Below, piece after piece: positions 1 through 45,956 of a DNA stretch of 45,956 bases. Positions within the stretch are counted from its first letter, which is position 1. Each line of letters opens with the position of its first letter. The notes under the pieces were generated by a model. It saw only the letters and a program-made list of their open reading frames with translations, searched no databases and had not been told where the DNA came from. Both the position numbers and the translations under genes were made by a program. The DNA is from Ruminococcus sp. (GTDB taxonomy: Bacteria > Bacillota > Clostridia > Oscillospirales > Acutalibacteraceae): positions 1-45,956 of the forward strand of contig JAFUJH010000015.1 of NCBI GenBank assembly GCA_017473775.1. The letters run 5' to 3'.

Positions 1-112
1 AGGTGGATTTTGCCGAAGGCAAAATACGGAGGGAGAGAAAACGCAGATATAATGCAATTTTTTAACTACCCCTCAGTCACCTACGGTGACAGCTCCCCTG
101 ACAAGGGGAGCC
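1..112. repeat. Composite palindromic repeat (MITE-like), window edge
   Basis: Three short perfect hairpins lie close together: 7-25 (8-bp arms, loop GAA), 76-90 (GTCACC/GGTGAC) and 92-111 (GCTCCCCT/AGGGGAGC). The last two have the same layout as the element at 10461-10518 read in reverse: a CCCTCAGTC-like stretch, a variable hairpin, then an AGCTCCC hairpin. Such intergenic palindromic repeats are common in Oscillospiraceae genomes. No transposase is present and the function is unknown. The element may continue upstream of the window. Confidence 0.6.
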
Positions 113-138
113 ACGATTTATACTTTATCGACAAGCTG

Positions 139-170
139 AAACGGCGTTTGCGGACGCCGTTTTCTTTTAC
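139..170. terminator. Hairpin with T-rich tail next to DUF2238-like gene
   Basis: Perfect 8-bp arms at 140-147 and 154-161 with a 6-nt loop. A T-rich stretch follows on the + strand; the - strand side has no good T-run. It lies just past the stop codon of the minus-strand gene at 171 and may mainly serve transcripts entering from upstream of the window. Confidence 0.45.
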
Positions 171-872
171 TTATTTTTCTGTATTTGGTTTTTCCCTGCG
201 TTTAGCTTTGCTTATAACAAAGCCTACCGCCGACACGGCAAACGCCGCCAGAGCATCTATTATCAAATCCTTCATTGTATCGGCCAATGCCTGTGTACCT
301 GCAAGTGCCACCCCTGCCTCTGTGGTGTGCTTCTGCATATTCAGCCCTAAAACAGCATCGAAGGAATACTCGTATATCTCCCACAAAGCACCCACAGCAA
401 GAGCAAAAGCAAAGGCAAATATAGACAGGAATAATGGGCTCAGGCTTACGCTTACATTTTTATCCTTATTGAGTATATCCACAAGTATAAATCCAAGTGC
501 TCCAAGCATTGCGCCTGAAAAAGCGTGAAGTATTGTATCCCAATGGGGAATCAGGTAGTAGAAGCTGTGCACCTCCCCCAGATATATAGCACAGTAAAGG
601 AAGGCATAGTACAGAACAACAATAGCGTTAGGCACTACTATCTTCCATTTTCTGTCAAGCAGAGCAGGCAGTGTCATAACAACTATACCCAGCAAGCACT
701 GAGTTGTCATCAGCAGATAGTCTGACTTCAGCTTCTCATAAGGCTGTGCGTCCGCAAGCTCTGCAGGTGCAAACAGAAAGTTGACAAAGGAATACACTAC
801 CGATACTACAAGGGTTATAAAAAGAATTATACCTGCAATCTTAGTTATCTTCAGCTTTTTTCCTATTTTCAT
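171..872 (-). CDS. DUF2238/YjdF-like multi-pass membrane protein
   Basis: A 233-residue integral membrane protein with about six hydrophobic segments and a basic C-terminus. Features seen: an N-terminal membrane segment after a short Lys-rich start, a conserved-looking WDTILHAFSG segment, then GALWEIYEYSFD, and a DTMKDLIIDALAA segment near the C-terminus. This spacing of a His-containing helix, a W/Y-E-x-x-E helix and a D-T-M-x-D-L-x-x-D helix resembles the DUF2238/YjdF family of unknown function; the assignment is from memory of the pattern. The start is supported by AGAGG seven bases upstream of the ATG. It is transcribed alone, divergently from plsC. Substrate and role cannot be told from sequence. 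Confidence 0.6.
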   Translation of the reverse strand: MKIGKKLKITKIAGIILFITLVVSVVYSFVNFLFAPAELADAQPYEKLKSDYLLMTTQCLLGIVVMTLPALLDRKWKIVVPNAIVVLYYAFLYCAIYLGEVHSFYYLIPHWDTILHAFSGAMLGALGFILVDILNKDKNVSVSLSPLFLSIFAFAFALAVGALWEIYEYSFDAVLGLNMQKHTTEAGVALAGTQALADTMKDLIIDALAAFAVSAVGFVISKAKRREKPNTEK

Positions 873-972
873 ATTACCACCTCTGAGTCAATAGCATACT
901 CCGTATTTTATCACAGGATACTGCTGTTTACAACAAATCTGCCCTATCTTTTACATTCTGTTCACACACCTG

Positions 973-1001
973 TTGAATCCTTGCAGTTTTTTTGCTATTA
1001 T
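973..1001 (+). promoter_or_regulatory. Promoter of plsC-like gene
   Basis: TTGAAT, a 17-bp spacer, then TATTAT, about 60 bp before the ATG at 1062. The spacer contains a run of seven T. Found by matching to the sigma-A consensus. Confidence 0.55.
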
Positions 1002-1061
1002 ATATTATATTGAAAATAAGCATATGCGTGACAGGCGCATACAGAAATCACGGAGTGTTTT

Positions 1062-1925
1062 ATGTTCGACCCGAAAACCGACAAATTTCCCTATCCCCTG
1101 CACACAGATAAGCATTACCTCAAACTCAAGAAAAACCGCGGAATCACCTTTGACAGCAACTACCCCTATGTAGACAACAGACCGTCTTTCCGTATAGGAA
1201 GCTTCTTTCTGCGTATTCTGCTGAATATAATCGTCTTTCCTGTTGTGCGTATACGGCTGGGGCTCAGAGTCAAAGGAAAAGAAAACCTGAAAAAGCACAG
1301 AGAGGTTATTCAAAACGGAATCGTTTCCTGCTGTAATCATGTACATATGTGGGATTTTCTGGGAATACTCAGCGCAATAACCCCTATAAAGCCATATGTC
1401 CTCATATGGGCAGATAACATCAACGGCGAATGGGGCACTATGATGCGTCATGTAGGCGGAATCCCCATTCCCGAAGAAGACACAAAGGCAACCTTTTCCT
1501 ATCTTCGTGCAGTGAAAAAACTTCTGAAAGAAGGCAACTGGCTTCACATTTATGCCGAGGGCAGTATGTGGGAGTATTACAAACCCATCAGACCTTTCAA
1601 AAAAGGCGTGGCGTTCCTTGCCTGCGATTGTGATAAGCCGGTTCTACCTATGGCATTTACATACAGGGAGCCGAATTTCATCAGAAAGCACATTTTCAGA
1701 CAGATTGCCTGCTTTACGCTCAACATCGGTGAGCCAATCTACAAGGACGACAGTTTATCTGCAAAAGAACAGCGAACAGACCTTACAAAACGCACCCATG
1801 AGGCTGTCTGCCGTCTGGCAGGTATTAATCCCGAGGATAACATCTACCCTGCAGTGTTTGACAACAACGAGAGAGTGGATTATTACACCGAAACCTACGG
1901 CGTAGGCTACAAGGGCTCCTGCTGA
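1062..1925 (+). CDS. plsC: PlsC-family lysophospholipid acyltransferase
   Basis: A 287-residue protein of the 1-acylglycerol-3-phosphate acyltransferase family, which transfers an acyl chain to lysophosphatidic acid in phospholipid synthesis at the inner face of the membrane. The catalytic HX4D box is H93-V-H-M-W-D98, preceded by Asn (NHVHMWD). The second motif, usually EGT, is EGS at 166-168. A hydrophobic N-terminal segment at about 45-66 would hold it to the membrane. The N-terminal 40 residues are longer than in minimal PlsC proteins. CGGAG six bases before the ATG supports the start. It is monocistronic, with its own promoter and terminator. It may acylate a related lipid rather than lysophosphatidate; the family call is firm, the substrate is not. 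Confidence 0.85.
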   Translation: MFDPKTDKFPYPLHTDKHYLKLKKNRGITFDSNYPYVDNRPSFRIGSFFLRILLNIIVFPVVRIRLGLRVKGKENLKKHREVIQNGIVSCCNHVHMWDFLGILSAITPIKPYVLIWADNINGEWGTMMRHVGGIPIPEEDTKATFSYLRAVKKLLKEGNWLHIYAEGSMWEYYKPIRPFKKGVAFLACDCDKPVLPMAFTYREPNFIRKHIFRQIACFTLNIGEPIYKDDSLSAKEQRTDLTKRTHEAVCRLAGINPEDNIYPAVFDNNERVDYYTETYGVGYKGSC

Positions 1926-1946
1926 TAAACTATAAAACAAGCACAT

Positions 1947-1980
1947 AAAGCACTGCAAAAGCAAAACTGCAGTGCTTTTA
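1947..1980 (+). terminator. Intrinsic terminator after plsC
   Basis: Eleven-base perfect arms (1947-1957 and 1968-1978) with a 10-nt loop, the 3' arm ending in TTTT. Confidence 0.8.
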
Positions 1981-2051
1981 TTATGGTCAGAATTTGACAC
2001 TTAGTGCAAAATATGCTACAATACTCTAAAATTTTTATAGGAGTGGATTTT

Positions 2052-2531
2052 ATGTTCAGCACTGTTGGATTCTTTACTGTTCTTGGTGTTTTACTTGCTC
2101 TGGGTGCTACTGTATGCACATACATCTTTGTGCTCCCCGAAGGTAAAATCAAGACAACAAACAAATTCTTCAGCAAGTTATTCTCTTTTGCAAGAGACCT
2201 CTTTAGCTTTAAGGAGCTTTACCTTGAGAAGATTCTTCAGGCACTTTACATCCTTGCAACAATCGCTTGCATTACAGTAGGTGCTATGATGCTCTTTGGC
2301 TTCTCTTTCTGGGAGAACTGGTCAGGCGATCTGAAAGTTGAGTGGACAGGCGGCTACGGTCTCCTGCTTATGATTGGCGGCCCCATTGCTGTTCGTCTTG
2401 CATTTGAGGTTTCTATGATGTTCGTTCTTCTTGTTAAGAATGTTATTCAGATTAACTCAAAGCTCAAGGCTGACACTAAGGAAATTGCTGAGAAGGCAGA
2501 GGAGCCTGCAAAGGCTAATACTGCTGAATAA
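2052..2531 (+). CDS. Small membrane protein, DUF4282-like
   Basis: A 159-residue protein with three hydrophobic segments: about 5-25, 60-80 and 95-120. The segment between the first and second has the form FSFKELYLEKILQALYIL and the last is GGPIAVRLAFEVSMMFVLLVKNV. A short cytosolic start, two helices, then an R-x-x-x-E helix ending in a hydrophobic-N stretch is the DUF4282 pattern; function unknown. The tail is Lys/Glu/Ala-rich. I chose the ATG at 2052 because AGGAG sits eight bases before it. An in-frame ATG at 2004 has no ribosome-binding site and adds residues unlike the rest. A strong terminator follows. Confidence 0.7.
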   Translation: MFSTVGFFTVLGVLLALGATVCTYIFVLPEGKIKTTNKFFSKLFSFARDLFSFKELYLEKILQALYILATIACITVGAMMLFGFSFWENWSGDLKVEWTGGYGLLLMIGGPIAVRLAFEVSMMFVLLVKNVIQINSKLKADTKEIAEKAEEPAKANTAE

Positions 2532-2560
2532 ATCAGCACAATCACATAATACTTAAAGCA

Positions 2561-2596
2561 TCAACCGCACTCTTTATGGGGTGCGGTTGACTTTTT
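2561..2596 (+). terminator. Intrinsic terminator after DUF4282-like gene
   Basis: Ten-base perfect arms TCAACCGCAC/GTGCGGTTGA (2561-2570, 2581-2590) followed by CTTTTT. Confidence 0.85.
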
Positions 2597-2655
2597 GCAG
2601 AAGAAGAAAGGGACTGCTTCAGCTTTGTGCTGAGGCAGTCCCCATTGTTTTATTT
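2597..2655. terminator. Terminator of dockerin glycosidase (bidirectional)
   Basis: Fourteen-base arms 2610-2623 and 2629-2642 with one G-U pair and a 5-nt loop. The - strand runs into TTTCTTCTTC and the + strand into TTGTTTTATTT, so it can stop the minus-strand glycosidase and back up the plus-strand gene. Confidence 0.8.
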
Positions 2656-2673
2656 ATTCAGTTTATATACTGA

Positions 2674-5600
2674 TTACTCGATGGGCTCTCCGATGGGATA
2701 GCCTGTCTCAATAGCAGCTACAAACTTCTGGATAGCAGTTGCATCCTTGATGTTTACATTGCCTGAGCCGTCAGTATCTGATGCCTTCAGTGCGTCACCC
2801 TCAAGTGTTGAGAGCTTTGCTGTGAACTTCTGGATAACAGTTGCATCCTTGATTGTAATCTTATCGTCAAGGTCTGCGTCACCCAGGAGCACATTGCTTA
2901 CAGGCTCTGTGGGCTTGGTTGTGGGAGGTGTAACCTCACCGATATCACCTGTGCGTGCAAACTGTACTGTGTGATATGTTACATTGTTGTTTGCCTCGCC
3001 GTGAGCCTGTGACATATTTCTGTCAAACCAGTTCTCAGAATCATACTTGATTGTAACCTCGTGCTGACCCTTTGTGAGCTCAAGTCTCAGATGTGAGCTG
3101 ACCTGACGGGTGAAGCTCATTGCAGGGAATACCAGTGAGCCTACATCCTCGCCGTCAACATATACGGAACGGATAGCTGCTGTGATACCTGCAGTGGGGT
3201 CGCCCTGGTTGGAGTGGATAACAGACATCTGATATACACCGTCTGCAGGAATATCAACCTTAACGGTGAAGGAGCCTGCACCAGCCGCATCAGCGGGCTT
3301 GAATGTAGTGTTTGTCCAAGTACCTACTGTCCACTTGCCTGATGAATTGCTGTTAAGATAGAAACCTGCGTTATCCTCAACGCCTGAGGTAATATCAATA
3401 GTCTGATCAGAGCCGTTGTTGAAGATGATGTTGGGAGTATCCTTGGAGATAGAGTAGCAATATACATCCTCGCCGTTGTCGTTCTTTCCAACGAAGGTCA
3501 TAGCCTCACCGGGCCAGCTTGTGCTCATAGAGCCGTCCCAGAAGAAGATGTTAACATTGCTCCAGCCCTTGTTGTTGGTGAAGTAAACTGTCTTCTTGTC
3601 AGCAGAATCTACTGAGCCTGATACAGTGGGTGCCTTGTCATAGTAGTTGTTGGCATTTACAGTAACCTTTGTGCCTGCAGGGTTGTACTCCTTGGGAGCA
3701 GAAAGCTCTGACCAGAGACCTGTAGTCTTGTCAACTGCAACAACACTGTAGCAACCGTACTTGGTTGTGTCGATTGTGTAGGTTGTACCCTCAACATCAA
3801 CATACTCTGTGCCTGTCCATACCTTGTATGTGCAGTTTGTAACTGCGTTCCACTTGAGTGTGGAGCCACTGAGTGTTGCATTGGGAGCTGTGGGAGCCTT
3901 TGCTGTGTTCTCGTCCTTGAGGTTGATGATATCCTCTGCACCGCTGTCCTCAAGCTCGATTACGATGTAGTAGTAGCCCTCAGCATCTGCGGGAAGAACA
4001 TAATCGTTCTCTACCTGCTCGTCATTTACATAGATAGCCTTTACTGTGTCGCCCTTGCCGTGAAGCGCCATGTCGATTTCTGCATCTCTGTACTTGTAAC
4101 CGTAGATGTAGAAGGGACCTTCCATCCATTCGGGAACATAGGGGTCAAAGGTGATACCCTCTGTGGTGTACTCCATACCGAAGAGAACTCTGTAGTAGCC
4201 TGCCATAGTAGCAGCAACAGACCAGAGCTGCTGAGTAGAGTGGAGACCCTCACCTGTTTCGTAGTCGATAACCTCGTAGTTTGTCAGACAAGCTGCTGCA
4301 CCACGGATACAGGAGTTCCAGATTTCCTCAGCAAGGAGGTTGTTTTCGTTTTCGTTATTAACTGCGCCAATCATCAGGAGTGCTTCCCAACCGGGCCATA
4401 CGCCTGAATCGTGATACTTGTAGTCTGTCCAACGCTGTGCGTTCTTCTGGGGATATACAGTATTTGCACCGAAGTTTACAAGAGTGTAGTTCTCCATAAT
4501 GGAGTCTGCTTTCTCCTGACCGCCGATGTTGTACCATACTGCGTAGCCGTTACCGAGAACATCCTGCTTGTAGGAAAGGGGTGAGCCCATCCAATCAGGA
4601 TACTCCCAGGATGCGTATGTGCCAAGGTCCTCGTGCCAGAGTCTTGTGGAGATTGCCTCCTCAAGGTCTGCAGCCAGGTCTGCCCAAGCCTTTGACTCTG
4701 CCTCACCCTTACCGAGGATTGTTGCAGCCTCAGAGAGAATCTTCATTACCTGACAGAAGATAATGTTTGTGGAAGCTGCCTTACCCTCAGCGATGGTTAC
4801 GATACCGTTCTGGTCGTCCTCGCCTGTCCAGTCGCCGTAGGTCTTGTCTCTGTGGTCAAGACCGCAGGTCTCACCTCTGAAGAGGCCTGCTTCTTTATCA
4901 TAAACTACTTCGTAGTCCTGCATAATTGTGTTGGAAGCTACCTCGTAGAAGTATTCAAGAGTCTCCTCGTTGCCGTCTGCAAGATAAGTCTCCCAAACAG
5001 CCAGCATCATAATGATACGGTCTGTGGATACGGGATAGGAGCCGCCTGTACCTGTATCTTCTTCAAATGTAAGGTTGCCGTCCTTGCCTACAACCTTTGC
5101 CTCAGCACAGTTTGTAGAAATATCGGGGAACAGCCAGGACAGGATGTACTGCATAGAGATAGCAGTATCACGGGTCCATACCTTGTGCCAGTTTGTACCT
5201 GTATAGAATACATCGCCATAAGTCTCATCATAGTTGATGCTCTTGAAGATTTCATCCATAGTCAGGTTGTATGCTGCCTCTGCAAGAGGAGTATTGGGAG
5301 CGGAGAAGATGGGAGCCTCACCAAGACCCAGATACTCATAGTTCCACTCTCTGTCAGAGCCTGTCTCAGATGTAAGGATGTGGTCGCCTGTGTTAGCGAT
5401 AACACGGGAGTCATCCTCTGTGAGACCGTTTACGAACAGTGTGTAATCCTGTGCGTCAGATACATTTGTAGTTGCACCCTTGAAGGTGTCGTCGCCGTAT
5501 ACCTGAACAGCGGCATAGGTTACTTCCTCGCCAAAGTTAAGGAAGAAGCCGAAGGAGTATGCATCCTCAACCTCAAAGACAACATCGTTGCCCTGCTTTG

Positions 5601-7224
5601 TACCTGTAAGCTCAACTGTCTTGTTGTCAGCAGTTGTGAGAGTTGCAGTTGCAGGAAGTGTATCGTCTGTACCGACAACAACAATCTTCTCTACTGTAAC
5701 TTCCTTGTCAAAGCCGAAGCCTACCTTGCCCTCTGTGGCAGTAGTTGTGCAGTAGGGATCCCATGTTGCGTGCTCCCAGCCGTAAGCTGTGCTTACATAG
5801 CCTGAAAGGCCGATATCTGTAGCGGAAGCCATATCCTTAGTACCGATAACCTGAATGTTGGTGAAGTCGGAATCCTCACCTACATAAGTGAACCATGTGA
5901 TGTTCTCAGGTGTTTCAAAGTTGATGAATGCATCTTCGTTCTCCGCAATTGCATCAACAGCGATTTCCTTGCCGTTTGAAAGGATAACCTTACCTGCAGG
6001 AATCGCTAAATCATAAGCACTGATAATGATTCTGTCAACTGCATATGTGTTTGCAAAGCGGTAACCGACGCTGTTGCTGTCCATATCATAAATCATATAT
6101 CCCATAAGCTCAACATTGTTGATGTACTTAAAGGAAATCTCGCTGATTTCAGTTGCGTCGTTTGCAAAAATGATGAGCTCGGTTTCGCCCTCGAGAACGA
6201 TGTCTGCTGTGGGCTGTTCTTCGTTGATGTCGTAAACATTGTCGCCAACCTGAATTGCAGCCTCGCCGTCAAGGGATACGATGTATGCACCGTCGAGCTC
6301 GGGCTTAACAATCAGAGAAACATACTCGCCCACTTTAGCAGCCTTGAATGTGCCGTCCTTGATAAGAGCTGCGTCGGAAGCTGCATCAAAACCTGAGAAA
6401 TCGAGTGTTGTCTCGCCCTTTGCAATAGAATCTGCAGCGTCAACGGGAGTAACAACAATCTTATCTACATTGTATGTACCCTCGATGTTGTCGATTGTGA
6501 TTCTGTTGTAGCCGGGGTTAAGAGTCTTTGTGATTACAACGGTCTTGTATGTCTGCCATGCACCTGTAGAAGTGAAGTTTGCATAGAATATCTCGTCACC
6601 TGCTGTAAAGTCAAAGTAGCCGTCGTCTGTCTCAGAAGCAACAGAAATCTCAAACTTATAGGTCTGAGCCTTGTCGCCCTTAACAGTAACACCGTAGTTA
6701 AGTGAATCTCCTGCATCAAAAGCGCCTACATACTTGCCTGCAGAAGCTTTGGAATCTTCCCATACACTTACTGCACCCAGTGCGTATGTGTACTTTTCTG
6801 CCTCAATAGTCAGAGCAGAAGTGCCAAGTGTGAAGTCACTCTTTGTGTTCATGGACTCAGCTGTGTAGTTTCTTGTTCTTGTGTCAGCTGTGAACTTGAT
6901 GATAGAGTCTGCCTCGATAACGAGATGTGCGTTGTCGTTATCGTTTGACTCATGTCCGATAGATGTACTCCAGTTGGGAGTAGCAATCTTGAATTCGTAG
7001 TTACCGCCTGTCATATCAAGTACGAGAGTGTAGATTCCGTTGCCTTCGTCTACGAACTTGTACTCGTCATAACAGTTCCAGCCGTTCATATTACCTCTGA
7101 GGTAAAGACCGTTGCTTAAACTGTTAGCAGAAACAGAGACGATACCCATGGTTGTAGTACCTACAACCAGAAGAAGTGCCAGTATAATACTGAGCAGAGC
7201 TTTGAGTCGACTGTGTTTTTTCAT
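2674..7224 (-). CDS. Secreted dockerin-bearing six-hairpin glycosidase with several CBMs
   Basis: A 1516-residue secreted protein. Order seen: signal peptide (1-33); a starch-binding-like module starting LYLRGNMNGW (about 38-115); a CBM6/CBM35-like beta-sandwich (138-260); two discoidin-like modules (about 370-580); an alpha-helical six-hairpin catalytic region (about 640-1030) with WTRDTAIS, a Glu/Asp-rich GDWTGEDDQ and HDSGVWPGWE; an FN3-like domain (1110-1180); a CBM26-like starch-binding domain with VYFTNNKGWSNVNIFFW and NIIFNNGSDQTIDI (about 1210-1300); a second CBM35-like module (1318-1427); a TPPTTKPTEP linker; and a type I dockerin with two ATxIQKF repeats (about 1447-1510). The glycoside hydrolase family is not certain; the fold suggests an inverting alpha-glucan or related enzyme. 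The dockerin implies attachment to a cohesin scaffoldin, as in the Ruminococcus bromii amylosome. The start at 7224 has AGGA nine bases upstream; the upstream in-frame starts are weaker. Confidence 0.85.
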   Translation of the reverse strand: MKKHSRLKALLSIILALLLVVGTTTMGIVSVSANSLSNGLYLRGNMNGWNCYDEYKFVDEGNGIYTLVLDMTGGNYEFKIATPNWSTSIGHESNDNDNAHLVIEADSIIKFTADTRTRNYTAESMNTKSDFTLGTSALTIEAEKYTYALGAVSVWEDSKASAGKYVGAFDAGDSLNYGVTVKGDKAQTYKFEISVASETDDGYFDFTAGDEIFYANFTSTGAWQTYKTVVITKTLNPGYNRITIDNIEGTYNVDKIVVTPVDAADSIAKGETTLDFSGFDAASDAALIKDGTFKAAKVGEYVSLIVKPELDGAYIVSLDGEAAIQVGDNVYDINEEQPTADIVLEGETELIIFANDATEISEISFKYINNVELMGYMIYDMDSNSVGYRFANTYAVDRIIISAYDLAIPAGKVILSNGKEIAVDAIAENEDAFINFETPENITWFTYVGEDSDFTNIQVIGTKDMASATDIGLSGYVSTAYGWEHATWDPYCTTTATEGKVGFGFDKEVTVEKIVVVGTDDTLPATATLTTADNKTVELTGTKQGNDVVFEVEDAYSFGFFLNFGEEVTYAAVQVYGDDTFKGATTNVSDAQDYTLFVNGLTEDDSRVIANTGDHILTSETGSDREWNYEYLGLGEAPIFSAPNTPLAEAAYNLTMDEIFKSINYDETYGDVFYTGTNWHKVWTRDTAISMQYILSWLFPDISTNCAEAKVVGKDGNLTFEEDTGTGGSYPVSTDRIIMMLAVWETYLADGNEETLEYFYEVASNTIMQDYEVVYDKEAGLFRGETCGLDHRDKTYGDWTGEDDQNGIVTIAEGKAASTNIIFCQVMKILSEAATILGKGEAESKAWADLAADLEEAISTRLWHEDLGTYASWEYPDWMGSPLSYKQDVLGNGYAVWYNIGGQEKADSIMENYTLVNFGANTVYPQKNAQRWTDYKYHDSGVWPGWEALLMIGAVNNENENNLLAEEIWNSCIRGAAACLTNYEVIDYETGEGLHSTQQLWSVAATMAGYYRVLFGMEYTTEGITFDPYVPEWMEGPFYIYGYKYRDAEIDMALHGKGDTVKAIYVNDEQVENDYVLPADAEGYYYIVIELEDSGAEDIINLKDENTAKAPTAPNATLSGSTLKWNAVTNCTYKVWTGTEYVDVEGTTYTIDTTKYGCYSVVAVDKTTGLWSELSAPKEYNPAGTKVTVNANNYYDKAPTVSGSVDSADKKTVYFTNNKGWSNVNIFFWDGSMSTSWPGEAMTFVGKNDNGEDVYCYSISKDTPNIIFNNGSDQTIDITSGVEDNAGFYLNSNSSGKWTVGTWTNTTFKPADAAGAGSFTVKVDIPADGVYQMSVIHSNQGDPTAGITAAIRSVYVDGEDVGSLVFPAMSFTRQVSSHLRLELTKGQHEVTIKYDSENWFDRNMSQAHGEANNNVTYHTVQFARTGDIGEVTPPTTKPTEPVSNVLLGDADLDDKITIKDATVIQKFTAKLSTLEGDALKASDTDGSGNVNIKDATAIQKFVAAIETGYPIGEPIE

Positions 7225-7249
7225 AGTCTTGCGTCCTTTCATAATTTCT

Positions 7250-7309
7250 CTGTACAAATAAAGTACAGTTATTCAGCTTTATTTTATCATACACTTTACA
7301 CATTTACAA
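7250..7309 (-). promoter_or_regulatory. Promoter and leader palindrome of dockerin glycosidase
   Basis: On the - strand, TTGTAA (7309-7304), a 17-bp spacer and TAAAAT (7286-7281). In the leader, CTGTAC and GTACAG form a short inverted repeat at 7250-7268 around AAATAAA, which could be an operator or a weak RNA hairpin. Confidence 0.5.
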
Positions 7310-7411
7310 TAGACTTCCGTCAGATTTTACAAATATTTTTTGTCACCTCTGCTAAAAACATATAATTTAACCATAACAAAGAATATAGCAAAAAAATGAA
7401 TAGATTAAACA

Positions 7412-7445
7412 TAAAAACAGCCCTGCAGAAGCCCTCTGCTTCTGC
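7412..7445 (-). terminator. Terminator of UPF0291 gene
   Basis: Eight-base arms GCAGAAGC/GCTTCTGC (7425-7432, 7438-7445), then GTTTTTAT on the - strand after a few bases. It separates the UPF0291 gene from the glycosidase promoter. Confidence 0.6.
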
Positions 7446-7480
7446 AAGACTGCACATTCAGACAAGATTAAATCTAATTT

Positions 7481-7699
7481 TTATCCCTGTTTTTTGGGAA
7501 AAGCCTCCTTGAAAGGTACTACATTGCCGTTATCATCCTTGACGCTTACATTGTCAAGTGTAGCCTCAAACTGGCTTCTGATATTGCCAAGGTAGATTTT
7601 ATAGAGCCTTTTCTGCTCTGCTTGTTCCTCAGGAGTAAGTCCTACGGTTTTCTTCTTCTTTGCAAGTTCATTTATTCTGCCAAGTACATTCTGTTCCAT
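7481..7699 (-). CDS. UPF0291 (DUF896, YnzC-like) protein
   Basis: A 72-residue protein matching the small DUF896 family of Firmicutes. Seen: an alpha-helical hairpin, with RINELAKKKKTVGLTPEEQ, then EQKRLYKIYLGNIRSQFEATLDNV, and a C-terminal VKDDNGNVVP stretch. Bacillus YnzC belongs to this family; its exact function is unknown, though it lies in an SOS-associated operon there. No such context exists here: it is transcribed alone, between the glycosidase and the divergent MutS-family gene. I place the start at the ATG at 7699, with AGAGG eight bases upstream; an in-frame GTG at 7708 lies on top of that ribosome-binding site. Confidence 0.88.
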   Translation of the reverse strand: MEQNVLGRINELAKKKKTVGLTPEEQAEQKRLYKIYLGNIRSQFEATLDNVSVKDDNGNVVPFKEAFPKKQG

Positions 7700-7768
7700 T
7701 TCTGTCACCTCTTTATATACTTATAATATAATACACGAAATTTTTTATATTTCAAGTAGTTGCCGAGA

Positions 7769-7797
7769 TTGAATACCAAATTCTGATGTGATATTAT
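7769..7797 (+). promoter_or_regulatory. Promoter of MutS-family gene
   Basis: TTGAAT, 17-bp spacer, TATTAT (overlapping TATAAT), about 40 bp before the ATG at 7836. Confidence 0.55.
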
Positions 7798-7835
7798 AAT
7801 CCTATAAACTTGTACACAACAGAAAGCGTGATTAT

Positions 7836-9542
7836 ATGCAAAGCGAAAATTTCAGCCTTTTATATCCCGAAAATTCACAGGTTGTCTGCAAGACTCTTTG
7901 CAAGGAAGCAATAAACGACTTATCAATCGACTTCCTTGTAGAGGCACTGACTTGCGACCCCTACGAGCAAAACAGCATTAAACAGCTCCTGATAAAAATC
8001 ACAGACGACGAGGAGACCATAAGATACCGCTGTGATGTATTTGAGGATTTTCTGAGGTTTCCAAAACTCCGTGAGGATTTGACAGCACTGCTTCTGAAGC
8101 TCAAGGATTTACGGGAGATTGAGCGATTCCAGAAGGACTCCGAATCCTCCTCACTGTGGCAGCTTGTAAACCGCCTGCGTGAGATGGACGGCTATGTGGA
8201 CTGCATAACTCAGATAAAAACCACCTTGGAGGAGCTTGATATCCGCTCTGAGGGACTCATTTCACTTCGTACAAAGGTACAGGCTATTTACAACGACAGC
8301 GGATTCCCCTTGCTGAAAGAAGATATAGAAACCACCCTGAAAGAAGTCAGAAATGTGAAAAGCATCACTCTGGGTGTAAACCTTGATGAAATGCTCAGAC
8401 CAAAGGCTGTAGGCGTAATCTGCCTTAATGATAAGCACTTCACCGACAGCGGCTTGCTCAAAAAGTTTATGAGCTTCGCTACCAAACAGAGCGAAATTCA
8501 CGAGGGCACAGAGGTTTCCGGCTTTACCTCCTTCCATCCTGCCAACCCCTCCACTGCTTCCTTCGGACTTGGCAAGGTGGTCACAGGTGCTCAGCAGGAT
8601 GTAAATCACATTGAAAACTCAAGCCTTACAGGTGCAGACCCTATGTCTGACGCACTGAAAAGAGTAGTGACAGATATCCTCAAACGCACAGTGAACAATC
8701 TGAAGTCTATGCTGAACAAATATGTAGGCATCAGCGGCTACTCCTTCATAAACCTTATGCCCGAGATTATTTTTTACATCCGCTTTGCCGAGCTTGCAGA
8801 TAAAATCAAGGCAAAGGGACTTCCGCTGTGCAAGGCTCAGGTCACAGCAAAGGATGACCGCACCTGCAATATCAAGGACATCTACAATATAAAGCTTGCA
8901 ATCAAAGCTGTGCAAGGTGATGACACAGAGATTGTCACCAACGACTTTGAGTTTTCAGACAAAGGCAGGATATACATCCTCACAGGCCCTAACCGCGGCG
9001 GCAAGACCACTATCACTCAGGCGGTGGGACTAAGCTTTCTGCTTGCACAGCACGGCATCTATGTGCCTGCAACACAGATGGAGTTAAGTCCCTGTGACAA
9101 CATCTACACCCACTTTCCTGCTGATGAAAACGACACGGTGGATTTAGGCAGATTAGGCGAAGAAAGCAAACGCCTGTCTGAAATTTTCCAAGTTGCTACA
9201 CGGCACAGCCTGCTCCTTCTTAACGAGAGCCTTGCAACCACAAATGTTGCAGAAGGCCTGTACATTGCAAAGGATGTAATTAAGGCTATGCGTTACTTAG
9301 GTGTGCGATGTGTATTCAACACCCATATGCACGACCTGGCACGAAACCTTGATGATATGAACAAAAGCGTAGAAGGCGACAGCAAGGTTGAGAGTATGGT
9401 AACAGGTGTTGAGGACAGTCACCGCTCCTTCAAAATCTTCATTGCTCCCCCACAGGGCATCAGCTACGCCAAGGACATCGCCGAAAAATACGGCGTAACC
9501 TTTGAAAGCATCAAAACAAACATCGACACAAGAACAGAATAA
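7836..9542 (+). CDS. MutS-family ATPase lacking the mismatch-recognition domain
   Basis: A 568-residue MutS-like protein with the helical core and C-terminal ABC-type ATPase but no N-terminal mismatch-binding domain, so it is not the MutS of mismatch repair. Walker A is GPNRGGKTT (384-392). The Walker B region reads LLLLNESLATT, so the Asp before the catalytic Glu is Asn463, followed by E464. A FNTHMHDLA His-switch segment follows at about 497. The coiled helical part spans about 30-330 and the ATPase about 360-560. Proteins of this kind in clostridia are annotated as DNA mismatch repair MutS-related, with no established role. There is no Smr nuclease domain, so it is not MutS2. The start has only a weak ribosome-binding site. 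It is monocistronic. Confidence 0.8.
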   Translation: MQSENFSLLYPENSQVVCKTLCKEAINDLSIDFLVEALTCDPYEQNSIKQLLIKITDDEETIRYRCDVFEDFLRFPKLREDLTALLLKLKDLREIERFQKDSESSSLWQLVNRLREMDGYVDCITQIKTTLEELDIRSEGLISLRTKVQAIYNDSGFPLLKEDIETTLKEVRNVKSITLGVNLDEMLRPKAVGVICLNDKHFTDSGLLKKFMSFATKQSEIHEGTEVSGFTSFHPANPSTASFGLGKVVTGAQQDVNHIENSSLTGADPMSDALKRVVTDILKRTVNNLKSMLNKYVGISGYSFINLMPEIIFYIRFAELADKIKAKGLPLCKAQVTAKDDRTCNIKDIYNIKLAIKAVQGDDTEIVTNDFEFSDKGRIYILTGPNRGGKTTITQAVGLSFLLAQHGIYVPATQMELSPCDNIYTHFPADENDTVDLGRLGEESKRLSEIFQVATRHSLLLLNESLATTNVAEGLYIAKDVIKAMRYLGVRCVFNTHMHDLARNLDDMNKSVEGDSKVESMVTGVEDSHRSFKIFIAPPQGISYAKDIAEKYGVTFESIKTNIDTRTE

Positions 9543-9553
9543 ATTTATAAATG

Positions 9554-9590
9554 AAGAGCACGGATTTTCAAACCCGTGCTCTTATGTTTA
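9554..9590. terminator. Bidirectional terminator between MutS-family gene and small ORF
   Basis: Ten-base perfect arms (9554-9563 and 9574-9583), loop of 10 nt. The + strand continues TATGTTT and serves the MutS-family gene. The 55-residue minus-strand gene ends at 9588, next to it. Confidence 0.7.
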
Positions 9591-9755
9591 CATATTCTTT
9601 CTGTTCTCAATAATCTCCACCACCTCACAATATGCCTGTGCATAACCTGCATTGAACTCATTTGAGTAATCCTGCTTGTATTCCTCCTCTGCTTCTTTCC
9701 AGCGTTCATTTATTTCCTCAATAATCATACTGATTGCCAAATCTGACAGTTTCAT
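9588..9755 (-). CDS. Small acidic helical protein, 55 residues
   Basis: A 55-residue ORF starting MKLSDLAISM and ending ENRKNM, mostly predicted helix, rich in Glu and Lys, with EEINERWKEAEEEYKQDY in the middle. A near-perfect ribosome-binding site (GGAGG) lies seven bases before the ATG, inside the last codons of the upstream gene. The ATG overlaps that gene's TGA (ATGA at 9752-9755), so translation is probably coupled. I do not recognise the family. The coupling and strong ribosome-binding site are the evidence that it is real. Confidence 0.7.
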   Translation of the reverse strand: MKLSDLAISMIIEEINERWKEAEEEYKQDYSNEFNAGYAQAYCEVVEIIENRKNM

Positions 9756-10324
9756 ATTATATCTCCTCCGTTTATAACTTCGGCTACAATGATATGCAAA
9801 TTCTCCAGAAAGTGTCTTTGCTCCAAAGAAAACACCTCTGTATCCAACTCTTCCTCATAACGAAACCCCAAAGTAGCACACAGTCTGCCCCTGTAAAAAC
9901 TTCGCATAACGGTCAATACTCCGTCAATGAGGAGTCCTGAAGGCTCAGACCACCTGTCGCTCACAGGAAGGCACCCCATTAGTTTACAGATAAACTTATC
10001 GTTTTTCGGCAGAATTTTTACATCACAAAGTATCTTTGCAAAAACCTCAGGATATTTTCTCAGTTTTTCACAAACAGAAAATAGCAATGTTGTAAATTCA
10101 CCTGCATTGGTCTTTGCATAGGTTTTGGCATAAACAATATAGTAATTCTCACTGTCTTCATAAATCTGTGCAAAAAATGTCTGGTGTTCTAAAGATACGG
10201 CACAGTAAATATCGCACACCTTGGTTTTATTTTTTAAAGTGCCTTCAAGCCCTGCATTATCTATAGCTTGCTCCGCAATGGCAACTTCCCTGCAATACAT
10301 CTCTTTTTCTGAGTTGATATCCAC
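9752..10324 (-). CDS. Unknown protein, 190 residues, coupled to a small downstream ORF
   Basis: No family recognised. A soluble mixed alpha/beta protein without a signal peptide or membrane segment. Cysteines are scattered (DIYCAVSLEHQTFF, FICKLMGC) and there is a QIYEDSENYYIVYAKTYAK stretch. I choose the GTG at 10324, with AGGAG eight bases upstream; a GTG at 10333 overlaps that site. It forms a two-gene operon with the 55-residue protein at 9588-9755, which overlaps it by four bases. The shared ATGA overlap suggests the two products are made in fixed ratio and may interact; toxin-antitoxin or regulator-partner roles are possible, but nothing in the sequence proves either. Confidence 0.65.
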   Translation of the reverse strand: MDINSEKEMYCREVAIAEQAIDNAGLEGTLKNKTKVCDIYCAVSLEHQTFFAQIYEDSENYYIVYAKTYAKTNAGEFTTLLFSVCEKLRKYPEVFAKILCDVKILPKNDKFICKLMGCLPVSDRWSEPSGLLIDGVLTVMRSFYRGRLCATLGFRYEEELDTEVFSLEQRHFLENLHIIVAEVINGGDII

Positions 10325-10411
10325 ATCTGCCACTCCTTTTCTGCAATTCTTGTTCTGATTATATTATATAAAACAGCGTGTACCATAAAACGGACTTCAC
10401 CCACGCAAAAA

Positions 10412-10446
10412 GAGCACAGGTGTGAAAACCTGTGCTCCTTTTCTTA
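10412..10446. terminator. Bidirectional hairpin terminator
   Basis: Ten-base perfect arms GAGCACAGGT/ACCTGTGCTC (10412-10421, 10428-10437), T-rich on both sides (CTTTTCTT on +, CTTTTTGC on -). It can end the minus-strand tex-arsC-HD operon. Confidence 0.65.
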
Positions 10447-10460
10447 AGAATGAAAAACTA

Positions 10461-10518
10461 AGGCTCCCTCATTGAGGGAGCTGGATTTCGGCAAAGCCGA
10501 AAGACTGAGGGAGTCAGA
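10461..10518. repeat. Palindromic repeat, second copy (inverse orientation)
   Basis: Two hairpins: GCTCCCTC/GAGGGAGC (63-70 and 74-81 of this block) and TTTCGGC/GCCGAAA (10486-10492, 10496-10502), flanked by ACTGAGGGAGTCA. Its layout matches the 70-112 element in reverse complement. Confidence 0.65.
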
Positions 10519-10546
10519 AATCTTTCTATTTACACCTTACGACTTT

Positions 10547-10624
10547 CGGACCGTCGGGGACGCCGATCCCTACGCACTCCTCCCGTCACGGCCTACGCCG
10601 TGCCACCCTCCTCTGTGAGGAGGT
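10547..10624. repeat. Palindromic repeat overlapping the end of the HD gene
   Basis: CACGGC/GCCGTG (10587-10592, 10597-10602) and CCTCCTC/GAGGAGG (10607-10613, 10617-10623) hairpins, preceded by an imperfect palindrome around GGGGACGCCGATCCC. This GC-rich block differs from the AT-rich flank. The stop codon of the HD-domain gene lies in the loop of the first hairpin. Confidence 0.6.
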
Positions 10625-11198
10625 CTTTTTCGCAAAAAATCTCGTAAATATTTCTGCCGATTTTTTCGCTGAAATATTCTTTAAGTTCAATGTGCTTATC
10701 CCATTTATCCTGCGGATAATAGCCGTACCTTTGCTTCACATCAGCCATTCTGCACTCTACAGAAACCACGCCTTCTGCGGAGCCGAGAGCGTCACATAAT
10801 TGAATCAATCTGTCATAATCGTCATATTTAACTTTTACCAGATAATCTTCAATAAATTTTTGTATATCGTCCGAAACATCAAACTTACCAACATAAGAAT
10901 CAATTTTCCTAACACAAAAAGAATGTGTCATACAAATCCGAGCTACCTCGTCATAACCTGACTCATTCATATATGTATAGCCGTCATATACATGGGCTAA
11001 ATGCTTCACTCCGAATTTTCTGCCAATGTCGTGTAAAAGACCGAGTATATAAGCTTTTTCAGCATCCAAATCAACACAATTACTTGCTATACTTTCCGCA
11101 CAGGAAGCCACTGCTTTGCTATGTTCAACCCAAGGTCCGGGGTTGAATTTCTCAGCATCTTCTATCAGTCTGTGTGCTTCTTCTCTGCTTGGAAACAT
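10593..11198 (-). CDS. HD-domain phosphohydrolase
   Basis: A 201-residue HD-superfamily metal-dependent phosphohydrolase. Visible motif residues: H26 (WVEHSKAV), H56-D57 (LLHDIGR), then HLAH at 66-69, a T-H-S at about 101-103 and a later Asp in QLCDALG. The family acts on nucleotides or phosphorylated compounds; this member's substrate is unknown. It is the third gene of an apparent tex-arsC-HD operon, starting 30 bp after the ArsC-family gene. The ribosome-binding site is weak (GGGG). The last residues (LLTEEGGTA) are encoded by the palindromic repeat at 10547-10624, so the natural C-terminus has probably been replaced or extended by that element. The catalytic part is intact. Confidence 0.85.
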   Translation of the reverse strand: MFPSREEAHRLIEDAEKFNPGPWVEHSKAVASCAESIASNCVDLDAEKAYILGLLHDIGRKFGVKHLAHVYDGYTYMNESGYDEVARICMTHSFCVRKIDSYVGKFDVSDDIQKFIEDYLVKVKYDDYDRLIQLCDALGSAEGVVSVECRMADVKQRYGYYPQDKWDKHIELKEYFSEKIGRNIYEIFCEKDLLTEEGGTA

Positions 11199-11228
11199 AC
11201 TAACAACCCCAACAATTAAATTTTGCTC

Positions 11229-11585
11229 TTACTTGCAGAAAACTTCTGCCCACTGAGCTTCTTTGAAGCCGATAAGGACTGTGTCCTCTGTTAAAATCAG
11301 AGGTCTTTTTACAAGCATTCCGTCTGTGGCAAGGAGTGCGTACATCTCCTCCTCGCTCATATGGGAGAGCTTTGTTTTTAGCTCCATTGACTTGTACAGC
11401 AGACCGCTTGTGTTAAAGAACTTTTTGAGTGGCTGACCGCTCTTTGCGTGCCACGCTCTCAGTTCATCGGCGGTGGGGTTTTCTTCTTTGATATTTCTGA
11501 GGGTGTATTCTATACCATTATCCTCAAGCCACTGCTGTGCTTTCTTGCAGGTTGTACACTTGGGATAGCAGATAAAAGTTACCAT
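11229..11585 (-). CDS. ArsC/Spx-family thioredoxin-fold protein
   Basis: A 118-residue protein of the ArsC/Spx/YffB family. The redox site is C10-T-T-C13 in YPKCTTCKKA, the first beta strand being MVTFICYP. The family includes arsenate reductase-like and Spx-like proteins. The CxxC (rather than a lone CX5R arsenate site) and the PLILTEDTVLIGF C-terminal segment fit the YffB/Spx-like branch. It lies 22 bp downstream of tex and 30 bp upstream of the HD-domain gene, probably co-transcribed with both. Likely cytosolic; it may act as a thiol-redox protein or transcription regulator. No arsenic resistance genes are nearby, so arsenate reduction is not supported by context. Confidence 0.85.
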   Translation of the reverse strand: MVTFICYPKCTTCKKAQQWLEDNGIEYTLRNIKEENPTADELRAWHAKSGQPLKKFFNTSGLLYKSMELKTKLSHMSEEEMYALLATDGMLVKRPLILTEDTVLIGFKEAQWAEVFCK

Positions 11586-11607
11586 TTTATACTCAACTCC
11601 TGTAAAC

Positions 11608-13755
11608 TCAAAAGCCCTTCATTGTCAGAGAAATTCTCTTTTTGGCTACATCTACGGACAGCACCTTCACCTTGACAATATCGCCAACCTTGAGAGCCTC
11701 TGAGGGGTGCTTGATAAACTTGTCGCTTATCTGAGATATATGCACAAGTCCGTCCTGGTGCACACCGATATCTACAAAAGCACCGAAGTCGATAACATTC
11801 CTGACAGTACCTGTAAGCTCCATTCCCTCTCGCAAATCCTCCATGCCCATTACATCTGTGCGAAGTTGAGGCTGAGGCAGACTTTCTCTGGGGTCGCGGC
11901 CCGGCTGAGTGAGCTCAGATAGGATATCCTCCAGTGTAGGTACACCGATAGAAAGCTTCTGTGCAACAGCCGCCTTGTCGGTTACCTTCTCTTTAATTCC
12001 CTTGATACCGCCTGACTCTACATCCTTTGCAGTATAGCCTAAGAGCTTGAGCAGCTCCTTTGCCGCCTTGTAGGACTCGGGATGCACCGCTGTGTTATCC
12101 AGTGCCTCTTTACTGCCTGCAACACGCAGGAAGCCTGCACACTGCTCAAATGCCTTGGGGCCAAGCTTGGGCACCTTCTTCAGCTCTGCACGGCTTAAAA
12201 ATCTGCCGTTTTCTTCTCTGTATGCTACGATATTTTTGCAGACAGTTGAGCTTAGTCCTGCAATGCGTGAAAGCAGTGCAGGAGACGCAGTGTTCAGGTC
12301 TGCACCAACAGAGTTTACGCAGTCCTCAACCACACCGTCCAGTGTCTCACCCAGACGCTTCTGGGGCATATCGTGCTGATACTGACCGATACCGATGGAC
12401 TTGGGGTCAATCTTTACAAGCTCTGCAAGGGGGTCCTGCAGACGCCTTGCAATGGACACTGCACTACGAAGTGTCAGGTCAAGGTCGGGGAGTTCATCTG
12501 CCGCAAGCTTGCTTGCGGAATATATGGAGGCACCTGCCTCGCTTACTATCATATATGCAAGGTCGGGCTTGTTTGCCTCAGCTATAACCTCAGCGGCAAA
12601 AAGCTCTGTCTCCTTGCTGGCTGTGCCGTTTCCGATTGAGAGCACAGTTGCACCGTACTTCTTGATAAGGCTCAGAAGCTTTACCTTGGACTCCTTTACC
12701 TTTGCCTCACTGTGAGTAGGATAGATAACTGTTGTGTCCAGCACTCTGCCTGTACCGTCAACAACCGCCACCTTACAGCCTGTGCGGTAACCGGGGTCAA
12801 GTCCGATAACCACCCTGTCCTTTACAGGAGGCTGCATCAGAAGCTGATGCAGGTTTGTAGCAAAAAGCTTCATTGCAGCTACAGAGGCGTTCTCTGTAAG
12901 CTCTGCTCTTACCTCACGCTCAATTGAGGGCAGAAGCAGACGGGTGTATGCATCCTCGCAGGCAGTCATCACAGCCTCAGAGCAAGGAGAGTCACCCTTT
13001 ACCATTACCTTTTTAATCATATTCAGAGGCTTATCCTCCGGAATTTCCACTGTAACCTTCAGGAATTTCTCCCTCTCGCCGCGATTGATTGCAAGGATTC
13101 TGTGTCCGCTTATCTTCTTAACAGGCTCAGAGAAGTTGTAGTAGCCTGTGTAAACGCTCTCTGCCTCCTCATCAACTGCCACGCTCTTGACAATGCCGTT
13201 GACCCACATAAGGTTGAAAAGCCGCTTGCGGATATCGGGATTATCGGAGCAGACCTCTGCGATAATATCCAGTGCACCCTGCAGTGCATCCTCGGGAGTT
13301 TCTACCCCCTTTTCTGCGTCCACATATTTCTCTGCCAAATCAATAGGATAAGATGTCTCGTCCTCCTGTGCCAGAATGTACTCAGCCAGAGGCTCCAAGC
13401 CCTTCTCTTTTGCAACAGAAGCTCTGGTCTTACGCTTGGGTCTGAAGGGTCGATATATATTCTCCAAATCAGCCATAGTCTCTGCCTTGGCTATTGACTC
13501 CTTAATCTCGTCTGTCAGCTTGCCCTGTGCATCAATGAGCTCTGTAATCTCCTGAGCACGAGCCACAAAATTACGGAGGTACTCCAGCCTCTCTGCAAAC
13601 TCACGGATAAGCTGGTCATCCATAGAGCCGTGCATCTCCTTACGGTAACGGGCAATAAAGGGTATAGTGTTACCCTCGTCAAGAAGTGCAATGATATTAC
13701 CTGCATATTCAGGTTTAATGTTGAATTCCTGTGATAGTTTAGCTACAAAATCCAT
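11608..13755 (-). CDS. tex: Tex, S1-domain RNA-binding transcription accessory protein
   Basis: A 715-residue Tex protein, close to the family's usual length of about 720. Order: an N-terminal helical segment, a YqgF-like RNase H-fold domain (RVVIGLDPGYRTGCKVAVVD), helix-hairpin-helix segments (SVGADLNTASPALLSRIAGL and following), and a C-terminal S1 domain (GTVRNVIDFGAFVDIGVHQDGLVHISQI). Tex binds nucleic acid and is thought to act in transcription or RNA metabolism. The ATG at 13755 has AAAGGA eight bases upstream, so I use it rather than the upstream in-frame starts. It is the first gene of the tex-arsC-HD operon, with its promoter overlapping the divergent region before the STAND gene. 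Confidence 0.95.
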   Translation of the reverse strand: MDFVAKLSQEFNIKPEYAGNIIALLDEGNTIPFIARYRKEMHGSMDDQLIREFAERLEYLRNFVARAQEITELIDAQGKLTDEIKESIAKAETMADLENIYRPFRPKRKTRASVAKEKGLEPLAEYILAQEDETSYPIDLAEKYVDAEKGVETPEDALQGALDIIAEVCSDNPDIRKRLFNLMWVNGIVKSVAVDEEAESVYTGYYNFSEPVKKISGHRILAINRGEREKFLKVTVEIPEDKPLNMIKKVMVKGDSPCSEAVMTACEDAYTRLLLPSIEREVRAELTENASVAAMKLFATNLHQLLMQPPVKDRVVIGLDPGYRTGCKVAVVDGTGRVLDTTVIYPTHSEAKVKESKVKLLSLIKKYGATVLSIGNGTASKETELFAAEVIAEANKPDLAYMIVSEAGASIYSASKLAADELPDLDLTLRSAVSIARRLQDPLAELVKIDPKSIGIGQYQHDMPQKRLGETLDGVVEDCVNSVGADLNTASPALLSRIAGLSSTVCKNIVAYREENGRFLSRAELKKVPKLGPKAFEQCAGFLRVAGSKEALDNTAVHPESYKAAKELLKLLGYTAKDVESGGIKGIKEKVTDKAAVAQKLSIGVPTLEDILSELTQPGRDPRESLPQPQLRTDVMGMEDLREGMELTGTVRNVIDFGAFVDIGVHQDGLVHISQISDKFIKHPSEALKVGDIVKVKVLSVDVAKKRISLTMKGF

Positions 13756-13788
13756 ATTTATAATCCTTTTCATAAAATTAACTAATTT

Positions 13789-13817
13789 ATTGTACCACAA
13801 AAAAACGGCTTTGACAA
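13789..13817 (-). promoter_or_regulatory. Promoter of tex
   Basis: TTGTCA (13817-13812), 17-bp spacer, TACAAT (13794-13789) on the - strand, about 35 bp before the ATG. Confidence 0.6.
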
Positions 13818-13852
13818 ATACAGATTATTATGCCAAACCACAGGATTTTGTA

Positions 13853-13881
13853 TTGAATTACCAATCAAAAATTGTTATATT
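13853..13881 (+). promoter_or_regulatory. Promoter of DUF4062-STAND gene
   Basis: TTGAAT (13853-13858), 17-bp spacer, TATATT (13876-13881), followed by GAAGGAGG nine bases before the ATG at 13918. It shows the gene has its own promoter and a strong ribosome-binding site. Confidence 0.6.
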
Positions 13882-13917
13882 AAATACAGATATTTTTGCT
13901 GAAGGAGGCTTCTCACT

Positions 13918-16900
13918 ATGAATTCCAACCAATTCTACAACGCTCTGCCCCCCGTAATCCGTGTTTTTATTTCTTCTACCTTTTCAGATATGGAACAGGA
14001 GCGTAACTATTTCAACGAGCATATAGCCCCAAAAATCAAGCACATATGCGAGGAGAGAGGAGTGTCCTTCTTCAGCGTTGACCTGCGTTGGGGCATCACC
14101 GAGGAGGACCAGGTAAACGGCCAGGTGCTCCCCATCTGCCTAAGCGAAATTGACAGATGCCGCCCCTTCTTCATAGGTATTCTGGGCAACAGATATGGCA
14201 GTGTGCTGGAGTCAATCCCCGAGCAAATCGGCAACAGCCTCCCGTGGCTCACAGGCAAAGAGGGCAAAAGCATCACAGAGCTTGAGATGCTCTACGCTGT
14301 GCTTGACACAGAGACTGACAACCCCTGCAAGAATTGCTCATTTTACCTCAGATCTGACGAATTATCCGCAAAGCTGTACGGAAACACTGCACAGGACAGC
14401 CGACTTACAGACTTAAAGAACACAATCATAAACAACAGCGGTGTGCCCTACTCCCGATACAACGACCTCAAGGAGTTCGGCAAAGCTGTGTACTCCGACA
14501 TACTTGCCTGGTTGGACGCAGAGTTTCCTGCTCCTGCACAGGTAGCTAAGAGCCGCCGACTCTGGTACAACAGCGAATTGCTTCGCAATTATACTCCTGA
14601 CCCGACATTTCACTCTTTCCTCGGCAATTACTTTAACGAAAGTTCCCGCGCTCTGCTGATTTACGGCGACGGAGCCAGAGGAAAGACCACCTTTCTGACA
14701 GGCTATACCCCCGACAACGGACACAAAATCCTCATCAACTGCGGCTCTGATGACCTGTTCCTGTATTGGCCCTCCATTGCAAAGGAGATCGTCAATCAAC
14801 TGAACATCATCGACAACTCCTTAGGCATTCCGCAATACGATGTCGGTGTATCTGTGCTTTCAAAGCTTACAGAGCTTATTAATAACGAAAGTACTACCGT
14901 GCAGGACTCTGAGCTCAGCTCGGACTTCTACCTTGTTACAGATGAAGAACGAGAAAACTTCAGGCTCTCCTTTCTGCAGTGGATTTCAGCTATCAATCCG
15001 AAAGAACATATCTTCATTTTTATCAATGATCTTAATCTTCTTGAGGACGAAGAAAGCCGTCTGCTTTCCTGGCTGCCTGTCCACACAAAGAACTTACACT
15101 TTGTCTGCACCACCAACGATAACGATATGGTCGAAAATGCAGAGGCATTGGGCTGGAATTGCAAGGAGATGCCCCTGTTTCCCAAGGAGCTTGCACAGGA
15201 GTTCCTGCTGAAGCATCTGAACATTTACGGAAAGAAGCTTTCATCTGCACAGAACGAGCTTCTCCTGCATTCTGAGCTTACAAGCTATCCCGGAAATCTG
15301 AAGTCGGTTGCAAACTTTCTGATTCAATGCGGCAGATTCCATAATCTTGATAAGCTGATCGGCGACATTGCCGATCACAAGAGCCCCACGGAATTTTTCC
15401 GTTATATATACAACTACTGCATAGCTGATTTGTCTCAGCAGGAGATAATCGCCTTCCGCGCTGTGCTGGGTATGGTAAGCTACTCCTCCCTGTCGCTTAA
15501 CGAGCAGGAGTGTTACAATCTGGCAGAACAGACTGCACACATCGGTGCAATTGAATGGGCACATCTGCACAACGCCTTTGAGCAGTTCGGTATAATCAAA
15601 GGCGACTACTGGATTACAAGAGATGAGGAAATACAGAAATTTACCTGTGAGCTGCTGACAAGAGAGGAAACCTGCTACATCCGTAACTACCTGGGTGAAT
15701 ACCTGATGAGCAAGCTTCATACTCCTGCTGACGAAAGCAAAACCCATCTGCAGGTAATCCGAGAGAAAACCACCTTTGCCAAATCTGCTCTACGGCAATT
15801 CTGCCAAGCAAAAAGCTGGAGCCGACTTACAGAAGTACTGCTGGATTATGAGCTGTTAATCCATATGTCAAGGCTTAACTGGAAGGCTGTTCTGGTCAGC
15901 TGGGTTCATATCTTCCTGAATTCAGATACCGATATTCCCAAGACAATACTCAGCTTCCTCAAAAGCATAGATTTGAGCAACCCCGACAACAAGGTAATCG
16001 CCTTGAAGGTTGCAAGTATCTTGAGCGATATGAACTTCCACTCACATTCTCTGCAAGCAAAAAGGCTTCTGGGAGTATCACACATTCCCTCTGCACTTCA
16101 CAGCGAGCTGAAAGGAGTAACCCCGGAGTTTGCCACACAATACAACAATCTGTGGGACCTCAAGGAGAAGGCAGAATACCGCCAGCTTCACAAAATTACA
16201 AATGAACTCCTGCACCACTCACAAGAACTCCCCCCAGAGGCTATGTGCAAGCTTCTGTTTTTTAAGGCAGATTGCGAGAGCCACCTGAGCCTGCACAACG
16301 AGTGTCTGGAAACCTCTCACCTTTACTATCAGGCAGCACTGTCCTGTGCCAGCACCTTTGATTTACTCCGTGCTCTGAGCATACGAGGCACTGTCCTTTA
16401 CCGTCTGAATAAATACTCCGAGGCGGCGTCAGTCCAGCAGAATGTCTCGAAGCTTGCTCTCCAGGAGGGCAACCTGCGTACATACCTCAGCGCTCTGAAC
16501 ATACTGGCAACCTGTGAATACCGAAACAACAGGTTTGAAGAATCCCTCCGCCTTCTTGATAAAATCTACAGCTATTGGGCAAGACTCAACGACAAATTAG
16601 AGATATCAAACACACATCTGAACAAGTGCAACGCCCTGTACCTCAGCGGAGATACCAACGCCGCTCTGAGCGAGGCAAGACTGCTTTACAACAGTATTCC
16701 TGATGACGCTTCACCTCTTATGCGTAATTTGCGTATTTCTGTGCTTGTAAACATCGGTATTTATATGCATACACTGGGAGACAACGCTGCGGAGGCTACC
16801 TTGCTTGAAGCACTGTCTGAGGCAGAAGCTCTGGGCTCAGAGGCTACCGCTATCAGCGCTATGGAAGCTTTGATCAAGCTTTACAAAGGCTCTGACCGTG

Positions 16901-18888
16901 CTATTGAAATGTCAGAAATCGGTGACAAGCTGATGGAGCTTTTGTGGTCAAGGCAAGCATACAGACAAATCCCGGGCATTTTGAAGGAAGTCGCCGATTT
17001 TTTGCTTGTGTACAGATACAACTCTCTTGCAGACAAACTGCAAAGCAAGTGGCGTGGGCGATTTGCAAGCATCAGCGGCGGTTCCGATTTTCTTGCACAG
17101 GCACTGAAAGACAGCAGCTCTGACAGCAAAAAGCTTGATGAGCTGAAAGAGAAGCTCGCTATGGCTCGAAGTGACAACAACCTGTCCGAAGCCGCCGACC
17201 TCCTCCATCAAATGGCACTTGTCACAGATAAATCCGACGATGATGAATGCATAGGATATCTGTCAGAAGCGGCAGAGCTTTACAAGAAAATCAGTAATAC
17301 CTCTGAGCACGACCTTTGTCTGTGCGAAGCAATAACAAAGCTTATCAAAAAGGCAGAAATCCGAAACAAACCCTTGTTTGAGAAGCTTCGTGCTAAAATC
17401 ACAAGTTCTGATATCCGACAGGTAATACACCTGTGGACAAGCTTTGGCTCTTCCGGCAAAACCTCAATTAATGCAATATTTGAGAAATTCCGTATCAACG
17501 ATGACCCATCTGTAAAAAAAGACTCCGAGCAGGACAAACTGAGAAAAATCGCCTCCTATGGCAAGGCTTGCGATTATATCGTTGTACGCTGTCTGATTGA
17601 CCTTGCCTTTATTATCAGAGAACTTTGCAGCGGTGAAGAAATCGTAGAATTAGCCACTATGCTGCCTAAGGATGCAGGTGACTATTTTGCTTATGTTCTT
17701 GTTGAGATTATGACAATGAGCGCCACTGAAGATATCGAGTATCTGAAGACCGACTATGTAAGCCCCAAGGCAGAGAAGCTTCTCAGCTATTACGAAAAGT
17801 GCATCTACATCTGTGCCGAGCTGAAAACAGGCGATGTGGCCGCCCTTGCAGGTAACCTTGCACTGATGTTCCGCAGGAGGAAAGACAAGGAAAAGACCCT
17901 TAAATATCACACAATTTCCGGAGAAATGTACAGACAGCAAGGAAAAATCAAGGACGCCCTCATTGAAACCATGAACCTTGCTACAGCTTATAACGAGTTT
18001 GATAGCCCTGAGCAGGCAATCAAGCTTCTGTATCAGGGGCTTGAGGAAGCAGAAAGTGCAGGCGAAACCATGATGCAGGGTGTTCTTGCGGGCAATATCT
18101 CTGCCTTTCTGGTACGCAAAAAAGACAGAGCTTATAACGAGGAGATAATCAGATGCTTTGAAATTGAGGAAAGCTCCCTGAGAAAGTGCAATGCTCTGCG
18201 TGAGGTAGTAATATCTCTGATTAATCAGGCTATTTTCTATATGGAGAACTCTGACCTGTATGGTGACACCTGGATACAAAAGGCAAATGATGCAGAACAG
18301 TATATCAACAAATATGACCTGAGAGATTTCAAGTCTACCCTTAAACGAATCCGCCTTGCAGGAAATTACAAAGGCAAAGAGGCTGACAGCCCCAAGGCAG
18401 ACTTGACTCAGATGGAGGAAAAGGCAAACAGCCTCCTTGCTCTCAGAGATATATACCACGCTAAGGAGATAACTCCCATGGAGTCAGGCACCTGTCGTGT
18501 CAAATGTGTACCGACAGATAAACTGAAGTCAGTACCCTCCATCCTTGAATTTACTTTCACTGCTTCCGAGCCGTACTTCTTCCGTGTACTATGTGCCTGT
18601 CGGAGTGAAAGAATACGCAACGACGCCCCCGATTACATAAGCAAATATGTAACCTGGTGGAATGCAAAAAACCTGTACAAGATTTCTGTACAGGAGGACA
18701 AGGTCACAATCCAGTGTCAGTATGACTTCCAGGCAGATGACTGGGAGTCTGCCTGCAGGCTGTTCTCCCGCTTTACAGAGCTCTGGCAGGCAGATATGGC
18801 GTGCTACGGACTGATATGTCTTGGATATAACGACCTTGACATTGTCTGCAAGAAAAAGGAAGATATGCTGGAACCCTCAGATTTCTGA
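13918..18888 (+). CDS. DUF4062-STAND NTPase-TPR protein, 1656 residues
   Basis: A very large cytosolic multi-domain protein without a signal peptide. N-terminus (about 13-100): a DUF4062 domain, with IRVFISSTFSDMEQERNYF, SVDLRWGIT and CRPFFIGILGNRYG; this resembles the TIR-like N-termini of animal NPHP3, TEP1 and NWD1. Next a STAND-type NTPase: Walker A GDGARGKT (250-257), Walker B IFIFINDLNLL (365-375, Asp371) and a sensor-like LHFVCTTND (393-401). Then winged-helix/helical sequence to about 700, and TPR-like helical repeats in two blocks (about 780-1040 and 1290-1500). The last 150 residues (FTFTASEPYFFRVLC, YVTWWNAKNLYK) form an unrecognised beta-rich domain. STAND proteins are signal-responsive oligomerising switches, several of them antiviral or apoptotic. 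The gene is monocistronic, with its own promoter and terminator and no recognisable defence genes beside it. The role is inferred. Confidence 0.85.
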   Translation: MNSNQFYNALPPVIRVFISSTFSDMEQERNYFNEHIAPKIKHICEERGVSFFSVDLRWGITEEDQVNGQVLPICLSEIDRCRPFFIGILGNRYGSVLESIPEQIGNSLPWLTGKEGKSITELEMLYAVLDTETDNPCKNCSFYLRSDELSAKLYGNTAQDSRLTDLKNTIINNSGVPYSRYNDLKEFGKAVYSDILAWLDAEFPAPAQVAKSRRLWYNSELLRNYTPDPTFHSFLGNYFNESSRALLIYGDGARGKTTFLTGYTPDNGHKILINCGSDDLFLYWPSIAKEIVNQLNIIDNSLGIPQYDVGVSVLSKLTELINNESTTVQDSELSSDFYLVTDEERENFRLSFLQWISAINPKEHIFIFINDLNLLEDEESRLLSWLPVHTKNLHFVCTTNDNDMVENAEALGWNCKEMPLFPKELAQEFLLKHLNIYGKKLSSAQNELLLHSELTSYPGNLKSVANFLIQCGRFHNLDKLIGDIADHKSPTEFFRYIYNYCIADLSQQEIIAFRAVLGMVSYSSLSLNEQECYNLAEQTAHIGAIEWAHLHNAFEQFGIIKGDYWITRDEEIQKFTCELLTREETCYIRNYLGEYLMSKLHTPADESKTHLQVIREKTTFAKSALRQFCQAKSWSRLTEVLLDYELLIHMSRLNWKAVLVSWVHIFLNSDTDIPKTILSFLKSIDLSNPDNKVIALKVASILSDMNFHSHSLQAKRLLGVSHIPSALHSELKGVTPEFATQYNNLWDLKEKAEYRQLHKITNELLHHSQELPPEAMCKLLFFKADCESHLSLHNECLETSHLYYQAALSCASTFDLLRALSIRGTVLYRLNKYSEAASVQQNVSKLALQEGNLRTYLSALNILATCEYRNNRFEESLRLLDKIYSYWARLNDKLEISNTHLNKCNALYLSGDTNAALSEARLLYNSIPDDASPLMRNLRISVLVNIGIYMHTLGDNAAEATLLEALSEAEALGSEATAISAMEALIKLYKGSDRAIEMSEIGDKLMELLWSRQAYRQIPGILKEVADFLLVYRYNSLADKLQSKWRGRFASISGGSDFLAQALKDSSSDSKKLDELKEKLAMARSDNNLSEAADLLHQMALVTDKSDDDECIGYLSEAAELYKKISNTSEHDLCLCEAITKLIKKAEIRNKPLFEKLRAKITSSDIRQVIHLWTSFGSSGKTSINAIFEKFRINDDPSVKKDSEQDKLRKIASYGKACDYIVVRCLIDLAFIIRELCSGEEIVELATMLPKDAGDYFAYVLVEIMTMSATEDIEYLKTDYVSPKAEKLLSYYEKCIYICAELKTGDVAALAGNLALMFRRRKDKEKTLKYHTISGEMYRQQGKIKDALIETMNLATAYNEFDSPEQAIKLLYQGLEEAESAGETMMQGVLAGNISAFLVRKKDRAYNEEIIRCFEIEESSLRKCNALREVVISLINQAIFYMENSDLYGDTWIQKANDAEQYINKYDLRDFKSTLKRIRLAGNYKGKEADSPKADLTQMEEKANSLLALRDIYHAKEITPMESGTCRVKCVPTDKLKSVPSILEFTFTASEPYFFRVLCACRSERIRNDAPDYISKYVTWWNAKNLYKISVQEDKVTIQCQYDFQADDWESACRLFSRFTELWQADMACYGLICLGYNDLDIVCKKKEDMLEPSDF

Positions 18889-18927
18889 CAAACGCATCAA
18901 ACACATCTTCATATCAAACACAAAGAA

Positions 18928-18968
18928 AGAGAAGCTTCTACGATTTGCAGAAGCTTCTCTGTTTTTAT
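18928..18968. terminator. Bidirectional terminator after STAND gene
   Basis: Twelve-base perfect arms (18928-18939, 18949-18960) followed by GTTTTTATT on the + strand. The convergent flavodoxin-fold gene ends at 18965, and the hairpin also serves it. Confidence 0.8.
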
Positions 18969-20317
18969 TCCTTATCCATTTTCTCAAACATTTTCTTGTA
19001 GGGCAGGAGCATTCCCTCGTTCATTTTGCCACCTGCTTTTGCCATAATCTTTTCGCTTGAGAGCAGTACTCCCACCAGATACATTTTAAGGCTTGTGAGC
19101 TTTTTCTTCTGGGGGAAGTCATAGATACCCTGCTTCTTGTAGAATTTGTGGTCAGCCCTCATCATACCTCGCATCTGATAGATAAGGTCGCGGAATATCT
19201 TCATTCCTCCTACTCCCCAAAAATTCTGCGGTGCTGTGTGCTTTGTCTCCAAAGAGAAAGCAAGGCTCTTTGCCATAGCGTCTATCTGCCCGTCGGTATC
19301 ATACTCATCAGCAGCAACGCCTGCAAGGAAGTTACCGCCTGTTTCGCTTCTGGCTTCAATAACAGTCTGCAGGTTGTGCTCAGCACTGTAATCCCCTGAT
19401 ACTATGTATGCCACAGGCATACCAACGGTAACAGTGCGGTGTCCGTTGCAGAAATTCCTGTCGTCGTACATCTTGAAGCGTGCACCCATTGAGTGGTCAG
19501 AAATTGTAAATGCATATACTATGGCATCCGCTTTCTGGATGTTCTCACGCAGGAATGTGTCAAAACCGTCCTTGTACACACACTTCTCCGATACTGCACA
19601 GCGGAAGCATCCAAGGCATCCTCCTGCAAGAGGATACTCGGATATATTGACCACCCTTGTTTCATACTCAAAGACGCTCACAAAGCGGTCAATCATCTTC
19701 TGAAGATTTGAACCTTTATCAATATTATCTGTGATGATAACTACATCCTTGCCCTGCTTCTTGCTGTTGTCTGCTGTTGCACAGGTGGCAGGAGTGCAGG
19801 TGTAAGAGGCAGATTCTCTCCTTGACTGTGTACAGACATTTTCACTGACAGACCAAAGGAATCGCTCGAAGAATTCCTCTGCATCCTGTCTGCCCTGCTC
19901 TGTGAGCAAGTCCTCCATATCTGCAGAGAGGCCTCTTATGTACTTCATTCCCATATCAAGGGAATTCTCCTCAATATACTTGTGTGCGGTCACATCATAA
20001 AAATGCTTTGAGGTAGATATCTGGGTTGCATACTTTCCCTCAAGACACACATTGTTTGACTTCATAAGCTCTATGAATCTGTGAAGCTGAGAGGGTGCAA
20101 GGAAGGTATAAACAGGATATGAAAACAGCACTGCATCTGAACTTTCCAGAAGTTCCTTTGCCTTAGAAAAATCCTTCTCCAGACTCTTTATCTTCTGCCC
20201 TGCATCAAGCACACAGAACTCGTGCTCAGGGAATTTCCGCTGAAGATACAGCACCGTCTGCAGAGTTATACTGTACTTTCCCTTAGGGCTTCCGTTTATA
20301 ACTGCAATTTTCATCAT
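18965..20317 (-). CDS. Tandem flavodoxin-fold NAD(P)H-dependent oxidoreductase
   Basis: About 450 residues made of two flavodoxin-like FMN-binding domains in tandem. Domain 1 (1-155) starts KIAVINGSPKG, the usual FMN-phosphate loop, and has VLFSYPVYTFLAPSQLHRF. Domain 2 (from about 190 to 360) starts DVVIITDNIDKGSN and has GGCLGCFRCAVSEKCV (a CxxCxxC-type cysteine cluster) and DAIVYAFTISDHSMGARFKMYDDR, as in multimeric flavodoxin/NADPH-dependent FMN reductase (WrbA-like) proteins. A Cys-rich linker lies around 170-180 and the C-terminal tail is basic and hydrophobic. Each half alone is about the length of a normal single-domain family member, so this is a fusion or internal duplication. Start ambiguous: AAAGGA precedes ATGs at 20317 and 20314. 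Confidence 0.85.
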   Translation of the reverse strand: MMKIAVINGSPKGKYSITLQTVLYLQRKFPEHEFCVLDAGQKIKSLEKDFSKAKELLESSDAVLFSYPVYTFLAPSQLHRFIELMKSNNVCLEGKYATQISTSKHFYDVTAHKYIEENSLDMGMKYIRGLSADMEDLLTEQGRQDAEEFFERFLWSVSENVCTQSRRESASYTCTPATCATADNSKKQGKDVVIITDNIDKGSNLQKMIDRFVSVFEYETRVVNISEYPLAGGCLGCFRCAVSEKCVYKDGFDTFLRENIQKADAIVYAFTISDHSMGARFKMYDDRNFCNGHRTVTVGMPVAYIVSGDYSAEHNLQTVIEARSETGGNFLAGVAADEYDTDGQIDAMAKSLAFSLETKHTAPQNFWGVGGMKIFRDLIYQMRGMMRADHKFYKKQGIYDFPQKKKLTSLKMYLVGVLLSSEKIMAKAGGKMNEGMLLPYKKMFEKMDKE

Positions 20318-20457
20318 CACTCATCCTTTATACGAGCATCTTTATTTATTATACTACAATATCCCCACCTTTTCCACAGATAATACAAACTTACCGCAAA
20401 TCACAACAGGTCTTGCTATTAATGCACCGATAGGATATACTGAAGCAGGTGATTGCT

Positions 20458-20826
20458 ATGAAGAAGATACTCAAGCGTCCCGAGCTACTGCTGATTGCTC
20501 TGGGACTTATATTACTTTCCTGCTCTGTGCTTGCAGGATATTATTATCAGTACATTCCACAGGGGACACAGGTGATATATGTGTCAGAGGCTGACAAAGC
20601 AAAGCTTATATCAGACGGGAAGTCCGAGTCAGTTATCATTAACCTGAACACTGCCACTATACAAGAGCTTTGTCAGATTGACGGAATTGGCGAAAAGACC
20701 GCGCAGGCGATAATCGACTACCGCAACGAAAACGGCGGCTTTAACACAGTTGATGAGCTGATGAATATAAAGGGCATAGGCGAGAAAACATTCAAGAGCA
20801 TCAGCCCCTATGTCTGCATTGGATAA
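20458..20826 (+). CDS. Short ComEA-like helix-hairpin-helix membrane protein
   Basis: A 122-residue protein with an N-terminal membrane anchor (about 8-27) and a C-terminal pair of helix-hairpin-helix motifs (INLNTATIQELCQIDGIGEKTAQAI, then ELMNIKGIGEKTFKSI). This is the DNA-binding part of ComEA, the competence receptor that holds DNA outside the membrane. It lacks the SLBB domain that many clostridial ComEA proteins have, so it is shorter than usual. The ATG at 20458 has AGCAGG eight bases before it; the GTG at 20449 is less likely. No comEB or comEC gene is adjacent, so a role in uptake is possible but not shown. Confidence 0.85.
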   Translation: MKKILKRPELLLIALGLILLSCSVLAGYYYQYIPQGTQVIYVSEADKAKLISDGKSESVIINLNTATIQELCQIDGIGEKTAQAIIDYRNENGGFNTVDELMNIKGIGEKTFKSISPYVCIG

Positions 20827-20845
20827 TAACAAATCAAAGCAAGAA

Positions 20846-20879
20846 AAAGGACAGAGAATCTGCGGATTCTCTGTCCTTT
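20846..20879. terminator. Bidirectional terminator between ComEA-like and fibro-slime genes
   Basis: Fifteen-base perfect arms (20846-20860, 20865-20879) with a 4-nt loop, ending in A-rich on the left and T-rich on the right. It serves both convergent genes. Confidence 0.85.
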
Positions 20880-20904
20880 AATTTATGCTTTATTCTGCAA
20901 ATAG

Positions 20905-23900
20905 TCAGCGGTATCGGACTACGGGCTTTCTGGTAGCGGTATAGCCTACTGCCGCAAGCTGGTCTTTGAGGCTTGCTACATCGGGATAATCCTCAGGGTT
21001 TTCTACATCCTGAATATTTCCGTTTTCGTCTGTCTTGGCAAGCTTTGCCTCGTGGTAAATGTAGACCGCATCCTTGTCAAAATCGTGGAGCTTCTTGAAC
21101 TCAAGGTTGTTGTGCTTCACATTTGTGAAGGAGATAAAGCCCTCAACATCAATAACCACCTGATAGTAGCCGTCCACCAAGGGACACTGGGTGTAATCGA
21201 TACTCAGATACTGCTCTGTGCCGCTTCGCACCATTACCGCCTGAGTCCATGTGTACTCATCGTTTTTTACAATTCCAACTTTGATATAAGAGGGAGAATT
21301 CTCAGCGTTCATAATGCCGTTAAATGCATTTTCGTCCACATCGTGAACACCAATCTGGAGCAGATGAGGGCTGTCCCCTGTCTCCTTAACATTCAGCACT
21401 ATGGCGTAATCTGTATCCTGAGAGTTGATATAAACCTCGTTGTTGGGGCCTGCCGCAAAGAACTGCGTAAGTGAGCCCATGGAGGTTTCGTATCTGTCCT
21501 CTGTGTTTCTGTCCTCAGTCATATAGATATCACTATAGGTAAGTGTTATTGCCGCCTCGTCAGCAGAATACTGAGCCGCTATGCCCTGTCCGCCCACGAT
21601 AAGGTCTCTCAGCTCGGTGAACTGTGCACCCTTCTCGTTACCGTAGTTATCCTCGAAAACCGAACCCTGAATGGGGTTGTAAATACGGACACCGTCTACA
21701 TAAAGGTAGGTAATCTGTGTGCACACAGGTGTGCCTGTGCTCCAGTCATACAGCGGAACACCCATTACTTTGACGGTATATTCTCCGAAATCAAGCCCTG
21801 CCACACGGACAACGGGAACCTGATAAATCTCCTCGTCACCGCCGTCTGCACCGTGGTCAAACTCAGTAATCACAGGAACTCTCTGGACTCTGTTGCCGTC
21901 CTTGTCATAGACCTCAACCATAACAGTTGCACTGTTCTTGGCGTTTGTACGGCCTACAAGCTCAAAGCCTGTACCCTTGAAGGTAAAGGTTGCGGCTACA
22001 TCCTGAGTCAGAGGGTCGTTGTCTGTATCAAGAATAGGAATCTGAGTGCATACGCCGTGGCTCATCTGCACATTGTTATCTGCGGCATATGCCTTCTCGT
22101 CAAAGCCGTAGTTTACATCCTGGTCAGCACCTTGGTCGTTGCTTACTGTGTCTGCAAGACTTCCGAAAACCTCGATTGTATTCTCAGAGGAGGGGCTGTC
22201 ATATTCAACTGCCGCAAAGGTGTCCTCATAGTAAACTACATTTGCAGGGATTACTGTTACAGATTTGTACATCTCCACCTCCTGGTTGATGTTCACATCA
22301 CCCAGAGCCTGAGACTTGTCCATATTCTCAGACACTCTGTATGCCGCCCATACTCGGTCTGCACCCTCCATAAACTGAGAGGGGTCATATCTGAGGCTGT
22401 TGCCGCTGTCAGAGTAGGTGTACTTGCCATATCCCAAACCATCAGGGTCATCGGCTGTGTTGCCTCGGTCAATTACGCCGTCCTCGTCAACAGTGAAGCT
22501 TATGTTATTGTCAGCATAGGAGGGCTCGGTGTCAGTAATACCGAACATCTCCCAAGTAGTGTTTCTGCCTGTGGCAGAGAGCACATCACCCTCGGTGAGA
22601 GCCTCGTTTTCTGTAAGCTCTGTACCCAGACCGTAGTCAAGGACAAACACCCTGTCCTGAACATCGGTTACAAACACAGAGAAGGGAACAATCAGGCTTT
22701 GCTGTGCTCCGTCATAGTTATAGATAATCTTAACAGAGACATAGTATCCGCCGGGTGCAGGATATGTGAAGCGGAGGGTATGGTCTGCGTCCATGGTGAC
22801 ATGGTCATACATCATCCTCATACCTGTAGGTCCGCACAGATACATATTCACAAAGGAGTCACTGTTCAGCACCTCCTGAATGGGATAAAGCATCTCTCCC
22901 TCATCGTTGGTAGCCTCAGTAACATCATTCATAAATTTATCCAAGGACACCTCAAGCTCGTGACCGCTCCACTGATAGTACAGGGGCTTTGAGTGAACAC
23001 GCACCTGAGCATCGCTTCTTGCGTGAAGCTCTGAGCCATTAGTTGTGCCGTCAGAGTTGCCTGCCTCTGTATATGCCTTGACATTAACTGTATTTGTGAA
23101 GATTCCGTCGGACACCTGCTCCTGGGACAAGGTGTAGTAGATACCCCGTATCTCAATACACCAACCGGGCAGAAGTCCGCTGCCTGTTTCAAAGTCCTCG
23201 AATTCGTTTACTATATCAACATTGGTAAGCAGTCTGCACAGTGCTGTACCGTCTGTGATATTATCCACAGGATAAACCTCACCCTGCGGGTCTGTGAGGG
23301 TAATTACCAAATCCTGCGGGTCAAGGGCTTCGCCGTTTGCATCAGTAACCACTGTGCTCTCGCGAAGCACCAGCCCCTTGTGCCAGTCAAGTGCAATGCC
23401 GATATCAGCATCGTCAAACACAAGGCTGTAAAGGTTGGAGTTACCTTTGTTTGTAAGCTCAAAGCCATACTCTACAGGAGCATCGGAGGCAACTACACCG
23501 CCGTAGGGAATCTCCTGATTGTCCTGATATGCTGTTTTCTGTGTGCCAAGGTTAGTATCTGTAAGCTGGAAGTTTGTGAAGATTCGCATATTGGAGCCGT
23601 AGCCGTGACGCTCCATATAGTAGAAGTCAAAGGAGTAGGAGTTACCCTCTACAAGAGCAAGCTTCTCTGCTCGCTCTACCTCTTTCTCTGTATAAGCAGA
23701 GGGGTTGCTCTTTACCTCCCACGCCCACTCAACATAGTCATTAAGGTTCATTTTTGAGCCTACTACTGCGTGAGCACCGCCGATATCAACTACCAGCTCA
23801 TTGTTGATGAACAGGTAAACATCATCATCACCCTCAAACTGGAAGTAAAGCTGGTCATCTGCGTGATAGATGAACGAAGCGTTGGACTGAAGCACAAAGT

Positions 23901-26658
23901 TGTAGTTTCTGCCTGTATACTCAGGGTCGCCGTCCTTGCTCATACTGGGAGAGTTTACACCCTCGTCCATAGGATAAGGAGTCATAGTCTGATTCTGGTT
24001 GCCGTCAGCATCACGAACAGGTGTAAACGGATAGGATGAAGTATAGCCTGTCTCACTGCTTGAGAAGAAGGTAAAGGACTTACCTGCCGCGGAGGTATTG
24101 CGGATAGTACCTGCTTGAGCATCATACTCAACTGCGGACTGACCCACTGCTGTATTAGAGGAGGAGTTATCAATGAAGGTTGAATCAAAGATATATCCCT
24201 CTCTGCCGTCTGTATCGGTAACCTTTGTCAGCACCAGAGAATTGAAGGTAGTCTGGGGCTGATTGTAGGAATTCTCAAGGAAAATGGAGTTGAGCATCCA
24301 GTATGCCGCATCCATACAGGTATCGATGTTTCCGCTTACCTGACTCCAAGTGCCGATAAGTCCTGCAGATTTTGCAGAGGTATCGGCATATGTACCGTAC
24401 TCCTTGAATCTTGAGTTATTATAGCTTGAGTCTGTAGCAAGAACGCCTGCAGTAGTATAAGGGTCTGCGGCTGTGTCACCTCGCAAGAGGGACGCAAGGT
24501 CAAGCCCTGAAGCTGTATCAGCGAAGGTAGTCTCACCGTCAACAAAGTTGTAGTTATATACTACTGTGCTATCCGTGGGAGACTTGGTTGTCTGATACTC
24601 AATGGCAAGTGCTCTCTGCAGAACAAGTGCCACATACTCGACTGTCTCCTGTCTGTACTTGGGAAGCTTATAAACCTGAGGATTATCCACGCCGTCATCG
24701 GTTACATCCAACAGAATCTCTCTCAAATCTGATTCTGTCAGTCCGATGGTAGCTGTACCGAAGGTCTGCTTACTCAGCAAGGGGAAGGACAACTGCTCCT
24801 TGACCTGAGCAATGGTTGCATAGTCAATACCCGAGGTAGAGACATTCATTCCGCCTGCAGTAGCCGCAAAGGCCGGGTTGCTTGATGCCGCGTGACCGGT
24901 GGCAGAGTATCCGCCCACTGTACTGCTCAAATCAAGCTGAGGGTTGTTTATTTCTGAGGAAATAGTGCCGTTTGTGTTAGTGAACTTCATACCGCTCACA
25001 TAGGGAGCCCAGTATTTGTTGTAATCAAAAGAGGCACTTCCGTCGCCTACAAATGCCGCCCAGTCATTCTCTGCGAAGTTGCCTGAGTGCCATTCTTTGC
25101 CATTGGTACCGCCTGTGGAACGGGACTGCATTGTAAAGCTGTTGTTGTTACCCATTCGGTAAGTCTTGCCGCCATAGGTCAGGTACTCTGTACCCGAGGT
25201 GATGGATGCATACTCAAACAGCATTCCGTCAGCGGCATAATCGTAAATCTTAATGGGAAGTGTAACTGTATCGTTTATATCAAAGGTATCTGCAAAAACG
25301 CCTGACTCACCGCTGAGGGTCTTACCTCTGTCATTGTTGGCGGACTGCTTGTAGATGCTCTTGATAAACCATGTCTGGTTGTTGGCATTCTGCATAGTCT
25401 GCAGCCCTGTCAGCAAGGGAGTGTTGTTAGCTGATAAAAGCTCGCCCGTATTTGTCAGCTGATGTCCGTTATATGCAGAGATAATACGGAATCGCTCGGA
25501 AGTACCTGTGTATGTAGTCCCGTCTACTGTAATCTTGCTTGCAGGGCTGTTACCTGCATAGGTAACAGGGGCGATAATCCACCGCTCTGTCATATCAGGA
25601 TAATTTGCAGAGTCCTGACCTGACACAAGACGGATATCTGTGCCTGTGGGGCTTTGTGAGTCCACACTGCCCTGAATCTTCAGGTATTTTCCTGTTGCAA
25701 GGTTTACAATGGTGTAGAAACCGCCTGACACCTTCTGAAGCTTGAACTGCATATAGGTGTTGGTGGTTTTATCCACTCCTGTAGAAGTGTTGATAATCTC
25801 GTTTACAATGAGGGTATTGTTGCTGTAAATACCGCAGACATAGTTGTTGAGCATCTGTGTGGGAGTGGTGGTCGAGCTGTAGCCTGTAGTATCGTAGGTC
25901 TCAAGGAAGTAGGTGCCGTCCTTGAGGAAGCTGTCAGGCAGGTGGGTATTCTCCAGATACCACTTGTAGTTTTCTGAAGGTATCCCCTCGGCATTCAGCT
26001 CACCGATGGAAACCTCGGTGCCGCTTTTGGTGCTTGTGAGATACAGGTACTTTGTGCTGTCGCTTGAAAGCCTGATGTATACAGTGCCGTCTGCATTATG
26101 CTCAAAGCTCCATCTGCCTGTATCAAAGCGGTAGTTTGCCGCTCCGTTGGGGTTAGAGGTAGAAAGCACTCTGCCGTCCTTGTAGAACATCCAGTAGTAG
26201 GAGTGAACAGCACGGATTCCGTAAGACGCAGAATCCACACCTGTTGTCTTGTCAACTCCGCCACCCAGATTCTGGTCTATCTGGAGCACCATCATCTGAC
26301 CTGTGTTGTCCTTTTCTTCTGTATCAATAATAAAAGGCTCTGTTGATGTTTTGTTATTTCCGTCCACAAGGTTTGTCTCCAGCACCATTGCGGTGTCGGC
26401 GGCACTGCGGATTTTGTAGAGTCCGTCCTTGCGGTAACGGTTCTGTACATAATAAGGAGATGTAGCATCCTCTTTATTAACGCTTGCAGAGGTGTCCATA
26501 ACAAACATCCTGCTCAGGTCAAGAGCAGAAAACACGCCCACAACCAGTACAAGAGTAAGCAAACCTGCCAGTATTCGCACAAGGGGACTTGATGTACTTA
26601 TCATATGCTGAGGGCTTTTTGTATTCTGCATATGCTTTGCGTTATGTCTGAATCTCAT
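20905..26658 (-). CDS. Giant surface protein: ricin-like and fibro-slime/PA14 domains
   Basis: A 1917-residue protein. N-terminus: a Lys/His-rich start and one strong hydrophobic segment (about 29-48), a signal peptide or anchor. About 60-460: repeated beta-trefoil, ricin-B-like sequence, with RKDGLYKIRSAADTAMVLE and YLYLTST. About 900-1030: a fibro-slime/PA14-type domain with FEGDDDVYLFINNELVVDIGG and a YYMERHGYGSNMRIF segment, the fibro-slime signature. Then several beta-sandwich repeats, including one with ATFTFKGTGFELVGR at about 1560. There is no dockerin and no LPXTG sortase motif; it ends KPVVRYR. The domains suggest carbohydrate or surface binding. It is the second gene of an operon with the lipoprotein at 26662-27999: its start lies four bases past that gene's stop and its ribosome-binding site GGAGG overlaps the end of the lipoprotein gene. 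Substrate and partner are inferred. Confidence 0.75.
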   Translation of the reverse strand: MRFRHNAKHMQNTKSPQHMISTSSPLVRILAGLLTLVLVVGVFSALDLSRMFVMDTSASVNKEDATSPYYVQNRYRKDGLYKIRSAADTAMVLETNLVDGNNKTSTEPFIIDTEEKDNTGQMMVLQIDQNLGGGVDKTTGVDSASYGIRAVHSYYWMFYKDGRVLSTSNPNGAANYRFDTGRWSFEHNADGTVYIRLSSDSTKYLYLTSTKSGTEVSIGELNAEGIPSENYKWYLENTHLPDSFLKDGTYFLETYDTTGYSSTTTPTQMLNNYVCGIYSNNTLIVNEIINTSTGVDKTTNTYMQFKLQKVSGGFYTIVNLATGKYLKIQGSVDSQSPTGTDIRLVSGQDSANYPDMTERWIIAPVTYAGNSPASKITVDGTTYTGTSERFRIISAYNGHQLTNTGELLSANNTPLLTGLQTMQNANNQTWFIKSIYKQSANNDRGKTLSGESGVFADTFDINDTVTLPIKIYDYAADGMLFEYASITSGTEYLTYGGKTYRMGNNNSFTMQSRSTGGTNGKEWHSGNFAENDWAAFVGDGSASFDYNKYWAPYVSGMKFTNTNGTISSEINNPQLDLSSTVGGYSATGHAASSNPAFAATAGGMNVSTSGIDYATIAQVKEQLSFPLLSKQTFGTATIGLTESDLREILLDVTDDGVDNPQVYKLPKYRQETVEYVALVLQRALAIEYQTTKSPTDSTVVYNYNFVDGETTFADTASGLDLASLLRGDTAADPYTTAGVLATDSSYNNSRFKEYGTYADTSAKSAGLIGTWSQVSGNIDTCMDAAYWMLNSIFLENSYNQPQTTFNSLVLTKVTDTDGREGYIFDSTFIDNSSSNTAVGQSAVEYDAQAGTIRNTSAAGKSFTFFSSSETGYTSSYPFTPVRDADGNQNQTMTPYPMDEGVNSPSMSKDGDPEYTGRNYNFVLQSNASFIYHADDQLYFQFEGDDDVYLFINNELVVDIGGAHAVVGSKMNLNDYVEWAWEVKSNPSAYTEKEVERAEKLALVEGNSYSFDFYYMERHGYGSNMRIFTNFQLTDTNLGTQKTAYQDNQEIPYGGVVASDAPVEYGFELTNKGNSNLYSLVFDDADIGIALDWHKGLVLRESTVVTDANGEALDPQDLVITLTDPQGEVYPVDNITDGTALCRLLTNVDIVNEFEDFETGSGLLPGWCIEIRGIYYTLSQEQVSDGIFTNTVNVKAYTEAGNSDGTTNGSELHARSDAQVRVHSKPLYYQWSGHELEVSLDKFMNDVTEATNDEGEMLYPIQEVLNSDSFVNMYLCGPTGMRMMYDHVTMDADHTLRFTYPAPGGYYVSVKIIYNYDGAQQSLIVPFSVFVTDVQDRVFVLDYGLGTELTENEALTEGDVLSATGRNTTWEMFGITDTEPSYADNNISFTVDEDGVIDRGNTADDPDGLGYGKYTYSDSGNSLRYDPSQFMEGADRVWAAYRVSENMDKSQALGDVNINQEVEMYKSVTVIPANVVYYEDTFAAVEYDSPSSENTIEVFGSLADTVSNDQGADQDVNYGFDEKAYAADNNVQMSHGVCTQIPILDTDNDPLTQDVAATFTFKGTGFELVGRTNAKNSATVMVEVYDKDGNRVQRVPVITEFDHGADGGDEEIYQVPVVRVAGLDFGEYTVKVMGVPLYDWSTGTPVCTQITYLYVDGVRIYNPIQGSVFEDNYGNEKGAQFTELRDLIVGGQGIAAQYSADEAAITLTYSDIYMTEDRNTEDRYETSMGSLTQFFAAGPNNEVYINSQDTDYAIVLNVKETGDSPHLLQIGVHDVDENAFNGIMNAENSPSYIKVGIVKNDEYTWTQAVMVRSGTEQYLSIDYTQCPLVDGYYQVVIDVEGFISFTNVKHNNLEFKKLHDFDKDAVYIYHEAKLAKTDENGNIQDVENPEDYPDVASLKDQLAAVGYTATRKPVVRYR

Positions 26659-26661
26659 ACT

Positions 26662-27999
26662 TTAGCCCTCCTCACTGTAGGTTACAGATACAACCCTGCA
26701 GTTTGTTACATTGCAATGCATTGCAACGGATGAGGCTTCCTCACCGCTTAGCAGGTTGCCCATAGGAACTCTGTATGTAATACCGCCAAGGAAGTTGCCG
26801 TCTGTGTGCACCTGCTTGTAGTACACATAAACATTGCTCAAATCCTCCCCTGTGTTGTTCTTCACTGAGAGCTGTCCGTCTCCAAGTACAACCTGAACAT
26901 CTGTGTCAGCAGGGTCTATGTACTTTGTGAATGAAGCAATATCGTCAACATGTGTGAACACTGCACCCTTGTCTACCTGAAGTCGGTTTTTCTCAAGCAC
27001 CCAGCAGGACTCACCGGGAGCAAGACCTGTTGCCACGAATGCGGCGGCTTGTCCGCTGATATCAAAGGTAGCCACTGCGTACTCCAGATACTCCTCAGAT
27101 ATATTGGTTACAAGGAGGATTGCCACATTCTGCACATACTCGTCTGTGCCATCCTCAAGGAATTTACCGGAAAAGCTTCCGTAATATGTAAACTCAAGCC
27201 TTCCGCTAAAGTCAACGGGAGCCGCCTGCGTGGTGGTTACAGGAACAAAAACTGTAGAAAGCTCTGCATTAGTCTCGGCTGTAATGTCACTGCTATCAGC
27301 AGTTGTCGCCATAGCAGAAGTTGTGAACTCAGGGATAATGAAATCGTCGGGATTCACAGGAGGTTTAGGACCGATTATATCAGAGTCAGGGAGCTCAGGC
27401 AGTGTAAACTCAGGCACTGTTGTGCTCTCAGTTTCAGCCTCGGTCTTTTCCTCCGACTTCTCTGTTGTATTCTGTACAGGTGTCTCTGTTGCGTCTGTTG
27501 CATCCTGTGCAGTACTTGTTGCAATTTCCTGTGTTGTCTCAACAGACTTTGCAGTCGAAGCCTCGCTTATCCCCTCAGTTGGCTTTGTCACAACAGGAGC
27601 TTCTGTCTTGTCTGCTGTTGGTGTTTCTGTGGGCTTTGTCTGGGGAGCATTCTCCTTTGTTCCAGACTGAGTAGCCTCAGTGCCTGCAACATCCTCTGCC
27701 TTATCTTCCCCTTGAGTCTGATTGCTCTGACTGCCACCCTGCTGAGAATTATTATTCTCGCCCTTTACAGGACCGTCAGGGTTAAACTGCACAGAGGGTC
27801 GGGTGCTGTCGCTTCCCTCTGACTCAGAATGAGACTCTGTGCCGTTATCGTCAATATATCCCGGCATCAGAGTTGTGTGGTCTGCCGCACCTGTGGTTGT
27901 GTCTGTCCCCCCTGCAGGCTTACAACCCGCAAAGACTGTGCACATCACAACAAGCACAAGCAGCAGTGCAACTATGCCCTTGAAATTCTTGGTTTTCAT
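26662..27999 (-). CDS. Surface lipoprotein with Thr/Glu/Pro-rich linker
   Basis: A 445-residue lipoprotein. The signal peptide ends in a lipobox VFAGC, with the lipidated Cys at 26. About 30-240 is a Thr/Glu/Pro/Ser-rich, low-complexity stalk with repeats such as KPTEGISEAST and TTVPEFTLPELPDS. About 265-445 is a beta-rich C-terminal domain starting RLEFTYYGSFSG, with hydrophobic strand patterns and no family I recognise. The stalk would hold that domain away from the membrane. Start: AAGGAGG seven bases before the ATG at 27999. It is translated first in the operon with the fibro-slime protein (gap of three bases), so the two products may form a surface complex. Confidence 0.8.
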   Translation of the reverse strand: MKTKNFKGIVALLLVLVVMCTVFAGCKPAGGTDTTTGAADHTTLMPGYIDDNGTESHSESEGSDSTRPSVQFNPDGPVKGENNNSQQGGSQSNQTQGEDKAEDVAGTEATQSGTKENAPQTKPTETPTADKTEAPVVTKPTEGISEASTAKSVETTQEIATSTAQDATDATETPVQNTTEKSEEKTEAETESTTVPEFTLPELPDSDIIGPKPPVNPDDFIIPEFTTSAMATTADSSDITAETNAELSTVFVPVTTTQAAPVDFSGRLEFTYYGSFSGKFLEDGTDEYVQNVAILLVTNISEEYLEYAVATFDISGQAAAFVATGLAPGESCWVLEKNRLQVDKGAVFTHVDDIASFTKYIDPADTDVQVVLGDGQLSVKNNTGEDLSNVYVYYKQVHTDGNFLGGITYRVPMGNLLSGEEASSVAMHCNVTNCRVVSVTYSEEG

Positions 28000-28085
28000 T
28001 TATTATCCTCCTTATGCTGAACCATAAAGGCAAAATCCGACAATGTGATTGCAGGGACTTCCACCTCATATTACAACACATAATA

Positions 28086-28115
28086 ATTTTATCATATAGG
28101 CAGAGTCCGTAGCAA
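28086..28115 (-). promoter_or_regulatory. Promoter of lipoprotein/fibro-slime operon
   Basis: TTGCTA (28115-28110), 18-bp spacer, TAAAAT (28091-28086) on the - strand, about 85 bp before the lipoprotein ATG. The -10 with an ATGATAAAAT form is shared with the glycosidase promoter at 7281-7309. Confidence 0.45.
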
Positions 28116-28227
28116 TCCATACTTTCAACAAAATTCGCACCTGTCTTTTGGTAACCTCATATATACCCAATTAAATTTAGCACAATTAATTTCTAAAACT
28201 ACCCATTATTCCTAAATTTCACCTTGC

Positions 28228-28268
28228 AAAACACAGGTATTGATTTACCTGTGTTTTCATATTATAAT
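28228..28268 (+). promoter_or_regulatory. Promoter of yfcE with inverted repeat around the -35 box
   Basis: TTGATT (28240-28245), 17-bp spacer, TATAAT (28263-28268). The -35 box is exactly the loop of a perfect 12-bp inverted repeat (28228-28239 and 28246-28257). An operator in that place would block the promoter. No plus-strand gene lies upstream for the hairpin to terminate. Confidence 0.55.
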
Positions 28269-28304
28269 ACTCACTGTAAATCTGAGGAAAAGGGAAAGTT
28301 TACT

Positions 28305-28850
28305 ATGAAATGGTTCATTGCATCTGATATACACGGCAGTGCCTATTACTGCAAAAAAATGCTGGAGGCTTTTGAGTGTGAGCAGGCAGACAGGCTTCTG
28401 CTTCTGGGTGATATTTTGTATCACGGCCCCAGAAACGACCTGCCCCGTGACTACGCCCCCAAGCAGGTCATCGCTATGCTTAATCCTCTGAAAAATAAAA
28501 TCCTCTGTGTAAGGGGCAACTGCGAGGCAGAGGTTGACCAGATGGTGCTGTCCTTCCCTGTGCTTGCAGACTATGCCCTTATCCCTACGGACACAGGCAT
28601 AATCTTTGTTACTCACGGACACAACTGGAACAACTCAAATCTCCCTCCTCTGAACGAGGGTGACATACTGCTTCACGGTCACACCCATGTACCTGTGTGT
28701 GAGGAGCATCCCACTCACATCTACATCAACCCCGGCTCTGTATCTATCCCCAAAGAGGACTCACCTCACAGCTATATAATTCTTGAGGATAACACCTTTG
28801 TATGGAAAAGCCTTGAGGGTGAAGTCTACAAGACCTACACTATAAAATAA
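28305..28850 (+). CDS. yfcE: YfcE-type metallophosphoesterase
   Basis: A 181-residue YfcE-family phosphodiesterase of the calcineurin superfamily. Motifs seen: SDIHG (about 7-11), LLLGDILYHG, VRGNCEAEVDQMVL, THGH and HGHTHVP, together the five metal-binding motifs of the family. The ATG at 28305 has AAAGGGAAAG upstream and fits the usual length of about 180; an upstream in-frame start would add 27 residues with no ribosome-binding site. YfcE enzymes hydrolyse phosphodiesters in vitro with Mn2+; the natural substrate is unknown. It is monocistronic, divergent from the lipoprotein operon and convergent with the transglutaminase gene. Confidence 0.92.
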   Translation: MKWFIASDIHGSAYYCKKMLEAFECEQADRLLLLGDILYHGPRNDLPRDYAPKQVIAMLNPLKNKILCVRGNCEAEVDQMVLSFPVLADYALIPTDTGIIFVTHGHNWNNSNLPPLNEGDILLHGHTHVPVCEEHPTHIYINPGSVSIPKEDSPHSYIILEDNTFVWKSLEGEVYKTYTIK

Positions 28851-28899
28851 TTCTGCCTTGGCAAGCGTACTCGTGACAAATATAAGCTTACAAAACAAC

Positions 28900-28938
28900 A
28901 AACACCACAGACTTCTATTAAGAATCTGTGGTGTTTTT
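28900..28938. terminator. Bidirectional terminator between yfcE and transglutaminase-like gene
   Basis: Twelve-base perfect arms (28900-28911, 28925-28936), TTTTT on the + strand. Confidence 0.8.
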
Positions 28939-28956
28939 ATATACATCAATATTGAA

Positions 28957-30678
28957 TTACAGGTTATCAATCAGACCAGCAACGAACTTCTGGATAGAGG
29001 TTGCGTCGGAAATACTCACATTGCCGTCGCCGTTTACCTCGGCGGCTTTCTTCTGCAGGCTGTTGAGCACCTCCATAGATGCCAGATACTTCTGGATTGC
29101 CGTTGCATCTGCAACAGTAACCTTGCCGTCAAGGTTCACATCACCCCTGGGGCATACTGTAACCTCATACTCAATGAGTATTCCCTGACAGGACACAACA
29201 ACCGTCTGCTTACCTGAAAGAGTCGAGTCATAGCTTACAACCTGAATCCCCTCGCGGACACGCTTGACGCTTCCGTCAGAATAGGTTACCTCCAGCTCAA
29301 GCCCTGTGGTGTCCAGCTCCTCCCCTGCTACATAATAGCCTCTTGCAGGAGAGCTTGCTACAACCGCCTGCACAGGAGTCACAGGAGCCGCCAGCTCCGA
29401 GGAAATGAACTTCTGGCTTACTCTGAGAACATCTGCGTTGAAGTAGTTATTAGTGGTTGACAGGTCACACACAAGCATTCCCTCGTCATACATAAAGCCG
29501 TATATCTCCATCTCCTTTTCCTTTACCTCCTTGGGAGTAAAGGAAAGGGAGGACTCACGGGTATCAAGGTCAAGAAAGAATACGGATTCGTTTGTAGAAT
29601 AGAACAGATTCTCTCCGTCGCTTGAGAGCCTGCCGTAGCAATTCCAGTATTTATTCCAACGGGCGTTACCCTTGAATATAACCTCGGGAGTTGTGCCTGT
29701 GTATCTGTATATAGTCTCATCCTTGCCGTTAAGGTAATACAGCTCACCATCAATAAGCTGTATCTCGGTGTAAGATTCGTGCCAGTAGTATTTATCGTAG
29801 GTAGTGTCCTGGGGCGCTGTGCTATAGTCGCTTGTGTTGTGAGCATTCACAAAGAACTCAGAGCCGCCTCTGTATAATGCATCGGTAGAAAGCAGGAAGT
29901 TATCGTGATATACCTCGCCTGCTACAACGCCGATATCATCCCAAGTTACATCTGCGTGGTAGGGCTTGCCGTCAATATAGATAATATTCCACGCGTGAGC
30001 CAGCTCCTTGGAGGCACAGAACTCACTCTTGATGCCCATTTTATCAAGCAGATATGTGTAGGACTTGGTATAACCCTCACACACAGCCAGACCGTCAACC
30101 AACGCTCCGTAGATATCAAACTTGTTCACATTCTGCATTTTGCGGTCATAGGTGCAAATCATAGCCAATCTGTCGTGAATAAGCAGTGCAATCTCTGCCT
30201 CAGTAAGAGTGGGAGTTGCCTTGATATCGGCAAGCATCCTGTCAGCCACTGCCTCACACTCATTAAGCATCACCCTATACTCCTCAGGTGTGCAAATGTA
30301 TTCCACATTAATATAGTGTATTGTATCGCCCATATAGGAGTATGCAATGCTGTCGATATTGAAAAGCTCGGGTGCTTCCTTATAAAGCACCACTGCAACT
30401 GCCTCTATAACCTTCTCGTCAACAGGCAGGTTGTAGCTTCTTACATCAATCATCTCGTTGAAGTTTTTAGCCTCAGAGATTATATACTCCTTAAACTTGT
30501 CGCTGTCTCCCACATACTTATCAAGGAATCTGATGTCGTAGCCGACTTGTGCAAGGTTGAGCTTTTCCTTACCATTGATAAAATATTCAGTTTCATCTGT
30601 CTGTGCCATAGCAACTGACGGATGTGCCAACAAAAATATCAGCACAAGCAAAGCCGCAACACAACTTCTGAACTTCAT
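28957..30678 (-). CDS. Secreted transglutaminase-like protein with dockerin
   Basis: A 573-residue secreted protein. Signal peptide about 1-25 (ends AMAQ). Transglutaminase-like core with the triad C200 (LAVCEGYTKSY), H228 (AHAWNIIYIDG) and D243 (HADVTWDD), so it looks catalytically intact. After it comes a beta-rich region, possibly a propeller-like domain, with GELYYLNGKDETIYRYTG repeats to about 400; then an Ig-like (Big_3) domain with TGLELEVTYSDGSVKRV; and a type I dockerin with DATAIQKYLA and DATSIQKFVA repeats (about 508-573). The dockerin would place it on a cohesin scaffoldin. This fold can crosslink or cleave amide bonds; the activity here is unknown. It is transcribed alone, next to AGCS on the other strand. 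Confidence 0.85.
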   Translation of the reverse strand: MKFRSCVAALLVLIFLLAHPSVAMAQTDETEYFINGKEKLNLAQVGYDIRFLDKYVGDSDKFKEYIISEAKNFNEMIDVRSYNLPVDEKVIEAVAVVLYKEAPELFNIDSIAYSYMGDTIHYINVEYICTPEEYRVMLNECEAVADRMLADIKATPTLTEAEIALLIHDRLAMICTYDRKMQNVNKFDIYGALVDGLAVCEGYTKSYTYLLDKMGIKSEFCASKELAHAWNIIYIDGKPYHADVTWDDIGVVAGEVYHDNFLLSTDALYRGGSEFFVNAHNTSDYSTAPQDTTYDKYYWHESYTEIQLIDGELYYLNGKDETIYRYTGTTPEVIFKGNARWNKYWNCYGRLSSDGENLFYSTNESVFFLDLDTRESSLSFTPKEVKEKEMEIYGFMYDEGMLVCDLSTTNNYFNADVLRVSQKFISSELAAPVTPVQAVVASSPARGYYVAGEELDTTGLELEVTYSDGSVKRVREGIQVVSYDSTLSGKQTVVVSCQGILIEYEVTVCPRGDVNLDGKVTVADATAIQKYLASMEVLNSLQKKAAEVNGDGNVSISDATSIQKFVAGLIDNL

Positions 30679-30796
30679 TATTATCCCTTTCCTTTTATAA
30701 TGGACATTAAGGGTGATACACGCACCCGTTCATAATTATAATATCACAACCATCTAAAATATTCAACAAAAATATAGTAAATTGGCACACAGAAAT

Positions 30797-30825
30797 TTGA
30801 CATTACCCTAAAAATTGTATATAAT
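30797..30825 (+). promoter_or_regulatory. Consensus promoter of AGCS transporter
   Basis: TTGACA, 17-bp spacer, TATAAT, a perfect match to the sigma-A consensus, followed by TGGAGG before the ATG at 30858. It suggests strong constitutive expression. Confidence 0.8.
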
Positions 30826-30857
30826 TTGCTTGTGTTTTCAAAAAATGGAGGAAATTT

Positions 30858-32258
30858 ATGCTAAACAACATTATTTCTACCGTCAATGATGCGCTGTACA
30901 CTTACATTCTGATTATTGTACTGGTGCTGGGCGGTCTTTACTTTACCTTCCGTACAAAGTTTGTACAGTTCAGACTTTTCTCAGAGCAGCTCCGCTCTGT
31001 TACCGAGAAGCCTCAGGGCAAGGGTGGTGTGTCGTCATTTCAGGCATTGATGGTTTCCACCGCATCCCGAGTAGGCACAGGTAATATCATCGGAGTTTCC
31101 ACAGCCTTATGTCTGGGCGGCTTCGGCTCTGTGTTCTGGATGTGGGTTATCGCTCTTGTAGGCGGTGCTTCTGCCTTTGTCGAGAGCACACTGGCACAGA
31201 TTTATAAAAAGAAGAGCAACGACGGCTGCTACGGTGGCCCTGCCTATTACATCGAAGCGGCAACCAAAAGCCGTGTCCTTGCAATCATCTTCACTGTATT
31301 TCTTATTCTCACCTATGGTGTAGGCTTCAATATGCTTGCATCCTATAATCTGCAGTCCACATTCTCAACCTATCCCTTCTATGACCCGCAAGTGTCACCT
31401 TGGATTATCGGTGCAATAATCTCCGCTTTGGTCTGCTTCTGTCTTTTCGGCGGCGGCAAGCGTATCATCAAGGCAACCACCGTTATCGTTCCCGTTATGG
31501 GTCTTGCATACATACTGGTTGCCCTTGTTATCAGCATCATCAACATCAAGCTCCTGCCCGGTATCTTCACACGAATTTTCACTGAAGCCTTTGATTTTCA
31601 GGCTATATTCGGCGGATTTACAGGCTCCTGCGTAATGTTCGGTATAAAGCGTGGTCTTTTCTCTAACGAAGCAGGCGTGGGCTCTGCCCCCAATGCTTCT
31701 GCATCTGCTGAGGTTTCTCACCCTGTAAAGCAAGGTCTGGTACAGATTCTCTCCGTATTCATTGATACTCTCCTTGTTTGCACAGCAACTGCATTTATGT
31801 GTATGAGCTCAGGCATTGAGCCTTCCACAAAGCTTTCAGGTGCTCCCTATGTACAAGCTGCTATGCAAAAGACTATGGGTGTTGCAGGACCAATCTTCAT
31901 AACTGCCGCAATGGTACTCTTTGCATTCACCACTTTGCTCGGTAACCTGTTCTATGTAGACAAGGCTTTCAACTACCTTTTCGGCAGACAGCCAAGCAAG
32001 ACTTTTATGACAATCTACCGCATAGTAGCCTCCCTGCTTATCTTTGCAGGTGCAGGTCTGAGCGCTGACCTGCTGTGGAATGTATCCGATGTATTCATGG
32101 GCGGTATGACCCTCATCAATATGCCTGTTATCTTCATCCTCGGCAAGTATGTTTTCAGAGCCCTTGATAACTACACAAAACAACGCAAAGAAGGCAAAGA
32201 GCCTGTCTTTAAAGCAAAGGACATCGACCTCCCTCAGGAAGTGGATTATTGGAAGTAA
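30858..32258 (+). CDS. Sodium/alanine symporter (AGCS family)
   Basis: A 466-residue, roughly 11-helix AGCS (DAACS) transporter. Family features seen: a hydrophobic N-terminal segment, MVSTASRVGTGNIIGVSTAL, GCYGGPAYYIEAA, GLFSNEAGVGSAPNASASA and a C-terminal amphipathic tail. The family symports alanine or glycine with Na+ (or H+). It is of usual length with a GGAGG ribosome-binding site. It is transcribed from its own consensus promoter and followed by a strong terminator at 32280-32314; no partner gene. It probably takes up amino acids. Confidence 0.95.
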   Translation: MLNNIISTVNDALYTYILIIVLVLGGLYFTFRTKFVQFRLFSEQLRSVTEKPQGKGGVSSFQALMVSTASRVGTGNIIGVSTALCLGGFGSVFWMWVIALVGGASAFVESTLAQIYKKKSNDGCYGGPAYYIEAATKSRVLAIIFTVFLILTYGVGFNMLASYNLQSTFSTYPFYDPQVSPWIIGAIISALVCFCLFGGGKRIIKATTVIVPVMGLAYILVALVISIINIKLLPGIFTRIFTEAFDFQAIFGGFTGSCVMFGIKRGLFSNEAGVGSAPNASASAEVSHPVKQGLVQILSVFIDTLLVCTATAFMCMSSGIEPSTKLSGAPYVQAAMQKTMGVAGPIFITAAMVLFAFTTLLGNLFYVDKAFNYLFGRQPSKTFMTIYRIVASLLIFAGAGLSADLLWNVSDVFMGGMTLINMPVIFILGKYVFRALDNYTKQRKEGKEPVFKAKDIDLPQEVDYWK

Positions 32259-32279
32259 TTTTTCTGAATATCAAAAGCA

Positions 32280-32320
32280 AAGGGTACGGAAGCCTTTACA
32301 GTTTCCGTACCCTTATATTA
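32280..32320. terminator. Bidirectional terminator after AGCS transporter
   Basis: Twelve-base arms (32280-32291, 32303-32314) containing GGGTACGGAA/TTCCGTACCC. The convergent membrane-protein gene stops at 32318. A related sequence is used at 33307-33358. Confidence 0.75.
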
Positions 32321-32632
32321 TGCATTATTAATCTGAGTGTTTTTTCCTTTTATCCACCAGAACAAAGAAACGGCCATTATAGCAATCCCAAGGATTATCA
32401 GGGCAACTCCAACCGCCTGTGCAGGAAGAATCAGCATAAACAGCCCGATAAAAAAGCCTGCTATGCTGACGGGATTAGGCAAAATCAGACCTGAAATAAG
32501 CCCCAGAGAAAGAACCACCACACCGTAAATCTTAGCGGCTTCGGGATTACCCAGCAGGAAAATAAAGCCCATCATAAAAACCAAAGCCCCTGTAATTCCG
32601 ATAAACAGCTGTATGAGTTTTTTGATTTTCAT
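32318..32632 (-). CDS. Small membrane protein next to a TetR regulator
   Basis: A 104-residue protein with four hydrophobic segments (about 5-22, 28-45, 47-68 and 70-92) and a polar C-terminal tail. I recognise no family. GGAGG is eight bases before the ATG at 32632, which fits better than the upstream in-frame start. It is divergent from the TetR-type gene at 32764 and shares its promoter region, so that repressor is the likely regulator. An exporter or stress-membrane role is possible, but unproven. Confidence 0.75.
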   Translation of the reverse strand: MKIKKLIQLFIGITGALVFMMGFIFLLGNPEAAKIYGVVVLSLGLISGLILPNPVSIAGFFIGLFMLILPAQAVGVALIILGIAIMAVSLFWWIKGKNTQINNA

Positions 32633-32655
32633 TTTAACAACCTCCGTAAAATCTA

Positions 32656-32747
32656 TTAACACAACACTTGTTATGTTTTTACAGATATATTATAATATAT
32701 CTATAAAAGAATTAACATCATCAATTTTTATACAAGTGTTGAGTTAA
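32656..32747. promoter_or_regulatory. Divergent promoter with operator-like inverted repeat and shared -10 palindrome
   Basis: A pair of 16-bp arms (32656-32671 and 32732-32747), matching at 15 of 16 positions in inverted orientation, flank a perfect 20-bp palindrome (32683-32702). That palindrome contains TATAAT on both strands. For tetR, TTGTTA (32668-32673), 17-bp spacer, TATAAT (32691-32696); the -35 lies in the left arm. For the membrane protein, TGTTAA and TATAAT (32694-32689) on the - strand with a 17-bp spacer. The left arm contains TAACA-N7-TGTTA, a TetR-operator shape. The second arm sits in the tetR leader. Confidence 0.6.
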
Positions 32748-32763
32748 TGGAAGCGGGTGGCTT

Positions 32764-33297
32764 ATGAATGTAAAAAACAATAAAAGACGGCAAAACTCAA
32801 GGAGAAAAATTCAGGAAGCCTTGCTTTTCTTCTTAGAAAGCAAGGAGCTTCACCAAGTAAGGGTTTCAGAAATATGCGAAAGAGCTAAAATTAACAGAAC
32901 AACCTTCTATGCAAATTTCAACGATATATACGACTTGGCAGATTCTATTCGCAAACAGCTGGAGCAAGAGGTTGACAGCTTCTTTTCCCTTCAACCGGAC
33001 AAGATTCTTATGCCCGATGATTTTCTGAGGCTTTTTCAGCACATATCTGAAAACCGGCTTTTCTACCGAATTTACTTTAAATTAGGATATGACAGCTCAG
33101 ACAACTTGGGGTTTTTAGGCTCCTGCCGTCTGCCCGAAGAAATCACCGTCCAGCATCTGGACTATCACGCCGAATTCTTCAAAAGCGGTCTCAACACCAT
33201 CGTTAAAAAGTGGTTATCCGAAAACTGCTGTAAAACTCCCCAGGAAATGTGCAGTATTCTTCTTGCAGAATACAAGGGACGCTTTTCAGACAAATAA
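32764..33297 (+). CDS. TetR/AcrR-family transcription regulator
   Basis: A 177-residue TetR-family repressor. The N-terminal helix-turn-helix lies at about 12-60, with KIQEALLFFLESKELHQVRVSEI and KINRTTFYANFNDIYDL. The C-terminal helical ligand-binding part shows RLFQHISENRLFYRIYFKLGY. Ligand unknown. The ribosome-binding site is weak (GGGTGG). It is divergent from the small membrane protein and probably represses it and itself through the inverted repeats in 32656-32747. Confidence 0.88.
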   Translation: MNVKNNKRRQNSRRKIQEALLFFLESKELHQVRVSEICERAKINRTTFYANFNDIYDLADSIRKQLEQEVDSFFSLQPDKILMPDDFLRLFQHISENRLFYRIYFKLGYDSSDNLGFLGSCRLPEEITVQHLDYHAEFFKSGLNTIVKKWLSENCCKTPQEMCSILLAEYKGRFSDK

Positions 33298-33306
33298 TAT
33301 GAGTAT

Positions 33307-33358
33307 AAAGCACAAGGGTACAGAAATATTATGGTTTCCGTACCCTTGTGCTTTTGCT
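33307..33358. terminator. Bidirectional terminator between tetR and SNF2 genes
   Basis: Fifteen-base perfect arms (33307-33321, 33340-33354), then TTTTGC on the + strand. Contains GGGTAC and TTTCCGTACCC, similar to the hairpin at 32280-32314. Confidence 0.8.
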
Positions 33359-33365
33359 GTAATAT

Positions 33366-35504
33366 TTACTGTGCAGAGAGTCTCTGCTGTTCCTCTCTGA
33401 CCATTTTTGTAATCCATGACTCGGAGGAGCTTTGCTCCGAGGCGAGTCCTTCCTCGCCTACTACAGATTCATCTGCAAAATTGTCAAACTCAATCTGCTT
33501 ATTTCTGAGTATCTCAAGCATACGCTCGTCTATGGTTTCGTCGCACAGGAGTCTGTGCACCATAACATCCCTGACCTGACCCATTCTGTAGGCACGGGAT
33601 ATTGCCTGATTTTCGATTGAGGGTTTAATCTGAGGCTCGCAGAAGATAATCACGCTGGCACTCTGGATATTGAGTCCTGTGCCGCCTGCCTGCACCTGAC
33701 TGATTAGCACAGCTCCTGCCTCAGCTTCTGTGAATTCATCCACTATCTCCTGACGCCGCAGGGGACTCACTGCACCTGTGATAACCTCCATACATCTGTC
33801 AGCAAGAAGCCACTGCACCTTGTCAAGGGTTTCTCTGAAGAAGGAGAACACTATCACCTTGCGGTTTTCGTCCTTTGCTTTGTCACAAAGCTCCAGAAGC
33901 CTCTGTGCCTTACAGGATTCGCGAACATCCGGCATCTGCCACGATACCTGACGGATAGCCATAAAGTTTCCGCTGAGGACGGACTCCCGGTATGCAAGCT
34001 TCTCTTTATCGCTCATTACGCACCACTGCTCTTTTTCAATCAAATCAGGAAGCTCCGTGAGCACATCCTCACGGGTGCGTCTGAGGTAAACAGGGGCAAG
34101 CTCCTGACGGAACTGCTCTGCTGTGGAAATATACTTGACTCTCTCTAACTCCTGTGCCACTGCAGGTTGAAGCAGACTGCACAGGAAGCACATCTCGTCC
34201 ACTCTGTTCTCAAGGGGTGTGCCCGACATAAACAATATATTTTCTGTCTGCCTGAGCAAAGCCGACAACGCCTTGGTCCGTTGAGTATCGGGATTCTTCA
34301 CATAATGAGCCTCATCGGCGATTATCATTCCGATTCTGAATTTCTCAGGCATTGTGAATCGGCTGACGGACTCGTAGGTGGTAACTGCCACATCGCCGTT
34401 TTTACGCCAGTGAAGCAGTGCCTCGTCATCTGAGCCGTGAACCTTGGTTACAGAGAGGGTGCTGTGCTTCTCAATCTCTCTGCACCAGTTTATCAGCACG
34501 CTTGCAGGGCAGACTACCATAAAGTGGGTCACGCCCTCTGCCTTCAGTGCCGCCATAGCCGCTATAGCCTGAACAGTTTTACCCAGACCCATCTCGTCAC
34601 CTAAGAGGGTACGCTTCTGATGAACTATGTATTTTGTGCCGAAGGTCTGGTAGCTTCTCAGTGTAGCCTTCAGGTATCGCAGGTCAAGCTGATGAGCCTC
34701 AACCTCACGGACAAGCTGTGCAGGCAGACCCATATCGCCATTCTGAGGCACGCCCAATCCCTGACCTGCCTGCTCAAGAGCTGAGTAGTACTCGGCAGAA
34801 TTCAGCAGGAAGTCTGCCATATAGGTCTCCCGGGGTGCAGTGACTATGCTGTTATACTGAGAAAAAAGTGCAGTTGAGCCAAACTCTCCTGAAAGCCTCA
34901 GGGCAAGGCTGTCTGCCGCCTGCTGTGCCATTGCCTTTTTCGCCTTGGATGTAAATAACCAAGAAAGCCCTGAGCCTGCCTTCTTTGCTGACTCAAGCTC
35001 TGCCATCAAGGGCTTGTGGTTTGCCTCGTAAAGACTCCTTGCCTTCTCACGCAGGGGCTTGCACCTTAAATAGACATACAAAGCCCTGACGATATCTGTA
35101 TCCGCCTTGTTGGGATTATCCGCATTTATACGGACACGGAGATTTTCTTTTGTATTCTCCACTATCTGCTTTACGGTTTCGGTAATTTTCAGGGCTGATT
35201 GTGCACCCACGCCCTTTATGGATTCTATCCGAGCAGATGTCATACGGGACAACTGCCAGATATTCTTGATGCCTGCATCCACAAGCAAAGACACCCTGAT
35301 ACCCTGCTTACCCTTAGCAAGGTGCTCTGTGTCCATTGCCTCAAGGGTAGCCCTGAGCCTGTCATTGTAAAGACCCTGTGCCGCCTGTCTGACGGCAAGC
35401 ACCTGGGAGCTTTCGGACTCTATCAGCTTCTTGTAGCCTTCGTCCGTATCCCTTGCCTGCTTTATAAGTCTTTTTATCTGACCGCGGTCAAATTTTTCAC
35501 TCAT
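33366..35504 (-). CDS. SNF2-family DNA-dependent ATPase/helicase
   Basis: A 712-residue SWI2/SNF2-type protein. An N-terminal helix-hairpin-helix-like segment (RMTSARIESIKGVGAQSALKI, about 80-105) is followed by the two RecA-like lobes. Motif I is GDEMGLGKT (302-310), motif II is ADEAHYVKN at about 395, motif III is MSGTPLENR; lobe 2 has QVQAGGTGLNIQSA and a Q-x-x-x-R-x-x-R-like AISRAYRMGQ (motif VI). These proteins translocate on double-stranded DNA; the bacterial members act in transcription restart or DNA repair, but this one's role is unknown. Start: GAGGAG eight bases before the ATG. It is transcribed alone. No methylase or nuclease gene is adjacent, so no restriction-like system is implied. 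Confidence 0.9.
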   Translation of the reverse strand: MSEKFDRGQIKRLIKQARDTDEGYKKLIESESSQVLAVRQAAQGLYNDRLRATLEAMDTEHLAKGKQGIRVSLLVDAGIKNIWQLSRMTSARIESIKGVGAQSALKITETVKQIVENTKENLRVRINADNPNKADTDIVRALYVYLRCKPLREKARSLYEANHKPLMAELESAKKAGSGLSWLFTSKAKKAMAQQAADSLALRLSGEFGSTALFSQYNSIVTAPRETYMADFLLNSAEYYSALEQAGQGLGVPQNGDMGLPAQLVREVEAHQLDLRYLKATLRSYQTFGTKYIVHQKRTLLGDEMGLGKTVQAIAAMAALKAEGVTHFMVVCPASVLINWCREIEKHSTLSVTKVHGSDDEALLHWRKNGDVAVTTYESVSRFTMPEKFRIGMIIADEAHYVKNPDTQRTKALSALLRQTENILFMSGTPLENRVDEMCFLCSLLQPAVAQELERVKYISTAEQFRQELAPVYLRRTREDVLTELPDLIEKEQWCVMSDKEKLAYRESVLSGNFMAIRQVSWQMPDVRESCKAQRLLELCDKAKDENRKVIVFSFFRETLDKVQWLLADRCMEVITGAVSPLRRQEIVDEFTEAEAGAVLISQVQAGGTGLNIQSASVIIFCEPQIKPSIENQAISRAYRMGQVRDVMVHRLLCDETIDERMLEILRNKQIEFDNFADESVVGEEGLASEQSSSESWITKMVREEQQRLSAQ

Positions 35505-35570
35505 AGGATAATCTCCTCACTGTGATTGTATATACTTTGATTTTATCACCTTGCAACAAGGAAGTAAATA

Positions 35571-35611
35571 CAAAAAGCAATAAACCCCACTCATATTGCA
35601 GAGTGGGGTTT
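35571..35611 (-). terminator. Terminator of amylase-like gene
   Basis: Eleven-base perfect arms AAACCCCACTC/GAGTGGGGTTT (35582-35592, 35601-35611), followed by ATTGCTTTTTG on the - strand. Confidence 0.8.
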
Positions 35612-35628
35612 GCTGATAAACTATAGGG

Positions 35629-38600
35629 TTATTCCTTTGTAGCCTCTACAACATCGGAGTAAACAATCAGTGTCTCGCCTGCTGCGTTCTTGTACTGAAC
35701 ATATGCCCTTGCAACCCAAGTCTGACCCAAAGTTACATCAGACTTAGTCCATGTGTAGGAGTTAACTGCTGTTGCAGAAGTTGTGCCTGCAGGAGACCTG
35801 TCGTAAACATTCTCGTCTGTTGTGCCTACTACCAGGTTGTCACCTGTGTAACCGTTCTTATTCATTGCCAGAATACCGGACTTCACATAAGTTACGCCAA
35901 GTTCTTCCTCTGGAACACACCAGCTGAAGTAGAATATGTTTTTGTCTGCCAGAGTCTCAGTATCAACTGCATCTACATTTACAATTACCTGATAATCAAT
36001 CTCTGCAGCCTTATCAACAAACACTGCCTCGAGCACCACTGCATCAGTCGGGAAGTACTTACAGGATGAGCTGTAGCATATTACATCGCCGTCTGCTGTC
36101 CAATATGCAAACTTCTTACCCTCGGGGGCTTCATCTGCAGTAAGGTACATTGCACTGTTTGTACTGTACTGTCCAACCGCATTTGTGGAGCCTGTACCTG
36201 TGCCGCCGATAATCTCCACATCAACATAGGTCTTTACACGGTTCCATATTGCCAGAATTGTAACATCATTACCTGCTGTGAGTTCAGCCTGAATTTCTTC
36301 ATCTGTCATACTCCAGCCTGCAAATTCAAAGCCAACCTGTGCAGGTGCATCGGGATATGAAATCTCATCGCCTGCTGCATAATACTGCATATCAAGAATC
36401 TGACCATTGCCGCTTGCAGCCTTGTCATTCTTGAAAATTACTGTGTTAATGCCGCTATAATCGGTAACATACAACGCCTTCAGATAATCCTTACCTGTTG
36501 TGGTAAATGTGTAGGTGTATTCGGTTGTAAGAATACTTCCGTTTGCAGAGTTTACCCAGCCGATAAATTCTTTATCTGCGACAGAGTTTGCTGTGATAGT
36601 AACGGAGGAGTTATATGTAACCTGAGAGTTGATATAGCTTACGCCCTGAGGACGGACAGCGCTGTCGTTGATTGAAATCTTGAAGCCTGTACCGCTGATG
36701 ATATCAATTTTCAGAGAACCTATGGTGGTTGTTACGGATTCTCCTCTTGTTCTGTACTGTGCAGTAACTGTAGTATCGCCTGTGATATAGTTGAATGACT
36801 TATCCCAACCAGTGAATACATATCCGTCTCTTACAGGAGCTGTAGGAGCCACCGCAGAGGCACCGTACTCAACAGACTGTGTTCTCAGAACAGTTCCGTC
36901 GAAGTCTGCAAAGGTTACTGTGTATTTATTTGCTATGCTCACATATGTTGCGGTAATTGTCAGGTCGCTTTGTACATCTGAGTATTCGGTATCCCAACCG
37001 GAGAATACATATGTATACTGTGCGTCAGCCTCTCTCTCGGGATATGCAGGGGATTTTGCTGCAGCTCCTTTTTCTATCCTCTGAGTACTGAGCACTGTGC
37101 CGTCGTAGTCTACAAATGTTACTGTGTACAACTGTGCTCTGTGCAGAACAATAAGACTGCCTGTTGAAAGATTAAAGTTAAATGTGTATAAACCGCCTGT
37201 TGCGTTAAGTGTACAGTTGTCTGCACCAATCTCCATTAACCAACCACTGGCTGATGTTATTTCGGTAGTATCCTCAATAATTCCCGGGTTACCGAACCAC
37301 TCGCCATCCTGCAGAACTTTGAAGTAATATGTGCCTGCATCAAGCTCGACCTCTACTGAGACCACATTGCTGTCATCGGCAGGCATCATAGCGTCAACCT
37401 GCTGCCATTCGTTGAAGGAACCCATAAGGAATACGGTCAGCTCTGAATATGTAGCGGTAACAGTGATATCCTTTGTTACATTATCAAACTCAGTGTCCCA
37501 GCCAAGGAAGGTGTATCCCTCTCTTACAGGAGATTCGGGAGCCTGTGCTGATTCTCCGGCTTCAACCAACTGAGTGCTGAGTACTGTGCCGTCAAAGTCT
37601 ACAAATGTTACTGTGTAGCTTTCGCCGCGCTCTCTGTACTGTGCAGTAACTGTTGTGTCCTTGGTTATATTGTCAAAGGCTGTGTCCCAGCCTGTAAACA
37701 CATATCCGTCTCTTGCAGGAGCCTCGGGAGCTGTTGCACCCTTGCCGTACTCTACCTGCTGAGTGCTGATTACTGTGCCGTCGTAGCTCATAAATGCTAC
37801 TGTGTAAACATTTATCTTTGAATCGTATACAGCAGTTACAACTGTATCGGCTGTAATATTGCTGAAATCCTTATCCCAGCCTGCAAATGTGTAGGTATAC
37901 TGTGCATCTGCCGGTCTTGCGGGGGAAGCAGGAGCTGTTGCAGAGGAGCCTTTGTCCACCTGTTGCTCAGAGAGAACCATACCGTTGTAATCCTTGAAAG
38001 TGACTGTGAACACTGACTCCTCAGGGTCAGGCTCAGAAGTACCGAAAAGAATTACCAAGAATCTTGTATTTGTATTGAAAATAAAGGTGTATGTACCGCC
38101 TGTGGCGTTGAGTGTACAGTCACCTGCAGCGGCATCCATCTCCCAGCCGATTTCAGAGGTTGCCTCTGTGGTGTCTTCAATTACTCCGCCGTTTCCGTAC
38201 CAAGTGTCACCTGTGTTTATCTTGAATTTGTATGAGCCGCCTTCAAGGGTAAGTGTGACAGTTACAACACCATCCTCAGCAGCTGTGTCCATGGGAGTAT
38301 CCTCTGACCAGCTGTTGAAGTCACCCTTCAGGTAAACAGTCTGTGCTGTTGCCGCCTCGGTGGTTGTACCCTGTGTAGTTGTCTCAACCACTGCATCTGT
38401 GGTAACAACAAGCTTCTGTGTAGAAAGGTCAAATGCGAACTTGTATGTGCCGCCTGTAGCTGTAAGTGTACAGTCACCTGCAGCGGTATCCATCACCCAA
38501 CCGTCTGCGCCTGTTGTATCTGTGATAGTACCTGAGTTTCCGTACCAAAGCTCACGATCAGCGTTGTTAATCTTGAATGTGTATGTGCCCTGTGCAAGCA

Positions 38601-40500
38601 CCATTGTTGTAGTAACAACATTACTTCCCACAGTATATTCCATGGGGTGGGATGTGCCCCACTCATTGAAACTGCCCTTGAGATAGTATGTAGAAGTAGT
38701 ATCTGTTGTATTTTCGTGTTCTACAACCAGCATACCTGTGCTTACATTGAAGCTGAATGTGTACTTGCCGCCTGATGCCGCAAGTTTACAGTTATCCTGA
38801 TTTGCTGAAGTCATTTCCCAACCAACAGCAGATGTGGCTGTGGTGGTATCTTCGACAGTACCTGAGTTTCCGTACCAGATGCCGTTTGTGGTTGCAACCT
38901 TGAACTCATAGGTACCTGCCTCGAGGAACATAGAAGTCTCAACAGTATTGCCGTCAACAGCAATCATTTTGTTTGCATTAACATCCCAATCATTGAAAGC
39001 GCCTGCAATTGCAACATCTGTTACATCGCCCTTTGTGAAGGTACCGCTGTTATCTACATCGTAGATTACCGCAATACCTGTGTCACCAATTTCACCTGAA
39101 ACAGAGCCGCTCTGTACAGTAAAGATGTTACCTGTGATAGCATCCTTGTATGTGCCTGCCGCCATTTTGTGAACAGGAACACCTGAAACACTGCTGTTTG
39201 TACCGCTTGTGTTTACGATAACCATACCCGATGTACCGCGCTCTACACAAGCAAAGTTGCTATAAGAAGAAAAGTATTCTTCCTGACCTGCAAAGTGGTT
39301 TTTGAAGTTATTGACAGCCTTTACAGCAGGAAGTCTCCATGAAGTATGGTCTGCTGCACCCATCATAGTTGTGCTCATATCCGCAGGACGGGCAAGGTAC
39401 AGACCGCAGACCTCATTACGGGCACCGATAATAGCCCATGTCTTATTGATGTTCTCATCACTCACACTGCGAGTGATGAAGTTCTTGTAATCATTGTGGG
39501 ACTCTGTCCACTGAACAGCCTTGTTGTTTGCGGCACCGTTGCTGATAGCACTTGTTATTGCGGCAGAGGCATTACCGCTCTGGATACCGTTTCTGATAGT
39601 ATCAGAAGAAGCGTTGTCTGTAACGCTCATATATCTTGTATATGCCTCAATGCTCAGTCCCCCGCCGGGAGAATTCAGAATCTCACCATAATAGTAAGGG
39701 GTAATTCCGCGGGTTTCCTGTGCAAAAGCGGTTGCATCCCCCAGAACTTTGCTCCAGAAGTCAGAGCTTGTGCCTGTTGCATCCCAGTCGGTTTCGATGT
39801 TCTTGGCAGAATCAAAGCGGAAGCCGTCTGCGCCTGCCTCGATAGCCTCTTTAAGAAGGTTTGTGCAGTATGTCTGAACCGTTGCATTGCCTGTGTTCAG
39901 GTCAGGAGCACCCGATAAACAATAATGAGTAAGCTCGTAACGGTCATCAGAATCAGCTATATTATTAGTAACACTGTGCCAGCAATCGGCGTTATCCCTC
40001 AGTTCAGCAGTAACATCAGAATGAATTGTGTTGCTTGCCCCACCTGTAGCCATGTGGTTTAAAACAACATCAACAATAACCTTGACTCCGTACTTGTGTG
40101 CAGTTTCGCACATATAAGCAAAATCCGACTTTGTTCCCAGAGCATTATAGTCCTTGGTTTCCATACTTAAAGCTATAGGCTGATATAAAACCGAGGAGGA
40201 ATTCATAACAGTATTGTAGCTTTCTTTGGTTGTTTCCTTTGTTGCCTGAACAGGTGAGGTCTGAATAGCAGAGAAGCCCTGCTGAGCAATCAGACTCATA
40301 TTAGCCGCGATGTTCTGATATGACCAGTTCCAGCACTGGAGTATCTGTCCCTGCTGGATATCGTCTACCAGACCGTACATTCCGGCCCCTGTATCTGCAA
40401 CCTCTGTCTGAGCCGAAAACGCAGTGAAAGGTACGCAAGCAAATACAGAGAATACGGTGCAGATAGCAAGCAGTATACTTAAACTTTTCTTCAGGTTCAT
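35629..40500 (-). CDS. Secreted GH13 alpha-amylase-like protein with four starch-binding-like modules
   Basis: A 1623-residue secreted protein. Signal peptide about 1-30. The N-terminal GH13 catalytic domain (about 43-480) resembles subfamily 28 (AmyE-like): region I DVVLNH (144-149), region II GFRFDSAKNIE with nucleophile D230, region III YGEIL with E273, region IV WTESHNDY (331-338). In AmyE region IV is ESHDTY, so the catalytic Asp after His335 aligns with Asn336 here, with an Asp next to it; the codon AAT at 39495-39493 is clear. His180 of AmyE region II is also Asn. After it come four modules with the form AFNDWD, SFNEWG, DFNSWS and SFNEWQ (about 497, 605, 722 and 1024), likely X25/CBM-type starch-binding. 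Listeria-Bacteroides-type repeats (VTFxDYDGTVLSTQ, GWDxxF) alternate with them. The C-terminal beta-rich part to 1623 is unassigned. There is no dockerin. A strong AGGAGG precedes the ATG. Confidence 0.85.
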   Translation of the reverse strand: MNLKKSLSILLAICTVFSVFACVPFTAFSAQTEVADTGAGMYGLVDDIQQGQILQCWNWSYQNIAANMSLIAQQGFSAIQTSPVQATKETTKESYNTVMNSSSVLYQPIALSMETKDYNALGTKSDFAYMCETAHKYGVKVIVDVVLNHMATGGASNTIHSDVTAELRDNADCWHSVTNNIADSDDRYELTHYCLSGAPDLNTGNATVQTYCTNLLKEAIEAGADGFRFDSAKNIETDWDATGTSSDFWSKVLGDATAFAQETRGITPYYYGEILNSPGGGLSIEAYTRYMSVTDNASSDTIRNGIQSGNASAAITSAISNGAANNKAVQWTESHNDYKNFITRSVSDENINKTWAIIGARNEVCGLYLARPADMSTTMMGAADHTSWRLPAVKAVNNFKNHFAGQEEYFSSYSNFACVERGTSGMVIVNTSGTNSSVSGVPVHKMAAGTYKDAITGNIFTVQSGSVSGEIGDTGIAVIYDVDNSGTFTKGDVTDVAIAGAFNDWDVNANKMIAVDGNTVETSMFLEAGTYEFKVATTNGIWYGNSGTVEDTTTATSAVGWEMTSANQDNCKLAASGGKYTFSFNVSTGMLVVEHENTTDTTSTYYLKGSFNEWGTSHPMEYTVGSNVVTTTMVLAQGTYTFKINNADRELWYGNSGTITDTTGADGWVMDTAAGDCTLTATGGTYKFAFDLSTQKLVVTTDAVVETTTQGTTTEAATAQTVYLKGDFNSWSEDTPMDTAAEDGVVTVTLTLEGGSYKFKINTGDTWYGNGGVIEDTTEATSEIGWEMDAAAGDCTLNATGGTYTFIFNTNTRFLVILFGTSEPDPEESVFTVTFKDYNGMVLSEQQVDKGSSATAPASPARPADAQYTYTFAGWDKDFSNITADTVVTAVYDSKINVYTVAFMSYDGTVISTQQVEYGKGATAPEAPARDGYVFTGWDTAFDNITKDTTVTAQYRERGESYTVTFVDFDGTVLSTQLVEAGESAQAPESPVREGYTFLGWDTEFDNVTKDITVTATYSELTVFLMGSFNEWQQVDAMMPADDSNVVSVEVELDAGTYYFKVLQDGEWFGNPGIIEDTTEITSASGWLMEIGADNCTLNATGGLYTFNFNLSTGSLIVLHRAQLYTVTFVDYDGTVLSTQRIEKGAAAKSPAYPEREADAQYTYVFSGWDTEYSDVQSDLTITATYVSIANKYTVTFADFDGTVLRTQSVEYGASAVAPTAPVRDGYVFTGWDKSFNYITGDTTVTAQYRTRGESVTTTIGSLKIDIISGTGFKISINDSAVRPQGVSYINSQVTYNSSVTITANSVADKEFIGWVNSANGSILTTEYTYTFTTTGKDYLKALYVTDYSGINTVIFKNDKAASGNGQILDMQYYAAGDEISYPDAPAQVGFEFAGWSMTDEEIQAELTAGNDVTILAIWNRVKTYVDVEIIGGTGTGSTNAVGQYSTNSAMYLTADEAPEGKKFAYWTADGDVICYSSSCKYFPTDAVVLEAVFVDKAAEIDYQVIVNVDAVDTETLADKNIFYFSWCVPEEELGVTYVKSGILAMNKNGYTGDNLVVGTTDENVYDRSPAGTTSATAVNSYTWTKSDVTLGQTWVARAYVQYKNAAGETLIVYSDVVEATKE

Positions 40501-40535
40501 GTAAAAACCTCCTAAAAAGAAATATTCTTAGTTTA

Positions 40536-40615
40536 ATTTTACTATATAAAATGCAGATAAGCAAATAAAAACGGAAGATTCTACCTTTACTACAAAAACC
40601 ACCCTATGGTTTTTG
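40536..40615 (-). promoter_or_regulatory. Promoter of amylase-like gene with upstream inverted repeat
   Basis: TTGCTT (40564-40559), 17-bp spacer, TAAAAT (40541-40536) on the - strand. About 30 bp upstream lies a 9-bp inverted repeat with a 5-nt loop (CAAAAACCA/TGGTTTTTG, 40593-40601, 40607-40615), a candidate regulator site. Sugar-responsive control is plausible but unproven. Confidence 0.5.
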
Positions 40616-40898
40616 GTAAATAACACAAAAAACAGTTTCTGTTACGGATGTTTTTTGCCTCTGACTCATTTCGTAGATTCATATTAGGATAAAAAACACC
40701 TTGCAGAAAAGCGTGTTATCCTTAACGGAGTATTACGCAAACCGAGTGGGATGACAGAAAATACAGTATAGTCGTCATTGGCTATACTGTATTTTTCACT
40801 TTGCTCATAATTTGGTTCACGCATACTTGTACTTTTGGGGTAACTCTCAAAAGTCATAATTGAAATTGAGTTTTTTGTGTCTTTATCCTTCTAAGGTC
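40616..40898. other. Intergenic leader region upstream of V-ATPase
   Basis: No ORF of useful size. Holds two AGGATAA/TTATCCT motifs in inverted pairing (40686-40692 and 40716-40722), a strong hairpin with T5 (40758-40795: 14-base arms, loop of 10 nt), and a weak hairpin (40831-40837, 40848-40854). The 40758 hairpin looks like an intrinsic terminator, yet the only plus-strand transcription it could end would be a short RNA from this region. No tRNA or known riboswitch is recognised. Confidence 0.4.
40758..40795 (+). terminator. Intrinsic-type terminator in V-ATPase upstream region
   Basis: Fourteen-base perfect arms (40758-40771 and 40782-40795) ending in TTTTT. The RNA it would end is not identified. 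Confidence 0.65.
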
Positions 40899-40927
40899 TT
40901 GACGAAAGGATAAAAGTGTGCTATACT
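40882..40927 (+). promoter_or_regulatory. Promoter of V-ATPase operon with inverted repeat over the -35
   Basis: TTGACG (40899-40904), 17-bp spacer, TATACT (40922-40927). A perfect 9-bp inverted repeat, TTTATCCTT (40882-40890) and AAGGATAAA (40906-40914), flanks the -35 box. Both arms hold the AGGATAA core also found upstream at 40686 and 40716. Confidence 0.65.
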
Positions 40928-40957
40928 CTTATAAAATCGAATAATTATGATTGCATT

Positions 40958-41006
40958 AATGGATCCAGCTGTCTGCAGAGGAAGCTGGATCCATTTTGTT
41001 TTTTAG
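40958..41006 (+). terminator. Attenuator-like terminator in the V-ATPase leader
   Basis: Thirteen-base perfect arms (40958-40970, 40983-40995), loop of 12 nt, then TTTTTT. It lies between the promoter and the subunit E ATG, about 110 nt after the start site, so it must be bypassed for the operon to be read: a transcription attenuator. A 19-codon ORF (40947-41006) runs through it, without a ribosome-binding site. Confidence 0.6.
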
Positions 41007-41042
41007 CAGTAAAATTGACTAAATATAAAAGGAGATAGAATT

Positions 41043-41651
41043 ATGGAAGTTCAACTTCAGGAGCTTATTGAGCAGATTAAGAAGGATGGTGTTGAAACCG
41101 CTGAAGCAGAAGCCAAGGCTATCGTTGAGGCGGCAAAGTCAGATGCCGAAAAGATTATTGCTGATGCACAGGCACAGGCAGATAAAATCTTATCCGGTGC
41201 AAAAACTGAAACTGAGAGAATGACGAAATCAAGCGAGGATGCTATTCGTCAGGCGGGTCGCAATCTGCTTATTTCTTTCAGAGAAAGTGTAACGAGAGAG
41301 CTTAATGCTATCGTTAGCGAAAATGTTACTGCTGTATATTCATCGGATGCATTCAAAGGGCTGATTATTAGCATTGTTGAAAATTGGGCAAACAAGCCGG
41401 ATGCAGAAGATATCGCAGTAATTTTGAATACTCAAGACCTTAATAAGTTGGAAGAAACCTTACTGGCAGTTCTTAAAGAAAAAATGTTAAAGGGTATCAC
41501 TTTGAAGGCGAATGATAATTTTGACGGTGGATTCCGCATCGCTGTCAATGACGGCAGCGCATATTACGATTATTCGGCAGAGGCAGTTGTGGATATGCTT
41601 TCAAATTATCTTAGCCCTAAGGTTACCGAGCTTTTGAAAGAGGCGAAGTAA
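41043..41651 (+). CDS. atpE: V/A-type ATP synthase subunit E
   Basis: A 202-residue peripheral-stalk subunit. The N-terminal half is a long charged coiled coil (AEAEAKAIVEAAKSDAEKIIADAQ, about 18-80); the C-terminal part is globular (GGFRIAVNDGSAYYDYSAEAVVDML). This is the AtpE/NtpE pattern. AAGGAG is eight bases before the ATG. It is the first gene of the V-ATPase operon, separated from the next by five bases. Confidence 0.88.
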   Translation: MEVQLQELIEQIKKDGVETAEAEAKAIVEAAKSDAEKIIADAQAQADKILSGAKTETERMTKSSEDAIRQAGRNLLISFRESVTRELNAIVSENVTAVYSSDAFKGLIISIVENWANKPDAEDIAVILNTQDLNKLEETLLAVLKEKMLKGITLKANDNFDGGFRIAVNDGSAYYDYSAEAVVDMLSNYLSPKVTELLKEAK

Positions 41652-41656
41652 TAACT

Positions 41657-42214
41657 ATGGCTGAATATTATTTAATATCGCAGTTGCCGTCTTTGGATGG
41701 GATAAGTGAAAATACTCCCCTTCCGATTACCGAAGAACGATTTGCAGAGCTTTGCAACCGTTTTTTAGGAAAAAGAGCGCAGGAAATGCTGAGTAAGCTT
41801 ACCCTATCACCTCCCAAAAACAGCGAGAACTCTGGCTCTGCATTGATTGATGCCTGGAACGAAAGCGAGCGAAACCTTCGATTTGCTCTCGGTAAAGTTC
41901 GGGCAGAGAAAATGAAGAAACCATTCAATACGGAAAACAGGATTTTTCCTGTGGAGTATATCAAGGCAGCAAGTGAGGCAATAGAAATTGAAAATCCAAT
42001 GGAAGCAGAAAAATATCTAAACCGTTACCGCTTGGAAATCTTAGAAGCGTTACGGCCTATGGATAGTTTTTCGGAGGATTATATTTTCTATTACGGACTA
42101 AAATTTAAATTGCTTCTTCGCATAAGGCAGTTTGATACAAAGAGCGGAGAAAAAGCATACAAAAATATATACGACTCCATTTTAAACGGAGATAGGTTGG
42201 AGGCAAAACAATGA
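41657..42214 (+). CDS. DUF2764 protein of the V-ATPase operon
   Basis: A 185-residue protein starting MAEYYLISQLPSLDG, with PLPITEERFAELCNRFL; this is the DUF2764 pattern seen between the E and A genes in the V-ATPase operons of Chlamydia and Borrelia. Its function is unknown; a role in the stator or in assembly is possible. Helical overall (EAEKYLNRYRLEILEAL, SEDYIFYYGLKFKLLLRI). Its stop overlaps the next ATG by four bases (ATGA), so the A subunit is probably translationally coupled to it. It may replace the missing C/F-type subunits. Confidence 0.8.
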   Translation: MAEYYLISQLPSLDGISENTPLPITEERFAELCNRFLGKRAQEMLSKLTLSPPKNSENSGSALIDAWNESERNLRFALGKVRAEKMKKPFNTENRIFPVEYIKAASEAIEIENPMEAEKYLNRYRLEILEALRPMDSFSEDYIFYYGLKFKLLLRIRQFDTKSGEKAYKNIYDSILNGDRLEAKQ

Positions 42215-43980
42215 CCGAAAATAAAGGAAAGGTAGTAAGCATAAACGGTAACTTAGTGTCGGTAGAATTTGACGGCAACGTTTCTATGAACGAAATATGC
42301 TATGTTTTTGTGGGTGATACCGCTCTTAAAAGCGAGGTTATCCGTATAAAAGGCAACATTGCTCAAGTGCAGGTTTATGAAATGACTGATGGTATTCAAT
42401 GCGGGGATATGGTTGAATTTACGGGAGATATGCTCTCGGCAGAGCTCGGCCCCGGATTGCTCGGCCAGATCTATGACGGACTTCAAAATCCGCTTCCTGT
42501 TTTAGCAGAGCAGGCAGGCTGGTTTTTGGAAAGAGGAATTTACGCAGACGGACTGAATTTGGAAAAGAAATGGGAGTTTACACCGACCGCTAAAGTAGGC
42601 GACATTGTTCGTGCAGGCAAATATATCGGAACGGTTCCCGAAGGCCCGTTTACACATAAAATTTTTGTACCCTTTTATCTGCTTGGAAACTATACAGTAA
42701 AATTCGTTGCTGAACATGGAGAATACACCGTAAAAGAAACAATTGCAATTCTAACTGATGAGCGTGGCCGTGAAATTCCCGTATCTATGAGTTTCAAGTG
42801 GCCTGTTAAACGTGCAGTAAAATGTTATAGCGAGAGATTGGCACCTGTTGAAACGATGGAAACCAAGGTGCGACTTATTGACTCTTTCTTCCCCGTAGCA
42901 AAAGGCGGAACCTATTGCACTCCCGGACCGTTCGGTGCAGGTAAAACGGTACTACAGCATACCACATCGAAATACGCAGATGTTGACATTGTTATTATTG
43001 CAGCTTGCGGTGAGCGTGCTGGTGAAGTTGTTGAAACACTTACGGAGTTCCCTGAACTGACCGATCCTAAAACCGGCCGTTCACTTATGGAACGCACTAT
43101 CATTATATGTAATACTTCCTCTATGCCCGTTGCCTCCCGTGAAGCTTCGGTTTATACTGCGGTAACACTTGCTGAGTACTATCGCCAAATGGGACTTGAT
43201 GTTCTTATGTTGGCAGACTCAACATCTCGCTGGGCACAGGCGATGCGTGAAATGTCGGGCAGACTTGAAGAAATCCCCGGTGAAGAGGCTTTCCCTGCAT
43301 ACTTGGAATCCTATATTGCGGCATTTTACGAAAGAGCAGGTTGTGTTCGTCTCCCCGATGGCAGTACCGGTTCCGTTACCATTGGCGGTACTGTATCCCC
43401 TGCAGGCGGCAACTTTGAGGAACCCGTAACACAGGCGACTTTAAAGGTTGTAGGTGCATTCCACGGTCTTTCCCGTGAACGTTCGGATGCAAGAAAATAT
43501 CCTGCCATTGATCCGCTTATCTCTTGGTCAAAATATAACAGCGTTATTGACGGCGAAAAATTGGAATTTTGTAAAGACATTCTTCATCACGGTGACGAGA
43601 TCGGCTCAATGATGAAGGTTGTCGGTGAAGAAGGTACTACTCTTTCTGATTACATTACCTATTTAAAATCTGAAATGCTCGATGCTGTTTATCTGCAGCA
43701 GAACTCCTTTGATTTGGTTGAGGCAAACTGCGGGAAACAGCGTCAACGCTATGTTACCGATAAACTCGTGCATATTTTAGGTAGTAATTATGCTCTTCAA
43801 AATAAAGATGATGCGCGAGGCTTCTTTAACCGTATGCGCCAGAAATTCATCGACTGGAATTACACCGAGTTTGAGAGCGAATCGTTTAAAAAAGCAGAAT
43901 CTGAGATCGATGAATTGTATCGCAAGGGTGACGGCAAATTAGCCGCACCTGCCGAAAAATTATTAAAGGACGGTGAATGA
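42211..43980 (+). CDS. atpA: V/A-type ATP synthase catalytic subunit A
   Basis: A 589-residue catalytic subunit, the usual length. Walker A is GPFGAGKT (239-246), followed by the A-type non-homologous insertion and [35 protein letters not shown]. The C-terminal helical domain follows. GGAGG is seven bases before the ATG. It overlaps the DUF2764 gene before it and the B subunit after it (four bases each), indicating a tightly coupled operon. It hydrolyses or makes ATP in the soluble V1 head. Confidence 0.97.
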
Positions 43981-45278
43981 GAGTGAATAAAGTATATAAT
44001 CGAATAGAATCCATTACCGGTAACGTTATCACTGTCCGAGCAAATGATGTTAAGTATAAGGAATTGGCACAGATCAACACACGCTTTGGCAAGTCCTTGG
44101 CTCAGGTTAATAAAATTGAGGGGGATATTGTTTCTCTGCAGGTTTTTGCCGGCGGTCAGGGCGTTTCTACAGGAGATGAAGTTCGTTTCCTCGGTCACGA
44201 AATGCGAGTATCTTTCAGTGAAGATTTATTGGGTCGTATATTTAACGGCTCTGGTGAGCCGAGAGATAAAGGCCCTGCACTTAACGATAATATGAAATCT
44301 ATCGGCGGTCCCTCTGTTAATCCCACGAAACGTATTCTTGCCAACCGAATGATGAGAACTAACATTCCTATGATTGATATGTTCAACACCTTGGTTGTTT
44401 CTCAAAAGTTGCCTATTTTCTCTATTTCGGGTGAGCCGTACAATCAACTTCTTGCCCGAATTGCAATGCAGGCAGAAGCCGACGTAATCGTTCTTGGTGG
44501 CATGGGTCTTAAATATGATGATTTCCTGTATTTCAAGGATGTGCTTTCCAAGGGCGGAGCACTCAGTAAAACCGTTATGTTTATTCATACTGCTTCCGAT
44601 CCTACCGTTGAGTGTATGATGATTCCCGATATGGTATTGGCGGTTGCAGAGCAATTTGCACTTCAGAATAAAGACGTATTGGTGCTCCTTACCGATATGA
44701 CCAACTTTGCTGATGCTATGAAGGAAATTGCTATTACGCAGGAACAGGTTCCTTCCAACCGTGGATATCCCGGCGATCTGTATTCTCAGCTCGCAGCCCG
44801 TTACGAAAAGGCGGTTGACTTTGCTGATTCGGGTTCTGTTACCGTTTTAGCCGTTACCACAATGCCCGGTGATGATGTAACCCATCCCGTCCCAGACAAT
44901 ACGGGATATATTACCGAAGGTCAGTATTACCTTAAAGGCGGTCGTATAGAGCCGTTCGGTTCTCTTTCCAGACTAAAACAAAACGTAAACGGTAAAACAC
45001 GAAAAGACCATCGAGCGCTCATGGATGCGATGATTCGCCTTTATTCTTCTTACAAGGAAACGCTTGAAAAGAAAAACATGGGCTTTTCTATGAGCCGTTG
45101 GGACGAAAAATTGCTGAAATACGGTGAGCTTTTTGAAAGCAAGCTAATGTCGCTGTCGGTTAATCTTATGCTTGAAGATGCACTTGATTTGGGATGGGAG
45201 ATTTTAGCTGATTGCTTCGAAAAGGACGAAACCGGAATCAAATCAGACCTTACTGATGAATTTTGGCCTAAAGGTTAA
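43977..45278 (+). CDS. atpB: V/A-type ATP synthase subunit B
   Basis: A 433-residue regulatory head subunit. It has no Walker A; the equivalent segment is [27 protein letters not shown]. Family segments: [38 protein letters not shown] and the [17 protein letters not shown] segment. ATG overlaps the stop of subunit A (ATGA); AGGA lies six bases before it. It is shorter than many clostridial B subunits (about 460), as in the Chlamydia/spirochaete type. Confidence 0.96.
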
Positions 45279-45292
45279 GGAGGTCTGTAGTT

Positions 45293-45925
45293 TTGGCAAA
45301 AATCAAACTAACTAAAAACGAGTTGAAGGTACAAAAGGACGCACTTAAAATGTACCGCAGATATTTGCCTACTCTGACACTGAAAAAGCAACAACTCCAA
45401 TCGGAAATCCGTACAATTGAAGCCAAGGCAAAGGCTGTGAGAAAAGAACGAGAAAATCTTGAATTCGGCTTTCGTGAATGGATCGCTGTTTTTAGCGAAA
45501 TGGATGCCTTCCCAAAAGGAATTATAACCGTCAGCAATATTCGCAAAGGAAAAGGAAATATTGCAGGCGTTGATATTCCTACGTTTGAGGGCGCGGATTT
45601 TAAAAGAGGAGATTATGATCTTTACGAAACACCTCTTTGGGTGGATATCGCCGCAAACCATATGGAAAAGGCAATGTCCCTTGATTTAGAGGCGGAAGTG
45701 TTAGATGAACAGGTCAGACTATTAGAGATTGAATTGCTTTCAACTTCTCAAAGAGTTAACCTGTTTGAAAAGGTTAAAATCCCCGAAACCGAGGAAAATA
45801 TCAAAAAAATATCGATTTATATGGCAGACCAACAGGTTAGTGCCGTAGTGCGTTCAAAAATATCAAAACGAAAGATAGCCCTTCGTAATGCTGTGGCTTC
45901 CGAAAAGGAGGTTTATTCATTATGA
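45293..45925 (+). CDS. atpD: V/A-type ATP synthase subunit D
   Basis: A 210-residue central-stalk subunit made of two long helices. N-terminal KIKLTKNELKVQKDALKMYRRYLPTLTLKKQQLQ and C-terminal NLFEKVKIPETEENIKKISIYMADQQ fit the family. It starts with TTG at 45293, preceded by GGAGG at a nine-base spacing. It ends overlapping the start of the subunit I gene (ATGA). Confidence 0.92.
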   Translation: MAKIKLTKNELKVQKDALKMYRRYLPTLTLKKQQLQSEIRTIEAKAKAVRKERENLEFGFREWIAVFSEMDAFPKGIITVSNIRKGKGNIAGVDIPTFEGADFKRGDYDLYETPLWVDIAANHMEKAMSLDLEAEVLDEQVRLLEIELLSTSQRVNLFEKVKIPETEENIKKISIYMADQQVSAVVRSKISKRKIALRNAVASEKEVYSL

Positions 45926-45956
45926 TAGTGCCTATGAAAAAAGTATCTCTTATTAT
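45922..45956 (+). CDS. atpI: V/A-type ATP synthase subunit I, N-terminus only
   Basis: Eleven codons, MIVPMKKVSLI, match the usual N-terminus of the membrane stator subunit I (IVPMKKVxL). It overlaps the stop of subunit D (ATGA) and has AGGAGG ten bases upstream. Truncated by the end of the window. Confidence 0.7.
   Translation, partial: MIVPMKKVSLI

What the first reader, a model, noticed from the sequence alone, without database searches (positions are those of the whole stretch)
13918..18888. DUF4062-STAND-TPR protein: possible prokaryotic immune or death switch
A 1656-residue protein joins a TIR-like DUF4062 N-terminus, a STAND NTPase (Walker A 250-257, Walker B 365-375, sensor at 393-401), two blocks of TPR-like repeats and an unrecognised 150-residue C-terminal beta domain. 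This resembles the architecture of animal NPHP3, TEP1 and NWD1, and of bacterial STAND immune proteins in which the N-terminus is the effector and the repeats are the sensor. The gene is alone, with its own promoter, a strong ribosome-binding site and a terminator, so it would be a one-gene system. The C-terminal domain is a candidate new ligand-binding module.
Basis: partly seen in the sequence, partly recalled or inferred. Interest (0 to 1): 0.78.

Follow-up and report, generated by a model that had tools for sequence, protein, structure and literature searches.

The report
Bacterial TIR-like NADase STAND immune switch
A gut bacterium carries one very large gene that joins an enzyme module shared with the human vault protein TEP1 to an immune-type switch and a long sensor arm, so it most likely works as a one-protein alarm against viruses that destroys the cell's NAD+, although this protein itself has not been tested.

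Summary
Window 13918-18888(+) encodes one intact 1656-residue protein: DUF4062 (Pfam E 1.1e-14; human TEP1 TIR-like domain E 1e-17), a STAND NTPase (AlphaFold pLDDT 89; Foldseek neighbours RPP1, CED-4, Avs3, Apaf-1), TPR-like repeats and an alpha/beta C-terminal domain without a known family. The immune reading is well grounded but untested for this protein. A May 2026 preprint (PMC13174449) shows DUF4062 to be a TIR-like NADase acting in antiphage defence (Swarozyc) and in TEP1; the catalytic Glu (TEP1 E1008) is E123 here, kept in 39 of 39 aligned rows. Three full-length relatives were found; effector half 42-66% identical, sensor half 18-35%. It is full-length in 1 of 161 congeners and absent from the same junction in one of them; some close relatives lie near SIR2, FRG or TIR genes. 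Against: this window is no defence island, no trigger is known, two TEP1 active-site arginines differ. Unplanned lead: RyR-like genes near 10 of 89 DUF4062 loci, hinting at nucleotide signalling. New variant of a known kind.

The parts
13918..18888 (+). DUF4062-STAND-TPR-Cterm protein, 1656 aa
13957..14532 (+). TIR-like DUF4062 domain, residues 14-205; predicted catalytic E123, R92
   Evidence: Pfam 1.1e-14; 11gz_A E 1e-17 and 3e-19; E123 and R92 39 of 39; model
14284..14286 (+). codon of E123, aligned with TEP1 E1008
14533..15177 (+). STAND nucleotide-binding domain, residues 206-420 (boundaries approximate)
   Evidence: K256 39 of 39; model and Foldseek
14665..14688 (+). Walker A GDGARGKT, residues 250-257
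15178..15717 (+). helical and winged-helix region, residues 421-600 (boundaries approximate)
   Evidence: model
15718..17247 (+). first helical/TPR-like block, residues 601-1110
   Evidence: TPR_12 at 857-918; only residues up to 700 modelled
17248..18387 (+). second TPR-like block, residues 1111-1490
   Evidence: model pLDDT 86 and Foldseek TPR hits
18403..18819 (+). C-terminal alpha/beta domain, about residues 1496-1634
   Evidence: model; present in L042, L043, L044; no family
13902..13908 (+). ribosome-binding site AAGGAGG
18928..18960 (.). inverted repeat, possible bidirectional terminator

Best explanation
A one-gene STAND immune receptor. At rest the NTPase module holds the protein inactive. 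The long TPR arm with its C-terminal cap recognises something made during infection (or a mobile element's activity); nucleotide exchange lets the STAND modules oligomerise; this brings the N-terminal TIR-like DUF4062 domains together; [quoted passage not shown] Shown here: domain order, fold by confident prediction, conserved catalytic and P-loop residues, purifying selection on the N-terminus of two relatives, faster divergence of the sensor half, patchy distribution with an empty site, defence-type neighbours of some relatives. Shown by others for other DUF4062 proteins: NADase activity, abortive infection, dependence on the Glu. Inferred: activity of this protein, oligomeric activation, phage as trigger, identity of the ligand.
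For: DUF4062 = NADase in KpSwz and TEP1 (PMC13174449). E1008 maps to E123 and R976 to R92; both 39 of 39, and neither lies in the peptide patterns used for the scan. N-terminal model pLDDT 89.3, pTM 0.87; Foldseek's first 20 PDB hits include RPP1, CED-4, Avs3, EfAvs5 and Apaf-1. Identity to three full-length relatives: DUF4062 57-66%, NBD 42-50%, winged-helix region 29-44%, repeats 23-35%, C-terminus 18-21%. Full-length in 1 of 161 same-genus genomes; in G020 the flavin reductase and Tex genes that flank it here are 57 bp apart with no STAND gene. Neighbours of close relatives: SIR2 gene 130 bp downstream (L042, PADLOC PDC-S25 E 1.7e-154), FRG gene 15 bp upstream (L048, PDC-S15 E 1.9e-42), TIR gene 4.9 kb away (L044).
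Against: No PADLOC family matches the protein, and its own neighbours are housekeeping-like. Of five further window genes scanned, PADLOC scores one strongly, a SNF2 helicase 14 kb off that is syntenic in two species lacking the gene, and two weakly. TEP1 R908 and R954, of which R908 was shown to matter, are S23 and Q69 here. Human NPHP3, NWD1 and NWD2, also DUF4062 next to NACHT, showed no NADase activity. The tested Swarozyc proteins have another auxiliary domain. No trigger is known. Only 2 plasmid records, no phage record and no viral contig matched, and the plasmid matches cover 10% and 7% of the protein. For four of the seven close relatives no convincing defence gene was found among the neighbours scanned.
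Confidence: 0.6

Rival explanations
1. Signal maker: the DUF4062 domain makes an ADP-ribose-type nucleotide that a separate partner (RyR- or SLOG-type protein) reads, as in Thoeris, rather than killing by NAD+ depletion alone.
For: An RyR-like motif (EHx[RK]Wx[AR]) occurs in an ORF within 6 kb of a DUF4062 gene in 10 of 89 loci; 4 of these 10 proteins pass Pfam's RyR cut-off. RyR is rare: 26 matches in 291 class genomes, so about 0.06 Pfam-grade neighbours are expected by chance, P(>=4) about 6e-7 by a rough Poisson estimate. In L046, a close relative, a membrane protein with a Rossmann-like stretch and the motif ends 11 bp before the STAND gene; a homologue (blastp 7e-12) precedes a distant DUF4062-STAND gene in L016. 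RyR domains of phages bind or cleave cyclic ADPR signals (PMC13232231).
Against: The window gene has no such neighbour; the L046 partner has no match in the own genome; an RyR gene exists elsewhere in it with no link shown. The direct motif control, 0 of 195 ORFs in 16 Tex loci, is too small to be significant (Fisher p 0.13 by ORF, 0.35 by locus) and from one genus. Six of the ten motif proteins fail Pfam's cut-off and five have no RyR match at E<=1. TEP1's domain made no ADP-ribose derivatives beyond the hydrolysis products.
Confidence: 0.15
2. Non-immune STAND switch: the DUF4062 domain is catalytically idle and the protein regulates a metabolic or stress response, like MalT or NPHP3.
For: A maltose-system STAND structure, 8bob_C (MalT by recall), is among the better Foldseek matches (TM by target 0.56); human NPHP3 and NWD1/2 were inactive in vitro; own neighbours are housekeeping-like.
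Against: E123 and R92 kept in 39 of 39; no DNA-binding output domain recognised by Pfam; accessory, patchy distribution; defence-type neighbours in some relatives.
Confidence: 0.18
3. Decayed or misassembled gene without function.
For: Full-length in one genome of its genus; four of seven close relatives end at a contig edge.
Against: Intact 1656-codon frame; three independent full-length relatives; dN/dS 0.08 in the N-terminus of two relatives.
Confidence: 0.03

Closest known systems
Swarozyc (KpSwz), DUF4062 antiphage NADase, PMC13174449
   Same: DUF4062 TIR-like domain as effector; catalytic Glu conserved; C-terminal part presumed sensor; single protein
   Different: KpSwz has a winged-HTH auxiliary domain that grips the phage portal; here a STAND NTPase, TPR blocks and a C-terminal domain of its own
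Human TEP1 (and NPHP3, NWD1, NWD2)
   Same: DUF4062 next to a NACHT/STAND module; TEP1 TIR domain is the only PDB sequence match at E<=0.1; E1008 = E123, R976 = R92
   Different: TEP1 carries WD40 repeats and lies in vaults (WD40 in NWD1/2 and TPR in NPHP3 by recall); R908 and R954 are not conserved here
Avs (AVAST) STAND defence proteins
   Same: N-terminal effector, STAND core, TPR-like C-terminal arm (by recall); Foldseek hits Avs3 and EfAvs5
   Different: no PADLOC match; different effector; target unknown
Plant TIR-NLRs (RPP1) and CED-4/Apaf-1
   Same: adaptor or TIR N-terminus on an oligomerising STAND core; Foldseek ranks 1-3 and 19-20
   Different: LRR or WD40 sensors, or none, and other effectors (by recall)

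Membership tests
DUF4062 (PF13271) | profile match over the curated cut-off | tested here: met
   54.8 bits against 24.7
DUF4062 TIR-like NADase | catalytic Glu (TEP1 E1008) | tested here: met
   E123; 39 of 39
DUF4062 TIR-like NADase | TEP1 active-site arginines R908, R954, R976 | tested here: inconclusive
   R976 = R92; R908 = S23; R954 = Q69. Whether KpSwz has them was not checked
DUF4062 TIR-like NADase | hydrolysis of NAD+ | not testable with these tools
   needs enzyme assay
STAND NTPase | P-loop, Walker B, sensor, winged-helix order | tested here: met
   K256 39 of 39; model and Foldseek. Pfam AAA/STAND profiles match only below cut-off
Swarozyc (KpSwz type) | winged-HTH auxiliary domain after DUF4062 | tested here: not met
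   a STAND module follows; the KpSwz sequence itself was not compared
Swarozyc (KpSwz type) | activation by phage portal | not testable with these tools
   needs assay
Avs | match to a PADLOC Avs model | tested here: not met
   0 PADLOC families at E<=1
NPHP3/TEP1-like architecture | DUF4062 + NACHT/STAND + TPR or WD40 repeats | tested here: met
   the NPHP3 domain profile matches at 8.6e-4, below its cut-off
YbjN / type III chaperone-like fold (C-terminal domain) | profile similarity | tested here: inconclusive
   hhalign probability 0.2% against three YbjN sequences, both profiles very shallow; only the order of elements is reminiscent (recalled)
antiphage defence system | protection against phage | not testable with these tools
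   needs assay

The most novel reading that the evidence does not exclude
DUF4062-STAND proteins are sensors in a wider nucleotide-signalling immune network: on activation they make an ADP-ribose-type signal read by RyR-domain partners (membrane Rossmann-RyR-like proteins next to relatives of this gene), so that the forebears of TEP1/NPHP3 were signal-making NLRs; the C-terminal domain is a fast-evolving recognition cap.
Probability: 0.13. Interest if true: 0.78.

Novelty: new variant of a known kind. Interest (0 to 1): 0.52.

Why it matters
The newly recognised DUF4062 NADases have, in the one paper found, been tested in bacteria only with a small portal-binding sensor. This gene and its relatives join the enzyme to a STAND switch and TPR or WD40 arms, the architecture of human TEP1, NPHP3 and NWD1. 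They offer a bacterial test bed for how such proteins are switched on and a way to ask what the human ones once sensed. The link to RyR-type genes, if real, would place DUF4062 in nucleotide immune signalling.

Tried and rejected
YbjN-like fold for the C-terminal domain: suggested by the sequence and by the order of elements in the model, but profile comparison gave 0.2% probability with shallow profiles and Pfam gave only chance-level hits; not claimed. A profile of the C-terminal domain in 291 class genomes found the window itself and one hit at 6e-4 in a 330-aa protein that looks unrelated (DnaD-like by eye), judged chance. Foldseek with the second model returned mostly TPR proteins in the 50 rows shown, so the C-terminal fold was not placed. 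Relatives on plasmids: 2 records, matched over DUF4062 only; one, from a Chloroflexota plasmid, is a long DUF4062 gene between two HEAT-repeat genes. Phages and viral contigs: none. Partner gene of L046 in the own genome: none, a weak negative. The SNF2 helicase at 33366-35504 scores against PADLOC DpdE/DrmD but lies in the same surroundings in G455 and G028, which lack the STAND gene there; treated as a housekeeping helicase. SLOG-type and TIR-type neighbours by motif (8 loci each of 89) are noisy: the SLOG pattern also hits Tex in the control loci and 5 shuffled ORFs. Literature: searches for DUF4062 (9 papers), STAND/TIR/TPR/nephrocystin (7), Swarozyc (0, although the preprint is held; the name is probably printed with an accented letter), TEP1/NACHT/antiphage (1), and two RyR searches. 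PMC8195603 and PMC7159879 were searched for words only. The supplements of PMC13174449 were not readable here, so whether it lists this architecture or RyR neighbours is unknown. The 2015 nucleotide-centric conflict-systems survey that I recall as linking TIR, SLOG and RyR is not held.

Full report
What is there. Window 13918-18888(+) is one uninterrupted gene of 1656 codons with a good ribosome-binding site. Residues 14-205 are a TIR-like DUF4062 domain (Pfam match 15-127, 54.8 bits, cut-off 24.7). The only solved structure found by sequence at E<=0.1 is the human TEP1 TIR-like domain, 11gz_A (E 1e-17 for the whole protein, 3e-19 for the domain alone). A STAND module follows, then helical TPR-like repeats, then a C-terminal domain. 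The window belongs to a 2.46-Mb assembly in 95 contigs.

Structure. With 39 aligned sequences (the window, 7 close relatives, and 31 that I chose from the other 72 loci), AlphaFold2 gives residues 1-700 a pLDDT of 89.3 and pTM of 0.87. The first 200 residues form a five-stranded beta/alpha domain, as the preprint describes for the TIR-like domain. Foldseek's top 20 include RPP1, CED-4, Avs3, 8bob_C (MalT by recall), EfAvs5 and Apaf-1; ORC and clamp-loader AAA+ proteins also appear in the 50 rows. TM-scores by query length are low, 0.18-0.38 in the rows shown. Residues 1111-1656, from only four sequences, reach pLDDT 86.3 but pTM 0.60: a TPR-like solenoid and then helix, four strands, helix, two strands, long helix (about 1496-1634). 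Residues 701-1110 were not modelled.

Catalytic residues. PMC13174449 (parts 1-3 of 6 read, plus passages; a preprint of 5 May 2026) shows that DUF4062 hydrolyses NAD+, that K. pneumoniae Swarozyc protects E. coli by abortive infection through E97 and is triggered by a phage portal, and that TEP1 is an NADase through E1008. Using the printed alignment, with the chain offset that puts all four named TEP1 residues on the right letters, E1008 = E123 and R976 = R92, while R908 = S23 and R954 = Q69. E123, R92 and K256 are kept in 39 of 39 rows. The scan that supplied the other rows selected for the SSTF and DLRW motifs, so the invariance of those motifs proves nothing, but E123, R92 and K256 lie outside them.

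Relatives. The named-genome scan found 125 relatives and kept 79 loci. Three are full-length (L042, L043, L044; Oscillospiraceae and Eubacteriales MAGs; 39, 35 and 33% identical) and four close ones are cut by a contig end (L045-L048). A Pfam scan of 35 proteins (window, L042-L044 and the 31 chosen) gives DUF4062 in 35, NACHT in 22, TPR_12 in 20 and WD40 in 7 of 35; the set spans several bacterial phyla and some archaea, but architectures were not resolved member by member. Against the three full-length relatives, identity falls from 57-66% in DUF4062 to 42-50% in the NBD, 29-44% in the winged-helix region, 23-35% in the repeats and 18-21% in the C-terminal domain: a steady effector and a changing sensor. 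dN/dS between L047 and L048 over 303 codons of the N-terminus is 0.08, with dS 0.84; it says nothing of the sensor half.

Distribution and site. Of 161 same-genus genomes, 4 have any match and only the window's own is full-length; the other three hold other long DUF4062 genes that match only within residues 11-149, one of them with WD40-like repeats (G025). Many of these genomes are incomplete. Of 391 class genomes, 9 match the protein and only the own match is full-length; 17 of 391 have DUF4062 over its cut-off. In G020 the two genes that flank it here, flavin reductase-like and Tex, are 57 bp apart with nothing between; in G455 and G028, whose Tex is 93-94% identical, Tex is followed by other genes. 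Of 16 Tex neighbourhoods fetched, none held a STAND match at E 1e-10, but some end a few kb beyond Tex. I did not search the junction for repeats or mobile genes.

Neighbours. In the window both neighbours are housekeeping-like and PADLOC is silent on them. Around the seven close relatives I scanned 11 chosen neighbours with PADLOC (3, 8), not all. L042 has a SIR2 gene 130 bp downstream (PDC-S25, E 1.7e-154), L048 an FRG gene 15 bp upstream (PDC-S15, E 1.9e-42), L044 a TIR gene 4.9 kb downstream; L045's HTH-TPR regulator scores weakly through its HTH; the other seven show nothing convincing (the L046 neighbour has a JetB score of 0.003).

An unplanned lead. The L046 neighbour, a protein with two N-terminal hydrophobic segments, a Rossmann-like stretch and an EHLRW motif, ends 11 bp before the STAND gene and is homologous (blastp 7e-12) to the gene immediately upstream of a distant DUF4062-STAND gene in L016. 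The motif recalls the RyR domain. ORFs within 6 kb of DUF4062 genes carry it in 10 of 89 loci (657 ORFs; six duplicate loci dropped by name) and in 0 of 195 ORFs of 16 Tex loci; this control is small and not significant (Fisher p 0.13 by ORF, 0.35 by locus). Pfam confirms RyR over the cut-off in 4 of the 10 (L070, L073, L096, L120), below it in L067, and finds no RyR match in the other 5. RyR is rare: 26 matches in 291 class genomes; a rough Poisson estimate expects about 0.06 such neighbours, P(>=4) about 6e-7. The loci come from several phyla while the background is from one class, and the motif was chosen after seeing two cases, so the figure is a guide only. Phage RyR-domain proteins bind or cleave cyclic ADPR immune signals (PMC13232231, part 1 of 6 read, plus passages). 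The main text of the Swarozyc preprint does not contain 'RyR'. The window gene has no RyR neighbour; its genome has an RyR gene on another contig, after a gene with a hydrophobic N-terminus.

Verdict. Not an ordinary gene, but not a new category either: a DUF4062 NADase in an NLR-like frame, most likely a one-gene abortive-infection receptor with a sensor cap of its own. The step from architecture to immunity is inference; the step from DUF4062 to NADase is well founded but untested here, and two of the four TEP1 active-site residues differ.

Noticed in passing
L046:599-2611, L016:9837-11870(-), L043:5560-7035(-): Proteins with an RyR-like EHxRW motif next to DUF4062-STAND genes (the first two also with hydrophobic N-termini; the third is cut by the contig end and only weakly similar); no confident Pfam domain.
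   Followed up: partly
L067, L070, L073, L096, L120: RyR domains (L067 below cut-off) in proteins that also carry AAA, TrkA-N or RelA/SpoT domains near DUF4062 genes; four of the five loci also have an ORF with a SLOG-like V(T/V)GHR motif, L120 has an LSDAT SLOG domain in the same protein, and L096 a TIR-like gene.
   Followed up: partly
L154:2299-9854 (own genome, contig C73): Closely spaced genes for a 428-aa, an 1171-aa and a 788-aa protein (hydrophobic N-terminus) and a 94-aa stand-alone RyR protein: possibly a separate signalling or conflict system in the same genome.
   Followed up: no
window 2674-7257(-), 28957-30678(-): Dockerin-like proteins, the first with CBM26, X25 and a GH-like domain: a starch-using, cellulosome-like host.
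   Followed up: no
window 7836-9542(+): MutS/KamC-like ATPase of 568 aa, below every curated NCBIfam cut-off shown.
   Followed up: no
window 20905-26658(-): 1917-aa ORF beyond the flavin reductase gene, not found in the corresponding stretches of G455 and G028; PADLOC empty, otherwise not annotated.
   Followed up: no
G481:C117 and G481:C103 (L148, L150): A congener with two other long DUF4062 genes (open frames 1339 and 1663 aa) that match the window protein only in DUF4062.
   Followed up: no
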